Virus record (IMG/VR): IMGVR_UViG_3300032893_000123
Coordinates: 1-41,909 of that record
Length of the DNA stretch: 41,909 bases
Direction: 5' to 3' (one strand)
Origin: a virus
In this document: positions 1-41,909 of the stretch, one piece after another
Position numbering within the stretch: position 1 is the first letter of the stretch
How the letters are laid out: each line of letters begins with the position of its first letter
Program-made: the position numbers and the translations under genes
The notes under the pieces: generated by a model
What the model was told of the DNA's origin: nothing
The model's input: only the letters and a program-made list of their open reading frames with translations
Databases searched by the model: none

Positions 1-87
1 CTGGCTGGGGGGGGTGGCCGATCCTTACCCCCCCCCGGGTGGGGGGGGGGGTCGGGCGCCAACCAACCCCCCCCCCCCCCCCCCCCC
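1..87. repeat. Left-end G/C homopolymer tract
   Basis: Long runs of G and C (for example a C run at about 67-87) replace normal coding composition and interrupt the leftward gene that ends the readable sequence. The right end of the window degenerates in the same way. This looks like an assembly or sequencing artefact at a contig end rather than biology, so no gene should be called here. Confidence 0.7.
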
Positions 88-370
88 GGACAGACGCGCG
101 GCCGGCGAGGAAGCCGAGTTCCCAATCGGCGCGGTTAACGTCGGGCGAAAGCGGGCCGATCTTCTTCAGCGCCTCTCGATCGCTCTCTGGGGTGGTAGAG
201 CGGGAGGCGAGGGCGTCTGCGAGGCGTCGCATTAGTTCGATGTGGTAGCGCAGGTTCCGTTCCTGCTCATCGGTGCGCTCGTCGTTCATGCCGTAGCACA
301 TGGCGATCCATTCGCGCGCTTCCTGAATCAGCGCCTTGTCGTCTGGGTGGGGGGTGGGAGGGTTAGTCAT
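88..370 (-). CDS. Hypothetical early protein, 3' end lost in the homopolymer tract (partial)
   Basis: An open frame starts at an ATG at 370 (MTNPPTPHPDDKAL...) and reads leftward for about 94 codons with no stop until it enters the G/C homopolymer. It has normal hydrophilic, helix-rich composition (about residues 15-60: EAREWIAMCYG, then a run rich in R, E and L). It overlaps the end of the upstream lipoprotein-like gene by 8 nt, as expected in a tight phage operon. No family recognised. The C-terminus is missing or corrupted by the low-complexity end. Confidence 0.55.
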
Positions 371-626
371 GGTTCGTACCGTTGGGCTCGGGGGTATCGT
401 CTTGGCGCCCAAGAGCGCCATCGGCGAAAGGCCCGTTCGGCTTCTGGTCACAGGCGAGCACTGTCACCACGCGGTTCTCGGCCATGCAGATCTGGACGCC
501 TTTTGTGTGGACAACGTCTGGACACATGCCCGTCGTGTTTGCGGGGCCTTCAACATGGCGCACACAACCGGCAAGCGCGGCGGCAAATACTAGCGCGGTT
601 AGCGTAGTCTTCTCTGCCTCAGTCAT
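363..626 (-). CDS. Small putative lipoprotein
   Basis: 87 aa. The N-terminus carries a hydrophobic stretch (about residues 9-20) ending in LAGC, a lipobox-like motif, which would place a mature cysteine at residue 21. The n-region is only weakly basic (MTEAEK), so lipoprotein processing is an inference. Further cysteines follow in the mature part. Its ATG overlaps the stop of the upstream gene (ATGA), indicating translational coupling in the leftward operon. Function unknown; a cell-envelope role such as exclusion or lysis is possible but unsupported. Confidence 0.55.
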   Translation of the reverse strand: MTEAEKTTLTALVFAAALAGCVRHVEGPANTTGMCPDVVHTKGVQICMAENRVVTVLACDQKPNGPFADGALGRQDDTPEPNGTNHD

Positions 627-964
627 TGGTGCGGGTCCGGGGATGGGGGAAAGCTCGCAAGTAGAGCATCGGCCAACTGCTCGGCGGCGGCTTCCGTCAG
701 GCGATAGTTTCTGTCGGTGTCGAGTTGATCGAAGCTGTCTAGACGATATTCGCCCATGAGAACCTTCAGCATCTCAACCCGCGTCGGCCTCCACTGTCCG
801 GTCGAGATCGCGCGGACTTTGGTGATGGCTTCGATGTAGCCCGCGACGAAGGCTTCCTTATCCAAACGGCCCTTCAGATGCGGAGACGCGACGCGACGCG
901 CCAATTCCGCCTCGTAGGCGGCTTCAGCGGCGGCGACTTCGGCGGGGGTGGGGGAGTCAGGCAT
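623..964 (-). CDS. Hypothetical protein, charged, helix-rich
   Basis: 113 aa from the ATG at 964 (MPDSPTPAEVAAAEAAY); a TTG three bases upstream is also possible. The N-terminal third is an Ala/Glu-rich helix and the rest is mixed. It contains a W-x-P-T-R segment near the middle and a C-terminal Ala/Leu helix (RLTEAAAEQLADALLASF). The gene overlaps its neighbours on both sides within the leftward early operon. No family recognised. Confidence 0.55.
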   Translation of the reverse strand: MPDSPTPAEVAAAEAAYEAELARRVASPHLKGRLDKEAFVAGYIEAITKVRAISTGQWRPTRVEMLKVLMGEYRLDSFDQLDTDRNYRLTEAAAEQLADALLASFPPSPDPHQ

Positions 965-1109
965 CAAACAGCATCCGCTTGTTGGGCTTAAACTGGATCA
1001 CGACGCCGACGCGGGGCAGCGGAAGGATGTAGAGGCGACGCTTGCCAGCGTCCCAGAACGCGCCGACCCAGAGATCGTACCAAGCGAAGATCGGCTTGAT
1101 GCTCGCGGC
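957..1109 (-). CDS. SIKPIF-type small phage protein, no canonical start codon
   Basis: A 50-codon frame after an in-frame TGA at 1112-1110 translates as AASIKPIFAWYDLWVGAFWD, followed by a KRRLYILPLP-type core and a VVIQF ending. This closely resembles a small hypothetical protein that recurs in many phages and normally begins with Met just before (S/N)IKPIFA. No in-frame ATG, GTG or TTG lies ahead of the conserved core. A perfect AAGGAGG sits just upstream, and an ATG at 1113 is in another frame. Either a single-base frameshift (sequencing error or decay) or a non-canonical start (for example ATC at 1100) is implied. Function unknown. Confidence 0.5.
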   Translation of the reverse strand, partial: AASIKPIFAWYDLWVGAFWDAGKRRLYILPLPRVGVVIQFKPNKRMLFDA

Positions 1110-1255
1110 TCATCCTCCTTGGGGTCCTGGCGAGGGGGTGTTGGCCATAGCGGTGGCACAACGGCGGCGGCGAAGAGTGCGCATACGGCGGCTTGCCACC
1201 ACGCGTGATCAGCGACACACGCAGCGGCAAAAATGATCAGCAACAAAGCTCTCAT
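998..1255 (-). CDS. Small membrane protein
   Basis: Starts at the ATG at 1255, overlapping the stop of the upstream gene (ATGA). The N-terminal half (MRALLLIIFAAACVADHAWW followed by another hydrophobic run) predicts two short membrane segments at about residues 2-13 and 18-33. The C-terminal half, after a Pro-rich PPRQDPKEDEP segment, overlaps the SIKPIF frame and is low-complexity Ser/Arg. The natural C-terminus may therefore be much shorter if there is a frameshift in this area. Confidence 0.4.
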   Translation of the reverse strand: MRALLLIIFAAACVADHAWWQAAVCALFAAAVVPPLWPTPPRQDPKEDEPRASSRSSLGTISGSARSGTLASVASTSFRCPASAS

Positions 1256-1740
1256 TTCGCCCTCGCTCGGATCAAGGCTTCGGCGAGTGCCCTGAACCAC
1301 GACATTCGGCTTTGAACGATCCCGTATTTCTTGCCGTTCGCGTGGGTGTAAGTGACGTCAACGACTGCATCGGGCGGGACAGCACTCGACGCCACCTTGT
1401 CGATGTCGCAGATCGGAGCCGCCGCTTCCATAAGTCCCTCAACCAGGGCGGTGAGGCGGGATAGTTCGGATCGGAGCGTGTCGTTGTCGGACTGGAGGGC
1501 GACGTTCTTGTTGGCCACGGCGTCTGATGTCCGTCTCCATTCCTCAGCGATATCATTGGCTTTTCGCCACTGAACTTCGCGCTCCTCAACCAGGGCGGCT
1601 TGGGCGCGATAGGCGGTTAGGAGGGTGCGGAGGTCTTTGCTGTGCCGATCCCAGAAGCGGTCGGTGAATTGCGAACCGAGTTCGTCCTGCCTCAGTGCTT
1701 CCTCCAGCCGCTTCAGGGCCTCTTCGGTTGGGTTAGTCAT
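1252..1740 (-). CDS. Coiled-coil hypothetical protein
   Basis: 162 aa (MTNPTEEALKRLEEALRQ...). Residues 1-100 are charged heptad-like helix with a long Asp/Glu/Arg/Leu run (NVALQSDNDTLRSELSRLTALVEGL) predicting a coiled coil. The C-terminus is a small mixed domain with a YTHANGKKYGIV segment. It is the second gene of the leftward early operon. The N-terminus (MTNPT) resembles that of the partial gene at the left end. No family recognised. Confidence 0.6.
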   Translation of the reverse strand: MTNPTEEALKRLEEALRQDELGSQFTDRFWDRHSKDLRTLLTAYRAQAALVEEREVQWRKANDIAEEWRRTSDAVANKNVALQSDNDTLRSELSRLTALVEGLMEAAAPICDIDKVASSAVPPDAVVDVTYTHANGKKYGIVQSRMSWFRALAEALIRARAK

Positions 1741-1836
1741 GGGGCATCCCGATAGTCGGGCGCGGGGGAAGCGCTGTGGGTCGCCTCCCCCGGCCCTGCC
1801 GTCGCACGCCCTGCGGGGGCTGAGGCTGCGGCGGGT
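1741..1836. other. Short intergenic gap in the leftward operon
   Basis: About 96 nt between two leftward genes. It holds a short CCGA/TCGG hairpin near 1749-1759 and GC-rich repeats, but no convincing terminator with a U tract and no ORF with a ribosome binding site. Confidence 0.3.
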
Positions 1837-2046
1837 TCAAATGGCATTGGCGGCGCGCTTCCAGTCCCGCGCCTGCTCGACAGCGGCGTTCAGATCCCGC
1901 GCCAGACCGTCGTAGACGGTCGCCAGGATGCCGCCGGGGAACGTCTGCGCCTTGGTGCGCCAGTCGCGGACGTAGTCTTCCGCCGCGTCGATCGGCACCA
2001 CGGCGCCGTCGTCGGTCAGGATGTCGCCGCCGGAAGAGTGGAACAT
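1837..2046 (-). CDS. Hypothetical early protein, first gene of the leftward operon
   Basis: 69 aa from the ATG at 2046 (MFHSSGGDILTDDGAVVP). This start is chosen over one at 2091 because GAGG lies 8 nt ahead of it, and the upstream option would run through the promoter/operator. It contains an acidic N-terminus and a helical C-terminus (DGLARDLNAAVEQARDWKRA). As the gene next to the control region, facing a Cro-like gene, it may be an early or immunity function. No family recognised. Confidence 0.55.
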   Translation of the reverse strand: MFHSSGGDILTDDGAVVPIDAAEDYVRDWRTKAQTFPGGILATVYDGLARDLNAAVEQARDWKRAANAI

Positions 2047-2070
2047 GGGGAAGTCCTCAGATTGAGGCTG

Positions 2071-2101
2071 CACACTAGGACTTGACATCATCAGCGGTCA
2101 A
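2071..2101 (-). promoter_or_regulatory. Leftward promoter with overlapping operator
   Basis: On the minus strand, TTGACC (2101-2096), 16 nt, then CCTAGT (2079-2074) form a plausible -35/-10 pair. The -10 resembles the (C/G)CTAGC-type hexamer seen at several other sites in this window. TTGAC (2082-2086) and GTCAA (2097-2101) form an inverted repeat separated by 10 nt, overlapping this -35 and a rightward TTGACA (2082-2087). The arrangement fits a repressor or Cro operator between divergent transcripts. Confidence 0.5.
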
Positions 2102-2116
2102 GCGGAAAAGCGGGAC

Positions 2117-2317
2117 ATGACTGAAGATGACGTCCGAGAGCTTCTGAAACAGCAGGTCACCGTCGCCGGCGGGATCACTGCATGGATCAATGACCGCGAC
2201 ATGTCTGTCCAATACGTCAGCGACGTACTCAAAGCGAGACGCGCGCCGGGTCCTGCGATCCTGGCGGCGCTGGGGCTCGAGCGGCGAGAGCCGACCTACG
2301 AGCCGCGTGAGGCATGA
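2117..2317 (+). CDS. Cro-like helix-turn-helix DNA-binding protein
   Basis: 66 aa. Residues 9-52 read as a compact HTH of the YdaS/Cro type: an N-terminal helix (VRELLKQQV), a GGITAWI turn region, then MSVQYVSDVLKARR as recognition helix followed by APGPAILAALGL, a tail typical of small phage regulators. It directly follows a divergent promoter region with an inverted repeat that it could bind. It overlaps the next gene by 4 nt. Inferred role: switch between leftward and rightward early transcription. Confidence 0.7.
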   Translation: MTEDDVRELLKQQVTVAGGITAWINDRDMSVQYVSDVLKARRAPGPAILAALGLERREPTYEPREA

Positions 2318-2652
2318 AAGCCCTCTACGCCTTCAAGGTCCACAACGGCTACGCGCTTTATCGGACGGCCGATCCGCGCTGCGACGACTTCGTCGCCCTG
2401 ATCGGCTTCAGGACCGCGCGGACCTGCAACGGCCATTACCGCGCGTCGGATGGGTGGGAGATGGTCGATTACGAGATCGTCTGGCCGGAAGCCTACCCTT
2501 GCGGTCATCCCTGGACCGAAGAGAACACACAACGGAACATCCACGGCCAGGGTCGCTGCAAGACGTGCAATCGGCTGAACGCTCGGCGAGCTGCGCGAGA
2601 CAAGGCCCAGGCCAACCGCGAGGCTTCGGCGGCGATGCGGGGGGATGCATGA
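2314..2652 (+). CDS. Small zinc-finger-like phage protein
   Basis: 112 aa. The C-terminal half has a putative zinc knuckle: C63-x-H65, then C82-x-x-C85, followed by a basic helix (RLNARRAARDKAQ). The CGHPWTxENT...GRCKTCNR pattern is common in phage nucleic-acid-binding and HNH-associated proteins, but no HNH catalytic motif is seen. The N-terminal half is a mixed domain with several aromatic residues. ATGA overlaps on both sides place it in the early operon. Nucleic-acid binding is inferred. Confidence 0.6.
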   Translation: MKALYAFKVHNGYALYRTADPRCDDFVALIGFRTARTCNGHYRASDGWEMVDYEIVWPEAYPCGHPWTEENTQRNIHGQGRCKTCNRLNARRAARDKAQANREASAAMRGDA

Positions 2653-2846
2653 GCGCCTGGGACATCACCGGAGCGATAATCTGGTCGATCCTGCTCGTCG
2701 CGTGGACGTGGGAGCTGCATCGTCACCCGGCCAGCGACCCGTATTGGGAAAGCAAAAACAGTCGGGCAATGGGCCAGCTCATGACCACCGTGGTGCTGGC
2801 GCTGGATATCTTTTGCATCGCCCGGCTGTTCGGGGCTCACGCATGA
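2649..2846 (+). CDS. Two-TM small membrane protein
   Basis: 65 aa from the ATG at 2649, overlapping the previous stop. It has hydrophobic segments at about residues 6-20 (TGAIIWSILLVAWTW) and 43-61, with a polar loop between them (HRHPASDPYWESKNS). No family recognised. An inner-membrane location is inferred; an early exclusion function would be one guess. Confidence 0.55.
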   Translation: MSAWDITGAIIWSILLVAWTWELHRHPASDPYWESKNSRAMGQLMTTVVLALDIFCIARLFGAHA

Positions 2847-3055
2847 CCCTCATCATCGCAGCGATTCTGATCTACGGCTTCAAACTGCCCACCTGGATGT
2901 TCGCCGCAGCGGCGTTCGTCTGGGTCTGCGAACAGGTGCTCAATGGGGCGATGTTCGGCGACAGGTGGCGCGCGCTCGGCGCCGCCATCGATGTCCTGGG
3001 GCGCAAGATCGACGCTGTCGATCACGAACTCTTTCTCTTTAGGCTCCGTCGATGA
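2843..3055 (+). CDS. Small membrane protein
   Basis: 70 aa from the ATG at 2843, coupled to the preceding membrane protein by an ATGA overlap. It has hydrophobic segments at about residues 1-12 and 17-34, then an amphipathic charged C-terminus (RALGAAIDVLGRKIDAVDHEL). It may act together with its upstream neighbour. Function unknown. Confidence 0.5.
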   Translation: MTLIIAAILIYGFKLPTWMFAAAAFVWVCEQVLNGAMFGDRWRALGAAIDVLGRKIDAVDHELFLFRLRR

Positions 3056-3468
3056 CCCTCCGCATCTCCTTCAGCGTCCCCGGTGAGCCGCGCGGTAAGG
3101 GACGCCCACGATTTGCCAAGGGCCGGGCCTACACCGATGCGGCGACGGCGTCCTATGAGAACCTGATCGCCATCAACGCTAAGGCCGCGATGGCGGGCCG
3201 TGAGCCCCTAGCGACGCCGGTGGACGTTTGGGTGCGGATCAACATGCAACCGCCCTCCAGCGCCTCCAAAAGCCGCATAGCGTTGATGCTGTCGGGTGAT
3301 CTGCGTCCGATCAAACGCCCAGATATCGAGAACGTCGCCAAGGCCGTGCTGGACGCGATGAACCAGATCGTGTTCCGCGACGACGCTCAGGTCTGCGGAC
3401 TGCGGGTCGCCAAGTTCTACGACTCACAGCCGGGACTGACGATCGACGTAGAGGAGGTGCTGCCGTGA
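3052..3468 (+). CDS. rusA: RusA-family Holliday junction resolvase
   Basis: 138 aa, the normal length for the family. The N-terminus has the PGEPRGKGRPRF basic motif. The core has the RPDIENVAKAVLDAMN signature with D91 and D101, followed by FRDDAQV (D110/D111) and a lysine at 121, matching the acidic metal-binding site of RusA enzymes. It cleaves four-way junctions during phage recombination or before packaging. It lies in the early operon with a J-domain protein and a PD-(D/E)XK nuclease. Confidence 0.9.
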   Translation: MTLRISFSVPGEPRGKGRPRFAKGRAYTDAATASYENLIAINAKAAMAGREPLATPVDVWVRINMQPPSSASKSRIALMLSGDLRPIKRPDIENVAKAVLDAMNQIVFRDDAQVCGLRVAKFYDSQPGLTIDVEEVLP

Positions 3469-4043
3469 GCGACGCTCCGAATGCCTTTCCGCTCTCCTGG
3501 CCAGTTGGCCGCCCGCGCACGCCCTGGAGCCAACGCGCCAAAGGGTCGTTCTCTGGAACACGCTCCACGATCATGGATCGACTGGAAGCGCAGGTCCGGT
3601 TGCTCGGCGGCAGGTGGCTGGTTGTCTCGTCCGACCTTCCGCTTCGCCGCGACGGACAGCCCCACAGGGGTGCGGCAGAACCGGCCGATCCGGGCGTTTG
3701 CGTCTATTTCGAGATGAAGGGCAAGCCGTATGCGATGGCTTGCGACCGCTACGACTCCCTTGCCCAAAACATCGCGGCCATCGCCAACCATATAGACGCG
3801 ACGCGTCGGATAGAGCGCTATGGAGTCGCGACCGCCGCCGAATCCCTTCAAGCGTTTGAGGCCCTTCCGGCGCCTAAGCGCCCCCACGAAATCCTAGGCG
3901 TGCCGCCTAATGCGACGCCAGAGCAAATCCGAGCGGCATGGAAGGCCAAAATGGTCACGGCGCACCCGGATAAGTCAGGATCGCACGAGGCCGCCGCCGA
4001 ACTGAACGCGGCGCGCGATGCCCTGTTGGCGAGTGTAGTATGA
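3465..4043 (+). CDS. J-domain (DnaJ-like) phage protein
   Basis: 192 aa with a GTG start overlapping the RusA stop (GTGA). The C-terminal 50 residues form a J domain: HEILGVPPNATPEQIRAAWK, then the invariant HPDK at about residues 169-172, then a Glu/Ala helix. The N-terminal 135 residues are an uncharacterised domain often found fused this way in phages. J domains recruit and stimulate Hsp70 (DnaK). Here it would likely help remodel host or phage replication complexes (inference from its position among DNA-metabolism genes). Confidence 0.8.
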   Translation: MSDAPNAFPLSWPVGRPRTPWSQRAKGSFSGTRSTIMDRLEAQVRLLGGRWLVVSSDLPLRRDGQPHRGAAEPADPGVCVYFEMKGKPYAMACDRYDSLAQNIAAIANHIDATRRIERYGVATAAESLQAFEALPAPKRPHEILGVPPNATPEQIRAAWKAKMVTAHPDKSGSHEAAAELNAARDALLASVV

Positions 4044-4210
4044 GCCGCTGGAGCCGAGAGGCCGCGATGTGGGCGCGCGTGGCGGAATACAGACCTGGGC
4101 CGTCGTTGTGGCGCAGAGCGTGTCTCATGAACGCCCTGAAGATCATCCGCCAGTACGGCTCGCGCCGGGTGCGCGAGGAGGCGGCGGAGTTGCTGATGAT
4201 GCTGAAATGA
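4040..4210 (+). CDS. Small hypothetical protein
   Basis: 56 aa (MSRWSREAAMWARVAEYRPG...) between two ATGA overlaps. It is basic and helix-rich (LMNALKIIRQYGSRR, then VREEAAELLMML). Too short for a family call, but the coupling to both neighbours supports it as translated. Confidence 0.5.
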   Translation: MSRWSREAAMWARVAEYRPGPSLWRRACLMNALKIIRQYGSRRVREEAAELLMMLK

Positions 4211-4986
4211 ACGCCTTCCAACGCCATCACATCGACCACCTGTCGCCCAGCGCCATCAACGCCTGGATCAACTCGCCCTCGCTGTTCGTGCTCGAACGTC
4301 TGCTGGGCCACCGCTCGCAGATGGGCGCTTCGGCCCACCGCGGCACGGCGACCGAGATCGGGGTCAGCGCCGGCCTCTTCGACCACGACCTGCCGCTCGA
4401 GGACTGCGTCGCCGCTGCACTGCCGGTCTATGACCGCCTGACCGCGCTCAGCGGCGATCCGAAACGCGACGACGAACGCAAGGTCATCCCCGGCATGGTC
4501 GAGCAAGGCTTGGCGCTGCGTGAGCGCGGACGGCCGATCGTCCCCAACATCGAGGGCCGCTTCAAGGACACGCCGCCGCAGCACAAGATCGAGGTGATGC
4601 TGCCAGGCGTCCCGGTGCCGGTGATCGGCTATCTGGATTGGCTCTACGACGACCAGATCGTGGATCTGAAGTCGACGCTGCGGGTGCCGTCCGCGATGAG
4701 CGAGCCGCACCTGCGCCAGGCGTCGGTCTACAAGACCTTCCACAAGACCCGGCGGGTGCACTTCTTCTACGTCAGTGATAAGCGCGCCGTGCTGCACACC
4801 CTGACCCGCGAGCAGTATGACGTGGCCATGCGCGAACTGATCGGCGCGGCGACGCGCCTGGAGCGGTTTCTGGGCCTGTCCGACGATCCGATGGAGCTCG
4901 CGGCGCTGGTGCCGCACTCGTCGGAAAGCTTCTACTTCAACGACCCGGTGACCAAGGCGAAAGCGATCGAGGTGTTCGGGTACTGA
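4207..4986 (+). CDS. PD-(D/E)XK (RecB/Cas4-like) phage exonuclease
   Basis: 259 aa from the ATG at 4207. Features in order: a LSPSAINAW N-terminal motif typical of RecB-like phage nucleases, RGTATE at 45-50, the GYLDWLYDDQIVDLKST core with D144 and D153-x-K155 as metal ligands and catalytic lysine, then the HLRQASVY helix (Q motif) at about 168-175. It probably resects double-stranded DNA ends for recombination, in partnership with the SSB-like protein directly downstream. Confidence 0.85.
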   Translation: MNAFQRHHIDHLSPSAINAWINSPSLFVLERLLGHRSQMGASAHRGTATEIGVSAGLFDHDLPLEDCVAAALPVYDRLTALSGDPKRDDERKVIPGMVEQGLALRERGRPIVPNIEGRFKDTPPQHKIEVMLPGVPVPVIGYLDWLYDDQIVDLKSTLRVPSAMSEPHLRQASVYKTFHKTRRVHFFYVSDKRAVLHTLTREQYDVAMRELIGAATRLERFLGLSDDPMELAALVPHSSESFYFNDPVTKAKAIEVFGY

Positions 4987-5032
4987 AGCGACGGGCGCGC
5001 GGCCCATTCCGCGCTACACGGAGAACGGTAAA

Positions 5033-5674
5033 ATGGCACTCGGTTTAGCGACTCAAACGGCTTCCGGCGACTTCGCCGAGATCATCAAGTACGACGCCCG
5101 CGCCGGACGGTTCTTCCGCATCGACCGCGCCCAGGACGACTACGGGCAATGGGAGACCAAGAACGTCGAGATCACCGACAAGTTCGCGGCGATCTTCGAC
5201 CTGGAGACCATCGAGGTCGGATGGGCGCTGTTCGCCAACGGCGTGGCGCCCAGCTTCGTGATGGCGCCGCTAGGGCAATCATTTCCAGAAAAGCCGGGCG
5301 ACAACTTCAAGCAGGGCTTTCGAATGCGGGTCCAGCTTGGCGCGCCTTCGGCCGGCGGGTCGGAGGCGGTGCGAGAGTTCGCCTCGTGCGCCAAGGCGGT
5401 GATCAACTCCGTGGATGCCCTGCACACCGCCTACACGGCCGAGAAAGCCAAGCATCCCGGCCAGCTTCCGGTGGTGATGATGAAGGGCTCGACGGCGGTG
5501 GTCTCGTCCGGCAAAGGGCAGTCGTCGACCAACTACGCCCCGAACCTCGAGATCGTGAAATGGGTCCCGCGCCCGGCGGAGTTGCCCGGACCCGACAAGG
5601 CGCATGCGTCGCTGCCGAAAACGGCGCCTGCGGCCAACCTGTCGGACGAGTTTGACGACGAGATCCCGTTCTAG
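5033..5674 (+). CDS. ssb: Single-stranded DNA-binding-like protein
   Basis: 213 aa. GGAG lies 9 nt ahead of the ATG. The last six residues are DDEIPF, almost identical to the acidic tip (DDDIPF) by which SSB proteins recruit partners. The preceding linker is Pro/Ala-rich and ends in an acidic LSDEFDDE run. The N-terminal 170 residues have mixed beta character (FFRIDRAQDDYGQWETKNVE) compatible with an OB-like fold, as in phage T7 gp2.5-type proteins. It follows the exonuclease and precedes a terminator. Role: binding ssDNA in replication and recombination. Confidence 0.7.
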   Translation: MALGLATQTASGDFAEIIKYDARAGRFFRIDRAQDDYGQWETKNVEITDKFAAIFDLETIEVGWALFANGVAPSFVMAPLGQSFPEKPGDNFKQGFRMRVQLGAPSAGGSEAVREFASCAKAVINSVDALHTAYTAEKAKHPGQLPVVMMKGSTAVVSSGKGQSSTNYAPNLEIVKWVPRPAELPGPDKAHASLPKTAPAANLSDEFDDEIPF

Positions 5675-5710
5675 CGGTCGTTGACAGTGTAGCTGTTCCG
5701 CCCAAAGACT

Positions 5711-5745
5711 GACCCCGCCAGCGCGGAACTGGCGGGGTCTTTCTA
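5711..5745 (+). terminator. Rho-independent terminator
   Basis: A perfect 11-bp stem GACCCCGCCAG/CTGGCGGGGTC (5711-5721 and 5729-5739) with a 7-nt loop is followed by TTTCT. It closes the recombination operon ahead of the primase-helicase gene. A TTGACA at 5681-5686 just upstream could be a promoter but has no good -10. Confidence 0.85.
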
Positions 5746-5778
5746 TTCGTCGCGTCAACCAAGCGGGGGAGAGCCGCC

Positions 5779-7884
5779 ATGACCGATAATAACGACAGCC
5801 AACCCCCGGTCAACGTCTCGCCGATCCTGGCCCAGGACGAGGCCGCGGCGCTGCAGCATCTGAAATTACTGTTCGGACGCGCCCACCAGGGCAAAATCGA
5901 GCTGACCCACATCCACACCGGCGGCGGCATCGTCTCGCGCGTGTTCGAGCTCGGCGAGGAAGAGGAAGGTGTCGCATTAGCCTTACGGAAAAATAGAGAA
6001 CCGGGCTGGAACGCCTATGTCGGCGCCGCCCTGCGACACCCCGACACCTTCCCCGGCGGGGTCGCCAGCGACGAGCATTTCTTCCGCAGCTACGCCCTCT
6101 GGGCCGACGCCGACAGCGAGGCCCAGGTGCTCAGCGCCCAGAAAGCCTGCCGCGAGGCCGGCCTGATGCCGCCGCTGGTGGTGATCACCGGCATGATCCC
6201 GGAGCGCCGCCTGCAGCTCTGGTGGCCGCTGGAGACGCCGATCGACAGCATCGATGTCCTGCGCCGGCAACTGCGCGGCATCGCCGTGGCGCTGGGAACC
6301 GATCCCAAGGTCTGCACCGGGAAGCAGTTGATGCGCCTGGCCGGGTCGCTGGCGTGGCCGAAGCCGGACAAGCCGGGAAGGGTGCTCGAGCAGGTTAGGA
6401 TCTATCAGCCGGCGGCCGCGGTGCAGGAATTCCCGCTCGAGCAGATCGAACGGATATGGGCGCCGTCCGAGCGGTTCGAGTCTGGGGTTGCGACCGATAT
6501 TGTCGTAGCGCCCGCCGGTTCCCTCGGGCTTGACGAAAAAGTGATGGACGGGAGGGAGACCTACGCTTTCCGCCTGGTGCGCGCGACGCTGCGCGAATGG
6601 ATCTCGACGCGAGACACCATCCCCACGCCAGACAGTCTCTACCTCGAGGTGGCGCCGACCTACCTGGCCAGGGCCGATCAGTCGCGGCCAGGCCGCGGTC
6701 CTGAGTTCCTGAAAACCAAGGTGGTCGAGGCGCTGCGTGCATTCCATGCCGGCCAGATCCCAGGAATGAAGACCGTCGATGAGGCGCGCGAGACTTGGGC
6801 CGAACATCATCCGACGGTGGAAGACGATGACCCCGACGACGAGCCGGTAACGTCCAGCAGTTTGCATGGCGAACCGCCGCCGCGGCGATGGATCGTTCCC
6901 GACTGGATCGCCCAGGGCGCGGTCAACAGCCTCTATGGCGATGGCGGGCTAGGCAAGACCCTTCTGGCCCAGCAACTGGCCTGCAGCGCCTCCCTGGGGG
7001 CGCGGTGGCTAGGTTTGGAGACAACCAAGTCGCGCACCCTGGCGGTGCTGTGCGAGGACGACCTGGGCGAGCTGCACCGGCGCCACAACGACATCAAGGC
7101 GGCGCTGGGCTACGGCGTCGGCAATCCGTTCGACGACGCCTTGCTCTGGCCGCGCATCGGCCGCGACAATCTGCTGATGCATTGGGGCTCGGCCAAAGCC
7201 GCCAGCCCCGGCCCGTTCCTGGAGAAACTGGAGCAGCGTCTCGACCGGCTGGAGCCGTCGCTGCTGATCCTGGACACCCTCGCGGACTTCTACGGCGGCC
7301 TCGAGCTCGACCGGCTGCAGGTCAACTACTTCGTCAAGGCGATCCTGGGCGGCATGATCCGCCGGCGCCCGGGCCTGACCATCCTGCTGCTGGGGCATCC
7401 CAGCGTCCGCGGCATGGAGTCCGACGCCGGCTTCAGCGGCTCCACGGCCTGGAACAACGCCGTGCGTTCACGGCTCTATCTGACCCGGCCGAAGGATGGC
7501 GCCCAGGGCGACCGGATGCTGACTCGCGGCAAGGCCAACTACAGCGCCAGCGGCGCGGAAACCGGGCTCCGCCTCACCTACGAGTCCGGCGTCTTTCGCC
7601 TGGTCGAGGAAGTCGACGAAGGCGATCCGATCCTGTGGGCGGCCAAGCAGGAAGTGATCAAACGCACGGCCGCGGCCTGGCGTTCGGATGCGCCGCTAAG
7701 CGCGCTCAAGACGCACCCCAGGGCGATCGCCAAGGTGCTGTTGCCTGCGCTCTGCAACGACGGGTTCAGGCGCGATGTGGCCCTGCAGGCCATCACGGCT
7801 TGTGTCGAGGATGGTCTGATTTATGTGTCGAGAGCTCACGGAAAACGCGGTTTTCGGGCAGGGTCGACACGGGACTATGACTGA
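5779..7884 (+). CDS. Primase-helicase (RepB-like primase plus RepA-like AAA helicase)
   Basis: 701 aa. The N-terminal half (about residues 90-215) resembles RepB-type primase-polymerase domains of plasmids and phages: ALWADADSEAQ, RLQLWWPLETP and GKQLMRLAGSLAWPKPDKPG. After a Pro/acidic linker (about 345-370), a RecA-like ATPase begins with Walker A GDGGLGKT (387-394), a CEDDLGELHRR motif, Walker B LLILD (495-499) and GHPSVRG/GSTAWNNAVRSR sensor regions, typical of hexameric RepA/AAA_25 helicases. It would unwind and prime DNA at a phage origin. A candidate origin follows directly. No DNA polymerase is seen, so host polymerase is presumably used. Confidence 0.85.
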   Translation: MTDNNDSQPPVNVSPILAQDEAAALQHLKLLFGRAHQGKIELTHIHTGGGIVSRVFELGEEEEGVALALRKNREPGWNAYVGAALRHPDTFPGGVASDEHFFRSYALWADADSEAQVLSAQKACREAGLMPPLVVITGMIPERRLQLWWPLETPIDSIDVLRRQLRGIAVALGTDPKVCTGKQLMRLAGSLAWPKPDKPGRVLEQVRIYQPAAAVQEFPLEQIERIWAPSERFESGVATDIVVAPAGSLGLDEKVMDGRETYAFRLVRATLREWISTRDTIPTPDSLYLEVAPTYLARADQSRPGRGPEFLKTKVVEALRAFHAGQIPGMKTVDEARETWAEHHPTVEDDDPDDEPVTSSSLHGEPPPRRWIVPDWIAQGAVNSLYGDGGLGKTLLAQQLACSASLGARWLGLETTKSRTLAVLCEDDLGELHRRHNDIKAALGYGVGNPFDDALLWPRIGRDNLLMHWGSAKAASPGPFLEKLEQRLDRLEPSLLILDTLADFYGGLELDRLQVNYFVKAILGGMIRRRPGLTILLLGHPSVRGMESDAGFSGSTAWNNAVRSRLYLTRPKDGAQGDRMLTRGKANYSASGAETGLRLTYESGVFRLVEEVDEGDPILWAAKQEVIKRTAAAWRSDAPLSALKTHPRAIAKVLLPALCNDGFRRDVALQAITACVEDGLIYVSRAHGKRGFRAGSTRDYD

Positions 7885-7901
7885 AATCATTGAAGAAAAG
7901 T

Positions 7902-8066
7902 GCGTGTCGCGTCGCGTGTCGACACAGGCGTGTCGTCGACACGCTTATTCTTCAATTGTTTCATGGGTTTATGGGGTCGCGCGCGTATGCGCGTGCACGT
8001 AGGATGTTACACATCCTAGGTCGGGGGCATATCGCGCTGGCCCCCGATTGGGCCAGCGCGACACGC
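7902..8066. other. Candidate replication origin: iterons, AT-rich block, hairpins
   Basis: The 8-mer GCGTGTCG occurs directly at 7902-7909, 7914-7921 and 7928-7935, and inverted (CGACACGC) at 7937-7944 and 8059-8066. Two of these build palindromes (GTGTCGACAC at 7916-7925 and an 8-bp inverted repeat at 7928-7944). An AT-rich block (about 7945-7974) follows, unusual in this GC-rich genome. Then come an 8-bp hairpin (8000-8018) and a perfect 12-bp hairpin (8032-8061) without a U tract. Iterons plus AT-rich DNA beside a RepA-like gene suggest an origin; this is inference. Confidence 0.5.
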
Positions 8067-8089
8067 CCCCTCCCAGACCGAAATGGAGA

Positions 8090-8257
8090 ATGACCGGAAT
8101 GCCCAAGGTCTCGAACGAAGAATGGAGGCGCCGGACCCAACGAAGGGCCTATGACGCCGCCATCAAGGCGCAGAACGAAAGCCGGCGTTCAGCGCCACCC
8201 GAGCCAGGCGAAGAGAAGGCCCCACAGCGCCGCGCTGAGGATGATGGCCCAACATAG
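8090..8257 (+). CDS. Small basic hypothetical protein
   Basis: About 55 aa from the ATG at 8090 (an in-frame ATG at 8099 is an alternative); GGAG lies very close upstream. It is highly charged (SNEEWRRRTQRRAYDAAIKA) with a disordered Pro/Glu tail. It lies between the putative origin and the recombinase locus. Compositional bias makes it uncertain. Confidence 0.35.
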   Translation: MTGMPKVSNEEWRRRTQRRAYDAAIKAQNESRRSAPPEPGEEKAPQRRAEDDGPT

Positions 8258-8346
8258 CCCGGTGATGCTCCGAGCCCGCTGGCGACGCTTCCAGGGGCCG
8301 CTACGGCGATATCTGAGCTCGTTCGCCGAATGTCGGTTGGACCAGG

Positions 8347-8466
8347 TCATTGCGAGCACCCATTAAGAGCGGCGACTATCATCCACGGCATACCGAGGAT
8401 CGTGATCGCGAAGACGATGATGGCCATGAAGCCGGCGAGTTCTATCCAGTCGCGCTTGTTCATCAT
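8347..8466 (-). CDS. Tiny single-TM membrane protein
   Basis: 38-39 aa (MMNKRDWIELAGFMAIIVFA...) with one long hydrophobic span at about residues 10-34. An excellent AAGGAGG lies 7 nt ahead of the start, and the ATG overlaps the stop of the recombinase gene, so it is translationally coupled to it. The short positively charged N-terminus predicts an inner-membrane protein. Function unknown; regulation of the recombinase, exclusion or toxicity are all possible. Confidence 0.6.
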   Translation of the reverse strand: MMNKRDWIELAGFMAIIVFAITILGMPWMIVAALNGCSQ

Positions 8467-9041
8467 TCCGCAGCCTCCTTGCTGACAGTCTGGGCGCCCT
8501 TCAGCACCCGATAGACGCTGGAGCGGTGACACTTCAGCGCCGACGCGATCGCCGCCGGGGTCATCCCGGCAGCGCGCATGCTCACGATGTCCGACGCCAT
8601 CCGTTCGACGGTGGCTGGACGACCTTTGAACTTGCCGAGAGCCTTCGCCCGGACGATCCCGGCGCGCTGACGCTCCAGCATCATCTCCCGCTCCCAGGCG
8701 GCGACAGCTCCCAGGACGCTCAAGGTGAGGCGTCCAGTGGCCGACGCCGTGTCGAGGTTGAGCGAGAGCACCTTCAGACCGACGCCGCGGCCCCTCAGAT
8801 CCTCGTCAAGCCGCAACAGACCGACGACGGAGCGCTCGAGCCTGTCCGGCTTGGTAACGACCAGCGTATCGCCCTCGCGCAGCCACTTCAGGCAAGCCAT
8901 GAGCTGCGGGCGTTCTTCCGCCAGCGCCGAGACGTGCTCGGAGTAGCAGCGTTCCACGCCCGCGCGCTTCAGCTCGGCGAGTTGGTCCTCAAGGCCAGCG
9001 ACCTGGTCGGGCGTGCTGGTCCTGCAGTAGCCGACTAGCAT
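8463..9041 (-). CDS. Serine recombinase (resolvase/invertase family)
   Basis: 192 aa from the ATG at 9041, with GAGG 5 nt upstream. The N-terminal catalytic domain has GYCRTSTPDQ with the catalytic serine at about residue 8, then RLERSVVGLLRLDEDL and the ATGRLTLSVLGAVAAWEREM core with the conserved Arg and Glu of small serine resolvases. A linker (GKFKGRPATV) leads to a C-terminal HTH (MTPAAIASALKCHRSSVYRVL). Length and order are classic for Tn3/gamma-delta-type resolvases and DNA invertases. With no integrase visible, multimer resolution or inversion of a nearby segment is more likely than integration. Confidence 0.88.
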   Translation of the reverse strand: MLVGYCRTSTPDQVAGLEDQLAELKRAGVERCYSEHVSALAEERPQLMACLKWLREGDTLVVTKPDRLERSVVGLLRLDEDLRGRGVGLKVLSLNLDTASATGRLTLSVLGAVAAWEREMMLERQRAGIVRAKALGKFKGRPATVERMASDIVSMRAAGMTPAAIASALKCHRSSVYRVLKGAQTVSKEAAE

Positions 9042-9157
9042 GGCGACCTCGTCGCGCGCGCAGCCGGCGGTCGTTTTGCGCCGAAGGACCCTATTGCGAC
9101 AGTGGTTTGTGAGTTCGGCCGTGGGCGGTTTGCGCCCGACGCGGTTCGTCTTTGCAT
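9035..9157 (-). CDS. Possible leader peptide upstream of the recombinase
   Basis: A 40-codon frame (MQRRTASGANRPRPNSQTTV...) has GGAGG 9 nt ahead of its ATG, and its stop overlaps the recombinase start codon. Composition is basic and low in hydrophobics, so it may be a translated leader coupling expression rather than a functional protein. Confidence 0.25.
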   Translation of the reverse strand: MQRRTASGANRPRPNSQTTVAIGSFGAKRPPAARATRSPC

Positions 9158-9217
9158 GATTGCGACCCTCCTCAGTCAAGTCGCAATAGAGTGGGTATCC
9201 TGTTATGCGACGTCGCA
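9091..9217. promoter_or_regulatory. Repeated TTGCGAC motifs: candidate resolution site or operator
   Basis: CTATTGCGAC (9091-9100) has an exact inverted copy GTCGCAATAG at 9180-9189. A third near-copy, GATTGCGACC, lies at 9158-9167, and a perfect 12-bp palindrome TGCGACGTCGCA lies at 9206-9217. Clustered inverted recombinase-binding sites directly upstream of a serine resolvase gene are the usual layout of res sites, where resolvase also represses itself. Inference from arrangement only. Confidence 0.45.
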
Positions 9218-9574
9218 CAAGTAGAAAGTAACTCATGCGCGACAGATACGGCCCGATCCGACGACGAACTGCGTTCGCTTTAGGGCAGGGCCATGTGCGA
9301 CGCCCCTGGGCCTGGTCCCCACCCTGGCGACCCCTCCTCGAGAGCGTTGTACGGGGCGACTGGGGACGGGGGAGGGTCGAGCAGATTTTTGAAGGCCTCC
9401 CCATTTCTGCGCTCCGGTTTTACGAAATCGGCCCGCGACCGTTGACAGTCGCGCAAACCAGCGCAAACCTTCGCGCGTTCATGGCTCCATGGACACTCCC
9501 TCCCGGAGAGGCGGCTGACGTCCTCAGCGCTGGCCGCCTCTCCTCCACGGCGAGGGGTCTGAGGAGATCGCGGC
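9218..9574. other. Non-coding stretch ahead of the rightward small-gene cluster
   Basis: No convincing gene is seen in about 350 nt. It contains a tandem direct repeat GCGCAAACC (9451-9459 and 9461-9469) overlapping a candidate promoter, and a 7-bp stem AGGCGGC/GCCGCCT around 9510-9541 with a long loop. An open plus-strand frame across it has atypical composition and no ribosome binding site. Confidence 0.4.
9442..9468 (+). promoter_or_regulatory. Candidate rightward promoter
   Basis: TTGACA (9442-9447), 15 nt, then GCAAAC (9463-9468). The -35 is perfect and the spacing equals that of the other promoter-like sites here. The -10 only partly matches GCTANA. It would drive the cluster starting at 9575. 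Confidence 0.35.
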
Positions 9575-9823
9575 ATGGCTGACGTGGTGGTGACGGCGGA
9601 TGCGGTGAAGAAGCCGGCGGGCCCGGCGGTGACGCCGACGATCAAGGGGGCGCGGAACGAGACCTACGACAACACCGATCCGCATACGGGGACGCTGACG
9701 GCGGAAGCGCTGGCGCGGCGTGCGGAGATCCGGCGGCAGGTGGTGGAGGCTGGCAAGGCGGGCCTGGCGTCCTCTTGGCAAGCCGTGCTGACGGCGTGGA
9801 ATGCGATGAAGGGGATCAAGTGA
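9575..9823 (+). CDS. Hypothetical protein at head of the small-gene cluster
   Basis: 82 aa. GGAG lies 8 nt ahead of the ATG. The N-terminus is Ala/Val/Pro-rich and disordered; the C-terminal half is an amphipathic helix (LARRAEIRRQVVEAGKAG, then SSWQAVLTAWNAM). It overlaps the following mini-ORF. No family recognised. Confidence 0.5.
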   Translation: MADVVVTADAVKKPAGPAVTPTIKGARNETYDNTDPHTGTLTAEALARRAEIRRQVVEAGKAGLASSWQAVLTAWNAMKGIK

Positions 9824-9927
9824 TGTGGGCGGGATTCCTGCTCACCTTCATCCTTGGCGTGGACGTCGGCCTAATCCTTGCGCTGGCAGCGACCTTCGTC
9901 GGCAAGCATTTGGGTTATCGGGAATGA
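9823..9927 (+). CDS. Tiny single-TM protein
   Basis: 34 aa (MWAGFLLTFILGVDVGLILA...), almost entirely hydrophobic and ending KHLGYRE. Its ATG overlaps the previous stop, and its own stop overlaps the start of the holin-like gene, so it is coupled on both sides. It may be a lysis-cassette membrane component. Confidence 0.5.
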   Translation: MWAGFLLTFILGVDVGLILALAATFVGKHLGYRE

Positions 9928-10154
9928 ACCCCACCCCCCAACCCCCTGCCCCGGTGATGCGGTTCGCGGCGTCGGTGCTGCGGCATTTCCTGACGCTGGG
10001 GGCTGGAGCGCTGGTGGGCGCCGGAGCGTTGCCGGGTCAGGATGTCCCGCAGTTCGTGACGGTGGGGTTGGCGATCGCGCTGTGGGCTGTGGCGATGGTG
10101 TGGTCGTGGGTGGAGAAGGGGGCCGGCAAGGCGCCGGTGAAGATCGGGCAATGA
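9924..10154 (+). CDS. Holin-like protein (Pam3-gp28-like)
   Basis: 76 aa. After a Pro-rich start (MNPTPQPPAPVMRF) come RHFLTLGAGALVGAGAL (about residues 20-36) and VGLAIALWAVAMVWSWVEK (about 48-66). This two-segment pattern, with R-x-x-LT-x-GG/AG first and VW-SW-x-EK last, resembles the Pam3-gp28 holin family. It would form inner-membrane holes for lysis. A tiny TM protein lies just upstream and a lipoprotein about 700 nt downstream. Confidence 0.55.
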   Translation: MNPTPQPPAPVMRFAASVLRHFLTLGAGALVGAGALPGQDVPQFVTVGLAIALWAVAMVWSWVEKGAGKAPVKIGQ

Positions 10155-10327
10155 AGGCGCCAATCCAGATGTGGGAAGTCGAGCCGGGTCGCTGGATCGT
10201 CGGCTACTGGTCGTCGGTCTTGTGGAGCTGGACAGGCCGCATGTTCAACAAGGTCACGCAGCGCGAATTCTCGACCGAGAAGGACGCGCTCGACTACATG
10301 GCCTGCAGTGTGAGGATGGTCGCATGA
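10151..10327 (+). CDS. Small hypothetical protein
   Basis: 58 aa, coupled to the holin-like gene by an ATGA overlap. It is Trp-rich (MKAPIQMWEVEPGRWIVGYW then SVLWSWTG) and looks like a small beta-strand domain ending in a helix (TEKDALDYMACS). No family recognised. Confidence 0.5.
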   Translation: MKAPIQMWEVEPGRWIVGYWSSVLWSWTGRMFNKVTQREFSTEKDALDYMACSVRMVA

Positions 10328-10494
10328 AGAAGCCGATGAAGCGCGGCGGCCCGAACCGTCCGAAGCAGGTGATGGGCGGCAAGAAGAAGCCGTATTCGGT
10401 GAGCCGGATGGACGACGAGGGGATGCCGGCGAAGTCGGCGAACCAGGTCGGCAAGGCGGGTGTGAAGTCGAAGAAGCGCCGGGCGGGGATGTGA
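10324..10494 (+). CDS. Small, very basic protein
   Basis: 56 aa with many Lys/Arg and Gly residues (MKKPMKRGGPNRPKQVMGGK and a KSKKRRAGM end). Probably nucleic-acid binding or unstructured. Overlaps both neighbours. Function unknown. Confidence 0.45.
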   Translation: MKKPMKRGGPNRPKQVMGGKKKPYSVSRMDDEGMPAKSANQVGKAGVKSKKRRAGM

Positions 10495-10694
10495 TGCTCC
10501 ACACGGCGACCACCTTTCGGACCGATGATGGCAAGGTGACGGTGTCGGCGCTGATCCGGGGCGACGGGGTCGATCTGGTGACGCAGCGCCCAGGACATCG
10601 GGCCACGACGGTGCAGCTGACGGTCGAGCAGGCGCTGTTGGTGGCGGAGGCTCTGGTCAAGGCGTCGGCCGAATCCGAGGTCTTGGTTCTGTAA
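10494..10694 (+). CDS. Small hypothetical protein
   Basis: 66 aa ([20 protein letters not shown]...). Alternating beta-type segments are followed by a C-terminal helix ([19 protein letters not shown]). It overlaps the preceding and following genes by one to a few bases. No family recognised. Confidence 0.5.
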
Positions 10695-10846
10695 TGCCGT
10701 CTGTCTCCCGCGCGCAGCAGAAGGCGATGCACGCCGCGGCGCGGGGCAAGTCGACGCTCGGGATACCCAAGAAGGTCGGCAAGGAGTTCTCGGCCGCCGA
10801 CCACAAGCGCGGCAAGAAGAAGCTGCCGAAGAGGAAGTCGAAATGA
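10694..10846 (+). CDS. Small basic protein, DUF3008-like
   Basis: 50 aa. [20 protein letters not shown], then [16 protein letters not shown] and a KLPKRKSK tail match the pattern of a widespread small phage/bacterial protein (SKAQQ-x-x-M-x-A-A ... GIP-x-x-V-x-x-E-F-x-x-AD ... LP-x-R). Role unknown; the charge suggests nucleic-acid or virion association. Confidence 0.6.
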
Positions 10847-11097
10847 GGCGCCTGCTGATCGCGTTGGCGCTGCTGCCGCTGGGGGCGTGTCTGTCCACGA
10901 CCGGCACCACCAACTTCGATCACATGATGACGACGCTGGTGAAGAACAATCGCTGCCAGGTGAAGGCGTCGTTCGGCGCCCAGGCCGGGGTGATGAACGC
11001 GGCGTCGGGCGCCAATCTGAACGGTTCAATCGATTGTGAGCCCGCGCCGGAAGCGCCGACGAGCAATTCTGTTGCAGCGCAACCGCCGCCGCAGTAA
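10843..11097 (+). CDS. Small lipoprotein
   Basis: 84 aa. [16 protein letters not shown] is a textbook lipoprotein signal (basic n-region, hydrophobic core, LGAC lipobox with Cys16). The mature part is Asn/Ser/Ala-rich and ends in a Pro/Gln tail. An outer-membrane lipoprotein near a holin-like gene could be a spanin component, but no partner i-spanin was recognised. Alternatively it is a superinfection-exclusion lipoprotein. Confidence 0.65.
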
Positions 11098-11141
11098 TCG
11101 GCCCCTCGAGTTCCTGCCACCTTCAGCCTTGAGCGGCGCCC

Positions 11142-12527
11142 ATGCCGGAGACCTCCTTTGCGCCCGTCATCGGGTTCTGCACCACGTGCGGGAACCGGCG
11201 GGCGCATCTGGAGGCGACGCTGGGCTGGAACCTGTTCCACAACCAACACTATCCGAGGCTGAAGCACGTGGTGCTGGACTACGGCTCGACGGACGGGCTG
11301 GGACGGTGGATCGAGCGAAACTATCCGCGCGAGCTGAAGTCGGGGCGGCTGGTCTATTGGCGCCATGAGGCGCCGCACTTCCGCATGGCCCACGCCAAGA
11401 ACATGGTCCACCGGCTGGCGATCGAGGAGGGCTGCGAGATCCTGGTCAGCCTGGACGCCGACAACCTGACCGGGCCGGGGTTCGCGGCTTACGTGGCGCA
11501 GCGCTTCGAGCAGGCCGAGGACGACCGAGAAGCGATCTTCCTCAGGGCGAGGGAGAACCATTGCGGACCAGGGCCGGGAGCGTGGTCGCGGATGCCGGGG
11601 GGCTGCGGTGGCCGGATCGTGGTGACCGCCAGCGCCTTCCTCTGCGCCGGCGGCTACGACGAGCAGTTCGAGCACTGGAGCCCGGACGACAAGGACTTCG
11701 CCCATCGCCTGGAGGTGCTGGGGTTCGCCCGGCATGGCATCCCGAAACGACACCTGGAGGCGATCCCGCATGGCGACGACGTGCGCTTCGCCAACTACGC
11801 CGGGGGGCCGTCGACGTCGAAGGGCATGGGTCCGCAGTTCCGGCTGCAGGGCCGCGAGAAGGTCTCGGTGGTCAACCGCGGCCGGTTCGGGATGGGCCCG
11901 GTCACCGACCGCGCCGGGGCAACGCGGCAGTTAGGCCCCGTCCCCACTCGCATCTTCGGCATCGGCATGCACAAGACGGCGACGACCTCGCTGGCGTCGG
12001 CGCTGCGCAAGCTGGGTTACGCGACCGGGCACTGGGAGTCGCCGATCTGGGCTCGCAACATCGTCAACGAACTCAGGGCCTGGAAGCGCTCGCTGACCCT
12101 GGAGGCCAACTACGCGGTGGTCGACTTTCCGATGGCCTATCTCTTCCGCGAACTCGACGCGTGCTACAAGGGGGCGAAGTTCATCCTGACCTTGCGGGAC
12201 GAGGCGTCGTGGCTGAAAAGCGCCGAGATCCACTGGAAGCTCTACTACGACGAATGGGCCGACAACGGCTTCTCGCACGAGATGCACCGGCTGATGTACG
12301 GCCGCGACGACTTCGACGCGCACACCATGCTGGAGCGCTATTGCCGCCACAACGCCGAGGTGCTGGACCACTTCAAGGACCGGCCGCAGGACCTGCTGGT
12401 GATGGACATGAGCGCTGGGGCCGGATGGTCGGAGCTTTGCGCATTCCTGGGGCGACCGATCCCTGATATGCCCTACCCGGTGGAGTTCACGTCGAAGGAG
12501 CGGATGGTGACGGAGAGCTATCCATGA
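11142..12527 (+). CDS. Glycosyltransferase (GT2) - sulfotransferase fusion
   Basis: 461 aa. Residues about 9-215 form a GT-A domain: GFCTTCGNRRAHLE, LDYGSTDG, the DxD-like SLDADN at 103-108, and GGYDEQFEHWSPDDKDFAHR (170-189), a galactosyltransferase-like acceptor and catalytic segment. After a short basic linker, about residues 259-460 form a Sulfotransfer_4-like domain: FGIGMHKTATTSL (262-274) as the 5'-PSB loop for PAPS, FILTLRDEASWLKS (347-360) as the 3'-phosphate segment, and ELCAFLGRPIPDMPYP near the end. It would add and sulfate a sugar. The target (virion, host glycan or DNA) is unknown. It lies between the lysis-like cluster and the terminase. Confidence 0.8.
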   Translation: MPETSFAPVIGFCTTCGNRRAHLEATLGWNLFHNQHYPRLKHVVLDYGSTDGLGRWIERNYPRELKSGRLVYWRHEAPHFRMAHAKNMVHRLAIEEGCEILVSLDADNLTGPGFAAYVAQRFEQAEDDREAIFLRARENHCGPGPGAWSRMPGGCGGRIVVTASAFLCAGGYDEQFEHWSPDDKDFAHRLEVLGFARHGIPKRHLEAIPHGDDVRFANYAGGPSTSKGMGPQFRLQGREKVSVVNRGRFGMGPVTDRAGATRQLGPVPTRIFGIGMHKTATTSLASALRKLGYATGHWESPIWARNIVNELRAWKRSLTLEANYAVVDFPMAYLFRELDACYKGAKFILTLRDEASWLKSAEIHWKLYYDEWADNGFSHEMHRLMYGRDDFDAHTMLERYCRHNAEVLDHFKDRPQDLLVMDMSAGAGWSELCAFLGRPIPDMPYPVEFTSKERMVTESYP

Positions 12528-13105
12528 TCGCGGCGCTCTATGTCGAGACCGGCGGCTGCTACTTCGGTCTGCCCGACGTCGATCCGTGGGACGAGACGCG
12601 TGACGCTCGGCGCTATTTTGGGCCGGATCGGGTGATCGCGCATCCGCCGTGCGCGGCATGGTGTCAGATGGCGCCGGTCAACCAGGCCCGTTACGGCCGA
12701 CCGATCGGCGCAGACGGCGGCTGCTTCGAGGCCGCGCTCTGGTCCGTGAGGCTGTTTGGCGGCGTGCTTGAGCACCCGGCCGTCTCGATCGCGTGGCGCT
12801 ACTTCGGTCTTCCGCGCCCGCCGCGCGAGGGATGGTCTGTTGCGGACGTCTACGGTGGTGCTGCCGCACAGGTCGAGCAGGGAAACTATGGCCACGCTGC
12901 GCGGAAAAAGACCTGGCTCTACGCGGTCGGCGTACCGCTGCCGGAACTGAAGTGGGGCGCCGGGCCGAAACCGACCGGCTGGATCAGCGCTGATCGCCCG
13001 CGCGCCGAGTTGGCGGCGATGGGCTTTCGGCAAATCCAGAAACCGGAAGCGAGGCGGACGCCGCTGGCATTTCGCGATATCCTGATCGAGATGGTGAGCC
13101 AATGA
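12524..13105 (+). CDS. Cytosine-methyltransferase-like phage protein
   Basis: 193 aa, overlapping the fusion gene by 4 nt. Recognisable family segments: ALYVETGGCYFGLPDVDPWD at the N-terminus, then a HPPCAAW motif (40-46) reminiscent of the PC active-site loop of C5-cytosine methyltransferases, GGVLEHPAVS (79-88) and GNYGHAARKKTWLY (120-133). Similar proteins recur in actinobacterial and proteobacterial phages, usually annotated as methyltransferase-like or hypothetical. A full SAM-binding motif is not obvious, so catalytic activity is uncertain. Confidence 0.5.
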   Translation: MIAALYVETGGCYFGLPDVDPWDETRDARRYFGPDRVIAHPPCAAWCQMAPVNQARYGRPIGADGGCFEAALWSVRLFGGVLEHPAVSIAWRYFGLPRPPREGWSVADVYGGAAAQVEQGNYGHAARKKTWLYAVGVPLPELKWGAGPKPTGWISADRPRAELAAMGFRQIQKPEARRTPLAFRDILIEMVSQ

Positions 13106-13344
13106 TCGAGGTCTTCATCCCGCCGGCGTCGAGCCACATGCAGAAGGCCGAGTGGGACGACATCAGCGAGGAACTGCTGGTGGTCTGGCAGGACGGGTCG
13201 GCCTACTCGGTGCAGAACGTGCCGCGCGCGCAGTACCGGCGGATGACGATGGAACTGTCGCCCGGCGCCTACTTCCACCGCCAGTTCGGACGGGTGGCGC
13301 AGCAGGCGCCTTACGATTCCCTGGACCAGGCCGCGAGTGGCTGA
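13102..13344 (+). CDS. KTSC-domain protein
   Basis: 80 aa. The pattern PPASSHMQKAEWDD, LLVVWQDGSAYSVQNVPRAQ and a SPGAYFHRQFG end matches the KTSC domain, a small beta fold common in phages (SS-x-I ... YD ... L-x-V-x-F-x-G ... Y-x-Y-x-x-VP ... S-x-G-x-YF). It overlaps the terminase start. Role unknown; often found near packaging or nucleic-acid genes. Confidence 0.7.
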   Translation: MIEVFIPPASSHMQKAEWDDISEELLVVWQDGSAYSVQNVPRAQYRRMTMELSPGAYFHRQFGRVAQQAPYDSLDQAASG

Positions 13345-15388
13345 CGACCGCGCCACCCTCTTCGCCGAGCTCTACGCCGACCGGGTTCTTGCGCACGGCT
13401 TCCTGTTCTCCCACCGGCATTGGGACGCCGAGCCCGACTACAAGGCGGCGCTGATCGGCGACTTCCACTCCACCGAGAAGCATCGGCTGGAGATGGTGTT
13501 CCGCGGCGGCGGCAAGTCGACCACCGCCGAGGAGGCCATCGCGCTGGGGGCGGAGTTCCAGGACTTCCGCTACTGCCTGATCATCGGCAACACCATCGAC
13601 CGGGCCTGTCAGCGCCTGCACTCGATCCGCCACGAGTTCGAGACCAACGAGCGCCTGAACCTGGTGTTCGGCGATCCGATCGGCCCGATCTGGAGCGCCG
13701 ATCAACTCCTGCTTTCCAACGGGGTGATGATCCAGGCGCTGGGTCGCGGCCAGTCGCTGCGCGGCGCCAAGCACCTCGATCAGCGGCCGGACATGCTGTT
13801 TGGCGACGACCTGGAGGAGTACCCGGACGTCGCCACCGACAAGGCTCGCCAGGAGACCTTTCGATGGTTCACCCAGGACGTGCTGCCGGCCCTGGACCCG
13901 CACTATCGGGCGCGCATCGCCGCGACGCCGCTGCATCCCGAGGCGCTGCCGCCACGGCTGCAGGCGTCCGGGTGGGAGACGCGGCTGGTGCCGATCTGCC
14001 ACCCGGGCCCGGACGGCAAGATGGTCTCGTCCTGGCCGGCCCGGTTTCCGATGACCGAGGAGGACGCCAAGGCGCTGGGCGGGCGCCGGGCGGTGGGCTC
14101 GGAGGTGATGGACCGGGGCTGGGTCCGGCCCAACTCCATCGACGCCATGCAGGACGCGGCCCAGCGCGCCGGGATGATGCGGCAGTTCCGGGCCGAGTAC
14201 CTGTGCGAGCCAACCTCCGAGGAGTCGCAGACCTTCACCAAGGTGATGATCGAGGCGGCGAGGGCCAACCGGGCGCCGTCTTGGGAAGCCAAGTACGTGA
14301 TGATCGACCCGGCGCGGACGGTGCGTTCGACCTCGGCGCTGACCGGCGCCGCGGCCTGGTCGTGGATCGGCGGCACGCTCTGGGTCTGGGACGCCTGGCA
14401 GAAGGCGCTGATGCCGGACCAGATCATCGACGCCTGCTTCCGGATGAACGAGGAACTGCAGCCGGTGTTCCTCGGCGTCGAGGAGGACGGGCTGAACGAA
14501 TGGATCTTGCAGGCCATCCGCCAGGAGCAGGTGCGGCGGGGGGTGACGCTGCCGATCGTCCCGATGCGGGCGCCGAAGGGCAAGTTCGACTTCATCCGCT
14601 CGCTGCAGATCTGGTTCCACGCGCGCGAACTGAAGTTCGCCAAGGAGTTGCCGGAACTGGAGACGGCGCTGCTGGCCTTCCCGAGCGGCAAGATCGATGC
14701 GCCAAACGCGCTGGCCTACGCCATCCCGATGCGAGGCGGCGCTTCGATCTACGGCGAGTTCGACGGCCGCCACGTCGCCCCCGACCTCGAGCCGGCTCGG
14801 AACCGGCGGGTGCACTTGGCGCTGAATGCGACTCGGACGCTGACGGCGGCGATGCTGGTCCAGTACCTCGAAGGCGCGGTCAGGGTGTTCGCCGACTGGA
14901 TCGTGGAGGGCGAGCCCAGTGAGGCGGTGCCGCATATCCTGCGCTCGGCCAGGCTCGAAGCTGGTCAGGCGGTGAAGTGCGTCGCGCCGCCGTCCGAGTT
15001 CGAGCGCTATAGCGCGATGGGCGTGGTGCAGATCGCCGCCAAGTCGTTCCAGGAGGTGGACAAAGGCGGCGCGCCGGAGAAGGGCCGTCCGATGGTCCGC
15101 GACCTGCTGCAGCGTCAGGTTCGCGGCGCCCCGGCGCTGATGGTCTGCGACCGCGCGCACTGGACCCTGAACGGCTTCGCCGGCGGCTACCGGTATCTGC
15201 CCAACAAGCAGGGCCTCCTGATGCAGACCGCCGAGGAGGGCCGCTACAAGGTGCTGATGGAGGCGCTGGAGGCGTTCATGGCGCTGACCGAAGCCCGTTT
15301 GCCGCAGGAGCAGTCCGAGGATACAAACATGGCCTTCACGCCGGGCGGTGTGCCTTACGCTTCCGCCCTGCCGCAGCGGAGGCGGTGA
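13337..15388 (+). CDS. terL: Terminase large subunit
   Basis: 683 aa with a GTG start. The ATPase domain has FRGGGKSTT (Walker A, 55-63), MLFGDDLEE (Walker B, about 153-161) and an IAATPLHP coupling segment. The nuclease domain has MIDPARTVRSTS with D324, LGVEEDGLNEWI with central acidic residues, and IDAPNALAYAIP with D454 as third metal ligand. It packages DNA into proheads through the portal encoded directly downstream. About 200 extra residues follow the nuclease core, ending GGYRYLPNKQG then MEALEAFMAL. The long C-terminus is somewhat unusual and may bind the portal. Confidence 0.88.
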   Translation: MADDRATLFAELYADRVLAHGFLFSHRHWDAEPDYKAALIGDFHSTEKHRLEMVFRGGGKSTTAEEAIALGAEFQDFRYCLIIGNTIDRACQRLHSIRHEFETNERLNLVFGDPIGPIWSADQLLLSNGVMIQALGRGQSLRGAKHLDQRPDMLFGDDLEEYPDVATDKARQETFRWFTQDVLPALDPHYRARIAATPLHPEALPPRLQASGWETRLVPICHPGPDGKMVSSWPARFPMTEEDAKALGGRRAVGSEVMDRGWVRPNSIDAMQDAAQRAGMMRQFRAEYLCEPTSEESQTFTKVMIEAARANRAPSWEAKYVMIDPARTVRSTSALTGAAAWSWIGGTLWVWDAWQKALMPDQIIDACFRMNEELQPVFLGVEEDGLNEWILQAIRQEQVRRGVTLPIVPMRAPKGKFDFIRSLQIWFHARELKFAKELPELETALLAFPSGKIDAPNALAYAIPMRGGASIYGEFDGRHVAPDLEPARNRRVHLALNATRTLTAAMLVQYLEGAVRVFADWIVEGEPSEAVPHILRSARLEAGQAVKCVAPPSEFERYSAMGVVQIAAKSFQEVDKGGAPEKGRPMVRDLLQRQVRGAPALMVCDRAHWTLNGFAGGYRYLPNKQGLLMQTAEEGRYKVLMEALEAFMALTEARLPQEQSEDTNMAFTPGGVPYASALPQRRR

Positions 15389-17509
15389 GTGGCTGACGAC
15401 GAACCCGACCTCCCCGAACGCGACCGCGAACTGTCGGGCCTGAAGTCGATCCGCGAAGCATGCCTGGAGCTATTCCGCAATGTCCGCAAGGGCTTCGAGG
15501 ACGAGACCGGCCGCGCCGACCGGCTGCTGGACAATTGGGAAATCTACAACTGCCAGCTTGGCCAAAAGCAGGTCTACAACGGCAACGCGCAGATTTTCAT
15601 CCCCATCGTCCAGAACGCGGTCGATGCGCGCAAAACCCGCTTCGTGGGCCAGCTTTTCCCCGAGTCTGGCCGCAACGTCGACGTGCTCTCCAGCGACGGC
15701 AAGTACCCGATGGGGATTATGGCGCTGCTGGAAGACTACATCCGCAAGGCGCGCCTCAGAACCTCCGTCTTCCCGGCGCTCTGCGTCGGCGGCGACGTCG
15801 AGGGGCAATACACCGTCTATGTCGAGTGGACGACCCAGACCCGGCACACGGTCTACAAGACCAAGCGGCCGGTCGAGGTGGACATCGCCGGCCAGACGAT
15901 GGAGGCGGAGTCCGAGGAGCCGGTCGAGACCATCGAGACCGAGGAGATCGAGGAAGGCTGGCCCGAGGTCAGCATCGTCTCGGACCAGGACCTGCTGATC
16001 CTGCCGGTCACCGCCGGCGGCATCTCCGAAGCCATCGAGGCCGGCGGCTCGGTCACCATCCGACGCAAGTGGACCAAGGAGCAACTGCGCCAGATGATCG
16101 CCGCCGGCGACATCGTGAAGTCGAAGGGCGAGGAACTGATCGACGCGATGTCGAAGGTCGATCGCCCCGGCCGCAAGGACAACGCCCGCAAACTGGCCGA
16201 AGCCGCCGGCATCAAGTCGGGGTCCGGCGGCGGCAAGTACGCCGAGGGCTACGAGACCTGGACCAAGCTGAAGGTGGACGGCGAGCGGCGCCTGTGCCGG
16301 GCCTACCTCGGCGGTCCCGACATGATCCTGGGCGCCAAGCTCAATCCCTACTGGTGCGATCGAGTTCCGATCCTCTCGGCGCCGGTCAAGAAGGTGCTGA
16401 ACATGGCCAAGGGCCGGGCGCCGGTGACCGACGTGGCCGACCTGCAGATCTATGCCAACGACATGATCAACGAGGCGGCCGACACCGCCCACTTCAGCGC
16501 CATGCCGATCATCCTGTCGGACCCGGAGAAGAACCCAGGTCCGATGATCCTGGGCCTGGGGGCGATCTGGCGGGCCGATCCGAACTCGACCAAGTCGCTC
16601 GAGTTCCCGCCGCTCTATCGCTACAACCTGGAGGTCATCCAGGGCATCCAGACGATGATCTTCCAGACCCTGGGCGTGAACCCGGCGATGCTGCCGCAGC
16701 AGACCGGCAAGCCGGGGACCAAGCGCAACCAGGCCGAAGTGGCGCTGGAGCTGCAGGTGGACATCCTGACCACCGCCGACGCGGTGACGACGCTCGAACA
16801 GGAGATCGCCAGCCCATTGCTGCAATGGTTCGTGGACCTCGATCACCAGTTCCGCGACCGCGAGGTCACGGTGCAGGCGTATGGCGAAATGGGCGAGCGG
16901 GCCAACATCGAGGTGGTGCCGCCGATTGAGATGGACCACCGCTACGTCTACCGCTGGAACGGCGTCGAGGCGGCCCGCAACGCCGCCCGCATCCAGCAGC
17001 AGATCGGCGCCATCAACATGCTGAAGGCGATCCCGCCGCAGGCGATGCAGGGCTACCGGCTGAACCTGGCGCCAGCGATCAACAACCTGGTTTTGGGCGC
17101 GTTCGGCTCGCGCACCGCGCCGCTGGTGCTGGAGGACCTGTCGAAGTCGATGTCGATGGCGCCGCAGCAGGAGAACGAACTGCTCGACGGCGGCTTCGCG
17201 GTGATGGTGCATCCGACCGACGACGATCCCGAGCACCTGGCCTCGCACCTGGCGGCGATGCAGTCGCTGGGCGACGCGCACGGAACCTTCCGCCAGCACA
17301 TCGAAATGCATCTGATGCAGATGGAAGCCAAGGTCACGGCCCAGCAGCAGAAGATGATGGGCGGCCAGGGCGGCGCCGGGGGTCCGCAAGGGCCGCAGCC
17401 GGGGGCCGCGCCGCAGGCGGCGAGGCCGGTGCGGGGTCCGCCCGGCACGATCCCACCCGACTCGCTCGCGAGCGCGGGAGCGCCGCAGATGCCGAGGAAG
17501 ATGGCGTAA
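15389..17509 (+). CDS. Portal protein
   Basis: 706 aa, GTG start with GGAGG 6 nt ahead. The N-terminus has a helical ELFRNVRKGFEDETGRADR run followed by FIPIVQNAVDARKTRFVGQL, as in podoviral portals. The middle holds a wing-like insertion with an acidic stretch (EETVE-type, about 170-200). The stem/crown part has IYANDMINEAADTAHFSAMP and QGIQTMIFQTLGVNPAML, then a MLPQQTGKPGTKRNQAE loop. The C-terminus is Gln/Met/Pro-rich. It forms the dodecameric DNA channel. It sits directly after the large terminase and before the scaffold. Confidence 0.88.
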   Translation: MADDEPDLPERDRELSGLKSIREACLELFRNVRKGFEDETGRADRLLDNWEIYNCQLGQKQVYNGNAQIFIPIVQNAVDARKTRFVGQLFPESGRNVDVLSSDGKYPMGIMALLEDYIRKARLRTSVFPALCVGGDVEGQYTVYVEWTTQTRHTVYKTKRPVEVDIAGQTMEAESEEPVETIETEEIEEGWPEVSIVSDQDLLILPVTAGGISEAIEAGGSVTIRRKWTKEQLRQMIAAGDIVKSKGEELIDAMSKVDRPGRKDNARKLAEAAGIKSGSGGGKYAEGYETWTKLKVDGERRLCRAYLGGPDMILGAKLNPYWCDRVPILSAPVKKVLNMAKGRAPVTDVADLQIYANDMINEAADTAHFSAMPIILSDPEKNPGPMILGLGAIWRADPNSTKSLEFPPLYRYNLEVIQGIQTMIFQTLGVNPAMLPQQTGKPGTKRNQAEVALELQVDILTTADAVTTLEQEIASPLLQWFVDLDHQFRDREVTVQAYGEMGERANIEVVPPIEMDHRYVYRWNGVEAARNAARIQQQIGAINMLKAIPPQAMQGYRLNLAPAINNLVLGAFGSRTAPLVLEDLSKSMSMAPQQENELLDGGFAVMVHPTDDDPEHLASHLAAMQSLGDAHGTFRQHIEMHLMQMEAKVTAQQQKMMGGQGGAGGPQGPQPGAAPQAARPVRGPPGTIPPDSLASAGAPQMPRKMA

Positions 17510-17514
17510 AAGAA

Positions 17515-17542
17515 GAAGGCCGCCCCCTAGAGAGCGGCCTTC
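17515..17542 (+). terminator. Possible terminator hairpin after the portal gene
   Basis: A 9-bp stem GAAGGCCGC/GCGGCCTTC (17515-17523 and 17534-17542) with a 10-nt loop starts 6 nt after the portal stop. No U tract follows, so it may be an RNA-stability or attenuation hairpin rather than an efficient terminator. Confidence 0.5.
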
Positions 17543-17792
17543 CCGAACCCTGGATGATCAATCAGCAGGGTTCTTCTGTGGCGGGCCTAGACCTGTAGTC
17601 CTGATCACACAAGCGCATCATCTAGGCTGCGCCGGTGGCTGGGGACCTTGCGAGTCGTACCAGTCGGCCCTCTGGGGTATTCGAGACCCTCTGTTTGACA
17701 CTGACCTAGCTTCACGTCAATCATCCGCCCTCATCGACCGGCGGCCGGTAGTCGCCACGCGCCTTGTCCCCGTGACGGACTGGAGTGAACGC
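17543..17792. promoter_or_regulatory. Non-coding gap ahead of the scaffold/capsid genes, with promoter-like sites
   Basis: About 250 nt without a gene. It holds TTGACA (17695-17700) and a CCTAGCTTC (17705-17713) that matches the -10-like motif of other sites here, although the two are too close together to form one promoter. A separate promoter for the abundant capsid protein would make sense. A T-arm-like GGGTATTCGAGACCC element lies at about 17676-17690 without the rest of a tRNA. Confidence 0.3.
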
Positions 17793-18551
17793 ATGTCCAA
17801 CGTCGACGTCTACGACGACGAACCCCTCCTGCCGGATGATGATGGCGACCTCGCTGCCGCTGCTGACGATCCAGACGACATTGGCGCCGACCCCGGCGAC
17901 GATGACGACGGCGCGTTGCCGGCGGACGGCGACCCGACCGACCGGCCGCGACAGCCGACCCGCGGCCAGCGCCGCATCCAAGCCCTCAACGAACGAGCCC
18001 GCAGCGCCGAGGAGCGCGCGGCTCGCGCCGAAGCCGCCGCAGAACTCGCTCTACGCTCCATCACCGGTCGCCCAACGACCGACCCCGCTATCACCGCTCG
18101 CGAGCGTCAGGAACACCTCGACCGTCTCAGCCCCGAGGAGCGCGTCGACTTCCTGGTCAACGAACGCGCCAGCCAGTTCCAGAACGAACTGCAGGCGCTC
18201 CGCAACCAGCAATGGGACGCCAACGACCGCACCGAGTTCCTGCTGGAGTGCCAGGCCAACCCGGTCGCCCGCCGCCTGCGCGACGAGGTGGAGAAGCGCT
18301 TCCAGGAAGAGAACCGCAACCGCCCAGGCTCATACGGCCGCATGGGCATCCTGCGCCTCGTCCTCGGCGACCAGGTGCTCAAGCGCACCCCCAAGGCCGC
18401 TCAGCGCCAACGTCAGGCCGGCGCGGCCGCCGTCGCTCGCCAGACCACCCGTCCCGCCAGTCCCCGCAGCGACGCCAACGCGCCGACTGGCCGCACCGCT
18501 CAGTCCGAGCGCGAAGCCCGCAGGGCTCGCCTCAAGGACGCCGTCTTCTAA
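17793..18551 (+). CDS. Scaffolding protein (putative)
   Basis: 252 aa from the ATG at 17793, chosen because GGAG lies 7 nt upstream; an upstream GTG at 17772 lacks a ribosome binding site. The N-terminus is extremely acidic (DVYDDEPLLPDDDGDLAAAA), followed by a long charged coiled-coil region (NERARSAEERAARAEAAAEL) and a basic C-terminus (EREARRARLKDAVF). This acidic-helical-basic layout between portal and capsid genes is typical of scaffolding proteins, which template prohead assembly and leave before maturation. Confidence 0.75.
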   Translation: MSNVDVYDDEPLLPDDDGDLAAAADDPDDIGADPGDDDDGALPADGDPTDRPRQPTRGQRRIQALNERARSAEERAARAEAAAELALRSITGRPTTDPAITARERQEHLDRLSPEERVDFLVNERASQFQNELQALRNQQWDANDRTEFLLECQANPVARRLRDEVEKRFQEENRNRPGSYGRMGILRLVLGDQVLKRTPKAAQRQRQAGAAAVARQTTRPASPRSDANAPTGRTAQSEREARRARLKDAVF

Positions 18552-18591
18552 CCGGCAGGCCGTCGCCTGCCCAGCACAAGGGTAGGCTTCG

Positions 18592-19935
18592 ATGGCCGTC
18601 AACAATGCCGCCACCTTCAATGCCGACATCGTCGGCTTCATCCAGGACGAACTGCTCGACCTGCCCCAAAAGGAGCTCGTCGCCTACCAGTTCGGGGAAA
18701 AGCTGACGCTGCCGGAAGGCCGCGGCACCACCTACACCGCCACCCGGTTCCTGCGCGTCTCGACGCCGTTCGCACCCCTCTCCGAAGGCGTCCCCCCGGT
18801 CGGCGAGGAGATGTCGATCCAGCAGGTGTCGGTGGTCGCGCTCCAGTGGGGCGACAAGATCACCATCACCGACGTCGCCGAACTCACCATCTTCCACCCG
18901 GTGTTCAAGGAGGCGGTCAACCTTCTCGGCCTGCAGGTGAAGGAGACCGTCGAGCGGATCACCTTCAACGCCCTCCTGGCCGGCACCCAGGTCAACTACG
19001 TCAACCAGCGCGGATCCCGCGCGGCCCTCGTCGCCGGCGACGTGCTCGACACCACCACGGTGATCCGCACCTCGGCGCAGCTGATGAACATCGGCGCCCG
19101 CCGCTACCTTGGCGACGAGAACACCGACATCATGCTCGACGCGGAGAAGGGCGGCGCCAACGCCTCCTCGAATCCGCGCGTGCAACCCCACTATGCGGCG
19201 ATCATCCACCCCTTCGTCTCCGCCGACTTCCGGCAGAACGCCACGGTGGTCAACGCCTGGTCCTATTCGGACGTCAACCGCCTCTACAACTTCGAGGCCG
19301 GCGAGTGGTCCGGCATCCGCTTCTGCGAGTCGAACATGGTCCCCTCGTGGACCGGCGTCGCGCAGGTCAACGGCACGCCCGGCACGGCCGGCAACCTCGA
19401 CACCAACACCTACTACATCCAGGTGACGGCGCAGGACACGCTGCTGCAGTACGAGAGCCGGATCTATCAGGTTTCGACCTCGAACTCCGTCACCGGCCCC
19501 AACGGCTCGATCAGCGTCACGCTGCCGAACATCTCGGGCTTCACCTTCAACGTCTACATCGGCACCACGACCAGCCCGACCAATCTCGGCCTGTCGGCGT
19601 CCGGCCCGACCTCCGGCCCGCTGACCGGGCAGGCGACGCAGCTCGCGCCGAACACCACCGTGGTGATCACCGGCGTCGGCATCGCCCAGACGCCGCCTGC
19701 CGCGCCGGCGACCGGGCTGACAGTCTATCCGACGTTCGTGATCGGGCGCGGGGCTTACGCCCAAGTAATCCTCCAGGACATCGCGACGACTTACTTGGAC
19801 AAGGCCGATAAATCAGATCCTTTGAACCAACTCCGAGTCACGGGGTACAGCCTCTTCTTCGGCGTACTTTTGGTCCAAAATCTATACTTGGCGAGGATCG
19901 AGTCGGTTTCTGGATTTACTTCGTCCTTCGGCTAG
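18592..19935 (+). CDS. Major capsid protein, N4-gp56-like, with Ig-like insertion
   Basis: 447 aa. The HK97-type N4-gp56 pattern is visible: LDLPQKELVAYQFGEKLTLP, then GTTYTATRFLRV, SEGVPPVGEE, LQWGDKITITDVAEL and QVKETVERITFNALLAG. Near the end TVYPTFVIGRGAYAQV and SDPLNQLRVTGYSLFFG match the family's last strands. Between about residues 255 and 375 an extra Thr/Gly/Asn-rich beta domain (NTYYIQVTAQD, ISGFTFNVYIGTTTSP) looks Ig/FN3-like. The last ~60 codons are abruptly AT-rich compared with the rest, and the 3' end overlaps a convergent endonuclease gene by 54 nt. Confidence 0.85.
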   Translation: MAVNNAATFNADIVGFIQDELLDLPQKELVAYQFGEKLTLPEGRGTTYTATRFLRVSTPFAPLSEGVPPVGEEMSIQQVSVVALQWGDKITITDVAELTIFHPVFKEAVNLLGLQVKETVERITFNALLAGTQVNYVNQRGSRAALVAGDVLDTTTVIRTSAQLMNIGARRYLGDENTDIMLDAEKGGANASSNPRVQPHYAAIIHPFVSADFRQNATVVNAWSYSDVNRLYNFEAGEWSGIRFCESNMVPSWTGVAQVNGTPGTAGNLDTNTYYIQVTAQDTLLQYESRIYQVSTSNSVTGPNGSISVTLPNISGFTFNVYIGTTTSPTNLGLSASGPTSGPLTGQATQLAPNTTVVITGVGIAQTPPAAPATGLTVYPTFVIGRGAYAQVILQDIATTYLDKADKSDPLNQLRVTGYSLFFGVLLVQNLYLARIESVSGFTSSFG

Positions 19936-20568
19936 GTTGCTTAATTGCTCGGACTTCTCAAGGTAGCGCACGGCCTCGGCCAGCGCTGCCTTGGAGTCCT
20001 TGAACCGACCGAACCCCATGTTGCAACTCGTGCAAAGCAGTCCGCGGACCACGCCCGTCTTGTGGCAGTGGTCGATGTGAAAGCGCTTCGTGATCCCGCC
20101 GGGGCTGTTCGAGCCGCAGATGGCGCAGAGCCCGTTCTGGTCAGCGAGCATCTTGGCATAGGTCCCGCGCGGAAGGCCGTAGCTCCAGCGCGCGTTGTTG
20201 TCGGCCACTTTGTCGGGATGCCGCTCGCGGTAGCGCTTGGCGCCGTTCCGGTGCGACGTTGGGTCTTTGCGCCGGCTGGCCGTCACTCTCACGACGCAGC
20301 AGGCTTTGCAGTGGTTCTGCTTGCCGTCGTAGGACGAGCGGTTGGTTCCAAACTCTTCCAGCGGCTTGATCGACTCGCAGCCAGGGCACCACTTCGTGCC
20401 CTCCGGAGGCTTCCAACGCGGGTGCGGGCTGTAGCGATCCTTGGCATCGGTGATCTGACACGAGCGGCAGTAGCTCGACAGGCCGTCGTTTCGGTGGACG
20501 CTTTTGTAGAAGCCAGAGGCCGGTTTGACTTCCCGGCACTTCGGGCAGAATTTCTCTCTAACAGCCAT
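19882..20568 (-). CDS. Endonuclease VII-like homing endonuclease
   Basis: 228 aa from the ATG at 20568, with AAGGAGG 5 nt ahead. Two N-terminal zinc ribbons (CPKCREVKPASGFY ... YCRSC, and WCPGCESIKPLEEF ... CKACC) precede a recombination endonuclease VII domain: ADQNGLCAICGSNSPGG, FHIDHCHKTGVVRGLLC and CNMGFGRFKDS, giving the catalytic H-D-H and structural Cys4 of T4 gp49-type nucleases. It lies antisense between capsid and decoration genes and overlaps the capsid 3' end by 54 nt. Position and domains fit a free-standing mobile endonuclease rather than a packaging resolvase. Confidence 0.85.
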   Translation of the reverse strand: MAVREKFCPKCREVKPASGFYKSVHRNDGLSSYCRSCQITDAKDRYSPHPRWKPPEGTKWCPGCESIKPLEEFGTNRSSYDGKQNHCKACCVVRVTASRRKDPTSHRNGAKRYRERHPDKVADNNARWSYGLPRGTYAKMLADQNGLCAICGSNSPGGITKRFHIDHCHKTGVVRGLLCTSCNMGFGRFKDSKAALAEAVRYLEKSEQLSNLAEGRSKSRNRLDPRQV

Positions 20569-20613
20569 GACATCCTCCTTCTCCAAGGCGGATGATAGAA
20601 GGACAAAATTGTC

Positions 20614-20922
20614 ATGTCTACCACGACTGGCGGCACGAACGCCACCGACTCGCTCAGCCCCGTCCTGACCTTCCTGCCGGGGTTCGACTCCGGCATGGCG
20701 GCGGCGGACGTGGCGACGATGCAGGAGGCGATCCTGGACGATCTCAACGTCGCCCACCCGATGGTGGGCGGCGACTCGTTCAGCTACAACGGCTGGCTCT
20801 ATGTCCCCAACCGCGGCCGGCTGCAGATGCTGCCGGGCGATGTGGTGATGATCGACTCGACGGGCTGGCCGATCCTGGTGTCGGCCAACGCCATCGCCTA
20901 CGGACCCTGGACAGTCGGTTAG
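20614..20922 (+). CDS. Putative head decoration or small virion protein
   Basis: 102 aa following the capsid locus. The N-terminus is Thr/Ser-rich and flexible; the C-terminal half is a compact beta domain (SFSYNGWLYVPNRGRLQMLP, then GDVVMIDSTGWPILVSA). Small beta-rich proteins directly after the capsid gene are often decoration or head-completion proteins. No exact family recognised. The endonuclease on the other strand separates it from the capsid gene. Confidence 0.5.
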   Translation: MSTTTGGTNATDSLSPVLTFLPGFDSGMAAADVATMQEAILDDLNVAHPMVGGDSFSYNGWLYVPNRGRLQMLPGDVVMIDSTGWPILVSANAIAYGPWTVG

Positions 20923-20934
20923 GGGTCGCCTAGC
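20908..20934 (+). promoter_or_regulatory. Candidate promoter
   Basis: TGGACA (20908-20913), exactly 15 nt, then CCTAGC (20929-20934), matching the spacing and -10 of other sites (29698, 30930, 38761). It overlaps the end of the upstream small gene and would serve the genes from 21033. Confidence 0.4.
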
Positions 20935-21032
20935 TTCCCGGCGGGCCCGTAAGCTCCGTCCATCGCTGGCCACTTCTGGCGAAGGGCGCCGGGGCGCAAT
21001 CCCCCGGGGGCCTGCCGAATTCAGGAGCTACG

Positions 21033-23330
<2,298 letters not shown>

Positions 23331-23358
23331 TTGGCGATCCCGCCGAAAGCCGTGTAGC
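23331..23358 (+). promoter_or_regulatory. Candidate promoter with possible leaderless start
   Basis: TTGGCG (23331-23336), 16 nt, then TGTAGC (23353-23358). The next ATG is at 23367, only 8 nt after the -10, and has no Shine-Dalgarno sequence. This fits a leaderless mRNA, which is common in Caulobacter-type alphaproteobacteria. Confidence 0.35.
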
Positions 23359-23366
23359 TTCGCCCA

Positions 23367-24101
23367 ATGGCCGCCTGGACCGCCAATCAGATCGTCACCT
23401 ACGCCTGTCAGGAGGCCAACTGCCCCGGCTTCGTGCAGCAGGCGCAGGACTTGTTGAACATGATCCTGGACGAACTCGCCCAGACCTACGACTTCGACAT
23501 CACCAAGGGCCGCTTCAACTTCAACTTCGATCCCGGCACCACCGAGGTGATCAATGGGGTGATGATCTGGGGCGGCCCTTACAAACTGCCCGCGGACTAC
23601 CTGCGCGCCGTCGATGACAAATCGGCGTTCTGGTACCTGAACGGCGTCCCTTACCCGATGGTGCCGATCGACCTCTCCGAGTTCGACATGGCCGTGCAGC
23701 AGGCCGGTTTCCAGTCCTATCCGTACTGGTACACCACCGACCTGTCGCAGACGCCGCCGGTGATGTGGGTCTACCCGCCCCCGTCCGGCAGCTATCCGGT
23801 CTCGATCCGCTACCGGCGCCAGATGCCGGTGATCACCGACTTCACCACGTCGCCGTGGTTCCCGAACACCAGCTACCTGATGAAGCGGCTGACCGGCGAA
23901 CTGATGCTGATCACCGGCGACGAGCGCGCGCAGACGTTCCTGGGCGATACGGATGGGGGCGCACAGGGTCTCTTGAAGCGCTACCTCAAACTGCACGACG
24001 ACCACGAGAACCGCGCCGAGACGATCAGCATGGACCGGCGGAGATTTGGTACTAGATTCAATAACTTACCGATCACGAAACAGGTCGGGTGGGTTGGATA
24101 A
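23367..24101 (+). CDS. Head-tail adaptor / tail tubular protein A-like
   Basis: 244 aa. ANQIVTYACQEANCPGFVQQ at the N-terminus and LLNMILDELAQTYDF resemble the helical bundle of podoviral adaptors (T7 gp11/P22 gp4-type). The middle has GPYKLPADYLRAVDDKSAF and VMWVYPPPSGSYPVSIRYRR beta segments, then MKRLTGELMLITGDERAQTF. It would join the portal to the tail nozzle encoded downstream. The last ~20 codons use AGA, TTA, ACT and GGA codons unlike the rest, and abut an endonuclease gene. Confidence 0.75.
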   Translation: MAAWTANQIVTYACQEANCPGFVQQAQDLLNMILDELAQTYDFDITKGRFNFNFDPGTTEVINGVMIWGGPYKLPADYLRAVDDKSAFWYLNGVPYPMVPIDLSEFDMAVQQAGFQSYPYWYTTDLSQTPPVMWVYPPPSGSYPVSIRYRRQMPVITDFTTSPWFPNTSYLMKRLTGELMLITGDERAQTFLGDTDGGAQGLLKRYLKLHDDHENRAETISMDRRRFGTRFNNLPITKQVGWVG

Positions 24102-24162
24102 TCGATATTGTGGTATGGAACAATCCGTGTTAGAGCAAAGCCGCTTCAACCGGAGACAGGCC

Positions 24163-24723
24163 ATGCCAAGCAAGAAGCAGTATTGGAAGAACCCCGAGAA
24201 ATACCGCGCCGAGATGCGCGCCTACGCCAAAGCAAATCCTGACTGGAAGCGGGAAGCGGGTCGTGAGTGGATGGCGAAGAAGCGCGCCACCGACCCCACT
24301 CAAAGGGAACGTGACCGCGCTGCAAGCAAGGAGCGCTTTCACAAAGATCCAGAGGCCGCTTATGCCCGCATGAGGGATTGGGTCAGTCGGAACCCGGCGA
24401 TCTACTTGTTCTACAACGCCCGCCAGCGTGCCAAGAAGTACGGCATCCCCTTCGACCTAGAGAAGTCGGACATCGTGATCCCTGAGTTCTGCCCTGTCCT
24501 GGGACTGCGCATCGATCCAGCCGGCACCGGCCGTCGTGGCATGCATCCCAACTCGCCCTCGGTCGATCGCGTGGTGCCGGAACTCGGCTACGTGAAGTCG
24601 AATATCGAGGTCATCTGCATGCGCGCCAACCTGATCAAGCGCGATGCGACGGCCGAGGAATTGCGCAAGCTGGCCGACTACATCGACCGGAAGGTCGCGG
24701 CGGCGAAGGCGGTGACGCCATGA
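24163..24723 (+). CDS. HNH-like homing endonuclease
   Basis: 186 aa from the ATG at 24163, with GGAG 7 nt ahead. The N-terminal 90 residues are very basic and rich in Tyr/Trp (YRAEMRAYAKANPDWKREAG), probably DNA-binding. The C-terminal part has EFCPVLGLRID, HPNSPSVDRVVPELGYVKSN and EVICMRANLIKRDATAEEL, a signature of phage HNH-type endonucleases (SPS-x-DR-x-x-P-x-x-GY). It sits between adaptor and nozzle genes on the same strand, right after an AT-rich recoded adaptor 3' end. Likely a mobile, free-standing endonuclease. Confidence 0.8.
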   Translation: MPSKKQYWKNPEKYRAEMRAYAKANPDWKREAGREWMAKKRATDPTQRERDRAASKERFHKDPEAAYARMRDWVSRNPAIYLFYNARQRAKKYGIPFDLEKSDIVIPEFCPVLGLRIDPAGTGRRGMHPNSPSVDRVVPELGYVKSNIEVICMRANLIKRDATAEELRKLADYIDRKVAAAKAVTP

Positions 24724-24905
24724 GCGAGTGGCAACCGATCAAGACCGCACCCAAGGACAACAGAAGCATCCTGACGTGGGACGGCGCGGACATGGTGGTC
24801 TGCTTTTGGTGTCGGTGCTCCGAACAATGGGCGCCGGTAAACAACCAGTGCTCGTCTTGGGAAGGTGTTACGCACTGGATGCCGCTACCTGAGCCGCCTG
24901 CCTGA
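24720..24905 (+). CDS. DUF551-like small protein
   Basis: 61 aa. EWQPIKTAPKDNRSILTW at the N-terminus and a GVTHWMPLPEPPA end match the DUF551 pattern (W-x-P-I-x-TAPKDG ... W-x-P-LP-x-PP), a small domain frequent in phages. Its start overlaps the endonuclease stop and its stop overlaps the nozzle start. Function unknown. Confidence 0.75.
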   Translation: MSEWQPIKTAPKDNRSILTWDGADMVVCFWCRCSEQWAPVNNQCSSWEGVTHWMPLPEPPA

Positions 24906-27900
24906 TGCCCCCGCCGCTTCGGACCTCCAACCCGATAGTCTTCCGCCCGCGTGGGCTGAGCGACGCCGTCGACGCGACCAACGCCTTCGCGGGCGCGCTG
25001 CAGCAGATCTCGAACCTGATCCCGGCGATCGACACCGACATGCAGTGGGTGCCGCGACCGGCGGCCAGGCAGCTCACGCAGTTCCCGCCCGGCATTCCGA
25101 TCCTCGACGACGACGGAAACCCGATCCTCGACGACTACGGCTTCCCGCTCTGGGACGACTCGTGGGTCGGTAACACCTTCTACGAGCCCGGCTTCGTCTC
25201 GGCGATGCTGGTGGTCGGCGACCTCATGTACGGCATGGTCGGCTGCTTCCCGGGTTACGATCAGCCGTTCGTCTACAACATCGCCGAGAACGCCTTCCTT
25301 CCGGTCAGCGGCGTCTTCCCGACCAACGTGCCGGCCTCGCCGCCGTCGAGCGGCGGATGGACGCCGCCGGTGATGGCGGTGGTCGGCAACCGGGTGGTGG
25401 TGACGCACCCCGGTTTCGTCGGCACCGGCAACAAGTTCGGCTGGTTCGACATCTCCGGCTTCGACTCGACCGCGGCGCCGGCGATCACCGGCAACCTGTT
25501 CCTCGGTTCCAACCGCATCACCGATCTCTCCGCCAACCCGATCAACGCCGGCTGGACGGTGGGTATGGTGCTGACCGGAACCGGACTCGGGACTGGCGGC
25601 AACCGCATCGTGGCGCTGGAGGCGACCGAGCCGCCGACCGGCCCCGTTCAATATACCGTGATCATGTCGCAGGCCGCGACCGAGACGGGGACCGGCATCC
25701 GGGTCAATGCGGCGGGAGGCACGGCGGTCAATCCGCAATGGGGCGCCGGCGACACCAACATCTACAATCTGCCGGCGGTCCCGGTGAGCGTGGCGCAGAT
25801 GAGCGGGCGCGCCTACTTCGCTTTCAACCAGCCTGGCATCGGGGTGGCGCTGTCCGATCCGCTCAGCGCCTCCTCGATCACCAACGCCGACCAGTTCCTG
25901 ACCTTCGCCAACGGCGTGCCGGTGACGGCGCTGGCGTCGTTGCCGCTCTACTCGGCCATCACCGGCGGCATCGTGCAATCGATCGTCTGCTTCCAGGGCG
26001 TGACGGCGATGCAGCAGATCACCGGCGATCCGTTCACGTTGAACCTGCAGGTCAACATCCTCAACGTCGCCACCGGCACCTTCGCGCCGCTGTCGATCGT
26101 CAACTGCACGCTGGGCGTCGCCTTCGTCTCTCCGGACGGTCTGCGCATCATCAACTTCGGCGGTCAGGTCTCCGCGCCGATCGGCAACAAGGGCGAAGGC
26201 GTCACCATTCCGCTGATCTACACGACCACGCCCAGTCGGGTGGTCGCCGCGGCGGGCTCCGACATCATCCGCATCTCGAGCGAGAACGACTACGGCGGCC
26301 CGGCGCAGCAGGGCGAATACTGGTTCGACCTGGCGCGGAAGATCTGGAGCGGGCCGCACACCTTCCCGTTCTCGCTGATCCAGCCGTGGCGCGACACCTT
26401 CGTCGGTGCACCGATCGGCATCGAGGATGCGATCTGGATCTCCGATTCGATCCCCTCGTTCCAGGACGACTATGTCGAGAACGGCGAGACGCTGACCTGG
26501 GTCATCGAGACCTCGCTACTGCCCGACAATGCCCAGATGACCATGAACGCCATGAACCTCACGGCGGTCGGGGTCTCGCTGACCGGCGGTCAGATCGCGA
26601 CGGCGAATTTCTACGACGAAGGCGGGGTGCTGATCGACAGCGCCGAGATCAGCGAGCCGGGCGGCCTGACCATCTGGGGGGCGTTCCTCTGGGGCGATGA
26701 CGTCTGGGCCGGTTCGAGCGGGGTCTATCGCCAGCGGCAGATACCGTGGCACATTCCCATCGTCTTCAAGCAGGGCTCGCTGGAACTGACCGGGATGTCC
26801 ACCTTCGGCACGCGCATCGGCGACTTCTTCATGAACCTGCAGGTGGTGAAGTACCTGCTGAACTTCCTGAGCCCGTATTCGCCCCCTGCGCCGCCACCAC
26901 CTCCCGCGCCGCCGCCGTCACCTCCCCCACCCCCGCCTCCGTCTCCGCCCCCTTCACCCCCGCCGTCGCCGCCTCCGCTGCCGGACGGGTACGCGGACGC
27001 CTCGACCGGAACGATCCCCTGGCCGGACGAGCGGACGGCGCACGACTACGACACGACGCCGTACTGGCATATCGCCGGAGTGGACTACGCCACCGGCCCC
27101 AACGCCGGGATCACCTTCCTCAACCCGGCCAGCGACACCCTGCCGACCGGCGTCAGGTACGATGCCGACAATCATCGGGTGCTGCTGTTCGATGACGGCG
27201 CGGTGCTGGGGACAGCGGTGCAGCTCGGCGACGCCGAGAACACCGGCTGGGACTGCTCGGGCCTGACCATCTACGTGGCCGGCAAGGACTGCCAGGTCGC
27301 CAACTGCAAGAGCACGCGGAACTCCGAGGGCTACGGCGCCCTGATTCAGGTCGCGGCCGGCAACTCCGGTGGGACGTTCTGCTACAACTTCTTGGATAGC
27401 CAGCACTATTCGCAAGCCGACGACATCAACGCCAACATGCTGCTGCTGTCGTCCGGGACCTACCGCATCCAGTTCAACGACCTGCGCAACGACCCCTCGG
27501 ACGGCATCGATCTGGCCTGCGAGGACGCCGGCGCGGTCTACTTCGACGTCCAGTTCAACAGCATCGCCAACTACGGCTCTGGCCTTGCGAGCGGCGCGCA
27601 CCCCGACGCCATCCAGATGTACGCCGCCGGGCCGATGTACCCGACGATCCAGTTCAACACGGTGGTGATGAATGTCGCGACCGTGGGCGGGGAGCCGCTC
27701 GGCGGCCAGGGCTTCTCCTCGAGCGGCATCAGCACCGGCAGCTTCCCGTTTGGCTCGATCCAGTACAACACGGTCTTCGGGACGGCGGCGCCGGCGCTGG
27801 TCGGCGATGTGCAGGGCGGCTTCAGCTACTTCTTCGTGATCAACACGCCGTCGATCTTCGGGTCGTTCACCATCGCCAACAACGAGATCGACCCCACGTT

Positions 27901-28000
27901 CGAGGCCTACGGCACCTTCTATCCGGAAGGCAGCTACGCCGACGTCACCATCTCGAACAACCTCAACATGCTGACCGGCGCCGTGATCAATCCGCCATGA
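24905..28000 (+). CDS. Tail nozzle fused to beta-helix tailspike
   Basis: 1031 aa. Residues about 1-655 resemble podoviral nozzle/tail tubular protein B: an N-terminal LSDAVDATNAFAGALQQISN segment, then beta-propeller-like repeats (GNRVVVTHPGFVGTG, VSVAQMSGRAYFAFNQPG, GVTAMQQITGDPFTLNLQVN). Residues about 661-693 are an almost pure Pro/Ser linker. Residues about 700-1031 form a Gly/Asn-rich region with regularly spaced N-N/Q-F-N turns (YRIQFNDLRNDPSDGIDL, VYFDVQFNSIANYGSG, ITIANNEID-type), characteristic of a right-handed beta-helix such as pectate lyase-like depolymerases. It would combine a DNA conduit with a glycan-degrading spike. The architecture is unusual. Confidence 0.75.
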   Translation: MPPPLRTSNPIVFRPRGLSDAVDATNAFAGALQQISNLIPAIDTDMQWVPRPAARQLTQFPPGIPILDDDGNPILDDYGFPLWDDSWVGNTFYEPGFVSAMLVVGDLMYGMVGCFPGYDQPFVYNIAENAFLPVSGVFPTNVPASPPSSGGWTPPVMAVVGNRVVVTHPGFVGTGNKFGWFDISGFDSTAAPAITGNLFLGSNRITDLSANPINAGWTVGMVLTGTGLGTGGNRIVALEATEPPTGPVQYTVIMSQAATETGTGIRVNAAGGTAVNPQWGAGDTNIYNLPAVPVSVAQMSGRAYFAFNQPGIGVALSDPLSASSITNADQFLTFANGVPVTALASLPLYSAITGGIVQSIVCFQGVTAMQQITGDPFTLNLQVNILNVATGTFAPLSIVNCTLGVAFVSPDGLRIINFGGQVSAPIGNKGEGVTIPLIYTTTPSRVVAAAGSDIIRISSENDYGGPAQQGEYWFDLARKIWSGPHTFPFSLIQPWRDTFVGAPIGIEDAIWISDSIPSFQDDYVENGETLTWVIETSLLPDNAQMTMNAMNLTAVGVSLTGGQIATANFYDEGGVLIDSAEISEPGGLTIWGAFLWGDDVWAGSSGVYRQRQIPWHIPIVFKQGSLELTGMSTFGTRIGDFFMNLQVVKYLLNFLSPYSPPAPPPPPAPPPSPPPPPPPSPPPSPPPSPPPLPDGYADASTGTIPWPDERTAHDYDTTPYWHIAGVDYATGPNAGITFLNPASDTLPTGVRYDADNHRVLLFDDGAVLGTAVQLGDAENTGWDCSGLTIYVAGKDCQVANCKSTRNSEGYGALIQVAAGNSGGTFCYNFLDSQHYSQADDINANMLLLSSGTYRIQFNDLRNDPSDGIDLACEDAGAVYFDVQFNSIANYGSGLASGAHPDAIQMYAAGPMYPTIQFNTVVMNVATVGGEPLGGQGFSSSGISTGSFPFGSIQYNTVFGTAAPALVGDVQGGFSYFFVINTPSIFGSFTIANNEIDPTFEAYGTFYPEGSYADVTISNNLNMLTGAVINPP

Positions 28001-28007
28001 GGGTCCG

Positions 28008-28289
28008 ATGAGCAAATTCAACCAATACCCCTCGACGACCCCGCAATCGGGCGACATCGGCCTCCTGAGCCGTCCGCCGCACACGGCGGCCGACACCTAC
28101 AACTACGAACTCGCCGAGGCGCCCAGCGGCAATCTCGTGGTGCAGGACGAAACCGGCGACCTGGTCAGCGAGGTGGTGAACATCATCTTCGTCGGCGCGA
28201 CCGTGTCGCCGTCATCCGGAACCGGCACGGCGACGGTGACGGTTGGCTATCAGCCGGCGATCTGGTTCCTGGCTTTCGCGGGCGATTGA
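28008..28289 (+). CDS. Small tail-region hypothetical protein
   Basis: 93 aa following the nozzle-spike gene. Predicted beta-rich: SKFNQYPSTTPQSGDIGLLS at the start, then NLVVQDETGDLVSEVVNIIF and a Thr/Gly-rich TGTATVTVGYQPA end. It may cap or attach a fibre. No family recognised. Confidence 0.5.
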   Translation: MSKFNQYPSTTPQSGDIGLLSRPPHTAADTYNYELAEAPSGNLVVQDETGDLVSEVVNIIFVGATVSPSSGTGTATVTVGYQPAIWFLAFAGD

Positions 28290-28292
28290 GCG

Positions 28293-28766
28293 ATGACGAC
28301 GAGCTATCCTTACGCCGCCAATTTCGAGACCAAGAGCGGGGACAGCAACAGCGGCTTCATGACGGCGACGCCGCTGCCTGGCTCCTTCGCATCTCTCGGA
28401 AACGCCGACTTCTACCAAATCCAGGTCGCCGGAAAGTATTATTTTTCAGCGCAGGTTGGGTTCAACTACGACGATGGCGTGACCGATCTGATCCAGGTCG
28501 CGATCACCCTGTACCACCTCAACTCCGCAGGGGACGTCATCCGCCAATGGGCCACGATCATGGAGCCGCAAAACTTCAACGGCGTCACCTCCGCCGTGGA
28601 GGTGTTTTCGCTGAGCGTCAGCGCCGCGGACGTTTACAGCGTCGGCGACATTGCCTTCATTCAGGTCGATGATGCGAGCGGAACCAGCACGACCCTCACG
28701 CAATCACTGAACCCCAGCGACTTCCAGACCGTGTCGTTTTTCGACGGCTTCTTCCTTGGAACCTGA
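28293..28766 (+). CDS. Tail fibre-like jelly-roll protein
   Basis: 157 aa. A beta-sandwich pattern is visible: FYQIQVAGKYYFSAQVGFNY, DLIQVAITLYHLNSAG, VEVFSLSVSAADVYSVGD and IAFIQVDDASGTSTT. This resembles TNF/C1q-like heads found on phage fibres. It probably forms a trimeric receptor-binding or structural head domain. The fold is inferred, not proven. Confidence 0.55.
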   Translation: MTTSYPYAANFETKSGDSNSGFMTATPLPGSFASLGNADFYQIQVAGKYYFSAQVGFNYDDGVTDLIQVAITLYHLNSAGDVIRQWATIMEPQNFNGVTSAVEVFSLSVSAADVYSVGDIAFIQVDDASGTSTTLTQSLNPSDFQTVSFFDGFFLGT

Positions 28767-28769
28767 CCC

Positions 28770-29696
28770 ATGTCGCTGACGCTTCCCTACACCCTGACCA
28801 ACGGCACCACCGCCGACGCCAACCAGGTGATGGCCGACTTCGACGCCATCGTCGACTACTGCAACAACGACCTGCAGCCGATCCTGGGCGTGCCGATCTC
28901 GATCGCCAACGGCGGCACCGACGCCACCAACGCGCCGGCCGCGATCACCAACCTCGGCGGTCTGGCGGCCGCCAACAACTTCTCCGACGTTCCCAATCCG
29001 ATCCTGGCGATGACCAACCTTGGCGCGCTGGCCGCGGTCAACAATCTGTCGGACGTGGCGAGCGCCGCGACCGCGCGGACCAACCTCGGCGTCCTGGCTA
29101 TCGCCAACAACCTCGATGACGTCGCCAACGCGCAGACGTCCTTGAACAACCTGCTGCCGGATCAGTCCGGCCACGCCGGTGACCTGCTGACGACTGACGG
29201 GACCAACGCGAAGTGGAGCGCGTCGACCACGGGCGTCGAGTACGCCGAGTTCCAGGAAGCCGAGCCCAGCGGATCGAGCTCCGGCACGACGCTGACACTC
29301 GACACTTGGTCCCAGCGGGTCCTCAACACCACAGTCGCCAACACGATCCCCGGCGCCAGCCTCAACAGCAACCAGGTCACCCTGCCGGTCGGCACCTACC
29401 TGATATGGGCCTCGGCGCAGTTCAGCAGCGGCAGCGTCACCATCATGGGATGCCGCACCCGCATCTGGAACGTCACCGACAACGTGCTGATCAACGTCTC
29501 CGGCCAGGCGATCATCGACGTCTCCGGCGGCAGCGCCTCTTACATGGTCGTCAACGGCACCTTCGTGGTGACCGGCGGGCCGAAGGTGATCGAGTTGGAC
29601 AGCTACGCCACCGGCACGGGCGGCACGGGCGGCAAGCCCGCCGACGACGGGATGCCGGAAATCTACGCCGACATCATCATCCAGAAGATCGCCTGA
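28770..29696 (+). CDS. Tail fibre protein with N-terminal repeats
   Basis: 308 aa. The N-terminus (SLTLPYTLTNGTTADANQVM) matches a common tail-fibre start. Residues about 45-130 hold about three repeats of the form T-N-L-G-x-L-A-x-x-N-N-x-x-D-V (for example ATARTNLGVLAIANNLDDVA), typical of fibre shafts. The C-terminal about 150 residues are a beta-sandwich (VTLPVGTYLIWASAQFSSG, VTIMGCRTRIWNVTDNV) like a TNF/C1q head. It would bind the host surface. Confidence 0.7.
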   Translation: MSLTLPYTLTNGTTADANQVMADFDAIVDYCNNDLQPILGVPISIANGGTDATNAPAAITNLGGLAAANNFSDVPNPILAMTNLGALAAVNNLSDVASAATARTNLGVLAIANNLDDVANAQTSLNNLLPDQSGHAGDLLTTDGTNAKWSASTTGVEYAEFQEAEPSGSSSGTTLTLDTWSQRVLNTTVANTIPGASLNSNQVTLPVGTYLIWASAQFSSGSVTIMGCRTRIWNVTDNVLINVSGQAIIDVSGGSASYMVVNGTFVVTGGPKVIELDSYATGTGGTGGKPADDGMPEIYADIIIQKIA

Positions 29697-29697
29697 T

Positions 29698-29724
29698 TTT
29701 ACGGGCGCGCACGGCTCTGCTAGC
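29698..29724 (+). promoter_or_regulatory. Candidate promoter
   Basis: TTTACG (29698-29703), exactly 15 nt, then GCTAGC (29719-29724). It lies in the gap before the spike-base-like gene. The flanking sequence GCAC(G/A)GCTCTG(C/T)TAGCGTC is shared with the site at 30930, supporting common function. Confidence 0.5.
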
Positions 29725-29760
29725 GTCGCCGATGTTTCACGTGGAACCTTGGAGCGCGCC

Positions 29761-29994
29761 ATGCTGCAGGACACCGGCGACTCGGCCGTCCAGGCGATTT
29801 CCGTCACCACCAGCGACTCGACCGTGCAGCCATTTCGGCGGTTGTGGGTCGGTGGCGCGGGCAACCTGAGCATCGTCAACAACGGCGTCACGGTGGTCTA
29901 CAAGAGCGTCCCCGCCGGGACCTACATCCGCGTGCAGGGCACCGGGGTCAACGAGACCGGGACCGACGCCACCGATATCGTCGCGGAGAACTGA
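29761..29994 (+). CDS. Spike base-like small protein
   Basis: 77 aa from the ATG at 29761 (GGAG 6 nt ahead). FRRLWVGGAGNLSIVNNG, VVYKSVPAGTYIRVQG and VNETGTDATDIVA match the short beta domain called spike base protein (RCAP_rcc01079-like), first noted in Rhodobacter gene-transfer-agent-related elements and common in alphaproteobacterial phages. It likely forms a trimeric base for a head or tail spike. Confidence 0.7.
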   Translation: MLQDTGDSAVQAISVTTSDSTVQPFRRLWVGGAGNLSIVNNGVTVVYKSVPAGTYIRVQGTGVNETGTDATDIVAEN

Positions 29995-29997
29995 GCG

Positions 29998-30921
29998 ATG
30001 TCCAGCAGCACCGTCACCATCTTCCAGAACGTCAACGACCCGATGGCGACGCCGAACTCGGCGGCGAACGAGGTCATCAAGCAGCTCAACGACAGCGGGG
30101 TGGGGCTTGGGGGTAGCGGCGGCATCGACATCACCGATGGCACCAACACCGTTGACGGCGCGACAAGCTTGACGGTGACCGGCGGGACGGTTGGCGGAAC
30201 GAGTCCGAACGCGACACTGGATATTGTCGGCGGGAGCGGCGTTCCCCTTCCCTTTGTCGGCACAGCGCCGGTGGTGGGATGGACGCGCCCGAGTCTTGAA
30301 GCCTTCGATACCTGGCTCAATCAGGGCGACGCCACGGCGAGCGACGGCGACGGCGGCCTACCCCTATCAATCTCGACGGTGGTGGGTGACGCCAACACCA
30401 CGTCAAATGTCGCCGGTCTTTTCAAGAGTATCGGCTCTGCGCCGTACACGATAACATGCGCATTTGCCGGATCATCGAATCTTGTTCCGTCACGAGAAAC
30501 CGGAGCAAATGCCTGGATACCGATAATGTTGCAAGATGCGGACAGTAATGTTGCCGCATTTATTTGGTACAGCATAGGATACGTGTCCTATGTCGCACTG
30601 GTAACATATATGCCGGCCTACCCTGTGGGAAGTGGGCAGACATTGGTTTCTACTGAAGATTATGGATTTTCTTTTATAACCTACTTTGAATGGTTCCGGC
30701 TGGAGAATGACGGGACTAATCTGGTTGGTTCGGTCAGCGATGAGGGCCAAGACTGGCAACAAGTTTTCTCTATTGCTTTGACCGACGTTGGCATCTCCGA
30801 CTTCGTGTCGGCGGGATTCGGAATGGACCTTTCCTATGCCGCAAACGCGGCCGCAAGTCAGAGCGTCGATCCTGCGACCGTCTATCAATCCGCCAAGCTC
30901 TGGCAGTGGGTCGAGGGCTGA
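29998..30921 (+). CDS. Tail fibre/receptor-binding protein with foreign AT-rich centre
   Basis: 307 aa. The N-terminus (VTIFQNVNDPMATPNSAANE, then VIKQLND) parallels the start of the mature protein encoded at 30987. Next comes a Gly/Thr-rich region, then a beta-sandwich from about residue 95 with a lectin-like look (VVGWTRPSLEAFDTWLN, FEWFRLENDGTNLVGSVSDE). From about 30420 to 30770 the DNA becomes strikingly AT-rich, with codons such as ATA, TTT and ACA rarely used elsewhere, suggesting a recently exchanged receptor-binding module. No catalytic motif seen. Confidence 0.6.
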   Translation: MSSSTVTIFQNVNDPMATPNSAANEVIKQLNDSGVGLGGSGGIDITDGTNTVDGATSLTVTGGTVGGTSPNATLDIVGGSGVPLPFVGTAPVVGWTRPSLEAFDTWLNQGDATASDGDGGLPLSISTVVGDANTTSNVAGLFKSIGSAPYTITCAFAGSSNLVPSRETGANAWIPIMLQDADSNVAAFIWYSIGYVSYVALVTYMPAYPVGSGQTLVSTEDYGFSFITYFEWFRLENDGTNLVGSVSDEGQDWQQVFSIALTDVGISDFVSAGFGMDLSYAANAAASQSVDPATVYQSAKLWQWVEG

Positions 30922-30929
30922 CGTCGATT

Positions 30930-30956
30930 TTGACGCTCCCGCACAGCTCTGTTAGC
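30930..30956 (+). promoter_or_regulatory. Candidate promoter, best match of the set
   Basis: TTGACG (30930-30935), exactly 15 nt, then GTTAGC (30951-30956). TTGACG is the Caulobacter-type -35, and the spacing matches the sites at 20908, 29698 and 38761. It lies in the short gap before the signal-peptide gene at 30987. Confidence 0.55.
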
Positions 30957-30986
30957 GTCCGCCGTCTCTAGGCGGAGCCTCGCCCG

Positions 30987-31442
30987 ATGAAGCGCGTCCT
31001 TGGCCTGCTGGCCGCTCTCCTGACCCTCCTCGCGGCGCCCGCCTTCGCGCAACCGCTCTCCTACTACAACCAGCCTTTCGACACGCCGAACTCGGCGGTC
31101 AACGCGCTGATCCAGACGCTGAACGGCACCGCGCCGTACTCCGGCGTCGTGGCCTGCACCGGCACCACCACCTCGACCTGCCAGGGCAATGCGATCAGCG
31201 TCTCGATCACCGGCCTGACCACGGCGGACGGCGGCACACTCTCGGCGGCGATGACCGTGACCGATGCGGTGGTCACTGCGGCCTCGATCATTCACTGTCA
31301 GGTCAACGGCTACGCAGGCACTGGCGTGCCGACCGACGTGTTGATCGTTCCGGGCGCCGGATCGTTCAGCTTCAAGATCCAGAACACCTCGGCGTCGGCG
31401 GCGCTGAACGCGACCGTCGTCTCGAACTGCCTCGTCTTCTGA
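30987..31442 (+). CDS. Exported protein sharing a motif with the upstream fibre
   Basis: 151 aa. MKRVLGLLAALLTLLAAPAFA is a classic Sec signal peptide with an A-x-A cleavage site near residue 21. The mature N-terminus (LSYYNQPFDTPNSAVNALIQ, then TLNG) mirrors the N-terminus of the upstream fibre protein (TPNSAANEVIKQLND). The rest is a beta-rich Thr/Ala/Ser domain with cysteines that may form disulfides (ACTGTTTSTCQG). GGAG lies 9 nt ahead. A periplasmic or surface role is likely. Confidence 0.6.
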   Translation: MKRVLGLLAALLTLLAAPAFAQPLSYYNQPFDTPNSAVNALIQTLNGTAPYSGVVACTGTTTSTCQGNAISVSITGLTTADGGTLSAAMTVTDAVVTAASIIHCQVNGYAGTGVPTDVLIVPGAGSFSFKIQNTSASAALNATVVSNCLVF

Positions 31443-31469
31443 ACCTCTTTGTCCGTGGAGGCGTTTACA

Positions 31470-31739
31470 GTGGCGAGTCCGTTCGACGCTGAGACCTGGG
31501 CGATGGGTCACGAAAAGCTCTGCGAGACGCGGTTCGCCGAAGTCCGAGGAGGTCTCGCCGGCATCAATCGCGTTCTCTGGATCGGCCTGACGATCATCCT
31601 CGGAGTGACTGGCTGGTCGCTTAAGACCAACTGGGACACGCTGAACGCGGCGGCCCAGGCCAAGGCGACGGCGGCGAGCTCTAGCCAGCAGGTGATCGCT
31701 GCGGTACATCAGGACACCGCCCCCTTGCGAGGACAATGA
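31470..31739 (+). CDS. Small TM protein, possible lysis component
   Basis: 89 aa from a GTG at 31470, with GTGGAGG 8 nt ahead. It has a hydrophilic helical N-terminus, one TM segment at about residues 34-51 (RVLWIGLTIILGVTGWS), and an Ala/Gln/Ser-rich coiled-coil-like C-terminus. The layout resembles haemolysin-type or i-spanin-like phage membrane proteins. It lies two genes ahead of the candidate lysin. Confidence 0.55.
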   Translation: MASPFDAETWAMGHEKLCETRFAEVRGGLAGINRVLWIGLTIILGVTGWSLKTNWDTLNAAAQAKATAASSSQQVIAAVHQDTAPLRGQ

Positions 31740-31909
31740 TCATGGCCGGCCACTCCCTCTACGACGGTCCTCCGACGCCGAAGATGACCACGTTCCCGTC
31801 GAAGGACGCGCATCTGCCGCTGGAGAAGTCGGTGAACGCCAACCTGAAGCGTGCGCCGATGCCGCCAAAGGTGATGATGCCGTCAGGGCCCCGCTCCACC
31901 CCAGACTGA
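31736..31909 (+). CDS. Small hypothetical protein
   Basis: 57 aa (MIMAGHSLYDGPPTPKMTTF...); an internal ATG at 31742 is also possible. It is Pro/Lys/Met-rich with little predicted structure and overlaps the TM protein's stop. It may be a small virion or lysis-associated peptide. Uncertain function. Confidence 0.45.
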   Translation: MIMAGHSLYDGPPTPKMTTFPSKDAHLPLEKSVNANLKRAPMPPKVMMPSGPRSTPD

Positions 31910-31913
31910 TCCT

Positions 31914-32282
31914 GTGTGGACCTACAAAATCGCCCTGGGCCAGATGATCGGACCCCAGGGCGAAGTTTTTCCGGGCTACTCCGGCGCGGGCTACACGGAA
32001 GCGGACGGCCGCAACAATCCCGAGATGGTCGCCGATCCCGACAAGGGTCCGATCCCGCCCGGCTGCTACACGATCATGCCGCCGGAGAACGACCCCCGCA
32101 CCGGCCCGTACTCGATGCACCTGGAGCCGACGCTGACCACCAACACCTTCGGTCGTTCGGCCTTCCTGATCCACGGCAACAACGCCGCCAACGATGCGAG
32201 CCACGGCTGCATCATTCTCCCGCCAGATGCGCGGCATGACATCTGGGCGAGCGGAGACCACGATCTCACCGTGATGCCGTGA
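31914..32282 (+). CDS. L,D-transpeptidase-fold (YkuD/DUF2778-like) enzyme, candidate lysin
   Basis: 122 aa, GTG start. The catalytic motif of L,D-transpeptidases is present: IHG at 86-88, then S96-H97-G98-C99 (DASHGCIIL). The fold length and N-terminus (TYKIALGQMIGPQGEVFPGY) fit the short DUF2778/Tlde1-type. Such enzymes act on peptidoglycan peptides as transpeptidase or L,D-carboxypeptidase. No other endolysin was recognised outside the virion, so this is the best lysis-enzyme candidate. It has no signal peptide and would need a holin. Confidence 0.7.
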   Translation: MWTYKIALGQMIGPQGEVFPGYSGAGYTEADGRNNPEMVADPDKGPIPPGCYTIMPPENDPRTGPYSMHLEPTLTTNTFGRSAFLIHGNNAANDASHGCIILPPDARHDIWASGDHDLTVMP

Positions 32283-32758
32283 ACCTCCGCGTCCTCGGAT
32301 ACCTCGACACGATCGTCATCCTCTCGAACCTGCGCCTGCGTCATTGGGAACACCTGGAAGGCGACGGCGACATCCGCACGCTGGTGCTGCGCGACGAAGA
32401 CGGGGACATGCCGATCCTCGCCAAATGGGCGTCGGCGCGCTCGTTCCTGCAGCGCCTGCGCAACGAAGCCGCGCCGTTCCTGAACGGCCTGCCGGCGGAG
32501 CTCGGACGGGCCTGGATCGAGTCGCTGCTGCCGGGACGGTCGACACCCTGGCGCTCGGAGGATCAAAGCGACTGGCTGACGCTTCGCGTGTGTCTCGCCA
32601 CGCCGCCCGGCGGCTGGCTCTACTGCAATGGCGAGGCGATGGTGCTGCAGCCCGGCATCGTGGCTTACGTCAACGTGCAGGCCCCGACGTCGAGCCTGAA
32701 TCTCGGCCCGTCGCCCAGGCTGCATCTGTGCTGCGAGGTGAGGAGGCCGGATCTGTGA
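32279..32758 (+). CDS. Possible degenerate beta-hydroxylase/cupin-like protein
   Basis: 159 aa, overlapping the previous stop. The C-terminal half (SDWLTLRVCLATPPGGWLYC, then NGEAMVLQPGIVAYVNVQAP and LNLGPSPRLHLCCEV) is patterned like the aspartyl/asparaginyl beta-hydroxylase fold, with PG-x-x-x-x-VN and N-x-G-x-x-x-R-x-HL. The expected iron-binding HxD and the His before the N-x-G motif are not evident, so activity may be lost. Low-confidence fold suggestion. Confidence 0.35.
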   Translation: MNLRVLGYLDTIVILSNLRLRHWEHLEGDGDIRTLVLRDEDGDMPILAKWASARSFLQRLRNEAAPFLNGLPAELGRAWIESLLPGRSTPWRSEDQSDWLTLRVCLATPPGGWLYCNGEAMVLQPGIVAYVNVQAPTSSLNLGPSPRLHLCCEVRRPDL

Positions 32759-33201
32759 GGTTGAGGCCGTGCACTGTGAAGGCCGCGCTCCGGCAGGTGA
32801 AGGTCTGGCATCGTCACCTTCCCGAGCTCCAGGGAGGATTGTTCGCCGTTCAGTGTGTCGATGAGGAAGGTGTGTGTCGTGGTGTGGCGGTCGCTGGCAA
32901 TCCATCGCGGGTGTGGCAGGACACCGGACGCATCGTCATCTCCAGAGTTGCCACAGATGGCGCGGACAACGCTTGTTCGATCCTCTATGGTGCGCTTGCA
33001 CGAGCAGCCAAAGCCCTCGGGTACCGGGAAATCTGGACCTACACTCTGCCGGACGAGCCTGGCACTTCTCTGCGAGCTGCGGGCTTTGAGGACAAAGGGT
33101 TGACTGACGGAGGGGAATGGTCTCGCCCCTCTAGAGGCCGAGCGCCGGCCGCGCATCCAGAACAGAAGCGTCGATGGTATCGGAAGCTGTCGGATGCCTG
33201 A
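32755..33201 (+). CDS. XF1762-family GNAT-like acetyltransferase
   Basis: 148 aa with a GTG start overlapping the previous stop. Features of the XF1762 family: KVWHRHLPELQGGLFAVQC at the N-terminus, GVAVAGNPSRVWQDTGR, the ISRVATDGADNACSILYGAL core and ALGYREIWTYTLPDEPGTSL, RAAGF motifs. These proteins have a GNAT fold and are common in phages. Substrate unknown. Confidence 0.75.
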   Translation: MRLRPCTVKAALRQVKVWHRHLPELQGGLFAVQCVDEEGVCRGVAVAGNPSRVWQDTGRIVISRVATDGADNACSILYGALARAAKALGYREIWTYTLPDEPGTSLRAAGFEDKGLTDGGEWSRPSRGRAPAAHPEQKRRWYRKLSDA

Positions 33202-33679
33202 CGACCTCACCTACACCTGGGAGCGCATCGACGCGGCACTGGCGGACGGTCTGGAAGACCTGCTGGTCGCGCACTGGCGGGAGTCGGCCCCGAACTTCGA
33301 AAAGCTGCCGCTGCTGATCGACTGGCCGACCTACCGCATGGAGGAGCGCGCGGGGCGCTATCAGGCGCTGGCGGTGCGCAAGGCCGGGCGTCTGGTCGGC
33401 TACAACGGCTTCTTCGTCGCGCCGTCGCTGCACCACCGCGCCACCGTCTTCGCCCGCAACGACGTGATCTACCTCGAGCCCGCCAGCCGGTCGTTCCCCG
33501 CCTGGCTCAGGATGATCCGCGAGCCGGAGGAGAAGTTCGCCGGCAAGGTGTTCTCGATCGCCTACCAGCCGCCGACCACGACCCGTTCGCCAAAGCCGAA
33601 GCGCTCTGTTAGCTTGGCGGACGCGCTGCAACGGGCTGGCTATCCGATGTTCGAGACGGCGCACGCGAAAGTCCTCTGA
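33194..33679 (+). CDS. Phage GNAT-like acetyltransferase
   Basis: 161 aa. LVAHWRESAPNFEKLPLLID, WPTYRMEERAGRYQALAVRK and AGRLVGYNGFFVAPSLHHR, then NDVIYLEPASRSF follow the pattern of podoviral N-acetyltransferase-like proteins found near tail and internal-protein genes (D-x-x-Y-x-x-P-x-x-R, LVGY). It overlaps the XF1762 gene. Target unknown; protein or virion modification is possible. A promoter-like TTCGCC-N16-GTTAGC lies in its 3' end. Confidence 0.65.
   Translation: MPDDLTYTWERIDAALADGLEDLLVAHWRESAPNFEKLPLLIDWPTYRMEERAGRYQALAVRKAGRLVGYNGFFVAPSLHHRATVFARNDVIYLEPASRSFPAWLRMIREPEEKFAGKVFSIAYQPPTTTRSPKPKRSVSLADALQRAGYPMFETAHAKVL
33586..33613 (+). promoter_or_regulatory. Candidate promoter inside a 3' coding end
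   Basis: TTCGCC (33586-33591), 16 nt, then GTTAGC (33608-33613), with the same CTCTGTTAGC context as the site at 30930. It would drive the internal-protein genes from 33692. The -35 is weak. Confidence 0.35.
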
Positions 33680-33691
33680 CGGAGGTTCGAG

Positions 33692-34561
33692 GTGTCTGGA
33701 GGTCAAGCGCCGCTGCCGTATCAGCCGACCGGGCAGGCCGGCGCCGATCAGTCCTACCAGGCGCTCACCGCGGCTCAGGCCAATCCGGCGACCTCACTGC
33801 TGGGCTACATCCCGACGCTGACCGGCTACGCGCAGAACATCGGCGCGAACCCGTACAACTCGCAGGCGCTGTCAGGCGCGCAGGGCGCCAGCCAGTACGG
33901 AACCGGCACGCTGACGCCGCAACTGCAAGGCGCCGCGACCAGCCTCAACAGCCTCGGTCAGCAGGCCTCGCCTTACGCCAGCCAGATCCTGCAGACGGCG
34001 TTCGATCCGCAGCAGGCGCTCTACAATCAGCAGTATCAGCAGATGCTGCAGCAGCAGAACGCCATCAACGCCCAGAACGGGGTGGCGTCGACGCCTTATG
34101 GCTCGGGCCTGACCGGACAGGCGGCGCAGAACTTCAATCTCAACTGGCAGAACAACCTGCTGAACCGCGAGGCGACCGGGGCCGGCGCGTACAACACCCT
34201 GACCGGCGCGATCGACAACGCCTACACCGGCGGCGCCAACCTGGGCGATCAGGCGATCTCGACGCAGACCAGCGCCGCCGGTCTGCCGTCCCAGGTCTAC
34301 AACTCGCAGCAGCTCGCTGGGCTCTCGGCGCTGATGCAGGCGCTCAGCGGCTCGGAAGGCGCGTTCGGCCCGACCCAGAACCTCGTCGGTCAGCAAGGCA
34401 ACTACCTCGGCATCGGCCAGAACGCGACGGCGCTCAGCGATCAGGCGACGCAGATCAACAACCAACTGGAGGAGGCCGGTTTCGGCGGTCTGATGAACCT
34501 GCTGGGGATCGGATCCGGCATCAACCAGACCGGCGGCCTTCTCGGCCTGTGGGGGCTCTGA
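33692..34561 (+). CDS. Internal virion/ejection protein, Gln/Asn/Gly-rich
   Basis: 289 aa with a GTG start and GGAGG 6 nt ahead. It is rich in Q, N, G, A and S, with helical low-complexity runs (YNQQYQQMLQQQNAINAQNG) and a hydrophobic Gly-rich C-terminus (GGLMNLLGIGSGINQTGGLL). This composition fits P22/T7-type ejection proteins that pass through the tail and insert in membranes. First of three consecutive putative internal proteins. Confidence 0.6.
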   Translation: MSGGQAPLPYQPTGQAGADQSYQALTAAQANPATSLLGYIPTLTGYAQNIGANPYNSQALSGAQGASQYGTGTLTPQLQGAATSLNSLGQQASPYASQILQTAFDPQQALYNQQYQQMLQQQNAINAQNGVASTPYGSGLTGQAAQNFNLNWQNNLLNREATGAGAYNTLTGAIDNAYTGGANLGDQAISTQTSAAGLPSQVYNSQQLAGLSALMQALSGSEGAFGPTQNLVGQQGNYLGIGQNATALSDQATQINNQLEEAGFGGLMNLLGIGSGINQTGGLLGLWGL

Positions 34562-34564
34562 TCC

Positions 34565-35656
34565 ATGCCGGGTCTAGCGCCTCTTGCCGTTCTCGCCGGA
34601 CTCGGAACCGGCTACGAACAGAACCAGCAGCAGGGCAACCAGAACCGCGCCCAGGCTGCCGCGTTGCAGGAGGTCCAACAGCGCATCGCGCAGATGAAGC
34701 TGCAGATCGCCGCGCAGCAGGCGGCGCAGCAAGCGCGCGGTCTGGCGGCCTACGGCGGCGGGACTCAGCCGTCTCTGACCGGCGCCGCACCGCCGCCTCC
34801 GACAGCGACCCCGCCGACGACGTCATCGCCAATGGCGCCAGCAGGACCGCCGCAGACAAGCGCGGGGCCTTCGACGCCCCCACCTACCGCCGCAGCGCCG
34901 CCTGCCGCTCCTGCGCCGTCTGGCGGCCCTCCCACCGCATCTGGCGGACAGGCCGACCAGTTCTCGCCCCAGGCGCTGATGACGATGCGCAACACCATCG
35001 TCGCCAACATCCGCGCCAAGGCTCCGCCGGACACACCGGACGACGTGATCTCCGAGGCGGCGGATGACTACATCGACTCGGTGAGCAAACTCGCGCAGAT
35101 CGTGCGTCCGCAGGCGGGCGTCGTGATCCAACAGGGCCGGGAAGCTACCGTCGAGCGCGGTCAAGACTTGAGCCATGAAGACCGCGAGGCCGCGAACCAG
35201 ACGCGCGCCGAGCACTACCAGCACATGGACCTGACGGCGGCCAATCGCGCTGCGACCTATGCCGAGTTCACTCACCTCGAACACGAGGACCGGATCGCCG
35301 CGATCGAGGCCATGAACGCCCGCGCTGCGGCGGCCATCAACGACCGCGATAGGCAAGAGGCCAGCAAGGAAGCCGCGCAGATGCAGCGCCTGGACGAGGC
35401 GCTGGAGAATAAGGATTGGGCGACCGTGGCGCAGATCCAGGGTCAGGAGTTCGGCGCTCAGGCCCGCAGCCCGACCGCGCAACCAGGTCCGCCGCCGACC
35501 ATCGCGCCCCCGCCGAAGCTTGGTAGCCGTGGCGGCGGGGCCGGTGCGGCGGCGGTCTACAAGTCGCCGCAGGACGTGGCCGCCGCCTTCAAGGCCGGCA
35601 AGATCAACGAGCAGCAGGCCCGCACCATCCTGAAGTCGCAGTTCGGGATCGACTAG
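34565..35656 (+). CDS. Internal virion/ejection protein, coiled-coil
   Basis: 363 aa. It has an N-terminal hydrophobic start (PGLAPLAVLAGLGTGYEQNQ) and a Gln/Ala-rich helix (AALQEVQQRIAQMKLQIAAQ), then a Pro/Ala/Thr disordered segment at about 65-135. A long charged helix follows (SHEDREAANQTRAEHYQHMD ...). The C-terminus is basic (AFKAGKINEQQARTILKSQF). Its position and composition suggest a second ejection protein. No family recognised. Confidence 0.55.
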   Translation: MPGLAPLAVLAGLGTGYEQNQQQGNQNRAQAAALQEVQQRIAQMKLQIAAQQAAQQARGLAAYGGGTQPSLTGAAPPPPTATPPTTSSPMAPAGPPQTSAGPSTPPPTAAAPPAAPAPSGGPPTASGGQADQFSPQALMTMRNTIVANIRAKAPPDTPDDVISEAADDYIDSVSKLAQIVRPQAGVVIQQGREATVERGQDLSHEDREAANQTRAEHYQHMDLTAANRAATYAEFTHLEHEDRIAAIEAMNARAAAAINDRDRQEASKEAAQMQRLDEALENKDWATVAQIQGQEFGAQARSPTAQPGPPPTIAPPPKLGSRGGGAGAAAVYKSPQDVAAAFKAGKINEQQARTILKSQFGID

Positions 35657-38600
35657 ATGCCCACGGCCGATGACATCCTCGGCCTCGCCAAGCCGCGCGG
35701 CAAGCCGAGCGCTGACCAACTGCTGGGGACTGTCAGCCCGGACAAGGCGGTGCTGCAGGCCGTCCCAGGCGCGCGGCTGACCAGCGGGCTGCGGACGCCG
35801 GAGCACAATCGCGAGGTCGGCGGCGTCGCCGACTCGCTGCATCTGCGCGGCATGGCCGAAGACTTCGTGCCGCCCGCCGGCATGACCCGGCAGCAGGCCA
35901 TCGACCGCATCCGCGCCAGAGACCCGCATCCGCGCGAACTGCTGGACGAGGGCGACCACATCCACTACGCGCCGGGCCAGTTCGGACCCGCGCCAAGCGC
36001 CAACGATCTTCTGGGAATTGCATCGTCGCCTCTTCAAGGCGCCAAAGGCGACAAGGTCGCTGGCGGACGCGTAACAGGGCAGACGATGCGGGATTTCGTC
36101 GGGCGATCCACGACCCCGGAAGGTCCGACCGGCCGCGGCGCGCCTTACGTCATGCGACCGCTGAAGCCTGGCGAGAAGGCGCCCGACCGCGTACAGGGTG
36201 CGCCGGAGGAACTGCAGCCGTTCTCGCCCGGCAAGCCTGGCGCGCCGACGCTAGGCGAGGTCGGCGAACACGCCGCCCGCCGCGCGCATGAGGCGCTGCA
36301 GGACCTGCGCGCCCGCTCGACCAACCACCTGGGCTTCGCCGCCTACAGTCTGCCGAACCTGCTGGCGGACGCTTCGGACGCCTACAGCGTCGCGGTGTCC
36401 CCGTTCAGCGGCGCGGCGGAAGCCGGGTCCGCGCACCTGCCGACTGGCCTCTCGCCGACCGTGCTGCAACAGCACCCCGAACTCGCGGCCCAGCGCCAGG
36501 CCGAATACGCCCGCGATCCGGCGGCGCGTGATCGCTCGGCGGGCGACGTGGCCGAGATGTTCGCGCCGGTGGGCGAGGTCGCATCGGCAGGGCGCGGCGT
36601 CGCGCGGCTCGGCAAGGCGGCGGTCGAGGGGTTCGAGGCGGGGCGCTCTGGTATCAAGGTGGGCGAACGCCTGTTCTCGCCGGCGACGGTCAGCGACAAT
36701 GCCAGAGCCGCCGCGGCGCTACACCGCTCGGCGCTCGGCCACTATGGCGTGATGAGCGACGTCGAATCCTACCGCCTGGCGCACGAAGCCAAGGCGCTGC
36801 GCAATCTGTCCCCAGAGCAGGAGCGCGAGTTCATCGATTACGTCGAGCGGCGGAGTGAGGAAGGGGTCAAGGCGCCGGAGTCGCCGGCCGTGCAGAAAGC
36901 CGCCGACGCCATTCGCACCGTCGCCACCCGCTACCGGGACGCCATCGAAAAGGTGCTTGGCAAGTCCGACGAAGGCGGTCCCGGCTTCGTGCGCGACTAC
37001 TTCGCCCACCTCTGGAAGCAGTCGCCGGACGAGGTCGCCGACGCTTTCGCCGGACGCGGCAAGCAAGGCTCCGGCGCCAACCTGAAGGCCCGCTCGATCC
37101 CGACCTACGCCGAAGGCTTGGCCCGCGGTCTGACGCCCCGCTACCCGAACCCGATCGACGCGATGACCGCCTACAACGAGTCGATGGGCCGGTTCCTGGC
37201 CACCAACAAGATCCGCCAGGATATGATGGAGGGCGGGCTCGCCAAGTGGTTCAAGCCCGGCGAGGCGCCGGAAGGCTGGCGACCGCTGAACGGGATGCTG
37301 ACCAAGGGTCCGCACGGCCAGGCGCTCTACGCCCCGGAGGACGCCGCCCGCATCTACAACAACCACATCAGCAAAGGGCTGGAGGGCGGCGACGCGGGCC
37401 CGGTCTATCGCGGCGCCAGGGCTGTCGCGAACGGCCTGGTGCAGCTCAAACTGGGCCTCTCCGCCTTCCACCTCGCGGTGGTGGGCCAGGAAGGCATCGT
37501 CTCGGAAGTCGCCAGGGGCCTTGGTCAACTCAGCCGCGGCAAGCCCGAAGGCTTTGCGACCATCGCGAAGGCGCCCGCGGCGCCGGTGCTGTCGGGCCTG
37601 CGCGGCGCGAAACTGCGGCGCTCGATCCTGGGCGAGGCCGGCATCGACGGCTTCACCCTGCCTTCGGAAGCCGACCGCAAGCTGAATAAGCTCTACGAGG
37701 AAGCCGGCGGCTCGTTGCGGATGAGCCGCATCTATTCGACCCGCGGCGCTGGCTCGTTCTTCTCGTCGCTCGAGCGCGGCACCCTCGTGAAGGACGTGAA
37801 GGCTTCGCTCAGCCGCATCTTCGGCGATAACCCCAGCGGTCTCGACCGCGCCAAGGGCGTCGCCGACATGGCCGGAAACCTGATCCAGTCCGCGGCGGCC
37901 CCGATCTTCGAGCACTACGTCCCGGCCATCAAGCGCGGCGCGTGGGCGAAGGGGATGGAGACCTTCCTGAAGGAGAACCCCAGCGCCAGCGCCGAGGAGC
38001 AGGCGGCGTTCGGCCGCCGGCTGCTGGACTCGATCGACAATCGCTTCGGCGAACTGATGCTGGACAACAACTTCTGGCACAAGGCCGGATTCCAGATCGC
38101 GCAACTGCTGCTGCTGTCGCCGTCGTGGGACGTCGGCACCATCCGCGAAATCGGCGGCGGCGTGCTCAATGTGCCGAAGTCGGTAAAGGGCCTGATGACC
38201 GGCAAGGGCATCGACGAGAAGACCGCCTACGTCGCCGCGCTGGGCGCCGTCACCATGATGCAGAACGGCATCGCCACCTACCTGCACACCGGCCAGGCCC
38301 CCAGCGGCGCCGACTGGTTCGCCTACCGCACGGGGGGCAAGAACCCGGACGGGTCGCCCGAACGCGCCATGATCCCCTCCTACATGAAGGACGTGCTGTC
38401 GATGATCTACGAGGGGCCGGGGCAGATGGCGCTGAACAAGACCAACCCCGGCCTGCGCTCGGCGGTCGAGCTCGCCACGGACAAGGACTACCGAGGCCTG
38501 CCGATCAGTTCCCGCCTGCCGGGCGAGAAAGGCCGCGCCGACTATCTGGCCGGCCAGCTGACGCCGATCAGCGTCGACACCTTGCGCTCGAAGAAAGGCT

Positions 38601-38755
38601 CGAACCTGTCGGCCGTCGAGCGTCTGGCCGGCGTGCGTCCGGCGCCCGGCTACATCCAGAACCCGGATCGCCGCAAGGCGCTGAACGACTACTACGACAT
38701 GCAGGCGCACATCCGTAAGCGCCGGGCCGACCAGCGCTCGGACGCGCAATACTAA
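35657..38755 (+). CDS. Large internal virion protein with M15 peptidase domain
   Basis: 1032 aa. The N-terminal about 110 residues carry a Peptidase_M15-like domain: TSGLRTPEHN (42-51), SLHLRGMAEDF with H62 and D69, and GDHIHY with H103, forming the zinc-binding H-x6-D...H site of D,D-peptidases that cut peptidoglycan. The rest is long and helical, with hydrophobic and Ala/Gly-rich stretches (GAYVAALGAVTMMQNGIATY-type near residue 870), as in ejection proteins that cross both membranes. It would digest cell-wall peptides during DNA entry. It ends the internal-protein block. Confidence 0.75.
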   Translation: MPTADDILGLAKPRGKPSADQLLGTVSPDKAVLQAVPGARLTSGLRTPEHNREVGGVADSLHLRGMAEDFVPPAGMTRQQAIDRIRARDPHPRELLDEGDHIHYAPGQFGPAPSANDLLGIASSPLQGAKGDKVAGGRVTGQTMRDFVGRSTTPEGPTGRGAPYVMRPLKPGEKAPDRVQGAPEELQPFSPGKPGAPTLGEVGEHAARRAHEALQDLRARSTNHLGFAAYSLPNLLADASDAYSVAVSPFSGAAEAGSAHLPTGLSPTVLQQHPELAAQRQAEYARDPAARDRSAGDVAEMFAPVGEVASAGRGVARLGKAAVEGFEAGRSGIKVGERLFSPATVSDNARAAAALHRSALGHYGVMSDVESYRLAHEAKALRNLSPEQEREFIDYVERRSEEGVKAPESPAVQKAADAIRTVATRYRDAIEKVLGKSDEGGPGFVRDYFAHLWKQSPDEVADAFAGRGKQGSGANLKARSIPTYAEGLARGLTPRYPNPIDAMTAYNESMGRFLATNKIRQDMMEGGLAKWFKPGEAPEGWRPLNGMLTKGPHGQALYAPEDAARIYNNHISKGLEGGDAGPVYRGARAVANGLVQLKLGLSAFHLAVVGQEGIVSEVARGLGQLSRGKPEGFATIAKAPAAPVLSGLRGAKLRRSILGEAGIDGFTLPSEADRKLNKLYEEAGGSLRMSRIYSTRGAGSFFSSLERGTLVKDVKASLSRIFGDNPSGLDRAKGVADMAGNLIQSAAAPIFEHYVPAIKRGAWAKGMETFLKENPSASAEEQAAFGRRLLDSIDNRFGELMLDNNFWHKAGFQIAQLLLLSPSWDVGTIREIGGGVLNVPKSVKGLMTGKGIDEKTAYVAALGAVTMMQNGIATYLHTGQAPSGADWFAYRTGGKNPDGSPERAMIPSYMKDVLSMIYEGPGQMALNKTNPGLRSAVELATDKDYRGLPISSRLPGEKGRADYLAGQLTPISVDTLRSKKGSNLSAVERLAGVRPAPGYIQNPDRRKALNDYYDMQAHIRKRRADQRSDAQY

Positions 38756-38760
38756 TGACA

Positions 38761-38794
38761 TTGACCTCCGATCTTTTTCGATCTAAAAAGATCG
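38761..38794 (+). promoter_or_regulatory. Promoter-like site overlapping an AT-rich hairpin
   Basis: TTGACC (38761-38766), exactly 15 nt, then TCTAAA (38782-38787) form a promoter-like pair. The region also makes a perfect 10-bp hairpin CGATCTTTTT/AAAAAGATCG (38769-38778 and 38785-38794) with a 6-nt loop. It could act as a terminator for the 35657 gene or as an operator. It starts 5 nt after the internal-protein stop. Confidence 0.45.
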
Positions 38795-38821
38795 ACGGGG
38801 CCGGAGGAGGGCTCCGTCATT

Positions 38822-38992
38822 ATGGAAACGATCACCAATTGGACGGCCAAGCGAGCTGGTGGCCGGATTACGATCTACGGTGTCAAGTCGGACGGCCGAC
38901 CGCTCCGTGTCGTCGGCGTCGACAAGATCGAGGCCGGCTCACCCCACCCCGTCGCCACCGACAAGGACGGCACGCAGTACCTACTGGCTTAG
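38822..38992 (+). CDS. Small hypothetical protein
   Basis: 56 aa (METITNWTAKRAGGRITIYG...). GGAGGAGG lies about 11 nt ahead. Predicted small beta domain (RITIYGVKSDGRPLRVVGVD) ending in DKDGTQYLLA. No family recognised. It separates the promoter-hairpin from the endonuclease gene. Confidence 0.55.
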   Translation: METITNWTAKRAGGRITIYGVKSDGRPLRVVGVDKIEAGSPHPVATDKDGTQYLLA

Positions 38993-39006
38993 GGGCGAGC
39001 GCGGTC

Positions 39007-39528
39007 ATGGTCGAAAACTGGAGGCCTATCGCCGGCTACGAGGGCGCCTATGAGATTTCTGATCATGGCCGCGTTCGTTCTCTTGAACGGCGCGTTCCTA
39101 GTAAGCCAGGACTCACACGCCCAATCCGAGAGCGCATGCTGAAGCAGGCGCTGGACAACGGCTATCCCACGGTTTGTCTCGGCCGAAAGAACAAGAAGTT
39201 CGTTCACGTGTTGGTGCTAGAGACCTTCATTGGTCCTGCCCCCGCTGGCATGGAGGCGTGTCACTGGGACGACGACCGCGCTAACAACAAGTTGCCAAAC
39301 CTTCGTTGGGGCGCGCACAAACAAAATGCGGCCGACGCCGTTCGGAACGGTCGGATGCCTCGCGGCGAGGCCCACCCTAACTCTCGGTTGACAGAAGACT
39401 TCATTCGGCAAGTGCGCAATCAGCATTACGAGGGCTGTTCTGTGCGATCGTTGGCGAAGTTCTATGGGCTCAGTCGGGGCTATCTGTGGTCGGTTGTTGC
39501 TCGCAAGTTTTGGGCTCATGTCGCATGA
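39007..39528 (+). CDS. NUMOD4-HNH homing endonuclease
   Basis: 173 aa from the ATG at 39007. Domains in order: NUMOD4 (WRPIAGYEGAYEISDHGRVR, then SLERR), an HNH-type core (VHVLVLETFIGPAPAGMEAC, HWDDDRANNKLPNLRW, GAHKQNAADA), and a C-terminal HTH-like DNA-binding region (RLTEDFIRQVRNQHYEG, SVRSLAKFYGLSRGYLW). This is a textbook free-standing homing endonuclease. It overlaps the start of the ATP-grasp gene by 4 nt, and that gene's 5' end is AT-rich. Confidence 0.88.
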   Translation: MVENWRPIAGYEGAYEISDHGRVRSLERRVPSKPGLTRPIRERMLKQALDNGYPTVCLGRKNKKFVHVLVLETFIGPAPAGMEACHWDDDRANNKLPNLRWGAHKQNAADAVRNGRMPRGEAHPNSRLTEDFIRQVRNQHYEGCSVRSLAKFYGLSRGYLWSVVARKFWAHVA

Positions 39529-40859
39529 GAATTCTATGCATAGACAATGATGCCGGAAATGGAATGCTTTCATTTATAATGAGGGCACAAGAACAGGGCC
39601 ACGATGTCCGCTGGTATTTCTCTAAGCCCATAGATTGGAGAGCTGCGCCAATCGGTAAAGGGATTGCCAATATTATCCGCGACTGGCGGCCGTGGATCAG
39701 GTGGGCGGACATAACGATTTGTGGCGACAATACGCGGTTCGTGTCCGAACTGGAGGTCTGGCGGCGCGATAGGGGCGCGCGGATCATCGGGGCCTCGATG
39801 GAGTCGGCGTCCTGGGAACTGGATCGCAAGGCCGGCATGGACGTGTTCAAGCAGGCGAAGATCGACATACCGCCGGTGAAGCGCTTCGACCGCTACGACG
39901 ACGCCATCAAGTTCGTGATGAAGGAGGGGCGAGCGTTTGTCAGTAAGCCCGATGGGGATACCGACGACAAGGCGCTCTCCTACGTGTCCAAGTCCCCAGC
40001 CGACCTGGTCTATCAGCTCCGCAAGTGGAAGGGATCACATAAGCATAAGGATAGCTTTATCCTTCAGGAAAAGGTCAGCGGCATCGAGATGGCGGTCGGG
40101 GCCTGGGTAGGTCCGGGTGGCTTCACACGCGGTTGGTGCCCGAACTTCGAACACAAAAAGCATTTTCCCGGCGACCTCGGATGCAACACTGGCGAAATGG
40201 GCTCCGTGTTGATGCACACCTCCGCCTCCAAACTCGCCGACAAGGTGCTGAAGCCGCTTGAGGATCGGATCGTCGCCACCGGCCACGTGGGATACGTGGA
40301 CGTGAACTGTATCATCGGCGACGACGGCACGCCTTGGCCGCTGGAATTCACTATGCGTTTCGGCTGGCCGACTTTTCCGATCCAGCAGGCGCTGATCGAG
40401 GGGGATGTCGCCGAGTGGCTGTTGGACCTCGCCGAAGGCCGCGACGCTCGGCCCTGGCGCATGGACGAGGCGGCCGTGGGCGTGGTGGTCGCATGCGGAT
40501 CGTTCCCGCATGGCCACATCCCCAAGGACCAGATCGTCGGCATTCCGATCTACGGCGCCGAAGGCCGGACGCTCGAGGATTTGCACTTCTGCGAGGTGAT
40601 GGCCGGGATGGCGCCTCAGGACGTCGACGGCAAGGTCGTCGATCGCCCCACCTACATGACCGCCGGCGACTATGTGATGGTGGCCACCGGCGTAGGCGCC
40701 GACGTGCAGGCGGCGCGCCGCCGCGCCTATGGCACGCTGGATAAGATTTCGATGCCGAGTTCGCCTCATTGGCGCATCGACATCGGCCGGCGTCTTGCGC
40801 GTGATCTGCCGAAGCTGCAAAAGCTCGGCTACGCGAAAAGGTGGGTGTTCGATACCTGA
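39525..40859 (+). CDS. PurD-like ATP-grasp ligase
   Basis: 444 aa from the ATG at 39525. The ATP-grasp core shows AFVSKPDGDTDDKA (about 137-150), SFILQEKVSGIEMAVGAW (177-194), CNTGEMGSV and VGYVDVNCIIGDDGTPW, then LEFTMRFGWPTFP, parallel to PurD's GPGCNTGGMG and EFN-x-RFGDPE motifs. Such enzymes join a carboxylate to an amine through an acyl phosphate. It is not a true purine gene by context, and phage PurD-like proteins have no settled role; nucleotide or DNA modification or small-molecule ligation are possible. The first ~50 codons are AT-rich and unlike the rest. Confidence 0.75.
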   Translation: MRILCIDNDAGNGMLSFIMRAQEQGHDVRWYFSKPIDWRAAPIGKGIANIIRDWRPWIRWADITICGDNTRFVSELEVWRRDRGARIIGASMESASWELDRKAGMDVFKQAKIDIPPVKRFDRYDDAIKFVMKEGRAFVSKPDGDTDDKALSYVSKSPADLVYQLRKWKGSHKHKDSFILQEKVSGIEMAVGAWVGPGGFTRGWCPNFEHKKHFPGDLGCNTGEMGSVLMHTSASKLADKVLKPLEDRIVATGHVGYVDVNCIIGDDGTPWPLEFTMRFGWPTFPIQQALIEGDVAEWLLDLAEGRDARPWRMDEAAVGVVVACGSFPHGHIPKDQIVGIPIYGAEGRTLEDLHFCEVMAGMAPQDVDGKVVDRPTYMTAGDYVMVATGVGADVQAARRRAYGTLDKISMPSSPHWRIDIGRRLARDLPKLQKLGYAKRWVFDT

Positions 40860-41122
40860 TGGCCGGCCGCAGTTATGACCCCAAGGTCCGCGCGGCCAAG
40901 TACGCGGCCTATCGCGCGGCCCATCCGCTGCAGATCAAGGAGCGCGGCTACCGGATCATGCGCGCCAAGCAGGAGACGCTGATGGCGCGGGCCGCGGCGC
41001 AAGGCATCGAGATGACCCGCGAGGAAGCCCGCAAGATCGTCATGGACGAATGGCAGAACACCCGGCGGGCGTGGCGAGAGCGCAGAAGCTATGGCGAGAC
41101 CGAAGAAAAACCCCAACCCTGA
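40859..41122 (+). CDS. Small basic helical protein
   Basis: 87 aa, coupled to the ATP-grasp stop. Very basic and helical (SYDPKVRAAKYAAYRAAHPL, then RGYRIMRAKQETLMARAAAQ and EEARKIVMDEWQN). Possibly nucleic-acid binding. It overlaps the next gene by 32 nt. No family recognised. Confidence 0.5.
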   Translation: MAGRSYDPKVRAAKYAAYRAAHPLQIKERGYRIMRAKQETLMARAAAQGIEMTREEARKIVMDEWQNTRRAWRERRSYGETEEKPQP

Positions 41123-41450
41123 TCCCGGGCCCGCCGAGCGCGCCAGCCTGGCGGACACGACCCCGGCGCGGTCGATGAAGTTCGACACCGACGACAAGCG
41201 CTTCGAGGAGCTGCGCACCCTGTCGCTCGACCGCGCGCTGGAGATCATGCGGCTGACGGTGGATCAGAACCATCCGCATTTTGCCCGGATCCTGGCGACC
41301 CAGCAGGCGGTGATTTCGTCAGTGCTGACCACCACGGTGCGAACGGACCACGGTGTGCTTCGAGGGAAGGTGCGGGATAAGTATTCGGAGATGCTGGCTG
41401 CGGCGCGTCGGCTGGCGGCGGAACGGGCTGCACAAGGGTCAGCGGCGTGA
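41091..41450 (+). CDS. Possible terminase small subunit
   Basis: 119 aa: basic N-terminus (MARPKKNPNPDPGP), then a helical central part (FEELRTLSLDRALEIMRLTV) and HFARILATQQAVISSVLTTT, ending in a long helix (KYSEMLAAARRLAAERAAQG). Basic start, central helical bundle and C-terminal helix are compatible with small terminase subunits, and it would precede the early genes and packaging module on a circular map. No decisive motif; low confidence in the function. Confidence 0.4.
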   Translation: MARPKKNPNPDPGPAERASLADTTPARSMKFDTDDKRFEELRTLSLDRALEIMRLTVDQNHPHFARILATQQAVISSVLTTTVRTDHGVLRGKVRDKYSEMLAAARRLAAERAAQGSAA

Positions 41451-41724
41451 TGTTGTCGGGCTTGTCGCCGACGCTCGGGATCGCGCCGTAACGGGTCTCG
41501 TAGTCGCCGATCGCCGCGTCCAGGGCGTTGCGCAGGCGCTTGGCGACAGCGGGCGGCAGGAAGATCGCGGCGTTCCATTCGGCCGCGAAGCCGACGCCGA
41601 ATGATCCCTCACGATCCGGCTCGCTCATGTCGGTGCGGTCGATGCCGAAGATCAGCGTGGCGCCGACCGGCGTCATCATCAGACCGATCTCTGTGGCGTA
41701 GAACGATGGGGGGCGCTGGCTCAT
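41245..41724 (-). CDS. DUF3467-like protein
   Basis: 159 aa; GGAGG lies 8 nt ahead of the ATG at 41724. The first 90 residues match the DUF3467 pattern: FYATEIGLMMTPVGATLIFG, then IFLPPAVAKRLRNALDAAIG and DYETRYGAIP. The C-terminal 70 residues are Pro/Ala/Ser-rich and disordered, and are antisense to the 3' end of the possible small-terminase gene (206 nt overlap). On a circular map it would follow the leftward operon of the left end. Function unknown. Confidence 0.65.
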   Translation of the reverse strand: MSQRPPSFYATEIGLMMTPVGATLIFGIDRTDMSEPDREGSFGVGFAAEWNAAIFLPPAVAKRLRNALDAAIGDYETRYGAIPSVGDKPDNITPLTLVQPVPPPADAPQPASPNTYPAPSLEAHRGPFAPWWSALTKSPPAGSPGSGQNADGSDPPSAA

Positions 41725-41764
41725 CCTACCTTCCTCCCCCTGGTAGGGCGGGAGAGGCGTGCAT

Positions 41765-41909
41765 CAATCCCCCCCCCCCCGCCCCCCCCCCCGCCGCCGC
41801 CCCCGGCCGCCCCCCGGGGGGGCCCCCCTCCCCTAGTTCCCCCCCCCCCCCCAACTTAACCATGTTTTTTTGGGGGGGGGGGGCCCCACCACCGCCCAAT
41901 CTTCAGGCT
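41765..41909. repeat. Right-end G/C homopolymer tract
   Basis: Runs of C, then G, broken by short normal pieces (for example CAACTTAACCATG around 41852-41864). The composition mirrors the left end and is unlike the rest of the genome. Most likely an assembly or sequencing artefact at a contig end or circular junction. Confidence 0.7.

Follow-up and report, generated by a model that had tools for sequence, protein, structure and literature searches.

The window analysed here is a 41,909-nucleotide stretch of viral DNA, positions 1 to 41,909 of IMG/VR record IMGVR_UViG_3300032893_000123. It carries a gene that joins a glycosyltransferase domain to a sulfotransferase domain (Table 1), and the ATG of this gene is the sole start codon of its open frame. 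The overlapping virus record IMGVR_UViG_3300032897_000282 encodes the identical 461 residues (100% identity), and a search for close relatives of the window phage via its terminase returned the overlapping record only. The stop codon of the fusion and the ATG of the next gene, phrog_12600, overlap as ATGA (12524-12527), which suggests that the two genes are co-translated but is not in itself a sign of a functional link. A scan of positions 9400-13400 for promoters and terminators found none. Because the gene for the terminase large subunit lies downstream, the fusion stands beside the packaging and head genes.

Table 1. Coordinates of the fusion gene, its domains and motifs, and the adjoining genes.
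Feature	Residues	Position	Strand	Basis or remark
Small lipoprotein-like gene, directly upstream		10843..11097	+	L070 likewise has a homologue close to its fusion
Fusion gene P0001, glycosyltransferase and PAPS-type sulfotransferase		11142..12527	+	single uninterrupted 461-aa ORF
GT-A glycosyltransferase domain	1-262	11142..11927	+	structural matches, profile scores
DADN (DxD) motif	105-108	11454..11465	+	invariant in 56/56
GGYDE...PDDKDF motif (acceptor/base)	170-186	11649..11699	+	G170, G171, Y172, E174 and D183 invariant in 56/56
Sulfotransfer_4 domain	268-450	11943..12491	+	PF17784, Cpz8 structural match
5'-phosphosulfate-binding loop GIGMHKTATTSL	273-284	11958..11993	+	conservation in 56 proteins
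D328, candidate acceptor-hydroxyl binding/activating residue	328	12123..12125	+	invariant in 56/56; aligns with S. mansoni SULT Asp91
3'-phosphate-binding motif RDEASWLKS	352-360	12195..12221	+	conservation in 56 proteins
Downstream gene phrog_12600, function unknown		12524..13105	+	start overlaps fusion stop (ATGA)
Terminase large subunit		13337..15388	+	phrog_38, 6.9e-43; downstream of the fusion

Several other genes of the window were recorded. A serine resolvase gene (8463-9404, minus strand) lies between the replication and late genes on the strand opposite to its neighbours; plasmid genes of Methylobacterium/Methylorubrum, Roseomonas and Pandoraea match its product at about 48-52% identity, too weak a similarity for host assignment. 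Endonuclease VII-type and NUMOD4-HNH endonucleases are encoded among the structural genes (19882-20970, minus; 38755-39528, plus). HNH endonucleases are also common beside the fusion in other phages, where they may help it to spread. The early region encodes a C-terminal DnaJ domain (3465-4043, plus; 33.1 bits, cut-off 27.8). A small protein encoded at 31914-32282 (plus) contains a Tlde1/L,D-transpeptidase domain of the kind seen in type VI effectors (52.3 bits, cut-off 30.1), and the gene at 32279-32758 (plus) gives an aspartyl/asparaginyl beta-hydroxylase match below threshold (14.7 bits, cut-off 22.6). At 39486-40859 (plus) the window encodes an ATP-grasp protein similar to phosphoribosylglycinamide synthetase, with 37.3 bits for GARS_A and 93 bits for the purD model, the latter far below its cut-off.

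Distribution of the fusion and its neighbouring genes

The same fusion occurs in other phages. Clustering of IMG/VR proteins at 95% identity gave 69 distinct fusion proteins, with relatives about 40-58% identical to the window protein, on contigs of 4 to 265 kb. Conservation counts and the alignment used for modelling are based on 56 fusion proteins, in which the window protein shares 40-57% identity with the rest, and neighbour-gene counts on 47 or 50 fusion-bearing records. Among the best 80 virus matches to the sulfotransferase half alone, 74 belong to a frame that also contains the glycosyltransferase half; the remaining six comprise two cut at contig ends, two with split frames and two from very large contigs. 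Because the 69 distinct fusions keep both domains in one frame, and a second record is 100% identical, we can rule out chance and an assembly mis-join of two genes. The original prediction that one 461-residue gene, not two separate genes, joins the domains is thus confirmed by the intact frame, the second record and the single-frame arrangement throughout the family.

Among 84,980 species genomes, the whole fusion was found on just two contigs. One of these (L044) is 99.4% identical to a virus contig, L090, over 9.4 kb, and on the other (L045) a terminase-like gene adjoins the fusion. The two genome bins concerned are titled palsa and SPRUCE. A profile search of 240 alphaproteobacterial genomes returned a few glycosyltransferase-only genes, about two dozen sulfotransferase-only genes and none spanning both halves, while 50,697 annotated phage genomes gave one distant match, to the glycosyltransferase half only. 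The fusion is a virus-restricted family with no convincing cellular copy in the collections searched, a statement that for the species genomes refers to a scan starting from exact peptide patterns. We also considered a cellular gene carried by chance and rejected it, as a recent capture, given that L044 and L045 represent virus contigs and that the 240 alphaproteobacterial genomes have no fusion.

The genes that surround the fusion differ widely across loci and include several terminase families; across the loci compared, no virion protein consistently adjoins it. Of the 50 records, 20 have a member of the family phrog_19005, and in 17 of these it is no more than about 2 kb away from the fusion (for example L117:10090-10917, L072:7144-7920 and L106:10143-11015); the family was not found in the window. 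Its model superposes on the cysteine protease xylellain (3ois; Z 20.5), to which it also has a sequence profile match (3.7e-19), and by this modelled fold phrog_19005 is a papain-fold cysteine-protease-like family. A Cys and a His are invariant in its alignment, with the usual catalytic Asn apparently replaced in most members.

Folds and conserved motifs of the two halves

The C-terminal half had been read from the sequence as a PAPS-dependent sulfotransferase-like domain and the N-terminal half as a GT2-type domain. Of the stretches quoted for that reading, FGIGMHKTATTSL corresponds to the 5' and LRDEASWLKS to the 3' PAPS-binding motif, SLDADN to the DxD and GGYDE...SPDDKDF to the acceptor/base motif. 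When the halves were profiled separately, the sulfotransferase was far over its cut-off: residues 270-448 match PF17784 (Sulfotransfer_4) with 112.7 bits (3e-32, cut-off 22.8) over positions 1-209 of the 215 in the profile. PF17784 exceeds its cut-off in 47 of 47 fusion-bearing records and is confined to the fusion, one match per record, except for one record in which the match is split over two frames. Comparison of the model using VIA-align placed the sulfotransferase half closest to Cpz8 bound to PAP (9kf2; Z 20.6, rmsd 2.9, 185 residues), with SgdX2 (Z 20.3) and schistosome sulfotransferases (Z 18-19) also matching. The sulfotransferase assignment is therefore upheld by a profile match and by a modelled fold that matches a PAP-bound structure.

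Residues expected of a PAPS site are conserved among the 56 proteins. In the 5' loop G275, T281 and L284 are invariant, T279 is kept in 55 of 56 and position 278 is Lys in 53 proteins and Arg in three. The 3' motif retains W357 in all 56 and S360 in 53, and position 352 is Arg in 55 and Lys in one. The S. mansoni Asp91, the counterpart of D328, hydrogen-bonds the hydroxyl that receives the sulfate (PMC4618941).

The glycosyltransferase half of the window protein was borderline in the profile search. Residues 1-262 scored 22.5 bits against Glyco_transf_7C, slightly below the cut-off of 23, and weakly against Glycos_transf_2 (15.5 bits, cut-off 23.3); the closest relative, L070, exceeds both cut-offs (27.2 and 24.3 bits, respectively). 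The AlphaFold2 model of this half matches many GT-A enzymes with Z-scores of 16-19 (VIA-align), in agreement with the predicted GT2-type domain. These include the heparosan synthase PmHS2 (heparosan synthase 2; Z 18.9, 221 residues, rmsd 3.0) and the chondroitin polymerase K4CP (Z 18.2, 208 residues, rmsd 3.3), and further matches are WrtF, RmlT, TarS, TarP and polypeptide GalNAc-transferases. Besides the motif residues in Table 1, H210 is invariant in the aligned fusion proteins. Rhodospirillales/proteobacterial relatives of the glycosyltransferase half at L046:7935-9953 and L047:4878-6875 are fused to an apparent radical-SAM domain (CNLACSMC motif), so that this glycosyltransferase family takes part in a further kind of tailoring fusion.

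The whole-chain AlphaFold2 model, built from the alignment of 56 fusion proteins, has a pLDDT of 90.6 and a pTM of 0.90, which suggests that the relative placement of the two domains is predicted with confidence. At the level of the model, the structural matches are to a GT-A fold and a sulfotransferase fold, and they name neither the sugar nor the acceptor. Judged by residue conservation, both halves look to be under selection for catalysis.

APS kinase genes and the supply of PAPS

Full-length APS kinases were found in six of 50 fusion-bearing records, all within 1.5 kb downstream of the fusion and on the same strand. The APS-kinase-linked homologues include L117 and L086, and two of the six records are near-identical viruses. 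Two weaker APS-kinase matches were left uncounted, an unlinked one of 22 bits and one in L079. The latter (L079/G010) was considered as a seventh APS kinase and rejected, as its kinase is joined to a cytidylyltransferase-like domain (phrog_10255); the gene (L079:9242-10111) directly follows the fusion and matches APS kinase in part. A rough Poisson estimate in which L079 is still counted as the seventh gives 3e-11 for at least seven linked kinases and 1e-7 for at least five. On the tree, again with L079 included, the APS-kinase label changes about five times; because well-supported branches force only two of these changes, the linkage may reflect few events. No APS-kinase-like ORF was seen near the fusion in the window.

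APS kinase makes PAPS; its linkage therefore favours an enzyme that uses PAPS and speaks against a role in sulfate assimilation. PAPS reductase (PF01507) was found in 4 of 47 records and was never adjacent to the fusion; it overlaps the APS-kinase set in G031 only, on the opposite strand and more than 4 kb away. With PAPS reductase so infrequent and unlinked, we rejected assimilatory sulfate reduction as the purpose of the cassette. We also inspected 50 other cysC-bearing virus records (L215-L277). A Sulfotransfer_3 match is present in 17 of them, over the cut-off in 15, and lies within 4 kb of cysC in nine of the 50, a raw count without a matched control. Viral cysC may thus commonly serve sulfation.

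Predicted product, candidate acceptors and related systems

The identity of the fusion as a glycosyltransferase joined to a PAPS-dependent sulfotransferase, which implies a sulfated glycan, is well supported by the profiles, the model, motif conservation, the conserved fusion and, in some phages, APS kinase linkage; from the same evidence we infer catalysis. In the proposed mechanism a soluble, bifunctional enzyme would act inside the infected cell. With a nucleotide sugar as donor, its GT-A domain would glycosylate an acceptor, and its C-terminal domain would transfer a sulfuryl group from PAPS to the same glycan. PAPS would be supplied by the host APS kinase or, in a minority of phages, by a phage APS kinase encoded immediately downstream. 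A phage-made sulfated glycan is the likely product, and the addition of a sugar and then of sulfate onto it is very probably the work of a single two-part enzyme. The order of the two steps, their action on one molecule and the acceptor discussed below we likewise infer.

Our best guess for the acceptor is a phage virion protein. Three points favour it: a membrane segment is not apparent in the enzyme, the gene lies beside the terminase here, and phage glycosyltransferases decorate capsid and tail proteins. According to a passage of PMC12363180 that cites Freeman 2023, mycobacteriophages encode glycosyltransferases that glycosylate their capsid and tail tube proteins. The original prediction had included a collagen fibre among the targets. 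As collagen repeats are present in only 5 of 47 fusion-bearing records (over the cut-off in four), collagen-like fibres are not the general substrate. The reading of the fusion as implying a sulfated glycan stands on the profiles, the model and the motifs, and the other suggestions of that prediction, namely the capsid Ig-like domain as a target, receptor masking against superinfection and protection from host glycan-targeting systems, are possible roles. Taken whole, a soluble bifunctional enzyme that makes a sulfated glycan, with a virion protein as the likeliest acceptor, is the best explanation we can offer, and its chances of being right in every part are about even.

The strongest alternative to a virion acceptor is a precursor of the host's surface glycans. 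The substrate would be a cytoplasmic, lipid-linked precursor from which O-antigen, capsule or teichoic acid is made; by adding a residue to it and sulfating that residue, the enzyme would alter the receptor and so prevent superinfection or the re-adsorption of progeny. The nearest glycosyltransferase folds, which are those of heparosan synthase, chondroitin polymerase, WrtF and the teichoic acid enzymes RmlT, TarS and TarP, are consistent with this, as are the relatives of the glycosyltransferase half that exist as cellular genes in bacteria and the GDP-mannose dehydratase/epimerase or DegT aminotransferase genes near the fusion in some loci. However, fold similarity does not fix the acceptor, and such glycan-synthesis neighbours are found in few loci only. 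Moreover, the secondary structure of the model shows no apparent long hydrophobic helix, and neither a flippase nor a polytopic partner was noticed in the vicinity of the fusion. We consider a surface-glycan acceptor possible but unlikely.

Cpz8 and SgdX2 act on small molecules. So does the schistosome SULT (PMC4618941), and these are the nearest structures to the sulfotransferase half. Together with the recurrence of a non-structural neighbour, the papain-fold protein phrog_19005, they would fit a small-molecule acceptor such as a sugar nucleotide, signalling nucleotide or lipid, from which the enzyme would make a sulfated glycoconjugate that serves host takeover or counter-defence. However, the presence of a sugar-adding domain on the same polypeptide fits a glycan better, and conserved pathway genes are absent apart from APS kinase, making a small-molecule acceptor rather improbable.

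Glycosylation of phage DNA bases is established. A passage of PMC10829341 states in addition that nucleotide modification systems based on glycosyltransferases and sulfotransferases have been reported in phages, and the enzyme could in principle glycosylate and sulfate hypermodified bases of the phage genome. Thymidylate-synthase/hydroxymethylase homologues, however, turned up in only 4 of the 47 records searched and the window has none, and the nearest glycosyltransferase folds are those of polysaccharide and protein glycosyltransferases; we regard DNA modification as very improbable. It is scarcely credible that one domain is a catalytically dead remnant, with sulfation alone or glycosylation alone taking place, for although the glycosyltransferase half of the window protein scores near or below the profile cut-offs, DADN, D183 and H210 are invariant in the 56 proteins and the PAPS-site residues nearly so.

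Searches of open-access full text yielded no description of the fusion, of the APS-kinase cassette or of phage glycans that carry sulfate. Individually, glycosyltransferases of phages, sulfotransferases of viruses (PMC8290583, PMC10829341, PMC12285232) and viral cysC/APS kinases (PMC10914622, PMC9529941) are known; what appears to be new here is the virus-restricted glycosyltransferase-sulfotransferase fusion and the recurrent APS-kinase cassette. We tentatively propose, at somewhat less than an even chance, that many uncultured phages make a sulfated glycan with a virus-specific two-domain enzyme, some with their own PAPS supply, and place it on their virions. If so, these phages would have a sulfated viral coat, undescribed in the open-access phage literature, and part of what is counted as viral "assimilatory sulfate reduction" (cysC) would be sulfation. 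Sulfate confers a strong negative charge on a glycan and could alter adsorption, antibody binding and glycosidase sensitivity. A question of viral ecology also becomes testable, as cysC is counted as assimilatory reduction yet stands beside a PAPS-consuming sulfotransferase without a PAPS reductase.

Each part of the proposed system has known counterparts. The glycosyltransferase domains of K4CP and PmHS2, and the Glyco_transf_7C families, share with the fusion the GT-A fold (Z 18-19) and the DxD, GGYDE and ED/DD..D motifs. K4CP and PmHS2 have two glycosyltransferase active sites and make a polymer, whereas the fusion, 14-17% identical to them, has a single glycosyltransferase domain and a sulfotransferase as its second half, on which grounds we rejected a chondroitin or heparosan synthase. 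Cpz8 (9kf1/9kf2), SgdX2 (8y9p) and the schistosome SULT-OR (4mua, 5tiz) share the sulfotransferase fold at Z 18-21 and about 25-28% identity, together with the 5' and 3' PAPS motifs, the Asp91 equivalent and a C-terminal GW..LC.FL..P.P segment; they are single-domain enzymes, whereas the phage domain sits behind a fused glycosyltransferase.

The mycobacteriophages Che8, Corndog and Myrna encode glycosyltransferases for which decoration of virion proteins has been proposed, as here, but the published account as it treats these enzymes contains no sulfotransferase domain (PMC12363180). The viral cysC genes of PMC10914622 and PMC9529941 are classed under assimilatory sulfate reduction, whereas in the fusion phages cysC accompanies a PAPS-consuming fusion, with PAPS reductase unlinked. 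In the Streptomyces cassette adpST-adpP1P2P3, as in the phage cassette, an APS kinase is encoded beside the sulfotransferase that it feeds, and this PAPS cassette raises di-sulfation; it belongs to a bacterial natural-product cluster, however, and additionally has ATP sulfurylase genes (PMC12135136).
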